Assembly: GCA_030386875.1 (NCBI GenBank)
Contig: CM059560.1
Coordinates: 27,088,183-27,152,182 of the forward strand
DNA from: Morinoia aosen
Taxonomy: Eukaryota > Arthropoda > Malacostraca > Amphipoda > Talitridae
Direction: 5' to 3'
Length of the DNA: 64,000 bases
How positions within the stretch are numbered: the first letter of the stretch is position 1; each line of letters opens with the position of its first letter. The notes beneath the pieces are model-generated. The model was not told where the DNA came from. It worked only from the letters and a program-made list of their open reading frames with translations, and did not search any database. Shown here in pieces: positions 1 to 64,000 of this stretch. A program made the position numbers and the translations under genes.

Positions 1-90
1 TTCAAGTCGCCTGTAGGAGGAACGCAGAGATTCAAGTCGCCTTTAGGAGGAACGCAGAGGTTCAAGTCGCCTGTAGGAGGCAGGAAGAAC
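1..90. repeat. 30-bp minisatellite, cut by the window start
   Basis: Nearly three copies of a 30-bp unit beginning TTCAAGTCGCCTGTAGGAGG follow one another, with one or two changes between copies. The array begins before the window, so its full length is unknown. The third copy breaks off at about position 85. Confidence 0.9.
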
Positions 91-3000
91 ATCAGCACCG
101 CACGACGGCGCCGAGTGAAAGAGCGCCAATGATTGATTGTGCAGCGGCGTGAGGCTGCGGCTCCTGCTGTTGCACCATGAGCGACGAGTGACGAGTTTTC
201 TCTGTGTTCAATGAAAGTAAAGTGACGTATGTTTGCAATTACCGAACACATTACCATATACTCTCTGAGTTATTTAGTGAGCACAAAAAATATGAATGGA
301 CCGACTCAATGCAATTCGGTATTCAATCATCAAGTATAGGAATATATTTGCAATGATGGGCAGCATTAGTGAGAAATTTCCGGTTTTCTTGCACGGGTGG
401 ACGAACTTTTAACTGTAGATGGTATAATGGGAGCTTATGTTACCTAATTTATATTATTCAGTTTTAATATACTTTCATCGACATATATACCTATTTGAAT
501 GTTTTTTTAAAACATGTATGTATCTATTTTGCGAAGGACAGTTTTTAATTTTTGAATAGTTTCGATACAAATAGGAAGTTCAATTCATTTTAAAACTATT
601 ACTCGTCACTGTATTAATTAAGTTGGGTCTGTGTTGACTTCATCTCATATTATGGATCCTTAACACACCATAACGTGAAATTACTCAATGGTGCATCGAG
701 GTGAGCATTTGCAACTCGCACATCAGTGACACAAGCGAGTTGCAGACGACGCTGCTGCCCGCGCTGCTTTCCCGCTGCGAGCTGCGGCACCAAACCTCGC
801 GTCGCTGGCTGGGAAAGCAGAGCTTCCCTTGCTGACCAAGCGCACGAATTTCGACGTACTTACATCATCTTAATCGCGCAAATGGCTGCGTAAGTTTCCA
901 AAACGGATTTACTCTGCCTTCTGTAACGCTACGACAATGTGTGTTATTTAAAAATTTGGCACTTTGAAACCATTTCTTCAGTCTAAAGAAGTTTCGACCG
1001 AAAAAATAGTTTTAGGTTTGAATTCATTTAAGCATACGTTGTGAAGTTAAGGGAAATTTTTCGTCTTAACTAAATGCTAAACTGGATCAAAGCTATAATT
1101 ATCGCTGTGCATAGAATTCAATAGGATTCGAAGGTTTCACCAAGTCCAAAGTGCTTTATTATTTAACCACTTAACTCTTTATTTACTCTTTTTATTCACT
1201 AAGTGCAAATTCATTCAGCGAACCAAAAGATGCAGAAGGTATTTATTTAAGAGCACTAAATAGGAATTGATTACAAAATGCAGCAGTCCACATTGTTTCG
1301 CCCATGCGGAGCTTTATTCAACTGCAAGGTAAGCATTGAATTGGGAGCAATCGTGTCCAGGTACAGGCTGTTCACCGGTATTGCATGAGGAACGCAAGAC
1401 TTGATTTGCCTAAAAGCCTGTGAACCTCGTATGAGAAGCTGCAGCGTTGTTAGGCTGGCTTTTTCTGGCTAAAGTATAGGCATTCTTCCAATAAAATTTG
1501 ACGCTAAAGGTTAGTTCGACCAGCTTCATGCTGTCCAACAGGTTTGATAGAGGATGGATTGTGTTCATGGATAATTTTATTTGAAGAATGCCGAAAACTT
1601 GAGGCTCTTGATCTAAAAAGAGCCAGTCCTGCAACCCTGATATAATAGGACGGAATGTAGACGTTAAGAGTTACGCAAACCTACTCTCATAGCTGGCGCA
1701 TTTTTGTGAATATCATTCTGTGTGCAATGGGGTATAATCATCTGTTAAAATATTCAACAATCTTTCTTTTTCAATCTGTACGGTGATCAGGAGGCAGTGT
1801 GAAATCAGAGTTAAAAAGTGCGCGACGTAAGTCAGATCACTGAAGATAAAGCTATAATCAGTATCGCTATTGCTTTAAATGCTGAAGCTCAACTCAAAAT
1901 TGCGGAGTACGTGTTGGTTGCGCTTTTATAACACTGCGAAGAGAAAAAAAAATTCTTTTCTTTTCTGAAGACCGCACTCATCACATTATCCAAATAAATA
2001 ACCCGAAAAGTGAAAGCTTCTTGAAATTCCCAAAAGAGTATTTATTGCTTAATCGATAGAAATGGATAAAAATGGAAAAGAAACGTGGAAAATATTGTGC
2101 AGCTATTCATAATCCAGCCGCATAATTTATCTCAAAGTAGACGTGTGACCGACTGCTGCAGCCAACCAACGAGGATGAGGGAAAGTAAGAAAGCGACATT
2201 CCTAATGTACTCCGTCTTTGATATTGATGAGTTTTTACGTAATCAGACCACGAGTTTGGAGTAACGTATAATGGTCCTTAAACTCTAAGCCGAGTATAAG
2301 ATTGGTTTGAAATTTACCCGAACTCAAAAGGACATGTTTGGAGCTCGTTCGGTAAATTGTGAGACACCTCTGACAATGTACGTAAAATCACGGTTGGATC
2401 ATGTCGAATAAGTGGTGGCAGCTCGAAGTGTGTTTGCACTGCTCGATAGTAATGTACAGTCCGAGTGGAACATTATTTAAAACGGCTTGCCTGAGGTCTT
2501 TTCAGCTGAAACAAAACTCACGCAATTGAAATCGTGTGCTTACACCTAGTTTTTTGAATTTATCAACTGTTTACAAGCTAAAAAGTATGTTTAATACATT
2601 TAGTATAACTGTAACTTAAATATTTTCTAAAAGTTATCATAACCTCTTACGGTAATTGATTTAGAAGGAGTAGTATTCACACGTGCGACCTGGATGAAAT
2701 TACATGGCTGTAAAATATGCGTTGAATGTTTCAACTCAGAAAGTGCAAATTTCAACATAGCACGATGTATGAGCATTTGTTGTCGTTTCGGAGTATCGTC
2801 CTATAGCATGTACTGTAGCTCGGTATCCGGGATATCATTTCCCGCAACTGTTGGCTGACGGTGAACGAAGAAGCAAAGCGGGTGCCATGGCACTGTTCCT
2901 CCTTTACCATGGCGCGCGACGTAACTTCTGCGCTGTGCTTTAGTGCTGAATAAAATTCAAGTGCATGAGTCATTGTAGGTCGTACACTTTTCGAAAAACT

Positions 3001-6000
3001 GAATTAAAGGAGAAAAATTTTGTAGGAATGCAGCATTAGTCTCTGATTCTGCATTTTCACAAACTGAGAACTTTCATTTAAAAGGCACGTCTTTTAGAAG
3101 CATATTTCAAGCTTGAGCGTTTCTTGACCTAAATCGTGTTATGCGTAGATCATCCTAAATTGATGTACTGTAAGAATTCAATATTCTTTACAATTGATTA
3201 GCGATAGTTCGCGTTTGGGCTGAGGGCTGTGATTTACGATGTGAAAATGTGATTCAAATTTTGTTTGAAGTAAATTTAACGCACACCAAGTCGTGCAGCA
3301 GAAATCCACGCCACTCATGAGTTTCCTCCCCATCTGCAGGTGCCTCTCATGCCACACCAAATCACGATCTGGTGTCCGAGGTGCCTTTCCTGGAAAAAAT
3401 TCTCCGTGAAATTGTGCAATGCGATCGTCGTTGTGTGTCTCGGCGCTTTACTTCAACTTTAGAGAATGCAAGAAAAAAACGATAGCTTAATTTATGCATG
3501 AGAAGTAACTAAAAATGCATAAAACATGCGGACTTCGTTAATAATATAACTAATTAATATACAGTTTTCGATGCGCGTTGCAGAAAGTGTAAAATATCCT
3601 CGTATAAATGTAGAAACTAAAAAGGTAGGAAAATACTAAAGCTCTCGGGAAATGGAGCTCTGCATTAGCATTTTCAAGAAATGGGTTATACACATCTGAA
3701 AGCTAAATACGCATTAAAACAGGGTGATGAGGGGAACAATGAATTTGTTGAACGAAGTATGCTAATTGATTTGATTTAAATTTCAATCGGTGTGGTCCGT
3801 ACCAGGAGCACAGGACGGCGTCTCACTTCATTGTGCCGTAACTTCCAGGAAGTTCCAGGCCCCGGAGCTCGCTGCTCCAGGCCTGGCTGCCACTAGCATT
3901 CCTGTTCCGTACCCGAGGGATTGCGGACCCCATTTTTTAGACACGGTTAGTCGTCGGTAACTTTCTTTTAAAGTTTTGATTTTTACGTAGCTTTCAGTTT
4001 AGGTCTTGATATTTTTAGTGCCTTGCCTACTAGGCTTGGATTCTTTTCCTTAACTTTCCAGTTAGGCATGGATCCTTTCCCGTATCTTTTCTCTCAAGCC
4101 TTAGTTTTCATCCCTAACTTTCTTCTTCATAACAGGTCACTTCACACACTGCGGCTGTTCACCTTTATGAATATTTAAATAATTAGAGGCTACGTAAATA
4201 CGCTTATTGGCTCAAGAAAGAAGAGATTCCTACAAAGCAAATGAGCGATCGTAAAAATTGGAAGCCAATTCCTCAGTACCGTCAGTCAGATAATCCTCGA
4301 CTCTCTTCTAGCTACTACCTGCAAACACATTATGGAATACCTATTTTTTCTCTAACTCACGATCCATATAGCAAAAATACAGGAAGCTCAACGGTTTATA
4401 TTTACCATAGCTTGAAAATAGTGTTCGTATATGAAGAATAAATTTTTAGCATATTTATATACCTAAGCTGACTAAAAAGGTATTGCTGATTTAGATATAT
4501 TTTGATATCAAGCCTGTGAAACTTGCTTACAATATTTACAAAAAAAATTCTCGTAAAGCTTATGATGAACTCAACTCAACCTTAGCAAATTGTGCCCTAA
4601 AGTTCACTTTCCACGCATAAGCCCGTCGAAAATTGGTTAGTAAATACGAATTTCTGATGAGAATTCATTAAACATGAGCGTTTTAAAACATTTGTATCAG
4701 CAAAGACTGGTTTCCATATCATGTCTCTCATCCTCACGCACAACATGACATCATTGAATCTTACTGGAAATTCTATGGCTGGACTTCGCTTAACTGTATT
4801 CAAGAATTTTAAACCTCATTATATTAAAAGGACTCGCACTCCGAGCAATTACAATACGTGTTGTACATTGAGCTATACTCAGAGTTAAAATTACATTATC
4901 ATTGTTTTTAAAAGATGGTGAGGAATCTTAAGTTCAAAGTAACAGTTACAGTTTCAAGTTGCAGAGATATGGTAAAAATTCGCACGTTTCCGACTTGCGA
5001 AGTTCGGGGCATCGCGCTGAGCTGTGCCAGGACAAAGCGCGCATGAACAGGTCAGCTGCGAGCGGCGCAGATGTCTGGGTTGATACTGCCGGTCTGTGTG
5101 AAACTCTTCGCATCTACACAATGTGAGGAAATGGAGAGCAGTGATTTGGCCAATTTTTAAGAAAAGAGATGATACCGATGGATTTTTTATCTTCCTAAGC
5201 CTTTGTTCTTTAAACGTGAACGCTGTGTAAGAATTGTTCGGTAAAGTTACTTTTCATTATATGTCCGTGCTATCGTTCACAACATGACTGTATTAAAAGT
5301 GTTTCTTACGTTGCTAGGTTTTAGGCTTTTGCTCTGGAACCAAAAATTTTACTGTTTTGAATCACGAAGCTTGTAACAAAATTGAAGTGAGAACTTTCAA
5401 TCTAAAAAAAGGCACCACTGCGGGACAGAAAGTTTTCTTAATATGACTAACTCATCGGACAAATTTCCGCGCAATAATTGACATGCATTGGTTTACTACG
5501 TTATTTAGTTATTTTTCGGTGAGGTAAATAGCGACGAAATAGGAGCTGAAGTATGATATTAAGCAGCAGTGAGAAATCAACCCACACGGAGACTGTGAAG
5601 TGAAGATGACACTGGTTCACCTTCAGCCAGGAACTTGCTAGCGAGGACCACTTCGATACTCGAACTTTCTCCCTCCTCCGACGGGCACCAGGTCCCCCCA
5701 ACCCCCAGCCCCCCGCCCCTTCCTTCTACCTCACTTTGTCCTCTTCGCAGATTCCCATGCCTTCTTAGCGGGCTTTAATCCAAGCCTTCTATCTCTTTCT
5801 CTCTCGGCGTGACACTTCGTCGTTAACTCAATTCTTCATGTACAACGCGCCCGTGGGCGCTAATTCTATGCTTAGTGAAGCCTTGCCACTGCATGGGAGA
5901 CATCTATTAATGAAGAAATATCCGGGACGGAGGCTTTTGATAGAGTTTTGCAGCTTTGAACTGTACATCATGGTATTTATGGTGAAGCAGGAAAATACGC

Positions 6001-6945
6001 CCATGATATACGCTTAGCGGATATGTGTTGTAAATAGTACAATAAAAAATCTATGAAATAAAGTCATGTAAATTAGTACATTTCAAGCATTTCTGGAGAA
6101 GTTCGTCGCTCGTTCTTTTTCCAAATCATCAGAGATTGAGGACGGATAAGCCTTTATCTAAGTAAAATAAGTTTTTAGCGTACATTTGTGTAGAAATGTT
6201 TGAAACTTAAAGCAAAAACGAATTTCACTTTCTGGTAATGGACACACTAGATTAACAAAATCTGTCAATAACTTCGCATAATTAAATCAAGAGACAGGAA
6301 TTGCGTTTGGGTGTGTTGGATGTCTGAATTATCAGCCACTCAAGCGATTTATGCGCACAGACATTATTATTTCGGCTGCGAGGCAAATAATTTGACACTG
6401 GGAGTTCAAAAATAAACACCAGGTCTACACGCTCCCGTCACGACCGTCTAACTTCGTCTAACTACCGCGTTGCGATGTTTGGCATCTCAAGGACACAATC
6501 AGGAAAAACTCTTTGATTCCTTAACTTATAAGGAATTTATTTGCTAAAGCGTAGCTACGATTTAACTTGTGAGTCCAGAGAACACCCGCCTGTGAAAATA
6601 TCTTCAAGTATACTTTGATTATGCCAATTGTATATCGGTTTCCGTAATTCTAAGCTCTTCGATTTTTGAGCAACTTCTACTCACCATAAATGCATTTTTA
6701 GTGCAGCGAGAAAATGATGTAGATGAAGGAAAAATAATATTAAAAGCATTTATTACTAACATTATCATCTGAAGGTCGATTTCAACACCGAATCTAATAG
6801 CAGTCAATTAGATAATACAGCATTTAATCCGAAGCTGCTCAACAAGCGTTTGGAAAGCATGTTTACAACCAATCAACAAACCAGCATGTTACTACAAAGT
6901 TACATGAAATATAATTTGGGCTAGAGCACATGGAAGACGTCGACA
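91..6945. other. AT-rich DNA, no gene recognised
   Basis: No frame exceeds 75 codons and none resembles a known family. A GC-richer patch at about 690-850 contains a 10-bp inverted repeat (TGCAACTCGC at 710-719, its complement at 735-744, 15-base loop). With arms this short, chance is a fair explanation. The C-run cluster at 5694-5719 is listed separately. Exons of a gene with long introns could hide here, but I see no support for one. Confidence 0.6.
5694..5719 (-). other. Potential G-quadruplex (minus strand)
   Basis: Four C-runs of 6, 5, 6 and 4 bases are separated by only 2, 2 and 1 bases. On the minus strand this gives four G-runs with very short loops, which fits the standard G-quadruplex pattern. 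The plus strand could form an i-motif. The surroundings are pyrimidine-rich but hold no recognisable gene. Confidence 0.75.
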
Positions 6946-6947
6946 TG

Positions 6948-7255
6948 GGTTCATTTGAACAGGATTTCACGTATATAAATCTAATGTACAAAGGATTTCA
7001 TATGAATGAGATTTCATATGAACAGGATTTCATACATTCGTGATTTCATACGTACGAGATTTCATGTGGATGAGATTTTAAAATAACAGGATTTCTTGGG
7101 AACGAGATTTTATGAAAACAGCATTTTATGTGCATGAGATTTCCTGTAGACTGAATTTCTTCGGAAAAATTTCATGTGAGCAGGACTTGATGTTGAGACA
7201 AGATTTAATGCATCCAGGATATTAATTTGAATAAGAGTTTAAGAAGGATTTTTTC
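6948..7255. repeat. Degenerate ~17-bp tandem repeat (GATTTCATATGAACAG-like)
   Basis: About 16-18 decayed copies of a 16-18 bp unit are present. The core GATTTCAT or GATTTTA alternates with spacers such as ATGAACAG, ATGAATGA or GTACGA. Copies differ at many positions, so this is an old array. Confidence 0.75.
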
Positions 7256-10200
7256 TAACTACGAGTATTTGTTGCAATAAGACTGTGATGCTAAAATCAT
7301 AACTCGCTGTTATGCAAAAATCCTAGGTTAGTGTGCAAAGTTTAAAATTGAGCGGTCTGCATTATTTCGTCTGCAGTTTTACTCAAGTTAGGATTTATCA
7401 GAAGATAGAAGTGAGGGGAGTTCATCTATTCTTTTGTAAAATGATAATATTTAGTACAGAATTGTTCAAAATTTTTGGAGCTAATAACATCAAGTAATAT
7501 GGAATTTGCCAAAAAGTTTCTTTTGGGTATCATTTTATTTAAACGAGCATTGCAATTTCACCATCCTATGCTTGCAAAATTTGTTCCCGCTACGCTAACT
7601 TTCATTGGCGATAAAAATCTTCTCCTTCCCCTCTCTACTGGTGATAAATGCATGTGTGTTTATTTCAAGGCTCATCGATGCCTTTCAGTGAAGTGCTTAT
7701 CATCCAATAATTTCAGTGCGAAATTTGTGTTTCTAGTGTTGCATTTTAGCATTTTCCTTGTATATAGGAGACACAAAGTGAAATTGCACACGGAAAACTG
7801 TTTAATATTTGCAAAAATATTTAGATTTTCTTGGTTTCATTTATTAGGCGATAAGCACGGCACAATTTATTTTTTAATGTGAATGAAATACCGATTAATT
7901 TAACAGATGACAGATGTTCTCTTTTTTGTAACTCTGACCGTGTTTAATTCCCTGCGAAGTATGTTGGCTCTATTCACCGAGCATTGCACATCAGAGTTGC
8001 TGAACATGCTTCTCTCACCATATGTTCTTTGGCTATCCCACTACAGCTTAAAAGAATATGAATTTCATGGCTGTTTTAAGATGAACTATTTAGCAATCTA
8101 ATTTATCTGGTATACCTTTGAAATAGCTGTCTGTTTTCTTATTCACCGCCAAAATAATCATTTCGAAAAAGGAAATATGCTACCTTCGTCAAAATTAAAT
8201 GTTCTAAAACAAATATATGTTATCACTCTCATTCATTTTTCTTGAAGTAAGAAATTTACTCTGCTAATGAATATTAAATGCAAATTCTTGATACTTCATC
8301 AAGTCATTTTTACCTCCAATTTCATCCCGCAATATATACGTTCAAGTCTTCAGTATATTTGCTTGAAAGTATTCAATTACTTTTTAATTTCGCTATGGTT
8401 CCCTGACACCAGCTTTATTTTTGCGCGATCTGTGTAGTATGGAGGGTATATGATACTTTCTCCTATTCATACCTAAAGGGAAAATCTACACACACATTGA
8501 TGTATTCACCGCGTATTCGAAAGGTTAATCAGCATTTCTCGCTTCAGGACGGGCTGTGTTACCTCTATTGATCTTCTCAACTCATGAAGCCATTCAATAT
8601 TGGAACTTTCTCCAGTGTCGACCGTTGTTTGTGCACTGATCAATTGTAAGTTTAATGCAGTAACTTATATACAATAAATCAAAGTATTACTGCATATTTT
8701 TGATGTTCCATATACAATTTGGAGCTTGGTCACTTATGTCCTGCATGTCATCTGGCCATCTTCAGCCTGAATTTATTGCTTCAATTTGCGTTAAATGAGG
8801 AAACAAGTTTTTCAAATAATTTTAGCATTTTACAATTTTTGGAGATATTCCAGCAATGGGAGCAATTTTACCCACAAACTTATATACTGGGCTCGTTTCG
8901 TATTCTAAGCAAATATTCCAATGCGAGAAGAAGTGAGTGAAAGTGTCCTATCACGTGCACTGCCTTCGCCTTTCTGACGAAGAGCTCAATAATAAAGTTA
9001 GCGTTCAGAGTGACACGATCGACGCATGTTTGCATCGAACGGAGGCGATTTCCATTTCGTATTGTTCAATTCTTTTGTTTGGATGATTATTAAAATAAAG
9101 TAAACTCTTGATCTCGTTCACATGTCAGAACATCTGCAGCAGATTCGGAATTTCATAATTCAGTCAGAATATTGCGCACTACATCCAGGACGTTGATAAG
9201 CTTCACATCTGCCACGTAAGGTCACCCCGACCCCATAAACACCTCATATTTGTCTCGACGTCAGCGTTCTTCTCATGAGGACGTAAAGACGCTGTTCTCT
9301 GGTTTGCATGAGAATCTGTCCCAATTAGCAACTGCAGGTGCAGATTGTGTGAGTGTCTCATAGTTTCGAATGCTGTGATAGCAGATTAACTGATTTATCA
9401 ACACTAAATCGGGATATCTTCGAGGTCACCACGTAAAAACCAGAAATCAAGTTCCTGAAACATTACTAAAATGTGCATGCGCAACTTATTCTCAAATGTC
9501 AGCGTATAATGAGAAGATTTTATTCAAAAGTGAATGAGTATTTGGTAAATACCAGTGAGAAACTTCTGCCACAGAATATTTAAATGCGTGCTTGAAAGAA
9601 GTACTCACATAATCATAGATGTAAGATGCCGCGTTTGACATATACATACCTTGTACCTGCGTCAAACCTGATTCACTAGGTCGTCAGCTTAAGCTAACAA
9701 TTTATTAACTAGAGACGGTGTTACGCAAACCTTCTATTGCAGTCGCAAAGACTACTCCATTTCCTCCTCAGACACGTGGTAATTTTCTGAATACTTAGAA
9801 AACTAAACTAAAATAAATTATCTTTGAGGTTTTATAACGTTTGCTTATGTCAACATTTCATGAAGAAACTTGGTTTCATTATCAAGAAAAGTACGGGTTG
9901 CCTGCTAGTTGAACAGGAAGATTTTCCGAATTACTGAGACAGAGAAATTTGATGCTGTTGCTTTATCAGTGCAACGCCTGGAACAAATAATTTTCATCAA
10001 AACAAGTGTTTTTTCCGCTTTGTTCTCTTATTTTATTTCGTAAACAACTTATCCCGTAATGAAATTTTTGAGGCGGGTTGAATTCGCTGTTCCTTATCAT
10101 ATGTTGTAAAATATGAAGGAATTTCATAATGACCGATCGAAAATGACATCCGAAGGTTGTTCTTCTATCGTTTTGAATCAACCGAACTAACATGTGGCTA

Positions 10201-11860
10201 ATTAAACGCGATGAATTTGATAACTTTGTACTCGTAATGTCATTTAATTATTATTGTCAGCTTTTAAGAGTTAAACAACGCCGTGCTGTATTTCTATTCA
10301 TGACAGCGCCAGGCCTCAGTCACTAATAAGTCATCCAGCATTTACGATCGAAACAGTACAGCTGCGCTGTCTAAACAATTTCACACTTCCCTTTAAGTGT
10401 GTCATGCCCCCACACGCAGTGTAAAATTTAGTATTTGCTTGTCATTAGATTACGTTCTCATTGCCTTAAATCGTGCTATTTGCGTTGAATAATTCTATTT
10501 TTTTTTCTTGTTTGCTTTATAGTGCGTTCTTAAGCGCCTGGCAAATTTTATGGCGTCGATAGATGCCTTGTCTATGTACGAATATTTTTGTATCTCTTTT
10601 ACAGTTGAAGTCGTTCGAGAAAATTACAGACAAACATTATAAGATTACAAAATATTTATTTTACGGCCATTGTTCTGAAAATTATTTGCCTTACCAAATT
10701 CATAATGAGTAAACGAATCTAAAGTATGCGTCTGAACAGTCTTTGAATGAAGAGTATTCGGATAAATATTATATGCGAATAAACTGTGCGAGAATAAACG
10801 ATTGATCAAAAATTGGTGCACAAATGAACTTGTTTTTATCATGCAATTTACCGTGTAATTTAGCTTTGATTAGACCTTCAATATCCTTAATTCTTGGTTG
10901 TAGGAATTATTTTCTCCGTGCGTTCTCGTACAGTATATCAAGACTTGCCTCTCCCGTTTACAGTAGCACTTTTTAATCAAATTACCAATTGATAACGGTA
11001 ATGAATTAACATAATTTCTTTTATTTACAGTTCATCAGACAACTTTATCTAGCGTATTATCCTCCACCAAGTGGGCTTATACGAACATTTATATACTCTT
11101 TGTTCATTGAAATTTATCCATGGTTTTTACTTAACATTCTTAATTAAATAAAGCCCATCTCCCAATTTCAATTAAATTTGGCTCAATATAAGCAAAGTTT
11201 CCATCGATTGTCATGCCTATATTCTTATAATGACGAATTACGAAGACTTTGTTCAGTGAAGTGATGCTAACTAATATCATGTCTGATTTAAGTTATGAAT
11301 ATCTGGGACTTATAATAATTATGATGCTTGCATGAGACTGTGCTTAATGTATAGATCAACTGTTAAAATATTTCCATCAAATTTCAGGAATTTTCGAGGA
11401 GGTCATTTTCAGGAAGCTGTGCTTATTGACAAAACTTCAATCGATAGTAATACAGAATCACTATTAGATTTTGACTACAGTCGAGTACGGCATGAACTAG
11501 CGAATATCCGTTACACGCATAAATCCCTTCCCTAGTTTGTTTGAAGGTGAAAAAAATCCTCAAGCCTGTCGCCTATGAAAAACGTTACGAGCATTGAAGC
11601 GAAAGGCGCTTTATTTGCTGCTTTAACAAAATGATCATAATAAATAAAAAAAGAAGTACCAATTTATACTCTAACAGCTATCAAAATTTTCGGTAAAGGA
11701 TTGTGGTAAAACTTAACGGATATCGCCTTAATTAACCAAACTCAGGCTAAATATTTATGGCACCAATAATATCAATATTGCTTCCCACGACCGACCAGAG
11801 GACGACGACGGCTGCTGTTGAGGCGCGACCGTTACGGCGGCAGCTGGATTCCCACGGCGG
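7256..11860. other. AT-rich DNA, no gene recognised
   Basis: The longest frame (7475-7882, plus, 135 codons) is rich in Phe, Leu, Lys and His, as expected of random AT-rich DNA. It matches no family I know. No RNA gene or transposon end was seen. Confidence 0.6.
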
Positions 11861-11865
11861 CACGC

Positions 11866-11926
11866 GCTGCAGCAGCAGCAGCGGCAGCAGCTGCAGCAGC
11901 AGCAGCAGCGGCAGCAGCAGCACTGA
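11866..11926. repeat. Interrupted CAG/GCA microsatellite
   Basis: Around 18 GCA-type triplets occur with occasional CGG or CTG interruptions, inside a GC-rich patch. They give poly-Ala or poly-Ser frames on the plus strand and a Cys-rich frame on the minus strand. No flanking coding context supports a real homopolymer-bearing protein. Confidence 0.85.
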
Positions 11927-11996
11927 GCAGAAAATGCTTTGGCTACTGCGTCACGCGTCAATGCGCACTAACACTTTGCATGAAAATATGCAGACT

Positions 11997-12262
11997 GGAC
12001 AGTTACTGGATATTTCACAACACCAGACTGCTGGACAGTTGCTGTATGACAGCAACACAACGCCAGACTGCTGGACAGTTGCTGGATGACAGCAACACAA
12101 CACCAGACTGCTGGACAGTTGCTGGATGACAGCAACACAACACCAGACTGCTGGACAGTTGCTGTATGACAGCAACAAATCGCCAGACTGCTGGACAGTT
12201 GCTGGATGACAGTAACACAACGCCAGACTGCTTGACAGTTGCTGGATAACAGCGACACAGAA
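11997..12262. repeat. 40-bp minisatellite, about 7 copies
   Basis: Unit starts GGACAGTTGCTG are spaced 40 bp apart at 12033, 12073, 12113, 12153, 12193 and 12233, with a shorter first copy at 11997. Each unit holds the dyad TTGCTG...CAGCAA. Because 40 is not divisible by 3, a frame rotates through all three phases. On the minus strand no phase has a stop, giving a 117-codon repetitive frame that is not a credible gene. Confidence 0.92.
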
Positions 12263-14190
12263 GCAGTATAGCCGCAGCAGTAACAGCTGCGTAGCCAGGT
12301 CACACTGAGATCCTCAGACACTGGACAAATTGTTCCAATGCCACTGAGGTATATATGTGCCGCGAGCCTTCAAGTCAAATTAATAAACTGGTTGCAGGCA
12401 TTCGAATTAAGACAGACTTTAAGTACTCAAATTAAGACTGCAGTCCATGTACTCGAAATGAAAAACACAGCCCAATCGCAAGTTATGTCACACTACAAGC
12501 ACTGAAGTTGGCGCGCTTCAGTAACTGCACTTCAAGGCCTACTACGAGTTTTTAGTAACAATTGAATTGAACTTCAGCGAATGAAATTAAAAACCATGCG
12601 TTCTGAAATTAAACGACAATCCCAACCTCCGGAAGTCAGAGCTCATCATGCAGGCAGCCTCTAAACGCTATGATTGTGAGGAAATGCTTCAGTTACTGAA
12701 AATGAGAGCAAACCTTAATTACTGCAAATGTAGGGAGAATGTTTGCATTGGAACAGATTACGCTCGATCGATCATCTTCTTCTTCTTCTTATAGAGGTGA
12801 GGGATGAGCTATCCCTCTCAAAGTTACTGGTCTTGTAAAGAGAACCGTTGGACCTGGAGACTTATTATTGGAGTTCTTCTTTCACAGGCTTCTTCTTCTT
12901 CCTTATTGGTTTAATTTACAGAAAAGAATGATGCTCGGTCGATGTTATGCTCCTACCCATCTTTTCATTAATGAGCAAGCCATGTTCCACCGAGGCCAGT
13001 GCTCGCTTTCAGGCAGCAGCTCGGGTATTCCAGGTTACGTACGCCAGGCTTCACCAAGTTGTGGGATATGAGAAGGTTCAGAGGCGCTGGGTATTGGTGA
13101 TGGATGTTGCATTGGGGGTCTTTTGTTATTTGAACGCTGAATGAAATAATGAAAACGTCTTTTTTATTCTCTATCGGTTTTTATAGCCATTGCCTATTTT
13201 CTGCAATGATTTATAACGTTTAAAGTGCATTTTAATTTGCCAACGACAATTTCGACGTATTCCATTTTTTGTTTTATTATAACAATCATGTAGTAATTTA
13301 TTGCATTATTAGTCTTTTAATTAATTTATTACGTTACAATACATACCTAGTAACTTATCAAACAGGAATTTCTCTTAAAATAAGCAAATCTCGGCTTACA
13401 CTTTACACTCCCGCGGTGAGTGCTACGCTGCATATATTTATACCTACTCGTATTTAGGTTCCTTGATTATTGGGCACCTGCATCATTAGCCTTCTGTGGA
13501 CGGCAGAGGATCAGAAAAGTATGAGTGAATTGAATCTTAGCAATGAATTTTTAAATCAAAAGAGAATATTGAGGAATTTGTGGGTAGGGCTAATCAGCAC
13601 AGCAGTGTCTCGCGTTCATCACCCAGCAAGGGGCTTATATTTCCCAGGAAATATTTCAATGTGTGCAGTAGTACTTTTATCTTTAACGCTAACTGGCAAG
13701 ACAAGTCTGGCTGCAGTATTTCTAGGACTTTTACAATAATCTACTGCAAAGTATACACTTTATAGTCAATATGCTCTGCAACCTCTGCAGAAGCAGTTAC
13801 ACCACCAACAGCACCATCGAAGTCAGTAGTTCCATGCCAGAGGCAATATTAGGGCAAAAGCGAGATTAATTTCTATTAACCTGACGTATAGCTTCCTTAA
13901 CTTAATATATAGAAAAATGTACATTCATCCCCTGACATAAGTTGAATAGAATTCAGCCAGAGGTGTTTGCTGAAAAGATATTTTGAGCGTTGCTGCTTCC
14001 TAATTCAAAATTAATAATGCTTGAAGTCGTTCTCTAACAATTCAGCACGTGCGGTTAGAAAACACACCAGCTCCTCGCAACGCGCCACACCACGCCGCTC
14101 TCACTGATACCTGCCTATACCGTATCTGTAAGTACCCGAATGGTTAGACCACCCTGTTTACTACGAGTACCATCTGTACAATACTCACCA
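12263..14190. other. No gene recognised; small TTC microsatellite
   Basis: This is AT-rich sequence with a short TTC run at about 12774-12791 and a second TTC-rich stretch near 12875-12900. Frames are under 90 codons and unrecognised. Confidence 0.6.
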
Positions 14191-14352
14191 CTACACCAAC
14201 ACGTACCCACCTACCACCATAAACAGCGGACACACTCAACACCACACCACCACCAACACGTACCCACCTACCGCCATAAACACCAACACGTACCTACCTG
14301 CCACCATAAGCACCGGACACACCCACCACCTTACCACCACACCACCAACACG
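14191..14352. repeat. ACC-rich 30-bp / 57-60-bp tandem repeat
   Basis: The motif CACCAACACGTACC recurs at 14194, 14251 and 14281, and in a shorter form at 14343. The spacing is about 30 or 57-60 bp. ACC/CCA-rich sequence lies between copies. Confidence 0.8.
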
Positions 14353-15910
14353 TGCGCGAGAAGCAGCTGCAGCCAGCACGTGGCAGGATTTAACACGAGC
14401 CCTTACCACATCTTCTGTTTGTGTGCACTGGCAGGTTTTATTTTTCTTTCCAAATCCATGCACTGACAATGTGCTGTGATATCACTTTAAAAAGATTTGG
14501 TCTGCTGATTTTTACTGCACTTTTAGCTTATCGTAATTGCACTCTACTAGAGTACACGGCCCGTCAAATATGATGGGATCCAATATTTTCCAAGAATACA
14601 TTTTCCGGATGTGGATAACAAACGAACACGTACATCCTAATAGTACCTACGAAAAAAAAGTTGTATCACACTTGTATAGGTACATCAACAGTATAGGTAC
14701 ATGAACATTCCATGGTAGCAATCATCAGGTATCAATCTTTATCTAACCAGATCTCATTTTTTTCGAACTGCAAAATGGTCGTGATTCCGATACGTAAACT
14801 GTTCTATTTGAGACGTTGCAGGTGCGATACGAGTGCTGGCTCACTCTCATATCAGTAAGTACTTCCGTTTAACTTGCAGGCTTCCAGAAATTCATGCAGG
14901 TGTATTTATTGTTCATACTCGTTACATGCGCATAACGAAAAAATATGCGAGCAGATTAATATAGAAAACGCAGCAGTGAAAACGAGACAAAAATGTTTTT
15001 AAGAGGCCTATTGAAGCATATATTTTAACCTGCCTCACACATGGATTCATACTGTACTTTAATTCACAGTTGGATTACCGACTACACAAGGACTGTTGAA
15101 TTTTCCCTCATAGATCTCAGTATATGTAAGTGGGCTGCTTGGCTAACGTTGTCTAGGGCAGCTGTCATGACTGCTGCGTCCAACACCTGCCGGCCTGGTG
15201 AGGTGCCTCCTGTTCCACCGCTCGTCTGCTCAACAATCCCACGTCGTTACAAGCTGAGGAGTTCACATGCATAATAGAACATGGCAGAACGAAGAAACAA
15301 CGGGAAAATGTTACTTAGCTCAAAATGTGCTGTGTCAGTATGATTTGTAATTTAATAATAATTTGTCAATGCTAATTTTGCAGTAGTTAACATACGGTCG
15401 TTGTGTTTTTATCGCCCTACAAAACCGAATTCAAAAACCTGGATTGGATCCATCAGAACGCGGATATTTGAAACTATCAGACTGAATTCGACGAGCTGCA
15501 AGCAGCAACGTTCAGTGTGTGTGTGCCTATGAAGTAAACAAAGTTTGATCTATCGAACTCTTCATGGCCATTGTTTTCACGAAGTCGATGGCTGACGCAG
15601 CTCGGATACAACCGTCTGTCCCCGAACAGGGCGGCTGTGTGGCGCCAGACCAGGTGCTGCATTTTCCAACAGTGTACGTCATCCAAGTAATATGGCTGAC
15701 AGTTAAAGTTCTTCTCTTGACTTCTCTACAGTGTTTTTTTCGGAAAAAACTCCAAGATTGAAATTTAATTTATAAAAACTCAACCTCGAGGATTTTGGCG
15801 AAAAAGTAAAACTACACGTAGTGTAGCCAAGTTGACAGGTGAACTTAATCTGTCAGCTGTACCGTTTCGAGGACGTAAATTGTTTGAAATTCCTGCACGA
15901 GGCATGCCTC
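14353..15910. other. AT-rich DNA, no gene recognised
   Basis: Only short unrecognised frames are present, with no repeat structure and no RNA gene seen. Confidence 0.55.
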
Positions 15911-15911
15911 A

Positions 15912-16052
15912 GCTGCCCCACTCGCGCAGGTGCAGCGCGCGTCCGCACGCGCGGCGCGGCACGTGCTCCGCTCCCCCAGCGAGGTGGGGGAGTTTGCTGG
16001 CCAAAAAAGTGGCCGAGCGGCCGAGTCGCGACAGGGAGGGAGAAGGTTGGCA
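15912..16052. other. CpG-rich patch with hairpin
   Basis: GC- and CpG-dense sequence stands out from AT-rich flanks. It includes the inverted repeat CTCCCCC (15971-15977) and GGGGGAG (15986-15992) with an 8-base loop. Several overlapping frames on both strands stay open, as is usual where stop codons are rare. It could be a promoter-type CpG island, but no adjacent gene is recognisable. Confidence 0.5.
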
Positions 16053-17303
16053 ATTCGACTGCAGTGGGGATGTATTACTGCATAGATGCTCAAGTCTTCG
16101 TCGTTTGCGTTTTCTTTTCAAAATAAGAGAAGGTATACTGTAATTCGAGGTTTTGGTTTTGGTTGAACTTATTTATTTCATTTTTGTGCTCGGTTTTGAT
16201 ATAATTGATCATGAACCTATGCTCGTCCCATCGCTACGTGTTGATGTTTTTTCGTAACGCATTCAAATAAAGATGCCAACTTCCACCGCGGCATCATTCT
16301 GATACGTTAATATCTGAGAATGATAGTATGTCCCCTACATACAGCGAGTTAATATATCCATCCGTAAAAGATGGGGGGAACTGTACACCAAGACGCACAA
16401 GACCGGCTTATTAAACCAGCGTCGCGTCCGTCTTGCTTTACTCTCGACACTCATAGCAGAAACGAACTATCAACACCAAGACTAAGAGTTAGCGTGCCTG
16501 GAACCGGATTTCTTAGGTCTTTGAAGAAAGCTCAACGAGTTTGAATTGTCATGTTAATCGGCTGTTTGTCAGACGAAAATTACGTATTTTGTGATGATTA
16601 TCGTCGTAAGTGTATGGTCATGATGCTATAGGAAGAAATATTTACTTTTACTCCGTTGTCAGAACTCTGCGTGCGAGTTAGAACATCAAATATGCTTCGT
16701 GACGCAGTGGGAGCGTGAATATTGCAACCAAAATTCTTCTCGATGGAATTTTTTTAAGAAAGCGTACAAGTGAAAATATTTTCGAGGTTTCGTATTTCTA
16801 AGCAAAACTCACAAATTAATGACAATGATTATACTAATAAGAAAGCATTAGGCATAAAAATATTCATGTGAAGTAAATGCCTGCAGAATGTGTTCCGTGA
16901 GCGGCTCGTGCAGCAAACTTAGACAGCAGTTGTGAAGCAATGCAGTTGAGTCGTCGCTGCGTCAGTACAAGCGTAGCGGTAACGCTGCATCTGTAACAAA
17001 TTTTTTACAAGTACGTTGCACCAGATGCTGCAGACGGTTTCGAATGCAAGACAATTTTCAAAACTGCGAATAATTTGCTCCACCGCAACCATCTCATTGT
17101 ATGTATATTGCATCAGTTGTTTGAAAACTAGTTCAAGAGCAGGAGGGAATTATCCCATGCGCAAATAAATCACTGCATCTGCAAGCAAATATTTACTGCT
17201 AGCAGCACACTGCAGCTCCCAAATGTTTATCGCACAGCGGCGAACGAACTGTTGTATATGAGGACAACTCGACACAGCGTCTATACATATTGTTGAACCC
17301 GCA
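16053..17303. other. AT-rich DNA, no gene recognised
   Basis: Short frames only. I see no repeat, transposon end or RNA gene. Confidence 0.55.
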
Positions 17304-17349
17304 ATGCAACAAAACAGCTGTCATCTTATTGAAAAACACGAGCATGCTG

Positions 17350-17466
17350 TTACAGCTGCAAGCATGATAGTGCGCTATCAGCATGATGTCAGGGCTGCTG
17401 GTATTTTTGATAAAGCTGCAAGCGTGATATACGAATATCAGCATGATGTCGTGCTGGTATTTTTGT
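17350..17466. repeat. ~60-bp direct duplication
   Basis: The block AGCTGCAAGCATGATA...TATCAGCATGATGTC, followed by GCTGGTATTTTT, occurs twice in tandem with a few changes. It may mark a small slippage duplication. Confidence 0.75.
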
Positions 17467-17540
17467 TTCGGGGGCAAGAGCTATCGTCACTGCAGAAATG
17501 TTTTTACAGCAAACAGTTTCGAGCATTTAGGTCCGACATA

Positions 17541-17760
17541 ACTAGGGCTGTGACAATATGTCAGCCCTAGTCATCCCTATAGACAACTGATTATATTACG
17601 CTGACACTGATAATAATCACATACATATGCATGTATGTGATTTGTATTAATACAATGTGTTAATACATGTGTAAATTACATACATACGCATTTATGTAGG
17701 TGGTTATTAGGGCTGTAACAATATGATTAACGCACTAGTCATAACCATTTTCTAGGAATG
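17541..17760. repeat. Palindrome-rich ~220-bp block, possible MITE-like relic
   Basis: A motif TAGGGCTGTGACAATATG at 17543 recurs with one change at 17708, in direct orientation. The left copy is itself an inverted repeat (ACTAGGGCTG at 17541-17550, complement at 17562-17571). The right copy is bounded by TGGTTAT and ATAACCA. Between them lies an 11-bp-arm palindrome at 17616-17641 plus further AT-rich palindromes. Ends of the TAGGGCTGT kind recall hAT-type terminal repeats, but that assignment is only an inference. Confidence 0.5.
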
Positions 17761-19915
17761 CTGATACATTTGGCCAACTTGAATGAATCTATTGCTTTAT
17801 GTTCATCCATGCATGGATAATTTCTTTTGATGCATTTCTGTGAGTAATAAATAATTTTATTTATGTTTACATCAGAAGTAAATTTCTTTCACTATAAAAA
17901 ACTTGGTATTTCTAAAGCTTTTAGGCCAATTGACGATAAGTGTGCGGTGTTTTATGCATTAACACGACGAGTAAAATAACCCAATCGTGTGAACTAGTCT
18001 GCCGTTCTTTAAAATCAATCGAACTTTCTCTGATAAAATGGAGAGTAAACTGTGTGTACCGATCATATTCAATGATTACAAATAATCAGCGCCTCGAAGG
18101 TTGCATAATTGCCCTAGCCATGAACTTCAAAGTAATTTGCACATTCATATGTCCGCATCATTGCACTTTCAGTTCGATATTTGTTGGTGTTATTCTTCAG
18201 TTCACCTTTTATTCTGTGATTGTTTTCGCTCGCTAGTTTTTCTCTCAACTCGTCGTCGACTTATTTTTGATAGTTTTTAAACTCAAGAGTATTTTTTACT
18301 CACTCTTTTTTCCCTTCTTTTCTATTGGTTTCAACTTTTCAACATGAGCTATGATATCTCAACTCATGTTTTTCCACAACCTTATGCGGATCTCTCTTTC
18401 ACTATTTCAACTGGCACGTATTGTTCCATACTCAATTCGTATTTCTTCCCACAATCTCAACCCAAACTTTTGCCCATCACTTCAACCCACTCTTTTTTCT
18501 GGCCTAAAGCTACAATTTCCTTTCATTTGCGGATGTCACCGCCGCACTCGAAAGTTTCTTACGCAATAGACCAAAGTAAGTAAGATCTTGCTGTGAATTG
18601 CAGTTTCATCAGAATTTGTTGCAGGAATCTGAAGCGGATGTACTATCCATTACTTTTACATTGCACCTTCATTTCCTTTCCCCTAGATGGAGGCCAACAT
18701 ATCTGCGAGTGACCAACCACATATTTATTGTTCCTACGAATATATCGTTCGTTAGTATGCCATCTAGGTGAGTTGTAGTGAAACAATTTGTGGTTACAAA
18801 ACTTGAAATTTTTTTTCTCTTCTCTCTTTAACAACTTAGTGTTTCTTCGCTGTTCGAATATGGGAAAGCTTTAAAAGCATTTTATTTAACGGATAAAACA
18901 TTTCTCCGCCTTTCGTGCTTTTAAATTTTTGGTGTTTGAACACGTGGTATAAATTTCACTGATAACTTGTGTAGTGTGGTAAAAATGTCAAATTCGAAAT
19001 TAATTTGGATCCATATTTTTGCATTAGATTCTATGAGATCAGTCAACTGCTTAATTAGTAAGTGATGTACTGGACAACTTATTTATTGACAAGTGCAATC
19101 GTTCAGTTGGCACCTGCATGTAATTTTTCCACAAAAGAAACTAGGCTCTTATAATTAAAAGCGTTCAAACACGTATGTTCAAAATGAACGCTCTGACTAA
19201 CTGTATAACAGCTATATACAATACGTTCGAAGGCACATTTTTATGCACTAAAGCTCGATTAGATTAGATTTGTTGTTAGTTTATGCCTCCTTAAAGGCGA
19301 CAAAGCGTTCCAAAGAGAGGAAGAATCAAGGCACCATTTAAGATAGCGCTAAGGGCACGCGGAATTTATGCACAAGATGTGTACCCGCACAAGATCTCTT
19401 ACGCATGGACACAAAAAATTCAAGAAGGAATGTAATGGAACAAGATAAAAGTTGAAGAAAGTTAGAAATGCTCAAAAACTGGACAGCAGTGAACCGAAAA
19501 GGGATAGTCCTTAACATAACAACAAAAGTATTTTATTTCAACAAAAAGAAAGCCTACCTAACACTCAGCTCGCATTTCCCCACTAAGAACGTAGATTCTC
19601 ATAGAGACAATAGCTGTATCCCCAGAGGGAAACTAAAATTCGAAAAGAAACATTCGCTTTTCAATTCGGATCACACTTATTTGAGAAAATTTATCTGATT
19701 GAAACCTGAAAATATCTTTCATATCCATGAATGTCAACTTCTCGCCTTTCCAAGCAAGTTACAGGCATAAACGAACTACACCTCACTATTTTTTCCTTTT
19801 TCGGTGAACTTTAAATTTTTCACTCACGCATGTTAATCTGCTTAGAAAGGCATTGTAATTTGACGTTACGTACGTGATGTATCTCGGGCCAAAACACTTC
19901 TTGCAGAGTTGACGT
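17761..19915. other. AT-rich DNA, no gene recognised
   Basis: Frames are at most 98 codons and unrecognised. The stretch 18300-18540 is pyrimidine-rich with recurring TTTCAACT- and CCACAA-like words but no clean period. Confidence 0.55.
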
Positions 19916-19921
19916 CGTGCG

Positions 19922-20300
19922 CCAACGTAGCAAATTATTAACTTGTTCATTGGTCGTAAATTGTTTGTGACGCATCCTGCGGTAACGTACGTTGTAAATA
20001 CCTGGCTTGTTTGTGGTTTATCAATTGTTAGTGCTGCCTTAAACTAACGTAACGAACTAACCAACTTGCTCGTTGTTCAGTAATTGTTTGTGAAACAACA
20101 TAAGCCAAAGTAGCGAATTGACAAACTTTTTCGTTGTTTATTGTTTGTGGCACATCATGAGCAAAGGTAGCGAATTAACTAACTTTTCCGTTGTTTATTG
20201 TTTGTGGCACATCATGAGCAAAGGTAGCGAATTAACTAACTTTTCCGTTGTTTATTGTTTGTGGCACATCATGAGCAAAAGTATCGAATTACAGACTTGC
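19922..20300. repeat. 57-bp minisatellite with decayed left flank
   Basis: Units beginning GGTAGCGAATTAACTAAC occur at 20109, 20166 and 20223, with a partial one near 20280. The copies at 20166 and 20223 are nearly identical. Older copies without a strict period run leftward to about 19922. Since 57 is 19 codons, one plus frame reads a 19-residue repeat (core FSVVYCLWHIMSKGSEL), which I take as a by-product. Confidence 0.9.
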
Positions 20301-23300
20301 TCACTAATGAATTGACCGTGAGGTGGGCAAGCTCATTCACGCCACCAACATCGCAGCGTCGGACTTCCCACGCCAGTCGACCTTCGGACAAATCAATTGT
20401 TGTCAAATTACAGCACGGCTACTTACGAGCTCTGATTGGATGTCGCCGAGGCTACCGCAATCCTGCATTAGCCAATGACGTCAGCTTTGGAGAACTTGAT
20501 AAAGATAAACCTGTTTGAGAAGCGCAGTATATTTCCATTTAGCTTTAATAAAATTATGGAACTAACTATATGATCCATGTGGTTGGTAATTCTTTCATTA
20601 CTAACTAAGAAGTGTCTTGGAAAATTGATGTCTTGATGACATAGTAGTTCACTCTGAACGGAGGGAGAATTTAAATAAATATCATACGATATATTCAGCG
20701 GATGATCGTCAAATTCAACAGAAGCGTTATATGGGTCACACTCACTGTAGTAATTTATGAATAACGTCAACGACGGGACATATATTTGCAATAGAATTAA
20801 AATTAGTAACCAAACATTTTTTTTGAAAGCTCCAATGTATTTCATACTCGAGTTATTCTACTGGCTGATGAAAGAAAATTTCATGTATTATAGCAAATCT
20901 ATTTAATTTAAATGAATTTCTTGTGATTGTGGGATAATTAAATGAATGAAATAAGACACTTTGATGTACGTTTACTGGCAATGGATAATCAAGATGTTTC
21001 TAATTAGCTAAGCGATTACGTGGCTCATAATTAGAAGAGAGACATGAAAAGAAAGTTATAGCACCAGATGCTATTAACCTTGTATTACGGTTACGGGGTG
21101 AAATTTCAAAGAGATGTACAAGTAAGAATCATGTGAACTAATTGGCCTTCAAATAATAAAGACCTTAATTTCTCGGTTTGATGTATCACCATGTCATCAA
21201 GTAAAGCGCTCGGTCCTGTGAGAGCACGCAAAAAAACAGGAACCACCCACCTAAGGGCGAACTTATTAACAGTTTGCTTCTGTGTCATCCAAAGTGAGTG
21301 AGTAATAAACGACGTAATTGTGGTCACGGCCTTCATCGCAAGCGAATTTTATGACCTTAATGGAGATCAGTGCAGGTAAATTTTAATGGGATTAATGAGA
21401 GATTTGCTGTGGTGACCGTGAGACAATGGCGGCAGCGCTACGGCATGAGAAGGGAGCTGTATAGGAGAGACCAAGGGTGAAGCGTTGCAAAGTTATAGGG
21501 GAGCCTCGAGTATTGTGAAGAAGACTTGTTCAAACACATCTTTTAGGGTTTCAATATGCTATTAATCTGAACCATATACTTATGTATTAAGCCATGTTAG
21601 TCTTTTTATCGTTAATTTTATGTATAACATTAGCAATAATGTTCGCCATTTTACTTGGGTTAGTGTGGTAACCGTCTTAACTATTACTATAAAAGAATGA
21701 TAATGCTGCTGTAAAGCCAAATTCCTCAATTACGCTGCTTTTGGATCACTAGTACTCGTGAAACAAATTATTTAAACGACAATGAGAAGAGCGGAATCAA
21801 TGCTAGACATTATTACCTGCGTGCGGTGAAAGATTGGTGTTCGGTTGTGCAGCAGTGACTTTTTCCATTTCTAGGTCTCCTAGCTGCTTTGAAGATGAAA
21901 AGAAATACCAAAAAATAATTCAAACACAAGTTGAGCTAATCCGCGATTAAATATTACAACAAATTCAGAGGAAATTTATTGCACACTTTTCCAGAGTGGT
22001 TGAGAAAATACACGAAAACGCATTTGGTTACGGCTACCTATGCACGGTGCAAAAAATTTTCATTTTTGAAATGAAACAAATATTGAGATTTCAAAAATAT
22101 CATCCCAGTTTTCAAAACATAAATTTCAAAATGAGCATTTTTAGATGTTTAGGCATTGGTCACAGGGAATACATTAGAATGGTTCTGTGAAGCATGAGGA
22201 TGTTGCGGAGAACCTTGGATATCATTTACCTTTAACTAAGATCTTTCACTGTGTTCTAAGACGGATCCTGCTGTCATGCATTCCAAAGCGCCTATGTGTA
22301 CAAGTGATGAACTATTGATGTTGTGAGAATTAATTTCACCATTTAAATTTTTTTTGCGTGTACGTAATAATCGACCATCACAAACAACTTGAATCAGTTC
22401 CGGTCTAAGATTCTAAATATTGCGGTCGTAAATGCATTTAATTTTAGCCCATTGTCCCTATCCTAAGTAACTATAGATCGGATGTTAAACCGTGAACCAT
22501 TGAAAAATTGAGAAAATAAGCCAAAACCAAACGACTTGTTCCTGCAGCTATTAAAAATTAAATTTTATTAGAAAGCGATTTAGCAGAATCCGTTTCACAT
22601 CGTACATGTATAGAATAGTTTACCTGGTCACTATTGTTGGGAGATAGATTCAGGCTGCACTTTTTCAGAGTAACTAATAGTGCTGTTATTTTTTAATATA
22701 AGAGCAATGGTAACAAAAATGACATTAAGAATACGTGAGTGGAAATTTTTGCAGTTTAAATTTGCGCGAATTATTTCTATAATTAGGTTGAGATTGGATA
22801 GATCGCACAGCAGTGGCCCAGAGATGTGGCCAGCAACGGAGCCAATATTAATATCAGTTGGTGAAAATTTTTGGTAGAGCAGGTGGTCTAGAAAAGCGAA
22901 CAACGAGAAAATTGTCTATTGGTAGCTATACTACTGTAATTAGAAAATGATAGGCATAGATCGAATGATATTATTAACAAATACTCGTATAATGGCTAAA
23001 ATTGCAGTCATGGTTATTGATGAAATGAGTGAAAATTATTCATAATAGTGTCGCAGTGGCGATTTTCTCTGTTGGGTATAGGAGAAAAATTCCAAGCACA
23101 ATACCCCACTCTACCCAGGTGTCTGAAATGGGTACCGGTCTTGACCGGGGGAAAGCGTCATGGCGTCCTGGCGTTAGTTATAAGGCATTTGAAAATCCAA
23201 TGTACAAGGTGATATGTATCAGGCTTGATTGGAAATAAAGCATCCGTAGATGCCTTCATTATTTATATTTTGAGAATCCTGTTTGAGTCAAATTTGCGCT

Positions 23301-23779
23301 AAAAAGAATGACAAATACTATTGAATATTGAAATGCTGTTACAAATAAGATTGACAACACTGTAGCGGCATTTCAAGCATAACAAAGTACGTTTAAATAA
23401 CCCTGTGCAGCGAGGGCTTATTCTTGACATACTCGTATATACGGTCACTTGCCCCTGCTCTTTTTCTTCCCATTCATTCGCTGCTCTTTTTTTTCATTTA
23501 CATTCACCTGATGCAGTCCATACGCTTAAAAAGGTGAACATTGCTGGAATTACTGATTAAATTTAACGGAATATTTTTTATTCACATATTTTATCGAAAG
23601 AGTATTAATTCTTGTTAAATGTTAGTATATATATAGTTTATGCTGTAGGGAGGATTTATAGGTGCGTGACATTTCAGCGAGAACATTAGTGCTCATTGCT
23701 ACATTGTGCAAAATTTCGAAAATATTCCCCTCAAGTGGAATAAAATCATTTTTATTATAAAATATTCTCCAAGCTGAGA
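20301..23779. other. AT-rich DNA, no gene recognised
   Basis: The longest frame is 20468-20845 on the minus strand (125 codons), with a hydrophobic N-terminal stretch (WLLILILLQIYV). It matches no family known to me and I do not call it a gene. No RNA gene or repeat was seen. Confidence 0.55.
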
Positions 23780-24085
23780 GTTAGGTAAGCACTTTTTTTG
23801 TTGAAAGGGAACAGGATTTGAATTTTATTACGGGCCTTTTTTTTCAGTTCACTGCCGTCATGGTTTTCAGCACCAATTACTTTTCCTTCGAATTTTTTCT
23901 CATTTCAAAAATTTCTTTATTAACTTACTGTTTCTATGAGTAGGGGATCTTGCGTAGGAATACACCTTGCGCATAGATTTCCGTATCCTAAACTTGTCAC
24001 TAAATGGAGCCTTGCTTCTTCCTTTTTTTGGGACACCTCTGTCGGGGTCATGGAAACTTAAACTAACTCATCTAATCTACATATC
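23780..24085 (+). mobile_element. Diverged LINE 3' end (family copy 1 of 3)
   Basis: This stretch aligns along most of its length with the near-identical blocks at 38231-38555 and 42607-42940. Shared landmarks, in order, are GTTAGGTA, TTTTTGTTGAA, a TTTTTTCAGTTCACT stretch, TTTTCAGCACC, CTTACTGTTTCT, CACCTTG(T/C)GCATAGATT, ACTAAATGG and GAAACTTAAACT. It is clearly older: many substitutions, an insertion of about 30 bp near 23940, and no TAA tail or coding tail left. It ends about 90 bp before the large 34-bp array. Confidence 0.75.
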
Positions 24086-24218
24086 TAGTGTAATATTCGA
24101 AAATTTTCAGCCCTGAAGTTATCGACTATAGTTGCATGATATGCTCGATGGTTATAAGAGGGCGGAAATAACGTGAGTGGTGCCAAGCACCACCATTACA
24201 AGCCACATGAGTGGTGCC

Positions 24219-27200
24219 AAGCACCACCATTACAAGCCACGTGAGTGGTGCCAAGCACCACCATTACAAGCCACATGAGTGGTGCCAAGCACCACCATTA
24301 CAAGCCACGTGAGTGGTGCCAAGCACCACCATTACAAGCCACGTGAGTGGTGCCAAGCACCACCATTACAAGCCACGTGAGTGGTGCCGAGCACCACCAT
24401 TACAAGCCACGTGAGTGGTGCCAAGCACCACCATTACAAGCCACGTGAGTGGTGCCAAGCACCACCATTACAAGCCACGTGAGTGGTGCCGAGCACCACC
24501 ATTACAAGCCACGTGAGTGGTGCCAAGCACCACCATTACAAGCCACGTGAGTGGTGCCAAGCACCACCATTACAAGCCACATGAGTGGTGCCAAGCACCA
24601 CCATTACAAGCCACGTGAGTGGTGCCAAGCACCACCATTACAAGCCACATGAGTGGTGCCAAGCACCACCATTACAAGCCACGTGAGTGGTGCCAAGCAC
24701 CACCATTACAAGCCACGTGAGTGGTGCCGAGCACCACCATTACAAGCCACGTGAGTGGTGCCGAGCACCACCATTACAAGCCACGTGAGTGGTGCCAAGC
24801 ACCACCATTACAAGCCACGTGAGTGGTGCCGAGCACCACCATTACAAGCCACGTGAGTGGTGCCAAGCACCACCATTACAAGCCACGTGAGTGGTGCCAA
24901 GCACCACCATTACAAGCCACGTGAGTGGTGCCAAGCACCACCATTACAAGCCACGTGAGTGGTGCCAAGCACCACCATTACAAGCCACATGAGTGGTGCC
25001 AAGCACCACCATTACAAGCCACGTGAGTGGTGCCAAGCACCACCATTACAAGCCACGTGAGTGGTGCCAAGCACCACCATTACAAGCCACGTGAGTGGTG
25101 CCAAGCACCACCATTACAAGCCACGTGAGTGGTGCCAAGCACCACCATTACAAGCCACGTGAGTGGTGCCAAGCACCACCATTACAAGCCACATGAGTGG
25201 TGCCAAGCACCACCATTACAAGCCACGTGAGTGGTGCCAAGCACCACCATTACAAGCCACGTGAGTGGTGCCAAGCACCACCATTACAAGCCACGTGAGT
25301 GGTGCCAAGCACCACCATTACAAGCCACATGAGTGGTGCCAAGCACCACCATTACAAGCCACGTGAGTGGTGCCAAGCACCACCATTACAAGCCACGTGA
25401 GTGGTGCCAAGCACCACCATTACAAGCCACATGAGTGGTGCCAAGCACCACCATTACAAGCCACATGAGTGGTGCCAAGCACCACCATTACAAGCCACGT
25501 GAGTGGTGCCAAGCCCCACCATTACAAGCCACGTGAGTGGTGCCAAGCACCACCATTACAAGCCACGTGAGTGGTGCCAAGCACCACCATTACAAGCCAC
25601 ATGAGTGGTGCCAAGCACCACCATTACAAGCCACATGAGTGGTGCCAAGCACCACCATTACAAGCCACGTGAGTGGTGCCAAGCACCACCATTACAAGCC
25701 ACGTGAGTGGTGCCAAGCACCACCATTACAAGCCACGTGAGTGGTGCCGAGCACCACCATTACAAGCCACGTGAGTGGTGCCAAGCACCACCATTACAAG
25801 CCACGTGAGTGGTGCCAAGCACCACCATTACAAGCCACATGAGTGGTGCCAAGCACCACCATTACAAGCCACGTGAGTGGTGCCAAGCACCACCATTACA
25901 AGCCACGTGAGTGGTGCCGAGCACCACCATTACAAGCCACGTGAGTGGTGCCAAGCACCACCATTACAAGCCACGTGAGTGGTGCCGAGCACCACCATTA
26001 CAAGCCACGTGAGTGGTGCCAAGCACCACCATTACAAGCCACATGAGTGGTGCCAAGCACCACCATTACAAGCCACATGAGTGGTGCCAAGCACCACCAT
26101 TACAAGCCACATGAGTGGTGCCAAGCACCACCATTACAAGCCACGTGAGTGGTGCCAAGCACCACCATTACAAGCCACGTGAGTGGTGCCAAGCACCACC
26201 ATTACAAGCCACGTGAGTGGTGCCGAGCACCACCATTACAAGCCACGTGAGTGGTGCCAAGCACCACCATTACAAGCCACGTGAGTGGTGCCAAGCACCA
26301 CCATTACAAGCCACGTGAGTGGTGCCGAGCACCACCATTACAAGCCACGTGAGTGGTGCCAAGCACCACCATTACAAGCCACGTGAGTGGTGCCAAGCAC
26401 CACCATTACAAGCCACGTGAGTGGTGCCGAGCACCACCATTACAAGCCACGTGAGTGGTGCCAAGCACCACCATTACAAGCCACGTGAGTGGTGCCAAGC
26501 ACCACCATTACAAGCCACGTGAGTGGTGCCGAGCACCACCATTACAAGCCACGTGAGTGGTGCCAAGCACCACCATTACAAGCCACGTGAGTGGTGCCAA
26601 GCATCACCATTACAAGCCACGTGAGTGGTGCCAAGCACCACCATTACAAGCCACGTGAGTGGTGCCAAGCACCACCATTACAAGCCACGTGAGTGGTGCC
26701 AAGCACCACCATTACAAGCCACGTGAGTGGTGCCAAGCACCACCATTACAAGCCACGTGAGTGGTGCCAAGCACCACCATTACAAGCCACGTGAGTGGTG
26801 CCAAGCACCACCATTACAAGCCATATGAGTGGTGCCAAGCATCACCATTACAAGCCACGTGAGTGGTGCCAAGCATCACCATTACAAGCCACGTGAGTTT
26901 TGCCAAGCATCACCATTACAAGCCACGTGAGTGGTGCCAAGCATCACCATTACAAGCCACGTGAGTGGTGCCAAGCATCACCATTACAAGCCACGTGAGT
27001 GGTGCCAAGCACCACCATTACAAGCCACGTGAGTGGTGCCAAGCACCACCATTACAAGCCACGTGAGTGGTGACAAGCACCACCATTACAAGCCACATGA
27101 GTGGTGCCGAGCACCACCATTACAAGCCACGTGAGTGGTGCCGAGCACCACCATTACAAGCCACGTGAGTGGTGCCAAGCACCACCATTACAAGCCACAT

Positions 27201-27754
27201 GAGTGGTGCCAAGCACCACCATTACAAGCCACGTGAGTGGTGCCAAGCACCACCATTACAAGCCACGTGAGTGGTGCCAAGCACCACCATTACAAGCCAC
27301 GTGAGTGGTGCCAAGCACCACCATTACAAGCCACGTGAGTGGTACCGAGCACCACCATTACAAGCCACATAAGTGGTGCCGAGCACCACCATTACAAGCC
27401 ACGTGAGTGGTACCGAGCATCCCCATTACAAGCCACATGAGTGGTGCCGAGCACCACCATTACAAGCCACGTGAGTGGTGCCGAGCACCACCATTACAAG
27501 CCACGTGAGTGGTGCCGAGCATCCCCATTACAAGCCACATGAGTGGTGCCGAGCACCACCATTACAAGCCACATGAGTGGTGCCGAGCACCACCATTACA
27601 AGCCACGTGAGTGGTACCGAGCATCACAATTACAAGCCACGTGAGTGGTACCGAGCATCCCCATTACAAGCCACATGAGTGGTGCCGAGCACCACCATTA
27701 CAAGCCACGTGAGTGGTGCCGAGCACCACCATTACAAGCCACATGAGTGGTGCC
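24219..27754. repeat. Higher-order repeat, copy 1 (3,536 bp, 104 monomers)
   Basis: Private variants recur exactly 3,536 bp downstream: the AAGCCCC unit (25511 and 29047), the GAGTTTTG unit (26895 and 30431) and the TGACAAGC unit (27071 and 30607). The order of CACGTG/CACATG and CCAAG/CCGAG states also matches at every point I compared. I found one difference (T at 26824, C at 30360). The match ends at 27755 against 31291. Confidence 0.92.
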
Positions 27755-30700
27755 AAGCACCACCATTACAAGCCACGTGAGTGGTGCCAAGCACCACCAT
27801 TACAAGCCACATGAGTGGTGCCAAGCACCACCATTACAAGCCACGTGAGTGGTGCCAAGCACCACCATTACAAGCCACGTGAGTGGTGCCAAGCACCACC
27901 ATTACAAGCCACGTGAGTGGTGCCGAGCACCACCATTACAAGCCACGTGAGTGGTGCCAAGCACCACCATTACAAGCCACGTGAGTGGTGCCAAGCACCA
28001 CCATTACAAGCCACGTGAGTGGTGCCGAGCACCACCATTACAAGCCACGTGAGTGGTGCCAAGCACCACCATTACAAGCCACGTGAGTGGTGCCAAGCAC
28101 CACCATTACAAGCCACATGAGTGGTGCCAAGCACCACCATTACAAGCCACGTGAGTGGTGCCAAGCACCACCATTACAAGCCACATGAGTGGTGCCAAGC
28201 ACCACCATTACAAGCCACGTGAGTGGTGCCAAGCACCACCATTACAAGCCACGTGAGTGGTGCCGAGCACCACCATTACAAGCCACGTGAGTGGTGCCGA
28301 GCACCACCATTACAAGCCACGTGAGTGGTGCCAAGCACCACCATTACAAGCCACGTGAGTGGTGCCGAGCACCACCATTACAAGCCACGTGAGTGGTGCC
28401 AAGCACCACCATTACAAGCCACGTGAGTGGTGCCAAGCACCACCATTACAAGCCACGTGAGTGGTGCCAAGCACCACCATTACAAGCCACGTGAGTGGTG
28501 CCAAGCACCACCATTACAAGCCACATGAGTGGTGCCAAGCACCACCATTACAAGCCACGTGAGTGGTGCCAAGCACCACCATTACAAGCCACGTGAGTGG
28601 TGCCAAGCACCACCATTACAAGCCACGTGAGTGGTGCCAAGCACCACCATTACAAGCCACGTGAGTGGTGCCAAGCACCACCATTACAAGCCACGTGAGT
28701 GGTGCCAAGCACCACCATTACAAGCCACATGAGTGGTGCCAAGCACCACCATTACAAGCCACGTGAGTGGTGCCAAGCACCACCATTACAAGCCACGTGA
28801 GTGGTGCCAAGCACCACCATTACAAGCCACGTGAGTGGTGCCAAGCACCACCATTACAAGCCACATGAGTGGTGCCAAGCACCACCATTACAAGCCACGT
28901 GAGTGGTGCCAAGCACCACCATTACAAGCCACGTGAGTGGTGCCAAGCACCACCATTACAAGCCACATGAGTGGTGCCAAGCACCACCATTACAAGCCAC
29001 ATGAGTGGTGCCAAGCACCACCATTACAAGCCACGTGAGTGGTGCCAAGCCCCACCATTACAAGCCACGTGAGTGGTGCCAAGCACCACCATTACAAGCC
29101 ACGTGAGTGGTGCCAAGCACCACCATTACAAGCCACATGAGTGGTGCCAAGCACCACCATTACAAGCCACATGAGTGGTGCCAAGCACCACCATTACAAG
29201 CCACGTGAGTGGTGCCAAGCACCACCATTACAAGCCACGTGAGTGGTGCCAAGCACCACCATTACAAGCCACGTGAGTGGTGCCGAGCACCACCATTACA
29301 AGCCACGTGAGTGGTGCCAAGCACCACCATTACAAGCCACGTGAGTGGTGCCAAGCACCACCATTACAAGCCACATGAGTGGTGCCAAGCACCACCATTA
29401 CAAGCCACGTGAGTGGTGCCAAGCACCACCATTACAAGCCACGTGAGTGGTGCCGAGCACCACCATTACAAGCCACGTGAGTGGTGCCAAGCACCACCAT
29501 TACAAGCCACGTGAGTGGTGCCGAGCACCACCATTACAAGCCACGTGAGTGGTGCCAAGCACCACCATTACAAGCCACATGAGTGGTGCCAAGCACCACC
29601 ATTACAAGCCACATGAGTGGTGCCAAGCACCACCATTACAAGCCACATGAGTGGTGCCAAGCACCACCATTACAAGCCACGTGAGTGGTGCCAAGCACCA
29701 CCATTACAAGCCACGTGAGTGGTGCCAAGCACCACCATTACAAGCCACGTGAGTGGTGCCGAGCACCACCATTACAAGCCACGTGAGTGGTGCCAAGCAC
29801 CACCATTACAAGCCACGTGAGTGGTGCCAAGCACCACCATTACAAGCCACGTGAGTGGTGCCGAGCACCACCATTACAAGCCACGTGAGTGGTGCCAAGC
29901 ACCACCATTACAAGCCACGTGAGTGGTGCCAAGCACCACCATTACAAGCCACGTGAGTGGTGCCGAGCACCACCATTACAAGCCACGTGAGTGGTGCCAA
30001 GCACCACCATTACAAGCCACGTGAGTGGTGCCAAGCACCACCATTACAAGCCACGTGAGTGGTGCCGAGCACCACCATTACAAGCCACGTGAGTGGTGCC
30101 AAGCACCACCATTACAAGCCACGTGAGTGGTGCCAAGCATCACCATTACAAGCCACGTGAGTGGTGCCAAGCACCACCATTACAAGCCACGTGAGTGGTG
30201 CCAAGCACCACCATTACAAGCCACGTGAGTGGTGCCAAGCACCACCATTACAAGCCACGTGAGTGGTGCCAAGCACCACCATTACAAGCCACGTGAGTGG
30301 TGCCAAGCACCACCATTACAAGCCACGTGAGTGGTGCCAAGCACCACCATTACAAGCCACATGAGTGGTGCCAAGCATCACCATTACAAGCCACGTGAGT
30401 GGTGCCAAGCATCACCATTACAAGCCACGTGAGTTTTGCCAAGCATCACCATTACAAGCCACGTGAGTGGTGCCAAGCATCACCATTACAAGCCACGTGA
30501 GTGGTGCCAAGCATCACCATTACAAGCCACGTGAGTGGTGCCAAGCACCACCATTACAAGCCACGTGAGTGGTGCCAAGCACCACCATTACAAGCCACGT
30601 GAGTGGTGACAAGCACCACCATTACAAGCCACATGAGTGGTGCCGAGCACCACCATTACAAGCCACGTGAGTGGTGCCGAGCACCACCATTACAAGCCAC

Positions 30701-31290
30701 GTGAGTGGTGCCAAGCACCACCATTACAAGCCACATGAGTGGTGCCAAGCACCACCATTACAAGCCACGTGAGTGGTGCCAAGCACCACCATTACAAGCC
30801 ACGTGAGTGGTGCCAAGCACCACCATTACAAGCCACGTGAGTGGTGCCAAGCACCACCATTACAAGCCACGTGAGTGGTACCGAGCACCACCATTACAAG
30901 CCACATAAGTGGTGCCGAGCACCACCATTACAAGCCACGTGAGTGGTACCGAGCATCCCCATTACAAGCCACATGAGTGGTGCCGAGCACCACCATTACA
31001 AGCCACGTGAGTGGTGCCGAGCACCACCATTACAAGCCACGTGAGTGGTGCCGAGCATCCCCATTACAAGCCACATGAGTGGTGCCGAGCACCACCATTA
31101 CAAGCCACATGAGTGGTGCCGAGCACCACCATTACAAGCCACGTGAGTGGTACCGAGCATCACAATTACAAGCCACGTGAGTGGTACCGAGCATCCCCAT
31201 TACAAGCCACATGAGTGGTGCCGAGCACCACCATTACAAGCCACGTGAGTGGTGCCGAGCACCACCATTACAAGCCACATGAGTGGTGCC
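27755..31290. repeat. Higher-order repeat, copy 2 (3,536 bp, 104 monomers)
   Basis: This is an immediate tandem copy of the preceding 3,536-bp block. Its variant pattern reproduces copy 1 from the first monomer onward. After 31290 the array continues with diverged GGTACC-type monomers that have no counterpart at the start of copy 2. Confidence 0.92.
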
Positions 31291-31829
31291 GAGCACCACC
31301 ATTACAAGCCACGTGAGTGGTGCCGAGCATCACAATTACAAGCCACATGAGTGGTGCCGAGCACCACCATTACAAGCCACGTGAGTGGTACCGAGCATCA
31401 CCATTACAAGCCACGTGAGTGGTGCCGAGCACCACCATTACAAGCCACGTGAGTGGTACCGAGCATCACCATTACAAGCCACATGAGTGGTGCCGAGCAC
31501 CACCATTACAAGCCACGTGAGTGGTACCGAGCATCACCATTACAAGCCACGTGAGTGATACCGAGCATCACCATTACAAGCCACATAAGTGGTGCCGAGC
31601 ACCACCATTACAAGCCACGTGAGTGGTACCGAGCATCACCATTACAAGCCACATAAGTGGTGCCGAGCACCACCATTACAAGCCACGTGAGTGGTACCGA
31701 GCATCACCATTACAAGCCACGTGAGTGATACCGAGCATCACCATTACAAGCCACATAAGTGGTGCCGAGCACCACCATTACAAGCCACGTGAGTGGTACC
31801 GAGCATCACAATTACAAGCCACGTGAGTG

Positions 31830-32880
31830 CTGCAGAGTAGCGCTCGACTTCACACCTTTGGGAAGTAGATCTATCCACGAGTGCCATCAAAGCCTTTGTG
31901 TCTAAAATATTTTGTTGAAGATTTGATGATGAATCTGAACGAACGAAAATTTTAATTCTGAGTTGGAATGAAGATGCGTTTTTAAATTCTAACTTGTATG
32001 AAAGAGAAGCCATTCAGCCGCCACGGTTATTATACGCGTACACGAACAGCGCTTCTTGATGTAAATATCCTATAAGCTTGAAAAGTATTCAGCATTTTTT
32101 GTATGATTTTATTTCATTTTTGTGGACATGGGTAAGTCACCATGCGCTCCCGACGGTATTTTGGTCACATAGTTGAGACACCTCTGTTAAAATGATAGTT
32201 ATACTGAACTATGGCAAGGTAGTATATATTGGCGTGCAGGCTGGCTCTGTGCGAACTGATCTCTTAGCCGCCTATCTTGTTATGCATCTAGCCTTTTTTG
32301 TTATGAGTATCGCTGAAAATCACTTCAATTAGGGATAAAACAATAACTTCAGTACAATTATCCAATGATTTATTTACTCTACGAGTATATCAGTGGCGGC
32401 GAAGACAATGCTTTTTCTGCTGTAATATCGCTACTACATACTGTAACGAATTCCCCAGTTGTACCGTATAAAAGAAAAGCTTAACGCTATTTTCCATTCG
32501 GTGTGATGTTCCAGTTTTTGGACAATTTTTTCTAACGACGTTACCAAAATTTTTTTCACGCGTCATGTTTAATTTAGATTAAAATGCGTAAAGGGAATTG
32601 CGCATTACGTGCCAGTTTTAAAGTGAAAAGTTACAACTATACATGGTTCACAGTCATAAAGCAATTTCTACCGAAAATTATTCATCCACCACTTATTCAA
32701 GTGCTAAAAACAAGATGGCATGCATGTAGAGTTCACCTCATTCACAAATGTAATACACAAATTTAGATGTTACTGCGCTCAGCATCGTATTTTCCCAATT
32801 TGTACTCGTATCTTTTGAAATTGAGATACAAACCCGCTTAGAATAACCAACAACTGACGCACTGCTCTATAATTAGCCCG
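31830..32880. other. AT-rich DNA between the two 34-bp arrays
   Basis: Only short frames are present, none recognised. The left edge directly abuts the truncated last monomer of the array. Confidence 0.55.
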
Positions 32881-32884
32881 TATG

Positions 32885-33310
32885 TTCATCCTCCAGGCAG
32901 CGCGACGCTCACACCGACAACACCAGAGGCTGCTGTTGTCACTTGCCACCGTCCTAAAGCGGCGAGTAATTGCTGAAACTTAGAGAACGAATTGCCGAGC
33001 GTAGCATACCCTGGCGCAACCAAGTTTGGTGTCCCAACCATACTTGGTTGCGTGAAGGTCCCTCTCCCGCCGATTGTATCGGCCGGTCCGCCACCGCGGT
33101 TGCGGTTCTCACGGTCGTCGGTATTTTCTCACGCTCGGTTCCGCAGCGCCCGCATTCCCACGACCGCTCAAGGCTGCGATCTGCGGAGCTGTCGCTTCGC
33201 TTGTTTGTGGCATCGTTTCCTTTATTGGTGCCCTCGGTGACTTGTTGCTGCTCACTTGGCGTCTGCAAGCATTTATGTTTCGCAGCTGATCTTCTACTCA
33301 CGTTCAGCTC
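32885..33310. other. CpG-rich patch with 11-bp inverted repeat
   Basis: A GC- and CpG-dense island lies in AT-rich DNA. At 33015-33025 CGCAACCAAGT is followed, after 16 bases, by its exact complement at 33042-33052. Overlapping frames on both strands (up to 135 codons, 32970-33377 plus) are open through low stop density and match nothing known. A promoter-type island or part of an unrecognised transposon is possible. Confidence 0.5.
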
Positions 33311-35017
33311 AACCAAGTGTTTCGAATTCGGAATTGGTCTAATTAAACCCTTAGCTGTCGTGTATGAAAGAGGGTGACACTCTTCAATATTGAGTGCAGT
33401 TGTGGAAGGCTTGTTTGATGTTGGTCTATGACAGTGTAAAATTTGGTTTAAAGTTTTATAAGGTTTTCCTTATTCAAACCCATCATTCATTTCACCGATT
33501 CGTTAGTCAATAGTGGTCTCTGATTAGTGTCGCAAGATGTCATTCATTGAAGTAGAATGCTTTTCTTGCATACCTATAAATTACCGGCAGAAAGTGCAGG
33601 TTTTTCAAGCTAGCGTTAACACAGGCTTCCGTTGTTGGGAGCATAATTGCGTGCCGTACTACACAAACTCATATGATCTGTCACCAGGGCTGGATTTTCC
33701 CTTTGTGCAGCACAATTACACTTTGTATGTCTTCAAAGCTACATAGCTCTATTTCTGTACCATGTGCATTAGCTGTCCTGTGCAGCTGTTCGCTATAGGC
33801 ATTAGCATGGATGTTGGTAATTGGTCCTCATCTGTTGCATGATTGTTGAACTGCAACCCTTTTTGGCTGTGTTTTGACATCTGACGCTGAAAGTCACAGA
33901 GAAAAACTGTCCCACCTGGTTGCGTATTTGTAGTTTATATCAAGTACTGGAGGTCCTTGAGTTGCATCTCGGATTAGTTCGTTCGACCGATTTGAGGCGA
34001 ATGTAAGCGTTGGTTACAGTACTATTGGATAAGCACCTGGTCTAAAATATCCTAAATGGATGCGCGTATTTCATAATCCAATCCTAGGCAGGCCATAATA
34101 CGATTAGTTGATAGGAAGAACCTAATTACAGCCCAGAAAATGAAGCGCTCTCAAACAAGTTTGCCAATCTTACATCGTGCTGTGTGAAGTCGACGTCAAT
34201 TTTGTTATTATCTATTAACAAGTTGCTGTGAAGTCGACTTAATTTTATTTTCTATGATTATCTACGCGGTAACCGACATGAAAACGAACGACGGAGGTCG
34301 AAGACTTCTGCTGCTATTTGGAATGCGACGCATGGGAAGTTACTGCTCAATCACACCTTTTTAGTTACCCTATACCACATATTTCAGGTTAATGCCCCAT
34401 TTTGCAAGGACATTGTCTTGCGTACTGAACAAATTACGGACGGCGATCTGTGTAGTATTCCTCTCGTGCAATTTCACCCTGATTTGCTGTAGAATAAAAC
34501 TAGAAGTAAAAAAGGATATGCCCAAGTTTATTAGGTGTTCGTGAAGTGCGAGCAGAGCAATGAATGAGACATTGAATGGGAAGATGGTGGGGGAAGGGAA
34601 ATGTTTTGCATGCTTTTTGTGGTTCCCCGCTGCTAATATCATGCAGGAGCGCGAGCCGTGGGCGATGGAGAGAGGGAGGACACAATGCTAGAGGATCGCT
34701 GAAAAGAGTCTTGAAGTGCAGAGCTCTTGGCATGAGGGAGAAAAGAATTTGTGTGAGAGTGGGATTGCGCCGACCGTTATGTGTTGCAAAAAGACTTAGG
34801 GATTATGGTATGGGAGAAAGATCATGCGTTTTAGAAATGAGGGGCATGGGAAGCATAGCGTAAGAGATTTAGTTCTATGAAATGAGAGACAAAGAAGTAC
34901 ATCAGATCGTGGTGAGTGAGTTTTCTGATTTAACAGAGCGTAGTGTGTAACTGTTGTTTGAATATATTACGTGTAGAAAATGCTGAGCCACTATTGACAG
35001 CTGATTGTTTCTGTTGC
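33311..35017. other. AT-rich DNA, no gene recognised
   Basis: A purine-rich stretch at about 34570-34860 gives an open 95-codon plus frame without recognisable domains. Otherwise nothing was seen. Confidence 0.5.
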
Positions 35018-35330
35018 GTGAATTACGAGAATCGATGAACAATGAATTACGAGCATCAATTTACGAGTATCAATGAACTACGAGTATTAATGAATTACGA
35101 GTGTTAATGAGTTACGAGTATCAATTTACGAGTATCAATGAACTACGAGTATTAATGAATTGCGAGAATCAATGAACTACAAGTATTAATGAATTACGAG
35201 CATCAATTTACGAGTATCAATGAACTACGAGTATTAATGAATTACGAGTGTGAATGAATTACGAGTATCAATGAACTACAAATATCAATGAATTACGAGT
35301 ATCAATGAACAATGAATTCGGAGTCTAAAA
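35018..35330. repeat. 17-bp minisatellite (AATGAATTACGAGTATC)
   Basis: About 18 copies of a 17-bp unit with core TACGAGTAT are present. Some units are shortened to 14 bp (AATTTACGAGTATC), giving a repeating long-short pattern. The sequence is moderately diverged. Confidence 0.9.
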
Positions 35331-35794
35331 TGTTATTGTGAACTTGAGTGTCTGCATAAATCATCTGACGAGTTTTCTGTTGCTACATGCCGCCCGTAAT
35401 TAAAAGATGTGCGAGAACGGTAACAAAAGTGTGCTAAATTAATATTATTACAATTAGACTTTCAACGACCTGCTTTTGTCACGTTTACTAACTCTCCTTC
35501 TATAAATGTCCTATGTATTTGAGTATGTTTAGCTGCAATAAACAATTGTGTGTAATCGCTTCATATTTGCTAGTCGCAATCAATTTCAGTTTTTGTACCC
35601 AAATTAGGTATTGTACCCAAACAACGTGCAAGGTGACTGCAGTAACTCGCGTTGAGCTTCCAAATAGTTTCCAGCTTTGCTTTCAGGACTAAACATCTAA
35701 AGCAACAAACCTATTGTAGTTATTATTCTCTTTTTAAGGAGTTACAACATGCCAAAGTGTAACATTCTTGTTTCGAAATGTTTTAGCAGGTTTC
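35331..35794. other. AT-rich DNA, nothing recognised
   Basis: There are no open frames of note and no repeats. It ends at the second 34-bp array. Confidence 0.55.
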
Positions 35795-35805
35795 TTACAA
35801 GCTAC

Positions 35806-36864
35806 GTGAGTGGTACCGAGCATCACCATTACAAGCCACGTGAGTGGTACCGAGCATCCCCATTAAAAGCCACGTGAGTGGTACCGAGCATCACCATTAC
35901 AAGCAACGTGAGTGGTACCGAGCATCACCATTACAAGCAACGTGAGTGGTACCGAGCATCCCCATTACAAGCCACGTGAGTGGTACCGAGCATCACCATT
36001 ACAAGCCACGTGAGTGGTACCGAGCATCACCATTACAAGCAACGTGAGTGGTACCGAGCATCCCCATTACAAGCCACGTGAGTGGTACCGAGCATCCCCA
36101 TTACAAGCCACGTGAGTGGTACCGAGCATCCCCATTACAAGCCACGTGAGTGGTACCGAGCATCCCCATTACAAGCCACGTGAGTGGTACCGAGCATCCC
36201 CATTACAAGCCACGTGAGTGGTACCGAGCATCCCCATTAAAAGCCACGTGAGTGGTACCGAGCATCACCATTACAAGCAACGTGAGTGGTACCGAGCATC
36301 ACCATTACAAGCAACGTGAGTGGTACCGAGCATCCCCATTACAAGCCACGTGAGTGGTACCGAGCATCACCATTAAAAGCCACGTGAGTGGTACCGAGCA
36401 TCACCATTACAAGCAACGTGAGTGGTACCGAGCATCCCCATTACAAGCCACGTGAGTGGTACCGAGCATCCCCATTACAAGCCACGTGAGTGGTACCGAG
36501 CATCCCCATTACAAGCCACGTGAGTGGTACCGAGCATCCCCATTACAAGCCACTTGAGTGGTACCGAGCATCACCATTACAAGATACTTGAGTGGTACCG
36601 AGCATCACCATTACAAGCCACGTGAGTGGTACCGATCATCACCATTACAAGCAACGTGAGTGGTACCGAGCATCCCCATTACAAGCCACGTGAGAGGTAC
36701 CGAGCATCACCATTACAAGCCACGTGAGTGGTACCGAGCATCACCATTACAAGCAACGTGAGTGGTACCGAGCATCCCCATTACAAGCAACGTGAGTGGT
36801 ACCGAGCATCCCCATTACAAGCCACGTGAGTGGTACCGAGCATCCCCATTACAAGCCACGTGAG
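35806..36864. repeat. Second 34-bp array, 31 copies, GGTACC variant
   Basis: This array has the same 34-bp frame and orientation as the large one. The unit is GTGAGTGGTACCGAGCATC, then (A or C)CCATTACAAGC(C or A)AC. First and last GTGAG are 31 x 34 bp apart, again without net indel. The monomers match the variant type at the right edge of the large array. Each has a GGTACC palindrome but has lost the GTGGTGC/GCACCAC hairpin, and units with AACGTG lack the CACGTG site. Confidence 0.96.
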
Positions 36865-38217
36865 TACGATTACGATTGTTAATGAATGTATGATTTATGG
36901 TGCCCTCGAGACAGGTTTTGTAATTCTTATATAGTAGATTATGCAGGTTTTTCTTAGTCGCATAATATCGAGTCTTTTCTCCGCTTTGTTTTTTCCACGG
37001 AGCGAGAGCACGGCATCACACTATGGACAAAACAGACCCGGGCTCGATACGAAGTTCCGGTGCCCGGGGGATTTTCACCACAGCTAAAACAGCTCCTCTG
37101 ATGATTATAGAAAACAAAGAAGTCACGCAGAATAAGTCATATGAAGAACTTCCTCACTTATCGAGCTGCACTGCAGAACCTTTGAGTGATTTAGCAGGAA
37201 AACATTCGTATAGTACGACAATAATATTGGAGGTATCAAGAAGGAAAAGCTGTTTCTTTTTCTTATATACTGATATCTATAGGCTTTGCTTGAGCAACTT
37301 TCTCATCATTCGGCAGTTAATATCGGATCACAGCTGATTTACTTGCTCAGGAATTATTCTCAAAATTTTCATCGCCTTGAAATTTTCACGAAACGCGGTG
37401 GAGATTTTCTCACTCTGAGGCAACTTTTGTATCATCTGATTGAATAATTGCAATTTTTTATAAACCACTTTTCACCTCCCTTTCTGTTCAGAGCATTGAA
37501 AAATGTAACTCCGGGTTAAGACATTCTTATGCATTCATTTGCATATCAAAACAAAGTTTGAATACAATTATTTCAAGATAAAAATACCTATATTTGTATT
37601 TATTAGTAATGAAACTATGATTTTGCATTTTCATTCTGAAGTAAAACCTTCTAACAAAGCCGAAATCACACCGCCACGTTTTGTTGCTTATGTTCCTATA
37701 TAGTATATGCTCAATTGGAGCCCACCAATAAGTCCCAAAAAACTCTTTTAAATAGATTATGACTCACGGCGATCTGTTCCAATACGATTAGGTTCCTGGA
37801 GTTTTTGTAGCATTGTATTATATTAAACTCCTTGGCATCAGTAAATTGGAAGTACTAATAATTTCAACCTAGTTCACGATATATGCTATAACTGTATAGT
37901 AATTCATTGCTCCGAATTCTTTTATTCCGTGTATTTTTTCTCCTGGCTTAGGAACGTTTACGGATGACTGTGTGTCGCATTTTGGCATATTATCACTTAA
38001 ATATCTATGTACCAGTATGATTGGTGAAACAAGTACACTTGGAACCACTATTTATGATACATGACCATATAATATGTGTGAGACATAAGAATACACTCTG
38101 TATGATACATAATAATACCCTATGTATGATACATAATAATAATACACGATAAATCATGTATTAGAAATTACTACCTATCATATACATGAAAACACTACGT
38201 GGGATACGTATAAGTAG
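36865..38217. other. AT-rich DNA; decayed ATGATACATAATA repeats near 38040-38160
   Basis: A plus frame at 37023-37337 (104 codons) has no recognisable domain and is probably chance. Between about 38040 and 38160 the words TGTATGATACATAATAATA recur at 24-25 bp spacing, a short degraded tandem repeat. Confidence 0.5.
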
Positions 38218-38230
38218 TCTGCTGAACACT

Positions 38231-38555
38231 GCGCTCCCAGGGGAACCATTTGAGGGCCCGAGCTAAAGGTTAGGTAGGTTTCCTTTTTGTTGAAATAAAA
38301 TAGGTTTTTGTCTTGTTACGGACCATCTTTTTTCGGTTCACTTCTGTCTTGTTTTTCAGCACCTACTACTTTCTTCTTCAACTTTTTTCTTGTTTCATGA
38401 ACTTCTTTCCTAGCTTACTATTTCTGTGCACCTTGTGCATAGATTCCGCGTTCCCTCAACTCCATACTAAATGGTGCCTTCCTCTTTCCTCTCTTAGAAC
38501 ATCTTTGTCGTGGTTAAAGGGAAGCTAAAACTTTCTTATATAATAATAATAATAA
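38231..38555 (+). mobile_element. LINE 3' end with 13-bp target duplication (family copy 2)
   Basis: The 325-bp block is nearly identical to 42607-42940 and ends in a TAA-triplet tail. The 13-bp sequence TCTGCTGAACACT lies immediately before it (38218-38230) and after the tail (38556-38568), a perfect target-site duplication. It opens with a short frame reading ALPGEPFEGPS then stop. The other good copy has the same frame with one residue changed, as expected for the last codons of a LINE ORF followed by a 3' UTR. There is no tRNA-like A or B box, so a SINE head is not supported. A TAA tail is known from I-type LINEs, but I cannot fix the clade. The perfect duplication indicates a recent insertion. 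Confidence 0.8.
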
Positions 38556-38568
38556 TCTGCTGAACACT

Positions 38569-39825
38569 TGAGCTGCGCAATTTGCCGCACAGTCCCCACG
38601 TGAAATATCTCTGACTTGCCCCTTCTGTCACTTGCATACGTCAACCACTGCAAGCAGATATCATGCAAAGCTAATCAGAGTGAGTCCTTGAACGTCGTCG
38701 CTACCGAACAATTTTCTTGTAGTCAAAAACTAGTTTTATCGTCCATCAGTCGTCTGTCATGATGTAAAGCGCGGGAGCTTGGGTGGGATTGATGCGAGGC
38801 ATTATGTCTTCTCCAAGCATCTGTGGGTCAACGTTTTATGCAAAAAATGTTTGGTGTAAATATGATGCAAACTATTGGTGGATGCTAATGAAATAAGTTT
38901 CATGTTGATACTATCGAAAATTGACCCGCCGTTAATGGAATATTGTGTGAATGTTGTATTGCTTTGTGCTTACAAAAAGTTATTTGATGATGGACACACT
39001 TAATTTTTCACGCATTATCTTGTGTTCGTAACGTATACATCCGTTTCCAGAAAATATTAACTATTAAAAATGAATTTTGAACTTCATTTTCAGTCACACA
39101 CTTTTATAATTATCCTGAAATTCTCAGGTCAACTTAGAATTTTTCATAATTACATTTCTCGCTTGTCAACGCGTGATTCATCTACTTGAACAATATTAAA
39201 TAAAATTGCGACTCTTTTTGAACCCACATATATTCCTGAAGGAATATTAATTCCTAGTTTCATAGGTAACTTTAACACAACCAAAACTTGTCATCAAGTT
39301 TTGTTTTACGACCTTAAGTGATTTTCGCTCATGTATCCTAGACTCATGTATCTAAGCTACCCGGAATGTTTCCGTGGATAGATTCTATCCTCTCGCGTTA
39401 CATCTATTTATAGGCTGTCATAACTGCCCAAAAATCGCCCATCATTGCACACTTTAGAGTTGCTGCGGTTGCCGTGCCTCACTCTCCCACAGTGTCGTGG
39501 GAAGTGACATACAAGTATGGCATGGGGAGCGGGTCTCAGCACCGCCCTCAGCCGAGTGGATATAGCAAGGGAGGAACCGTCATTAGTCTTTTTCAAGTAT
39601 CTCCAATTTTGTCGAAAAAGCTCACGCTGCAAAAATTGATCGAAGTGGTGGTATTCATTAAGGGCAGAAAATATATATGGATTTATTAATTAATACGCGT
39701 TGTTTGTAGTAAAGCTTGGTGTCAAGGGTCAAAGAGTCATGTTGCAGAGGCAATACATTTTAAATGGGTAACGCAGTGAAAAACTTATCGAAAACTGTTC
39801 AATTTGACGACATTGAACAAAAACC
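38569..39825. other. AT-rich DNA, no gene recognised
   Basis: Only frames under 75 codons occur. No repeat or RNA gene was seen. Confidence 0.55.
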
Positions 39826-39829
39826 CCAC

Positions 39830-39990
39830 CTAGGCATCAATTCATTCTCATGAAAGTATGGATTTGAACAGTTATTTGAACAGTTTATTCGGTAAAAAGA
39901 TGACATGTTCTTCTAAGATGAAATATATGCTTTAGAAAATCGTTGGGCGAAGGTCATAGATAAACATTATAAATTATTGGTAAGTTTAAT
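39830..39990 (+). pseudogene. Scrap of mariner transposase C-terminus
   Basis: A plus frame reads EIYALENRWAKVIDKHYKLL (about 39922-39981). This fits the last helices of mariner transposases (usual pattern GI..L..RW..VI...G.YF). Just upstream, in another frame, MDLNSYL resembles the mariner stretch after the third catalytic Asp. Most of the gene, including the DDE core, is absent, and frames are shifted between the two pieces. No terminal inverted repeats were found. The same C-terminal motif occurs at about 54999-55083, so the family is present at least twice here. Confidence 0.6.
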
Positions 39991-40089
39991 AAATGGTTGG
40001 CTACTTTAACCACAAAAAGTTTTATTCATGTGATAGCGTTTTCATTTTAAACTAAAATTTCTGTTCTACGGAATTTAATATTGTCTGAT

Positions 40090-40785
40090 TTAATTGTGAG
40101 TTAGAGTAGAATATACGGGAGGTGAGTGGGATTTAGAACATTGTGATTTAGGATGCTCTCGAATTTCAGATTCGCTGACTTGGTACAGAATAATTGGGAA
40201 GAGGGACTTGATACCGGATAATTTAGGATGCAATCTAATTTAACATAAACTGATTTAGTGCAGAATAATAGAGAAGTAAGAGGGTCTTAATACGGTATAA
40301 TTTAGGATGCAATCTAATTTAACATAAACTGATTTAGTGCAGAATAATAAAGAAGTAAGAGGGTCATAATACGGTATAATTTAGGATGCAATCAATTTTA
40401 ACATAAACTTATTTAGTGCAGAATAATAGAAAAGTAAGAGGGTCTTAATACGGTATAATTTAGGATGCAATCTAATTTAACATAAACAGATTTAGTGCAT
40501 AATAATAGAGAAGTAAGAGGGTCTTAATACGGTATAATTTATGATGCAATTTAATTTAACATAAACTGATTTAGTGCAGAATAATAGAGAAGTAAGAGGG
40601 TCTTAATACGGTATAATTTAGGATGCAATCTAATTCAACATAAACTGATTTGGTGCAGAATAATAAAGAAGTAAGAGGGATTCCATTCGGTAGGTTTTAA
40701 GGTACAATCAAACTTATAACCGTCAGATTTAATTCAAATGAGGAGGATAAAATTAGAGAGGTAAACAGGATTAGGACAGAACATT
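40090..40785. repeat. 79-bp minisatellite, about 8-9 copies
   Basis: Units containing GATTTAGTGCAGAATAAT (for example at 40252 and 40331), then GTAAGAGGGTCTTAATACGG and TTTAGGATGCAATCTAA, repeat every 79 bp. Central copies are close to identical. The first and last are strongly diverged, as expected for array edges. Confidence 0.92.
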
Positions 40786-40799
40786 TAGATTCGCAGCTC

Positions 40800-41010
40800 T
40801 TTGGGCTGTGCTGTCGTGCAGGTGTCGTGAGCGGTGCCGCGTCTCGACGCGCCTGAGACACGTGAGGCTGCAGTCCCCCGTGCACGTGCGCTCACTGCTT
40901 GGGAACGGACACGCGCACGTGCGGCGGGTCGTGCACACGCGAGAAGAGGTCCGTGCGCGTGACGTGCAGCAGGTGCGCACGTGCCGCGACCGAGGCACGT
41001 CATGTACAGA
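40800..41010. other. GC-rich patch with four CACGTG sites
   Basis: CACGTG occurs at 40859, 40883, 40916 and 40978, within 125 bp of GC- and CpG-rich DNA. CACGTG is the palindromic E-box bound by several bHLH factors. It borders the 27-bp array. It could be regulatory or simply a decayed GC-rich repeat, and no gene is recognised next to it. Confidence 0.45.
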
Positions 41011-41047
41011 TATGAGATGTGCTTTGGAATTCCGGTGACTAGTTTTG

Positions 41048-41760
41048 TTGGGGTGACTGAACCCAACCTTGGTGGTGGGGTGACTGAACCCAACCAGGGT
41101 GGTGGGGTGACTGAACCCAACCTTGGTGGTGGGGTGACTGAACCCAACATTGGTGGTGGGGTGACTGAAGCCAACCAGGGTGGTGGGGTGAGTCGGTGAC
41201 TGAACCCAACCATGGTGGTGGGGTGATTGAACCCAACCTTGGTGGTGGGGTAACTGAACCCAACCATGGTGGTGGACTGAACCCAACCTTGGTGGTGAGG
41301 TGATTGAATCCAACCTTGGTGGTGGGGTGACTGAACCCAACCATGGTGGTGGGGTGACTATACCCAACCTTGGTGGTGGGGTGACTGAACCCAACCATGG
41401 TGGTGGGGTGACTGAACGCAACCATGGTGGTGGGATGATTGAACCCAACCATAGTGGTGAGGTGACTGAACCCAACCTTGGTGGTGGGGTGACTGAACCC
41501 AACCATGGTGGTGGGGTGATTGAACCCAACCTTGGTGGTGGGGTAACTGAACCCAACCATGGTGGTGGACTGAACCCAACCTTGGTGGTGGGGTGATTGA
41601 ATCCAACCTTGGTGGTGGGGTGACTGAACGCAACCTTGGTGGTGGGGTGACTGAACCCAACCATAGTGGTGAGGTGACTGAACCCAACCTTGGTGGTGGG
41701 GTGACTGAACCCAACCTTGGTGGTGGGGTGACTGAACCCAACCTTGGTGGTGGGGTGACT
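41048..41760. repeat. 27-bp minisatellite, about 26 copies
   Basis: The unit is GGTGACTGAACCCAACC plus TTGGTGGTGG, with variants CAT/CTT and ACT/ATT. Two shortened units (near 41270 and 41565) lie 11 monomers apart and show a higher-order duplication. As 27 is nine codons, frames stay open on both strands. The longest is 297 codons on the minus strand (40771-41664), where the array part is a nine-residue repeat (VGFSHPTTK type). These are by-products of unit length. Confidence 0.96.
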
Positions 41761-41785
41761 TGTAACCTAACACGATAGGGAGGGA

Positions 41786-41893
41786 ACTATACCATTTACA
41801 AGTTGATTTGCTCCAAATGAATTTTGATTTGCTCCTCGTGAAAATAGAATTGCTCCAATTGAAATTTGATTTGCTCTTTTTTCAATTTTAAAC
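41786..41893 (-). repeat. Left inverted arm: ~2 units of the 42-bp repeat
   Basis: The complement reads GAGCAAATC...TTGGAGCAATTC...CACGAGGAGCAAATC...CATTTGGAGC, then AAATCAACTTGTAAATGG. It matches the last units and border of the right arm (52280-52364), with one mismatch in the last 34 bases compared. Confidence 0.85.
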
Positions 41894-42285
41894 ATTACAT
41901 AAGTATTCTACTGGCTTTATAATGTTATTTGAAAGAATCTTAGCGAAATTTATTTTTTCTTTGTAAAGTAATTTTATTCCAATAATGCGTACAAAGATAC
42001 AGAGTTTTTGTTGCGTACAATTTACAAAAAAAATACAGAATATAACTTTCGTTGTATGAACCATCACTCATTATCAAACCATTAGACAAAGGAGTCGTAC
42101 CTCAGACACTTTGATCAAAGAAGCATCACAGAGATACTGCCACGTTGCACACTGCTGCACATCACGTCGCACCTTGTGTAGACATGCTAACGTCATCAGC
42201 AATAAATGTCCACCTCAACTCCAAACATCTTCATCCGTCAGAAACCAAAACCTTCTATGTAGATGAAGTATAATAAAACAAGTGC

Positions 42286-42567
42286 GTGAGACAGACAGAG
42301 AATAATAGAAGCCCTCAATATTAAAGAGGACTATAAGAATGTTGCAAACGCACTTGGAATAAATGTTAAGACTGCATACAGTTTGATGTAAAATAAGTAA
42401 GTCATATCTAAGAAGAAAAGAAGAAATAATATAAGAAATGTCCCGAAATATTGAGGACACTGACAACAGCCATAGAAGAAGAAAATGCTTCGATTACTCT
42501 CTCACAACTTCGCAGAAAAGCACAACAAGATCATGACGTTGATCGAAGAGATCTTATAGAAATATGT
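42286..42567 (+). pseudogene. DDE transposase N-terminal relic (IS630/Tc1/mariner-like)
   Basis: Two plus-frame pieces are seen. The first reads RIIEALNIKEDYKNVANALG then INVKTAYSLM, a helix-turn-helix typical of the DNA-binding N-terminus of IS630/Tc1/mariner-type transposases (pattern ..EDY..vA..LGi...TAysi). The second, in another frame, reads EILRTLTTAIEEENASITLS then QLRRK, matching the linker helix pair that follows in such proteins. Stops flank the first piece and a frameshift lies between. The catalytic domain is missing, cut off where the LINE block begins. It lies in the loop of the foldback-like element, so it could be a remnant of that element's own transposase or an unrelated insertion. 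Confidence 0.6.
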
Positions 42568-42940
42568 CCCTTCAAGGGGATACAGCTATTGTATCTATGG
42601 GAATTAGCGCTCCCAGGGGAACCATGTGAGGGCCCGAGCTAAAGGTTAGGTAGGCTTCCTTTTTGTTGTAATAAAATAGGTTTTTGTTTTGTTACGGACC
42701 ATCTTTTTTCGGTTCAATGCTATCCTGTTTTTCAGCACCTACTACTTTCTTCTTCAACTTTTTTCTTGTTTCATGAACTTCTTTCCTAGCTTACTGTTTC
42801 TGTGCACCTTGTGCATAGATTCCGCGTTCCCTCAACTCCATACTAAATGGTGCCTTCCTCTTTCCTCTCTTAGAACATCTTTGTCGTGGTTAAGCGAGGC
42901 CAAAACTTTCTTATATAATAATAATAATAATAATAAAATA
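42568..42940 (+). mobile_element. LINE 3' end (family copy 3)
   Basis: From 42607 on, this block is nearly identical to 38231-38555, with the coding tail ALPGEPCEGPS and stop at 42640-42642, the same 3' UTR and a longer TAA-repeat tail. A possible imperfect target duplication is ATAGAAATATGT (42556-42567) against ATGGAAATATGT (42941-42952). If that is right, this copy extends 39 bp further 5' than copy 2, the variable 5' truncation typical of LINEs. The insertion sits at the broken end of the transposase relic. Confidence 0.75.
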
Positions 42941-42952
42941 ATGGAAATATGT

Positions 42953-43610
42953 TAATGAGGAAATAATTATAAAAACTTGTGCAAACGTTGTAATATATGC
43001 TTTACATTTCATTTTGTGATGTTTAGTTACGACGTTTCAGCAGTATTATTCTTTCGATAACATTACTGTACTTCTTCATCAAAATGCATTTGTACACGAG
43101 TTATCAGAAAATATATATTTGTTATATATTTTATTTTCAAACCCTTTCTATCAATTTATTGTCCAATTCCGCTAGGGATTGCGACCTAAATATGTTTAAT
43201 GAGGATAATAATAATAATGGTTGATTTGATAGGGTGTTATCTACCGGATGATCGTCGGTAAGAAATAACCCTTGGGTAATTGCTTATAGGGTTCCTTTGC
43301 TTATATGCCTTTTACTGATAGGGTAAATAATTAAAAAAGTAATCAATGAATTAGGATTTTTGCAAAATTGATTGAAAGGTAATTAATTATTAATTAACAT
43401 TAAATAAAATTTAAATAGTTACTAGTTAATATTAATTAACCATGAGAGCACAGATTTGGCAATCAAGAAAGGTTCAGACCAAGGTTCAACCCTGTGGTTA
43501 GGGTAATATATAGTATTTTATATATTTTAAATGCACAAGCTGAAAAAAATATTACGTAATTTTGCTATTGTAACCATAAAAAACTTAAAATTATTTGGAT
43601 CGATAGCAAA
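42953..43610. other. Very AT-rich loop sequence
   Basis: TTAATTAA-type words dominate and there is no open frame of note. It is the inner part of the foldback-like element's loop, next to the right arm. Confidence 0.55.
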
Positions 43611-43618
43611 TTGACAAA

Positions 43619-45662
43619 GAGCAAATCAAATTTCACTTGGAGCAATTCTATTTTCACGAGGAGCAAATAAAAATTCACTTAGATCAATTCTATTTTCACG
43701 AGGAGCAAATCAAAATTCACTTGGAGCAATTCTATTTTCACGAGGAGCAAATCAAAATTCACTTGGAGCAATTCTATTTTCACGAGGAGCAAATCAAATT
43801 TCACTTGGAGCAATTCTATTTTCACGAAGAGCAAATCAAAATTCACTTGGAGCAATTCTATTTTCACGAGGAGCAAATCAAATTTCATTTGGAACAATTC
43901 TATTTTCACGAAGAGCAAATCAAAATTCACTTAGATCAATTCTTTTTGCACGAGGAGCAAAACAAAATTCACTTGGAGCAATTCTATTTTCACGAGGAGC
44001 AAATCAAAATTCACTTGGAGCAATTCTATTTTCACGAAGAGCAAATATAAATTCACTTAGATCAATTCTATTTTCACGAGGAGCAAATCAAAATTCACTT
44101 GGAGCAATTCTATTTTCACGAGGAGCAAATCAAAATTCACTTGGAGCAATTCTATTTTCACGAGGAGCAAATCAAATTTCACTTGGAGCAATTCTATTTT
44201 CACGAAGAGCAAATCAAAATTCACTTGGAGCAATTCTATTTTCACGAGGAGCAAATCAAATTTCACTTGGAACAATTCTATTTTCACGAAGAGCAAATCA
44301 AAATTCACTTAGATCAATTCTTTTTGCACGAGGAGCAAAACAAAATTCACTTGGAGCAATTCTATTTTCACGAGGAGCAAATCAAAATTCACTTGGAGCA
44401 ATTCTATTTTCACGAGGAACAAATCAAAATTCATTTGTTGCAATTCTATTTTCACGAAGAGCAAATCAAAATTCACTTGGAGCAATTCTATTTTCACGAG
44501 GAGCAAATCAAATTTCACTTGGAGCAATTCTATTTTCACGAAGAGCAAATCAAAATTCACTTGGAGCAATTCTATTTTCACGAGGAGCAAATCAAATTTC
44601 ACTTGGAGCAGTTCTATTTTCACGAAGAGCAAATCAAAATTCACTTGGATCAATTCTATTTTTACGAGGAGCAAATCAAAATTCACTTGGAGCAATTCTA
44701 TTTTCACGAGGAGCAAATCAAAATTCACTTGGAGCAAATCTATTTCACGAGGAGCAAATCAAAATTCATTTGGAGCAATTCTATTTTCACGAAGAGCAAA
44801 TCAAAATTCACTTGGAGCAATTATATTTTCACGAGGAGCAAATCAAATTTCAATTGGAACAATTCTATTTTCACGAAGAGCAAATCAAAATTCACTTGGA
44901 TCAATTCTATTTTCACGAGGAGCAAATCAAAATTCACTTGGAGCAATTCTATTTTCACGAGGAGCAAATCAAAATTCATTTGTTGCAATTCTATTTTCAC
45001 GAAGAGCAAATCAAAATTCACTTGGAGCAATTTTATTTTCACGAGGAGCAAATCAAATTTCACTTGGAGCAATTCTATTTTCACGAAGAGCAAATCAAAA
45101 TTCACTTGGAGCAATTCTATTTTCACGAGGAGCAAATCAAATTTCACTTGGAGCAGTTCTATTTTCACGAAGAGCAAATCAAAATTCACTTGGATCAATT
45201 CTATTTTTACGAGGAGCAAGTCAAAATTCACTTGGAGCAATTCTATTTTCACGAGGAGCAAATCAAAATTCACTTGGAGCAAATCTATTTCACGAGGAGC
45301 AAATCAAAATTCATTTGGAGCAATTCTATTTTCACGAAGAGCAAATCAAAATTCACTTGGAGCAATTATATTTTCACGAGGAGCAAATCAAATTTCACTT
45401 GGAGCAATTCTATTTTCACGAAGAGCAAATCAAAATTCACTTGGATCAATTCTATTTTCACGAGGAGCAAATCAAAATTCACTTGGAGCAATTCTATTTT
45501 CACGAGGAGCAAATCAAAATTCACTTGGAGCAGTTCTATTTTCACGAGGAGCAAATCAAAATTCACTTGGAGCAATTCTATTTTCACGAGGAGCAAATCA
45601 AAATTCACTTGGAGCAATTCTATTTTCACGAGGAGCAAATCAAATTTCACTTGGAGCAGTTC
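43619..45662 (+). repeat. 42-bp minisatellite, right arm part 1, ~49 units
   Basis: The unit consists of two related 21-mers: GAGCAAATCAAAATTCACTT(G) and GAGCAATTCTATTTTCACGA(G), identical at 15 of 21 positions. A 378-bp (9-unit) block recurs (marker CAATTCTTTTTGCACG at about 43937 and 44315), as does a 545-bp block (marker GGATCAATTCTATTTTTACG at 44647 and 45192). Since 42 is 14 codons, one plus frame stays open for 560 codons (44099-45781) as a repeat of FYFHEEQIKIHLEQ. The minus strand is open as LLVKIELLQVNFDL. I regard both as by-products. Confidence 0.97.
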
Positions 45663-46798
45663 TGTTATGGAGCCTTTTCTTGTGTCACTCTTTTATTCTC
45701 TTTTCATCTTTTTCGTATAAATGGCTCTCTTTTGATGGGCGTGATTTATTAATCACTTTCTTTTATTTTAGGTTAACGTAGATAAAGTGGGACCTTTCAA
45801 TGTCCAAAAATTTAATTAGTGAGCAAGTATCGAATTAATGTGAATGGTAGAAATTGATAAAATTTGGTAGCGTGGAGTATCTAGCGTGGAATACCTCTCT
45901 ACAGATCATGATAACTCATCTTCCTAACCATCAGGAAATTATACACAATCGCACATCGACATTTATTCCCTAATCTCGCCACAAAAGATTATCATTCTAG
46001 AGTAAAGAAAGTCTAACGCACTAAATTACACTTCGATTGATATTGAAGACAAAACGTAAGGTATGCTGAAGGCATGACGATATAAATGAATGCTTAAGGC
46101 ATAATACCGATAATCCTACGCCCAGAAGGGAGGTAATGAGGATGTTACCTAAGGGGCTTATGACAGGTGGACTTATCTTAATTACTGATTCCGGAAGATG
46201 GCTATATCGTGTGTATGCGCCTTGACATTTATCAGTTACTTTTATTTAACAGGTATTCGGAATCACTAGTAGTACACATTTCAAAGGAGAAGCAAAGCCT
46301 AGCCCCTAAAGGGCAGGCGCTCAAGGAGCGATACAGTACTCTCTCTTGAGGTGGTCACGGGCATACTGACTCTTGCGCTGGGAGCTGGTAGCTTACATTG
46401 TAATCTAAATACAGATTATTCCTCAATCAAGCGATTATGCACGACTTTAGCGTATCGAATTATATAAGCAAAGGGAAACATTAATTCTCGCTAACCGCAC
46501 AAATGATCTAATTAACATGGGCTATTGAATAATGACAGAAATAACAGTGAAGAATCTCTCTTGTGTCGGTATTCGGCAGCTCCTTCAGTCCGTTGATGTC
46601 TTTGCTTCTTCCGCGATCTCGGAGTCGACGTAGAGGAGATATAAAGGGGAAGAAGAATAACTACTTAGAACGATTCGCGAAGTCCGATAACCGTTTCCCG
46701 AAGCACACGACGTCTCTCCTCGGCTGCTTTGGATCATCCTGAACATATAGAGGCGTCCCTCGTTCTGAAGATCCTTACGTTGTGATAAGATCACAACA
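45663..46798. repeat. Left LTR-like direct repeat
   Basis: 1,136 bp, TGTT...AACA ends, nearly identical to 50366-51501. It contains a short TATA-rich word near 46461 that could be part of a promoter; this is inference only. Confidence 0.88.
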
Positions 46799-49700
46799 AA
46801 ATCTCCCCTTGTTGGCGATGAAGACGATCTCCTGATCGTTGACTTTCTCTACAGCTTTTGCGTGCCGTGGTAGAGGAAAACGTTGATAAGTCGGATCTTT
46901 TCTTTTTTTTATATCCACGCAATCCAGCTGTGATGATTTTTACGGCAGCGATTACTGGATTTGCTCTTCTGACGAGCTCTGAAGCGAAGTCCTCCGACAA
47001 GGCTATGTTCCACGTACGCTTTTGGCAAGCGATGGTCCCCGTAGATGCACAGCGAAGACTTCTCCAGTACGCGGAATATTTCTAGAAAATATTCAATGAA
47101 ATAAAAATTTCATTAAAGGACACGGGACAATTAAAGTCTCGGTCGCCGTGACCATACTTCAGCAGCATCCAATTATGTGGAAGGATAGACATCCTCGCAA
47201 TGCCTGTGTTCAAGAAAGTCATTTTAACCGCGTCTTATCATACACGATCTCCTTCGCGATGGGGTTTTATTTTTGAGTCCTGAAGACTTCTTTTAACAGC
47301 CATGAAGTCACGTCGATGTCGCAAGAAAATCATCAAAGCCTTTGTAGTTGTAGTTCTTATCGTTGTTCATGATGCGCTAGCATACCCCGGAGCTTCGTCG
47401 TAGTCGTGTTCCCTTCCTCTTCTCATCGATGATGTCCATACCCAGATCCCGTGGCTCCAAGTACCCTCGTAGAAAATTTTAAAGCAGTTGGCCCAGTCAG
47501 CTGGCGGACGGTTTTCTTTCGTCGTTTTCCTCGAGGTCGTGCGTCTAGCTCAGGCTGTTCTTGTTGGTGAAGTGTCGCTGAGCGGACCATTTTCTACGAC
47601 GTTTTCTCCGCGCTCGTGCGTTGAACTCGTCGGAGTGTTGTTGTTGTTGTTGTTGCCGCCGCCAATGCCCCGTTGTTGCGTCGCCGCTGCCACGTCCACG
47701 TCCGAGCTATGTCGACCCGTAGCGGGACCACGTGAACGCGACACCTGTCGCGAGTGTGGCGGCTCAGACATCTAGGCAGAGAATGGGGGCTGGTATTGAA
47801 GACGCAGTAGTCCACCCCGTCCGCTCGCAGAGCCCACGGCATCAGCTGAAATTACCGTTATTGTTATTTATCGTTCTTGTTAATTTTATTCATTCCCAGA
47901 CAAGCCACCATCACCTGCAGACATAAGCCCAAACATCTCGTCTCATACCACCCTTCTGTGCTTACAAACAGGACATACATTGAGCTTAAACCTATTTCGG
48001 TACTTCCACTGTTCGCTCATGACGTTAACTCTAAAACATTTCGTAGAGAGGAAAAACAGAATTTCCCTAGTATTACATTCACGTTGAGTGTGTCATATGA
48101 CGAAGAACTTCTGCGATTAGATTAACATCAAGGGTGTTTTTAATCATGATCGAATTTTAAATTGGTTACAAACTCCATTTCCTGATGACGACATAATTCA
48201 TCATTTAATTCACATGACGTTGATATTTGTACTATCACCCGATTTCAGAGAAGTATATTCATGTGCATAAAGCATTATTCATTTATCTTTAAGTCGTGAC
48301 CTGTTAACAAAATTCTTCATATGACAAGTAAATTCAAATTTTTAAATGAATGAAATTATTACGCACTCCCGCTATTATTTATCACATGTTCACAATATTA
48401 CATCAAACTTAAATCATTAAACAATTTATCCTAGGCTCAAAATTATTGAATCTTTCAGCGTAAAAAAATTGTTGCGTAAAGAAGTGATCAAAAGACGGCG
48501 AGTATCCAAGTCTGGTATCGAGCTCGCGAGGTAAAGCATGTTCGTATGACAGTTAGGCCTTTTCTTTGAACGAGAGCGAAGAAGAGAGCAAGCCGAGGGT
48601 CGGAGGATTGGAGAGAGAAGGGGGGTGAATGTGGGGTGATTTGAAACAACAGGGACGTTGAGTTGGCTCTAACTTGAACACACCCTTTCACATCGCGACT
48701 TCCCTCACACGGCCTTGCCTCAACATACATTCCATCACTCCAAAACATCCAGGCAAACGTTCATTACAATTACATGGTTAAAACAATACCTAGGAATTAG
48801 AATTAGACATGGACACCCTAATCAAATGAAATAAATCGTTCTCCGCATAATCATTTCTAATTGAATGAAATTTCACTTCTAGATGAATTCCTTTAAAGTA
48901 GAATATGATTGAATTTCATAAGATAACTTGATGAATTTAATTTAAATCATTCATAAGGTTAGATTTAAGGAAAAGTTTTTAAGTCACCATAATTTCATTA
49001 GAGTTGGTTACGTGAGGCAAAATGATAAACGTTACATCATCAAACCCACAACATTAACGAAATACTATACATTTATCAATACTACGTTCAAGGTAATCCA
49101 CTAGGTTTCTCAGTGCGACGTAATATAACCGTCGAGAAAAAACTGTCGAGCAAGGTAGAATTCATGATACCGTTGAGGTACGAACACTAGAGAGGAAAAT
49201 TGAGAGAATGAGTGACTGAAGTAGAAGGGAGAACTAACTCGCGCAGGCTGTTGGGGAGACATGGAGGGGGAAGTAGAGGTTTGTTTACGAAACAAAATGA
49301 GTCCGGGCACTCGAGAACTACCCTCTACCACACAACTAGCTGGTCTTAGAATTCTCTCACATCTCAACACGCACAATCACGCAACATTCATGATGATCAT
49401 ATGGTTAAAATACATGTTAAAATAACGCATTGAAATTGTGATTTACACACGGACGTCTGAATGAAAAGGTTGCCATAGATTTAGCATCATAATATCTACG
49501 ATATATATGAATTTGAATTTTTAATCATGTAAATAATTCCTGACTAAAAATAAGTTTACTTCTAAAATGAATTTCCTTTTCGTGTAAATATGATTGAACT
49601 TCAAGGAGATGATTTAATGAAGGTCATTTATAAGCCGAATTAGAAGAAAATTTCAATTTATGGTTTAATTTTATAAATGTAAATTTTTTTGTGATACGGA

Positions 49701-50365
49701 GATTCAGGGTTTAAAATGAATAGCACGTTCAGTACAAATCAAACAAAATGATAAAATAGCGTCCGTTTAGAGTCATGAAAGAGAGTTACATGGTAAATTG
49801 GAGAAATTTACACGGTAAATCATAATTTTACATAATTCATTGGAGTGCAGTCATCCTGCATCGTAAATAATTGAATGATTCACGTTGTCAAATTGGCCTT
49901 TAGTAATTGAATGCTCTTGGATCAGAAGGTTAATTCATATTATCATATTCCTCACAATCAAACGATTTGACATATTAAAAGAATTGATACGTAACAATCA
50001 ATGCACACCTACTAATGGTTGTTACATGAAGTAAATTTTAATTAGTTATTAAAATAAAGTTCACACGTAAATGGTGGATTATAAAATGCATTGTAAATGA
50101 TCTCACAGAAATGAAATAGAAAGCAAAATAAACACATAGCAATAATAGGTTCACAGAAATGAATTAGAATTTTATCAAACACATACATGAAATATTAGAT
50201 TATACAAATACCCTAACGTGGAGATGAATTTATCAAGATCTGTTGGAGGTTTATTTAATTTATTTTGTTTTTGTATGCGCGAGCGTTTCGGAGGAAGAGG
50301 GTAAGGGAATTTTAACTCTTATTCAGAAAATAGGAATCAAAATCCACTACCGCTGCTCACCAAAT
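46799..50365. other. Interior of the LTR-type element
   Basis: 3.57 kb without long frames. It contains a TTG-triplet run at about 47635-47655 within a GC-richer part (47500-47780). Two related blocks (about 48470-48990 and 49110-49660) share order and words such as ATATGATTGAA, with CATTCATAAG matching CATTTATAAG, and TATGGTTAAAA against CATGGTTAAAA. They look like an old internal duplication. Confidence 0.6.
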
Positions 50366-51501
50366 TGTTATGGAGCCTTTTCTTGTGTCACTCTTTTATT
50401 CTCTTTTCATCTTTTTCGTATAAATGGCTCTCTTTTGATGGGCGTGATTTATTAATCACTTTCTTTTATTTTAGGTTAACGTAGATAAAGTGGGACCTTT
50501 CAATGTCCAAAAATTTAATTAGTGAGCAAGTATCGAATTAATGTGAATGGTAGAAATTGATAAAATTTGGTAGCGTGGAGTATCTAGCGTGGAATACCTC
50601 TCTACAGATCATGATAACTCATCTTCCTAACCATCAGGAAATTATACACAATCGCACATCGACATTTATTCCCTAATCTCGCCACAAAAGATTATCATTC
50701 TAAAGTAAAGAAAGTCTAACGCACTAAATTACACTTCGATTGATATTGAAGACAAAACGTAAGGTATGCTGAAGGCATGACGATATAAATGAATGCTTAA
50801 GGCATAATACCGATAATCCTACGCCCAGAAGGGAGGTAATGAGGATGTTACCTAAGGGGCTTATGACAGGTGGACTTAACTTAATTACTGATTCCGGAAG
50901 ATGGCTATATCGTGTGTATGCGCCGTGACATTTATCAGTTACTTTTATTTAACAGGTATTCGGAATCACTAGTAGTACACATTTCAAAGGAGAAGCAAAG
51001 CCTAGCCCCTAAAGGGCAGGCGCTCAAGGAGCGATACAGTACTCTCTCTTGAGGTGGTCACGGGCATACTGACTCTTGCGCTGGGAGCTGGTAGCTTACA
51101 TTGTAATCTAAATACAGATTATTCCTCAATCAAGCGATTATGCACGACTTTAGCGTATCGAATTATATAAGCAAAGGGAAACATTAATTCTCGCTAACCG
51201 CACAAATGATCTAATTAACATGGGCTATTGAATAATGACAGAAATAACAGTGAAGAATCTCTCTTGTGTCGGTATTCGGCAGCTCCTTCAGTCCGTTGAT
51301 GTCTTTGCTTCTTCCGCGATCTCGGAGTCGACGTAGAGGAGATATAAAGGGGAAGAAGAATAACTACTTAGAACGATTCGCGAAGTCCGATAACCGTTTC
51401 CCGAAGCACACGACGTCTCTCCTCGGCTGCTTTGGATCATCCTGAACATATAGAGGCGTCCCTCGTTCTGAAGATCCTTACGTTGTGATAAGATCACAAC
51501 A
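50366..51501. repeat. Right LTR-like direct repeat
   Basis: 1,136 bp copy of 45663-46798, followed directly by the duplicated GTTC and the resumed 42-bp array. Confidence 0.88.
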
Positions 51502-52347
51502 GTTCTATTTTCACGAAGAGCAAATCAAAATTCACTTGGATCAATTCTATTTTTTACGAGGAGCAAATCAAAATTCACTTGGAGCAATTCTATTTTCACG
51601 AGGAGCAAATCAAAATTCACTTGGAGCAAATCTATTTCACGAGGAGCAAATCAAAATTCATTTGGAGCAATTCTATTTTCACGAAGAGCAAATCAAAATT
51701 CACTTGGAGCAATTATATTTTCACGAGGAGCAAATCAAATTTCACTTGGAGCAATTCTATTTTCACGAAGAGCAAATCAAAATTCACTTGGATCAATTCT
51801 ATTTTCACGAGGAGCAAATCAAAATTCACTTGGAGCAATTCTATTTTCACGAGGAGCAAATCAAAATTCACTTGGAGCAATTCTATTTTCACGAAGAGCA
51901 TATCAAAATTCACTTGGAGCAATTCTATTTTCACGAGGAGCAAATCAAAATTCACTTGGAGCAATTCTATTTTCACGAGGAGCAAATCAAAATTCACTTG
52001 GAGCAATTCTATTTTCACGAGGAGCAAATCAAAATTCACTTGGAGCAATTCTATTTTCACGAGGAGCAAATCAAAATTCACTTGGAGCAATTCTATTTTC
52101 ACGAGGAGCAAATCAAAATTCACTTGGAGCAATTCTATTTTCACGAGGAGCAAATCAAAATTCACTTGGAGCAATTCTATTTTCACGAGGAGCAAATCAA
52201 AATTCACTTGGAGCAATTTTATTTTCACGAGGAGCAAATCAAAATTCACTTGGAGCAATTCTATTTTCACGAGGAGCAAATCAAAATTCACTTGGAGCAA
52301 TTCTATTTTCACGAGGAGCAAATCAAAATTCATTTGGAGCAAATCAA
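51502..52347 (+). repeat. 42-bp minisatellite, right arm part 2, ~20 units
   Basis: This continues the array interrupted by the LTR-type element. Its first units (GTTCTATTTTCACGAAGAGC, then a GGATC unit) match the same succession at 45150-45230, so the interrupted reading resumes in register. The last ten or so units are almost uniform, and it closes with the arm border ending at 52364. Confidence 0.96.
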
Positions 52348-52364
52348 CTAGTAAATGGTATAGT

Positions 52365-52980
52365 GGCTCTAAAGTGGTGGTAGGGTGACTAGTGAACTAA
52401 ACATATCTGAGTGACTCATGCATGGGACTGATGACTCTATTTCTAGTAATCCTAAAACTCAATTAAAGAAAAGACAACGAGAGTGACGCACGGCATCTGT
52501 CTGAGCACTGGCGCCATGCATGGCCTTACCGCAGGCTACCTGAGCCGACTTCTAACAATCCTGATTAAGCTCAAAACTTTCGCAATAATATTACCGCTCA
52601 AATTTGCACAAAGATATTGCGTTGTACCTTCGACAACAGTATTGCAACCTAAACTTCAGCATCAATATTTCTACAAAACTTCAGTAACAATATTACGACC
52701 GAAACTTCTGCAATATCCCAATAGACATTTTTGAGACATAATTATGCTCTAAAGTTTTCAATTTTGACCAAATACAACTACTTTTTTATTTTAAGCATAA
52801 CAATTATACAATTTTGAAATACATTTCGATTCTTATATAAAGTGACGTGAATCACCCTCGAATTAATCCCGTTTAACTTTAAGAATTACTGCTAACTGCT
52901 GCAGCAGAATTGCACAGTTCGACAGGTGCAACCATGGCATCGGTGTTGCAGCATTGTTGCAACCATGTTGCACCATTTTT
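52365..52980. other. Flank of the element; no gene
   Basis: It begins with a scrap resembling the 27-bp minisatellite (GTGGTAGGGTGACTAGTG at about 52377). Between 52565 and 52710 AAACTTC and AATATT words recur loosely. At 52948-52974 a 27-bp stretch resembles 54426-54452 beyond the next array. Confidence 0.55.
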
Positions 52981-52982
52981 AA

Positions 52983-54402
52983 TGGTGGTTCAGCGATGGC
53001 AACATTTGTGATGGTGGTACAATGCTGGCAAAATTTGTGATGGTGGCACAATGCTGGCAACATTTGTGGTGGTGGTACAATGCTGGCAACATTTGTGGTG
53101 GGGGTATAATGCTGGCGACATTTGTGATGGTGGTACAATGCTGGCGACATTTGTGATGGTGGTACAATGTTGGCAACATTTGTGGTGGGGGTACAATGCT
53201 GGCAACATTTGTGATGATGGTACAATGCTGGCGACATTTGTGATGGTGGTACAATGCTGGCAACATTTGTGGTGGGGGTACAATGCTGGCAACATTTGTG
53301 GTGGGGGTATAATGCCTGCGACATTTGTGATGGTGGTACAATGCTGGCAACATTTGTGATGGTGGTGCAATGCTGGCAACATTTGTGATGGTGGTACAAT
53401 GCTGGCAACATTTGTGATGGTGGTGCAATGCTGGCAACATTTGTGATGGTGGTACAATGCTGGCAACATTTGTGATGGTGGTGCAATGCTGGCAACATTT
53501 GTGATGGTGGTACAATGCTGGCAACATTTGTGATGGTGGTACAATGCTGGCAACATTTGTGATGGTGGTACAATGCTGGCAACATTTGTGATGGTGGTAC
53601 AATGCTGGCAACATTTGTGATGGTGGTACAATGCTGGCAACATTTGTGATGGTGGTGCAATGCTGGCAACATTTGTGATGGTGGTACAATGCTGGCAACA
53701 TTTGTGATGGTGGTACAATGCTGGCAACATTTGTGATGGTGGTGCAATGCTGGCAACATTTGTGATCCATGGTGGTGCAATGCTGGCAACATTTGTGATG
53801 GTGGTACAATGCTGGCAACATTTGTGATGGTGGTGCAATGCTGGCAACATTTGTGATGGTGGTGCAATGCTGGCAACATTTGTGATCCATGGTGGTGCAA
53901 TGCTGGCAACATTTGTGATGGTGGTACAATGCTGGCAACATTTGTGATGGTGGTGCAATGCTGGCAACATTTGTGATGGTGGTGCAATGCTGGCAACATT
54001 TGTGATGGTGGTGCAATGCTGGCAACATTTGTGATGGTGGTACAATGCTGGCTTCATTTGTGATGGTGGTGCAATGCTGGCAACATTTGTGATCCATGGT
54101 GGTGCAATGCTGGCAACATTTGTGATGGTGACACAATGCTGGCAACATTTGTGATGGTGGTACAATGCTGGCAACATTTGTGATGGTGGTACAATGCTGG
54201 CAACATTTGTGATGGTGGTACAATGCTGGCAACATTTGTGATGGTGGTACAATGCTGGCAACATTTGTGATGGTGGTACAATGCTGGCAACATTTGTGAT
54301 GGTGGTACAATGCTGGCAACATTTGTGATGGTGGTACAATGCTGGCAACATTTGTGATGGTGGTACAATGCTGGCAACATTTGTGATGGTGGTACAATGC
54401 TG
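52983..54402. repeat. 29-bp minisatellite, ~49 copies
   Basis: The unit is GGCAACATTTGTGATGG then TGGTACAATGCT (29 bp). Left-side units are more varied (GGGGGTA, GCGACATT), while the centre and right are homogeneous. A TGATCCATGG insertion variant appears three times (about 53762, 53882, 54090). As 29 is not divisible by 3, each minus-strand frame cycles through all phases. None contains a stop, so three minus frames of 378 to 515 codons read the same His- and Cys-rich 29-residue repeat. They are not credible genes. Confidence 0.96.
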
Positions 54403-54700
54403 TTTACATTTTCCAAAAACCAGAAGCAGCATTGCTGCAACGTGGGTGCAGCAGCTATCAGGTTTTCTCGGGTGAAATATAGTATTTGTAGTAGTTTTCT
54501 TTATCATTTGTGTATAGGCCTTATTTTCTGTATGCATGCGGCATATCTCAAGTATCTTTTATTTCAGACAAAAATTATGTTTGAAATCACTACTCCTAAT
54601 CTTAAGGGTATGTTGACTGCATTGTTTGGTGGTCTGTATAATGGCAATCATTCATGTTCCTTTGTTGCAACAAGACGATGTTGTAAGTTGTAACAGCAGT
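54403..54700. other. Spacer between 29-bp array and mariner relic
   Basis: One 98-codon plus frame (54397-54693) without recognised domains. Nothing else was seen. Confidence 0.5.
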
Positions 54701-54701
54701 A

Positions 54702-55090
54702 TTTTATTGCTAAGACTTTGATCGCATGCATGAAAAGCATCCAAGGCTGGTAAATAGAGATGGGCCAATTTTGCTGCACGATAATGCTCGACCCCACACT
54801 CTTAACACGGTCGACAAGCTGCCAAATCTAAACTATGAAATTTTGCAACATCCTCCCTATTCTCCTGGTGTCTCTCCCATGAATTATCACTGGGTCGAGG
54901 GCTTCGAACTCTTTATTCACGATAAAACATACTTAAATAAAGTAGAGTTGAAGCATTTTAAAAATTTTTGCGTAAAAAGATGACAAGTTTTTAAAAAATG
55001 GAATATATGCTTTAGAAAAGAGTTCAGCGAAAGTCATCGAGAATGAAGGATCATATTTTGATTTAAATAAGCACTTTACAACAATTATTT
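54702..55090 (+). pseudogene. Mariner transposase, C-terminal half, broken
   Basis: The frame from about 54726 reads HEKHPRLVNRDGPILLHDNA then RPH..., and HPPYSPGVSPMNYH follows. These are the second catalytic Asp block (HDNARPH) and the third (usually SPxDYH) of mariner transposases (D,D34D). The third Asp is Asn here and the spacing from HDN is one residue short, so it could not be active. After a stop and a frame change the terminal motif NGIYALEK...KVIENEGSYFD follows (about 54999-55060). The N-terminal DNA-binding domain and first catalytic Asp are absent. No terminal inverted repeats were found. It lies about 300 bp right of the 29-bp array. Subfamily not assigned. Confidence 0.88.
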
Positions 55091-55209
55091 TCCTTCGTTT
55101 TGAAATACGACAACACAATAGTAGTGGCTATCACTCAGGCTGGTAACGAGTGGGATTCGGAATGCCTGCAGTCACTACGTGCATTTTTGCTTGTTGCCTC
55201 TCCTTGCGG

Positions 55210-55340
55210 GACGTGTGAGGACTGGGACGGTGCTGAGACGGTGCTGGGACGGTGCTGGGATGGTACTGGGACGGTGCTGGGACGGTGCTGGCACGGTACC
55301 GGGACGGTGCTGGGACGGTGCTGGCACGGTACTCAGTTGT
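55210..55340. repeat. 11-bp minisatellite (GACGGTGCTGG)
   Basis: About ten copies of GACGGTGCTGG with GATGGTACTGG and CACGGTACCGG variants. It is preceded by GCGGGACGTGTGAGGAC, which recurs almost unchanged before the related array at 59389. Confidence 0.9.
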
Positions 55341-56500
55341 GCGGTGTGGGAGGTAGAATATATACAGGATAGCGCGCAGTTAGGTCATTTCGTGCATTGT
55401 TACGTGGTCTATTGTCATCCGCTGCCATTTATGGGTCGGATGTCAAGCTTGAATTCAATGCACAATTACGATTACTGACGCTTGGCTTTTCTGATTTGCC
55501 AAGACTATTTTAGAGCACTATTTTTGCCTGATTTACAAAGTTTATTTGCCGAGAAATAAATTTGTCGCGATATCTGTGGAAATGACAAGCCTGCTCATCA
55601 TTGGGTTCGCGTAAATCGAACTTGTCATTCACGATGCCGGAATTTGATGACCACAATTCACTTTACGTTACCGCTGTAGAGTGAACTCCTGATCTGCTAT
55701 AATTTCGATTGAGTTAAAAGAACCAACACACACCGCAACGTGAAGCTTGAAATGAAAGCCAGCAAATGATCTCATAATCATAATTATAGTAATTCCATCC
55801 CTTTTGACATGAGTTTCACGTCTGTTAACGATCATTGTTAAAGGACGATACTTCCGGTATATCTCAGCAGCAGCGAGCGTGGAGCGCAAAATTTGTGCAT
55901 CACGTAAGCATGCGGAAGAGGCGCCACAATTCGATGCGTCCAGCGCTGGACAGCCACGCGCATACAGACGCGGCAGTCATCCCTCCGATGACAATTGCTC
56001 CTCATTACTGGCGAATTACTGGCGACATTGTGTGGATATTACGACCTCGAATGATCAGCGCTCGTTGCTGAGAGGAATGACCGCTCAACACGTTGAGCGC
56101 GATGGGTTAAAGTGAGAGAGTTAAACTGAAGTTCAATATTCAACTCAGAGTTAAAGACAGTTGTAGTAAGCAGTTTTTAAAATAGCAGGCATTCATTGGC
56201 TCGTGCTTTAATTTGATTTGATTAAGTATCTCTGAAAATTGAGTGTGTGACTATTGGTCGGTCAGCAGCGCTATGAAAATCCCCTCAGCGTACACCGGCT
56301 GCTCACGTCGCGGTTCAAGTGTTGAAGACGATCACGGAGACGGTGACTGAGATGTAACTTGGAGAGATTCTTGGAGCTGACGATGTTATAAGATAGGGAG
56401 ATGTCAGAGAGATGGGGGAGCTGTAATAGAGCCCAGACACGCGGCTGTGTTGCGTGGTTGGCTGTCGTGTGCAGGTTACAAGACGTGTTGTTATTATCAT
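55341..56500. other. No gene recognised
   Basis: Frames are at most 125 codons. The longest (56271-56648, minus) owes its length partly to the edge of the 18-bp array. Confidence 0.5.
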
Positions 56501-56504
56501 GTAT

Positions 56505-59318
56505 GTTGTTACCACCACACGGGTTGTTACCACCACAGGTGTAGTCAACACACGTAGTGCTATCACCACGAGTGTTGTTACCGCCACGCGTTTTGTTATC
56601 ACTTGTTACCTCTACAGGAATCATCACGACCATCTGCATTGTTGCCATCCCTCATGTTGTCACCACCAACGCTGTCACCATCAGCCGTGTTGTCACCACC
56701 ACCAACGCTGTCACCTCCACCACTGTTGTCACCCTCACCTGTGTTTTCACCACCACCCGTGTTGTCACCACCACCCGTGTTGTCACCACCACCCGTGTTG
56801 TCACCACCACCCGTGTTGTCACCACCACCCGTGTTGTCACCACCAGCCGTGTTGTCACCACCAGCCGTGTTGTCACCACCACCCGTGTTGTCACCACCAC
56901 CCGTGTTGTCACCACCACCAACGCTGTCACCTCCACCACTGTTGTCACCTTCACCTGTGTTTTCACCACCACCCGTGTTGTCACCACCACCCGTGTTGTC
57001 ACCACCAGCCATGTTGTCACCACCACCCATGTTGTCACCACCACCTGTGTTGTCACCACCAGCCATGTTTCCATCTTCCTGTTGTCACCACCAGCCGTGT
57101 TGTCACCACCAGCCGAGTTGTCACCACCAGCCATGTTGTCACCACCAGCCGTGTTGTCACTACCACCCGTGTTGTCACCACCAACCGTGTTGTCACCACC
57201 ACCTGTGTTGTCACCACCAGCCATGTTTCCATCTTCCTGTTGTCACCACCAGCCGTGTTGTCACCACCAGCCGTGTTGTCACCACCAGCCATGTTGTCAC
57301 CACCAGCCGTGTTGTCACCACCAGCCGTGTTGTCACCGCCAGCCATGTTGTCACCACCAGCCGTGTTGTCACTACCACCCGTGTTGTCACCACCAACCGT
57401 GTTGTCACCACCAGCCGTGTTGTTACCACCACCCCTGTTGTCACCACCAGCCGTGTTGTCGCCACCACCCGTGTTGTCACCACCAGCCGTGTTGTCACCA
57501 CCAGCCATGTTGTCACCACCAGCCGTGTTGTCACCACCAGCCATGTTGTCACCACCAGCCGTGTTGTCACTACCACCCGTGTTGTCACCACCACCCGTGT
57601 TGTCACCACCAGCCGTGTTGTCACCACCACCCCTGTTGTCACCACCACCCCTGTTGTCACCACCAGCGGTGTTGTCACCACCACCCGTGTTGTCACCACC
57701 AGCCATGTTGTCACCACCAGCCGTGTTGTCACCACCAGCCATATTGTCACCACCAGCCATGTTGTCACTACCACCCGTGTTGTCACCACCACCTGTGTTG
57801 TCACCACCAGCCGTGTTGTCACCAACACCCGTATTGTCACCACCAGCCCTGTTGTCACCACCAGCCGTGTTGTCACCACCACCTGTGTTGTCACCACCAC
57901 CCGTGTTGTTACCACCACCCGTGTTTTCACCACCACCCGTGTTGTCACCACCACCCGTGTTGTCACCACCACCCGTGTTGTCACCACCACCCGTGTTGTC
58001 ACTACCACCCGTGTTGTCACCACCACCTGTGTTGTTACCACGACCCGTGTTGTCACCACCACCTGTGTTGTCACCACCACCTGTGTTGTTACCACTACCC
58101 GTGTTGTTACCACCACCAGCACTGTCACCACAAGCGCTGTCACCACCAGCGCTGTCACCACCAGAGCTGTCATCACCAGCACTGTCACCACCACCAGCCG
58201 TGTTGTCACCACCACCCGTGTTGTTACCACCACCCGTGTTGTCACCACTACCTGTGTTGTCACCACCACCCGTGTTGTTACCACCACCTGTGTTGTCACC
58301 ACCAGCCGTGTGGTCACCACCACCTGTGTTGTCACCACCACCTGTGTTGTCACCACCAGCCATGTTGTCACCACCACCTGTGTTGTCACCAACACCTGTG
58401 TTGTCACCACCACCCGTGTTGTTACCACCACCTGTGTTGTCACCATCAGCCGTGTTGTCACCACCACCTGTGTTGTCACTATCACCCGTGTTGTTACCAC
58501 CACCCGTGTTGTCACCACCCCCTGTGTTGTCACCACCAGCCGTGTTGTCACCACCAGCCGTGTTATAACCACCAGCCGTGTTGTCACCACCAGCCGTGTT
58601 GTCACCACCACCCGTGTTGTCACCACCACCTGTGTTGTTACCACCACCCGTGTTGTTACAACCACCAGCGCTGTCACCACCAGCGCTGTCACCACCAGCA
58701 CTGTCACCACCACCAGCCCTGTTGTCACCACCAGCCGTGTTTTCACCACCAGCCGTGTTGTCACCACCAGCCGTGTTGTCACCACCACCCGTGTTGTCCC
58801 CACCACCCGTGTTGTCACCACCACCCGTGTTGTCACCACGACCCGTGTTGTTACCACCACCTGTGTTGTCACCACCACCCGTGTTGTCACCACCACCCGT
58901 GTTGTCACCACCACCCGTGTTGTCACCACCACCAGCGCTGTTGTCACCACCAGCCGTGTTGTCACCACCAGCCGTGTTGTCACCACCACCCGTGTTGTCA
59001 CCACCAGCCCTGTTGTCACCACCAGCCGTGTTGTCACCACCAGCCGTGTTGTCACCACCACCCGTGTCGTCACTACCACCCGTGTTGTCACCACCACCCG
59101 TGTTGTCACCACCAGCCGTGTTGTCACCACCACCCGTGTTGTCATCACCACCCGTGTTGTCACCACCACCCGTGTTGTCACCACCACCCGTGTTGTCACC
59201 ACCACCCGTGTTGTCACCACCACCAGTGTTGTCACCACCACCAGTACTGTCACCACCACCAGCACTGTCACCACCACCAGCACTGTCACCACCACCAGCG
59301 CTGTCACCACCACAGTTC
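56505..59318. repeat. 18-bp minisatellite, ~155 copies, open in several frames
   Basis: The unit is GTTGTCACCACCACCCGT (variants CCAGCCGT, CCACCTGT, CCAGCGCT). A 216-bp (12-unit) block recurs (ACGCTGTCACCTCC at 56705 and 56921), and a marker CCATGTTTCCATCTTCC at 57063 and 57221. Because 18 is six codons and the unit lacks stops, all plus frames and at least two minus frames are open for hundreds of codons. The longest runs 56603-59734 (1,043 codons, mostly VVTTTR). Simultaneous openness in frames of unrelated composition (VVTTTR, CCHHHP, VLSPPP, GGGDNT) argues that none is selected as protein. Confidence 0.97.
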
Positions 59319-59388
59319 CCACGCTATCAGAGCGCGGGAATTTCCCACGGAACTGCCGTGAGAGCGAGACGCGGCAACTGCTCTTCAC

Positions 59389-59660
59389 GGGACGTGTGGG
59401 GACTGAGACGGTGCTGGGACGGTGCTGGAGCGCTGGGTCGGTGATGGGACACTGGGACGGTTCTGGGACGCTGGAAAGGTCCTGGGACGGTGCTGGGAGG
59501 GTGGGACGGTTCTGGGATGCTGCTGGGACGGTGCTGGGATGGTGTTGGCATGCTGCTGGTACGGTACTGGTACTCTGGGATGGTGCAGGGATGCTGGGAC
59601 TGTGCTGGGAACGGGTTGAGACAGTGCTGGGCCGATATACGGGAGGCGCTGGGACTTCCG
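59389..59660. repeat. Degenerate 11-bp-type minisatellite (GGGACGGTGCT)
   Basis: GGGACGGTGCTG-like words recur with variable spacers across about 270 bp (GGGACACTGG, GGTTCTGGGATG and others). It starts with CGGGACGTGTGGGGACTGAG, the same lead-in as the cleaner array at 55210. Confidence 0.85.
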
Positions 59661-60194
59661 TAACCCCATATAATGGGACCTGCTGGGACCTGCTGCTATT
59701 TCGTCCCTCGCTATATGAGACCCGAGTTAATTAGTGGTAGGTGTAAGACGTAATTACAAAAAGGATTAATTAATATCCATCTATTAGGACAAGCTTTAAT
59801 CAACACCGGAGTTGGTTTAGAATTGGTTGACTAGCACATTTGGTGTTGCCAGTAATTACTCACGTAACACTCACGTCCTTCATAGATTGGCAATCAAGGC
59901 TTCAATTGTTACAATTGGGATCTCGTCTAATTGTCACCTGACGTTGGAATTATAACAATTGACTAAATTGTTACTTGAACAACCGATGGCTGCGAAGATA
60001 CAAGCTTTCACTTCGGCCGGTAATAGAGTTTTTTTTTATTTTGAGTTTACTTTCAATAACTCTATGCGGCTGTGCAGTCGATACTTTGGTGTAAGAGCCT
60101 GTCCCACTCATAAGTTTTTGGTGCATCAGCAAATGAGTTTCTGAAATCTCACGTTTATCCGTCAAAATCAGAGGCGTTGCTAAGAATGATCACG
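59661..60194. other. AT-rich DNA, no gene recognised
   Basis: Frames are under 65 codons. Nothing else was seen. Confidence 0.5.
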
Positions 60195-60439
60195 GAGGTG
60201 GCCATGGCTGCTATGGACTGTCAGGGTGGTTGTCATGGTTGCTATGGACTGTCAGGGTGGTTGTCATGGTTGCTATGGACTGTCAGGGTGGTTGCCATGG
60301 TTGCTATGGACTGTCAGGGTGGTTGCCATGGTTGCTATGGACTGTCAGGGTGGTTACCATGGTTTCTATGGACTGTCAGGGTAGTTGTTATGGTTGCTAT
60401 GGACTGTCAGCCTCAGGGTGGTTGCTATGGACTATCGTG
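60195..60439. repeat. 31-bp minisatellite, ~8 copies
   Basis: Unit GGTGGTTGTCATGGTTGCTA then TGGACTGTCAG; GACTGTCAG recurs at 60216, 60247 and 60278, 31 bp apart. The last unit is changed and partial. A plus frame rotates through the three phases (CHGCYGLSGWL, VAMVAMDCQGG and so on). Confidence 0.92.
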
Positions 60440-62335
60440 TCACATGCACATACGTCTCAAGGTGAATTCTTCTATTGGGTAGTTACAGCAAGGGACCGTC
60501 ACTGTAGTTATGCGATATTTCGTCAAATGACGGCTAAAACTACAACTTCTATATGGGTGGTTAATTACAGAGAATTACGTGCATGATATTTGCACTACTA
60601 TTAAGAGTAATTTAAAGAATCCTGGATTCGCTTAAGTTTCTAGCAACAATAAAAATCGGACAGAGCTTACCTCAGTAATACATCAACAAATTCTCTTCCA
60701 ATTAAACTAAACAGATAACTAAATATGCAGCCATCATGTGCTTGGTAATTAAAGACATGCGGCGAAATAATCATATAAATAAAATTATTCATTTAAAACC
60801 ATGTGAAGAACAAGCGCTCCAAACATTCTAAAGCTGTCATCAACTGCAGGAATAGATTCTTATACAAACAAATTTAATATCCGTACAGCTTTGTGTACTT
60901 ATACATGTATGACCACATACATTATACATTCTCGCCCAGCATTCAGATGTATAAAATCGTCTGTCAGCTCACACATTTATTGTATGGGTCTACTCCTTCT
61001 AAAGTATGTAATGTATAAAATAGTCGAATTAATTGTTGATGGACCATGATTTACGAGAGATGACCCTCTCGATACTCCGAGATGATAATCCGTTCTGCAG
61101 GTGGGCTGAGCACCAGTAGAGTTTCCTTACAAAACACTTAGAAAAAGTATTTCATATTTTCAGGTGGGATCCGAAATTGAACTTTTTAACACTGTTGAGG
61201 ACGACGAAGATTTGTTTTCACCTAAATTAGTAATATTTAAATATCAATGTATAGCCCTCAACAAAATTACTCGTCTTATTTCAAAATTTTCAGAACTCGG
61301 CTTGTATAATTTCACGATTTACTCAATTTCATTTCGGTCAAATTTAACATCTTTAGCAGCTTACAAGGATTCTCTATCAATGAAAGTGTTCTAATTTTCA
61401 GCGCTGAAGTGAAACTGTAAATATTCTACGTGAGAGTTTTTCTTCCTTTCAAAAAGTAAATCCTTCCCAATTATTTCTATTTGAACGTTACCATTGGACG
61501 AAAAACATTCCTAGCCAATGTACTCTCACCCTTAACATGACAATGAGGATGTATTCAAATGTTAGGGACTGTTCCACATTTCTTCCAATTGCAATGCTTT
61601 CAGACCGCTCAATCGTGGCTTCATCAGGTCACATGACATTACTACATAGCACTCATTGAATTTTCTATAAATTTCAGGCTAAAATTCATGTAACTAAATT
61701 TCAGTACAAGGATTTTTGGTAATCATGAAAAAAAGCCTCCGATGATATGGGTTTATCAAACTATTCACATTTTACTTGCGTCGACTCCCGGTACTATTTC
61801 CTGATGAGGCAGTGAAGCTTTCATTGACTTTATTTGTCAATTTTATTTTTAGATTCACGTTACGACAAGTATACTTTGTATATTGACTTTTCGTGCCTGG
61901 AGTTATCTGCACGTTATCACTTTGTTTGAAGTATTTTCAACGTTTTGTTCATGACCTGAATATCATCTTAAATTTCAAGCGTAATTGGTTTGCATTCAAC
62001 TGAACAAAAATTGTTTTTCAAAACGCATTTTGCTTCAAGTTTGGTTTAAATTTGCGAATGAAAAACATTCCTCGCTTGAGTATGCCTGCATCAATTCCCT
62101 TTTGCATGTTTTTTTCATCAATAAAGTCTATTCCATGAATTTATTAGCAGTCAAAGCTTCACACTGCATGAGCAGCTCATTCCCACAAGGCCTTGGGTCC
62201 GGCTTCCATGCAGTGACGATTTACGCCGATAAAATACCGACAACTTTCCTCGACACTTCCATTGGGCAGTGACCATAGCCAAGTTTGCTCTGCTTGTGTC
62301 TTGTTTAAATATTCGTCTTGGAGACCCAATTTGCT
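60440..62335. other. AT-rich DNA, no gene recognised
   Basis: Frames are at most 95 codons and unrecognised. No repeats or RNA genes were seen. Confidence 0.55.
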
Positions 62336-62339
62336 CAGT

Positions 62340-62450
62340 TGTAGCAGCGCGCTGCCCGCGGCGCGCAGGGACGGCGGTGGGTGGCGGTGCGGCGCTCGGC
62401 CACGTGACGGCGATCGCAGCCCTCCCGGTCCCGTGTGACCGAGTTGGTGG
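62340..62450. other. CpG-rich patch with a CACGTG site
   Basis: Very GC- and CpG-rich sequence includes GGCCACGTGACGG. It is sharply bounded by AT-rich DNA. It could be a small promoter-type island. Frames across it on both strands (up to 173 codons, minus, 62151-62672) match nothing I know. Confidence 0.4.
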
Positions 62451-64000
62451 CTGTGGGAAACGAGAATTATTCGAATTTTTGAGACACTTTGCATGGGAAA
62501 ATCTAGACGCAATTCTCATATAATTCGTGCGAGAAAATTGAGGGGGATTTGAGATACTCGTGGTGTAAGTTTGGAAGTTTATCGTCATTTGCTCCGTATA
62601 GTTAAGGGGAATTACGAGTTTTTTGAGCTGAAAATTGATATGATTTATTATGGAAAATTGAGAGGAGTGCAAGGTATTTTTAGAATGAAAATTTTATATC
62701 ATAGCCGGAGTAAAATTAAGGAGAGATTTTTGATGTAAATGAACTCTAATGTCAAGGGGAAATTTGAGCAAATTTAAGGAAAGGAATCTAACATCATTTT
62801 GACGAGAAAAACTCGGCGTGAGTTATACTATATGTATGTAGGATAACTCCTATCAGCTCTTATCATAGTTAGAATCTGCTTAATTTTCTATTAATTCTTT
62901 GGTAAGTACAGTAAATTTTATTGTATCACTCACACGAACGCGCGTTAAAATGGCAGCTTTTCGAAAGTGTTCAGGCTTTTGTTTTTAAAAATCTCTTAAA
63001 AAGCGTCAAGTGACCTTGAGCTATACACTGAGGACAACTTAGAAAGTGGTTAAAACAAACACAATATTATTTCAGTAAAATGAAATGATTCCTCTACATT
63101 TAGTTAATAGAATCCAATCTCGCATGCTAGTCGTGAAGATACATACGTGTAAGCTATACGTATGAACAACTTCATTTCAACTACTGTGAATTTATCGATT
63201 CCTATGTATTTATGACAATGACTCATACTTCTCAGAAATTTTAAGTTCAGCCCTAGAGAAATGAACCCACTATAGTTTTCAAAAACAATACTTCATAATA
63301 TAATATTCCTAGTTAGAGTTACAGTACAGTCCTTCGTTTCGGCGTGCCGTGGCCACTCACCTCACCAGACACTCGTCCCTCTAACGAGTGCTGCTGTGAA
63401 CTCAAGTCCTGGTGCGTGGGCCGTGGCCGCAGCTCACTGACCACAATCCCCCCGCAACCGCGACTGTATTTGCTAGCTTGCGAGACAATATCTTGTGACT
63501 GATCCCATGCGCTGGTTTTTTAATTATTTCGGGAATTCTTGTTGAGGTGAAATGATTCCCTAAATATCATAATGGATGGGAAAAAATCGTATGGAATCCC
63601 ATGTTTTGTGTTCAATTGTACTCGGTAAGGTAACCCAACTGTTGATGTCATATTTTAGAAGAACTTCAATTCAAGGCTGGACAACTGTTCTAAACAAACG
63701 GAACACGTTTTGTAAAAGAGCACTTACTCCCAGGGGTTGAGATAATATGTAGAGCGAACGGGACACACACACATCATTTCGCACTCTTATGAAAAGAAAA
63801 CTTAACGAATAAAATGAACACAATTTTCGGAACGAAATTCGCTTTCATTTTCTACATCAGCATAATTTTCAATGAGTGACCAAAAAATTGAGTCACAAAA
63901 GGTGGGCAATATGCTTGAATGTAGCGGGAATAAGTGTGTTGGGTGCCCAAATAACTCGGAATTAAAGCTCAAAGTTCGCTTTGAATTTGCAAATGATGAG
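62451..64000. other. AT-rich DNA to the window end
   Basis: There is no open frame of note. A GC-richer, CpG-containing stretch at about 63340-63465 has no further recognisable structure. Confidence 0.55.

Follow-up and report, generated by a model that had tools for sequence, protein, structure and literature searches.

The window analysed here is a stretch of 64,000 nucleotides from contig CM059560.1 of Morinoia aosen. Its positions 41786 to 52364 hold a single foldback-type DNA transposon, which is real and non-autonomous. The hallmark of the foldback structural class, namely long inverted ends composed of tandemly repeated units, is present in this copy and in its relatives. The left border is formed by ACTA (41786-41789), the left half of an ACTAGT target, in which the TA duplication occupies 41788-41789; this assignment relies on empty sites found elsewhere and on the identical border present here. 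The left arm (41790-41878, plus strand) consists of the terminus TACCATTTAC followed by 4 half-units (2 x 42 bp). It is followed by a loop (41879-43612, plus strand) which belongs to a repeated family, as seen from genome matches. The right arm, on the plus strand, is made of an inner part of 42-bp repeats (43613-45662), ending with a GTTC duplication at 45659-45662, and of an outer part (51502-52350) which starts with the second GTTC (51502-51505) and continues with 42-bp repeats. The right terminus GTAAATGGTA (52351-52360, minus strand) is followed by TAGT (52361-52364), which corresponds to the second TA of the duplication and to the right half of ACTAGT.

The initial annotation had assigned the whole of 41786-52364 to the element. 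The termini stood, but a 5.84-kb LTR retrotransposon lying within the right arm (45663-51501), foreign to the foldback element, had been overlooked. The 21-bp half-unit, the TA duplication and the transposase family described below had also escaped it. The two 1136-bp LTRs (45663-46798 and 50366-51501) are 99.7% identical, with 3 mismatches, and the pair is flanked on both sides by GTTC. No open reading frame of 120 or more amino acids in the list established for the window lies wholly inside the retrotransposon. Since 45663-51501 is a separate element, the transposon proper measures about 4.7 kb. One repeated block of the array spans the LTR insertion point, indicating that the LTR element is probably younger than the array.

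The arms of the window copy (41786-41876 and 52274-52364) show 97% inverted identity. The outer border proposed to be common to both arms was recovered as 88 inverted-identical positions among the outermost 91 nucleotides, whereas 2000 letter shuffles averaged 26 and never exceeded 41; the inner border AATTGA(A/C)AAAGAGC is likewise legible on both sides. The estimate of about 2 units against about 69 also held, as we counted 4 half-units (2 units) on the left and 138 half-units (69 units) on the right, LTR element excluded. Exact matches to the repeat unit number 1079 in the genome, 20 of which lie within the window, and its control was not found. In the scored arms of 24 scanned relatives, half-units were spaced by exactly 21 bp in 559 of 586 cases, the remaining 27 including missed units and the inner border. 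Fifteen of 19 loop copies could be scored on both sides (L034, L035, L043 and L044 were left out for this reason) and carried 12-30 half-units in the left arm and 8-41 in the right arm; L035, a compound locus, has 38 in a scored arm. The window copy falls outside both ranges. Typing of the units of its right array revealed a block, about 16 half-units long, in three near-copies, an arrangement that would fit unequal exchange. The expansion of one arm into a minisatellite, as initially put forward, thus agrees both with this outlying arm length and with the multi-unit blocks of the right array, and in the lopsided window copy an arm of a transposon is seen in transition to a minisatellite.

The exact terminus CTATACCATTTACAAGTTGATTTGC was found 334 times (176 + 158) in the 29 contigs of the assembly (1.99 Gb), and the reversed-pattern control gave no occurrence. 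Among the first 100 places listed, adjacent termini within 12 kb formed 28 inward-facing pairs, 1.9-4.5 kb apart, no same-direction pair and 3 outward-facing pairs. The latter are formed between neighbouring elements. With these opposed pairs, the empty sites described below and a loop that recurs at other loci, the claim of a foldback element is supported; the absence of other loci with opposed borders, which would have refuted it, was not observed. Loop matches extending over the whole query were 87-97% identical (52 matches; 40 scored of 2642 first-look candidates), and the 19 further copies that were fetched aligned across nearly the entire query at 92-97%.

The target site could be read from filled and empty copies of repeated sequences. 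Two insertions, L045 and L049, occupy one position of a repeated sequence whose uninterrupted copies read CACG-ACTAGT-ATTC; ACTAGT was present in 10 of the 12 uninterrupted copies fetched (L057-L068), and one-base variants in the other two (L061 and L066). Filled sites read ACTA-TACC...GGTA-TAGT. Comparison of L048 (filled) with L071 (empty, TATAA-ACTAGT-GTCC) revealed the same TA duplication. Filled and empty sites together indicate that TA is duplicated and that the element spans TACC...GGTA. All border counts were restricted to distinct 20-base flanks. At loci found with the loop only, the border read CTA in 34 of 36 cases, these borders being located with the inner terminus and up to 4 mismatches, compared with 645 of 4041 NNTA as background in the window. 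In a wider set of 68 borders, found in part with a query containing the border, C occupied that place in 66 cases and was preceded by A or T in all 68.

The presumed original site of the window copy is GGGAACTAGTGGCT, and this copy seems to have inserted within or next to a 27-bp minisatellite. As several right flanks are shared, an element extending further to the right was considered. This was rejected, for L071, which carries the L048 flank uninterrupted and with the same left context, reads ACTAGT and so represents a repeated target. ACTAGT is also found in L072 with a different left context, while L070 and L073 read otherwise at this place. A difference in orientation between L045 and L049 was rejected as well: both are inserted in the same sense, and minus-strand matches had been left unturned in the fetched loci. 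The repeat present in L048 (3831-4100), L069, L071 and L082 (5159 first-look candidates) carries an ACTAGT which was hit at the same base by at least two foldback families. A similar flank, beginning with GCACACGTGCTGG in L034 (3858-4157), adjoins the copies in L034, L039, L016, L017, L019 and L020, and is probably another repeated target. The target repeat of L045 is found in five copies at steps of about 30-35 kb on contig C8 (3108480-3239237), perhaps reflecting a large tandem duplication.

We searched the genome for the DDE_3 domain and scored 150 matches, of which at least 13 lie 1.1-2.8 kb from a terminus. Two full copies have both termini and both arms: L079 (3.78 kb, 6 and 18 half-units), in which the transposase is open, and L077 (3.87 kb, 14 and 16 half-units), in which the frame breaks near its end (one stop). 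Repeats are retained on both sides in L077, L078 and L079. The 347-residue protein from L075 (P0001) matched DDE_3 with 71.7 bits (cut-off 28.6, E 7.7e-20) and the IS630 model with 101.6 bits (cut-off 100). Its N-terminal match to HTH_23 (E 0.0004) scored 20.5 against a cut-off of 24.6. In the Pfam search no family other than DDE_3, MULE transposases included, exceeded its cut-off, and THAP was absent among the 6 families listed up to E 1. The second D and the E are separated by 33 residues (DD33E), so that the DD34E spacing of the Tc1 type is not matched. Residues 1-347 are open at 98% identity or more in 11 copies, query copy included (117 scored of 1747 first-look candidates), which suggests recent activity. 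Judged from these matches, the family of the window copy is a member of the IS630-Tc1-mariner (IS630-like) group, its complete members carrying a transposase of this type. Thirteen bacterial or archaeal relatives were obtained among 60 pattern stretches; they are distant (23-49% identity in the best segment), and none of the 60 pointed to a close bacterial source. There was no viral relative among 53 pattern stretches. A sequence search of the PDB gave no transposase among 7 weak matches, and a 33-residue piece gave a single match at E 1. The best DDE_3 matches are concentrated at 60-69 Mb of contig C27, where scores exceed those found elsewhere; another lineage or a different origin of this contig is possible.

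The DDE/D transposase of the full copies corresponds in the window copy to a broken frame without catalytic core. The 5' part of this frame (42263-42542, plus strand), with the start, the putative helix-turn-helix region and about the first 92 residues, was identified by alignment to L078 679-1333, then 2085-2327. The first 664 bases of the window loop match L078 (88%); a 309-base segment follows (42563-42871, minus strand), after which the loop rejoins L078 at the end of the frame. This segment lies 3' of the transposase in opposite orientation (83%) in the four full copies compared (L075, L077, L078 and L079). Missing from the window loop are 751 bp of the full element, which hold all three catalytic residues. 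The transposase frames of the other loop copies contain stops. Since the 19 fetched copies align over this same loop, which lost the catalytic core, a single rearranged founder would be the simplest account.

The 21-bp period was found in five families, four of them, with other arm sequences, in addition to that of the window copy; three have transposases only 38-59% identical. The L080 and L081 families have open frames of 404 and 392 amino acids, inverted arms of 21-bp units and CTA/TAG borders, and their transposases are 38% identical to that of the first family and 59% to each other. A third family (L082 and L069), also with 21-bp arms, showed no long frame in the portion that was read, and occupies the repeated ACTAGT site in which L048 is inserted. 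In a fourth, a 21-bp array lies upstream of the transposase of L084 on the one side fetched, and this protein is 61% identical to that of the first family. The distance from the second D to the E is 35 residues in two related families. Alignability of the units between families was mixed: those of L080 and L081, for example, agree at 16 of 21 positions, a value which 2000 shuffles reached at a frequency of 0.0005, while some others could not be aligned. As some units can be aligned across families, inheritance and not selection may account for the common 21 bp; within one family, tandem duplication alone suffices for a constant period. Not every DDE_3 family of this genome has such arms, as attested by L083, a DD34E Tc1-type element with plain inverted repeats of about 225 nucleotides, and by L085, for which no 21-bp array was detected in the 1 kb inspected.

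These data demonstrate that the inverted arms consist of 42 bp (2 x 21) repeats, that TA is duplicated where the target resembles ACTAGT, and that in full copies an open DDE_3 transposase is enclosed by these same arms. We propose, with a probability of about 85%, that the window copy is a non-autonomous, cut-and-paste foldback element of the IS630-Tc1-mariner group, whose arms would bind the transposase in phase and whose right arm would have been enlarged by unequal exchange. Filled and empty sites are an indirect sign of such cut-and-paste mobility. Full copies would supply the transposase in trans. The protein would bind the 21-bp half-units, which, being two helical turns apart, would expose their sites on one face of the DNA; once bound, it would pair both arms, cut beside TA and insert the element into CTAG, at its TA. 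Changes in repeat number would be tolerated by the arms, so that the right one could have expanded to about 69 units via unequal exchange, and a young LTR retrotransposon would have entered it after this expansion. The most likely role of the arms is that of phased transposase-binding arrays which may also expand by unequal exchange.

The arms could instead be neutral minisatellites carried by a plain Tc1/mariner element, with a 21-bp period devoid of function. The wide variation in repeat number, the extreme lopsidedness of the window copy and the alignability of units between some families are in line with this view, as is miDNA4 of Xenopus, a Tc1/mariner MITE with growing tandem repeats (PMC12628747, from the part of that article available to us). 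Yet the period is common to five families, including three with such divergent transposases, and in L077, L078 and L079 neither side has lost its repeats; we consider neutral arms unlikely. A foldback element of the Mutator or P type, of which FB, Tetris and Galileo are examples, would also have long, internally repetitive inverted arms, and published foldback elements are assigned mostly to Mutator, or to P in the case of Galileo, in the portions of the literature at our disposal. Such an affiliation is very improbable here, as the duplication is a 2-bp TA instead of 8-10 bp and the transposase of the full copies matches DDE_3/IS630. Finally, the great length and repetitiveness of one arm might point to an assembly artefact (an inverted contig end) or a chance inverted repeat. 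The probability of this is close to negligible: many loci share the structure, empty sites are clean and 88 of the 91 outer bases are inverted. The 334 termini and their inward-facing pairs make an inverted contig end unnecessary as an explanation.

The phased-binding reading can be extended, tentatively and at somewhat less than even odds, to an IS630-like clan in which many putative transposase sites phased at two helical turns would form a platform for synapsis. The foldback form would be ancestral, the unit sequence would change along with the transposase under a constant 21-bp phase, and individual arms might turn into minisatellites, as in the window copy. The common 21-bp period predicts phased binding, and the presence in one genome of transposase-bearing IS630-Tc1-mariner foldback copies together with deletion derivatives makes the role of the arms directly testable.

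The DDE_3 core and the TA duplication are common to the IS630-Tc1-mariner group and to bacterial IS630, from which the present family differs by its eukaryotic host, its DD33E spacing and its long arms of repeat arrays. According to the title of a 1991 paper by Tenzen and Ohtsubo, cited in PMC2170065, IS630 prefers the TA in CTAG. Sleeping Beauty and Bari, of the Tc1 type, have two direct repeats per end and a DD34E transposase, compared with 4 to 138 half-units and DD33E here. In these two elements extra binding sites take the form of repeats in the inverted ends (PMC3688188, in the part accessible to us), as is predicted for the present arms. According to the same part of that source, Galileo, of the P superfamily, has long inverted ends of foldback type that contain tandem repeats, as found here, and extra transposase binding sites were shown in these repetitive ends (PMC3688188). 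Galileo is therefore a precedent for the extra sites predicted in the present arms, but it has a P-type transposase with a THAP domain, in contrast to DDE_3/IS630 and a TA duplication. Tetris, a foldback element assigned to Mutator by its authors, has 220-bp repeats and 8-10 bp duplications; no transposase-bearing copy of it was found, in the available part of its description, whereas such copies exist here. The tandem repeats of miDNA4 vary in number and may yield satellite arrays (PMC12628747, available part), so that there is a precedent for the growth of repeats within a Tc1/mariner element. As described there, the array is internal, while in the present family the inverted ends themselves are arrays and full transposase copies exist. 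No IS630/Tc1-mariner foldback element was found in the literature titles and abstract openings searched; the family may be listed in Repbase or Dfam.

Other repeats were also observed. TTAGG arrays occur in the genome, which is compatible with an arthropod but is no proof of one. In the window, arrays of similar 34-bp units at 24171-31833 (225 copies) and 35795-36865 (31 copies) lie 4 kb apart, and minisatellites crowd the region, with units of 27 bp (41049-41760), 29 bp (52970-54402) and 18 bp (56655-59313).
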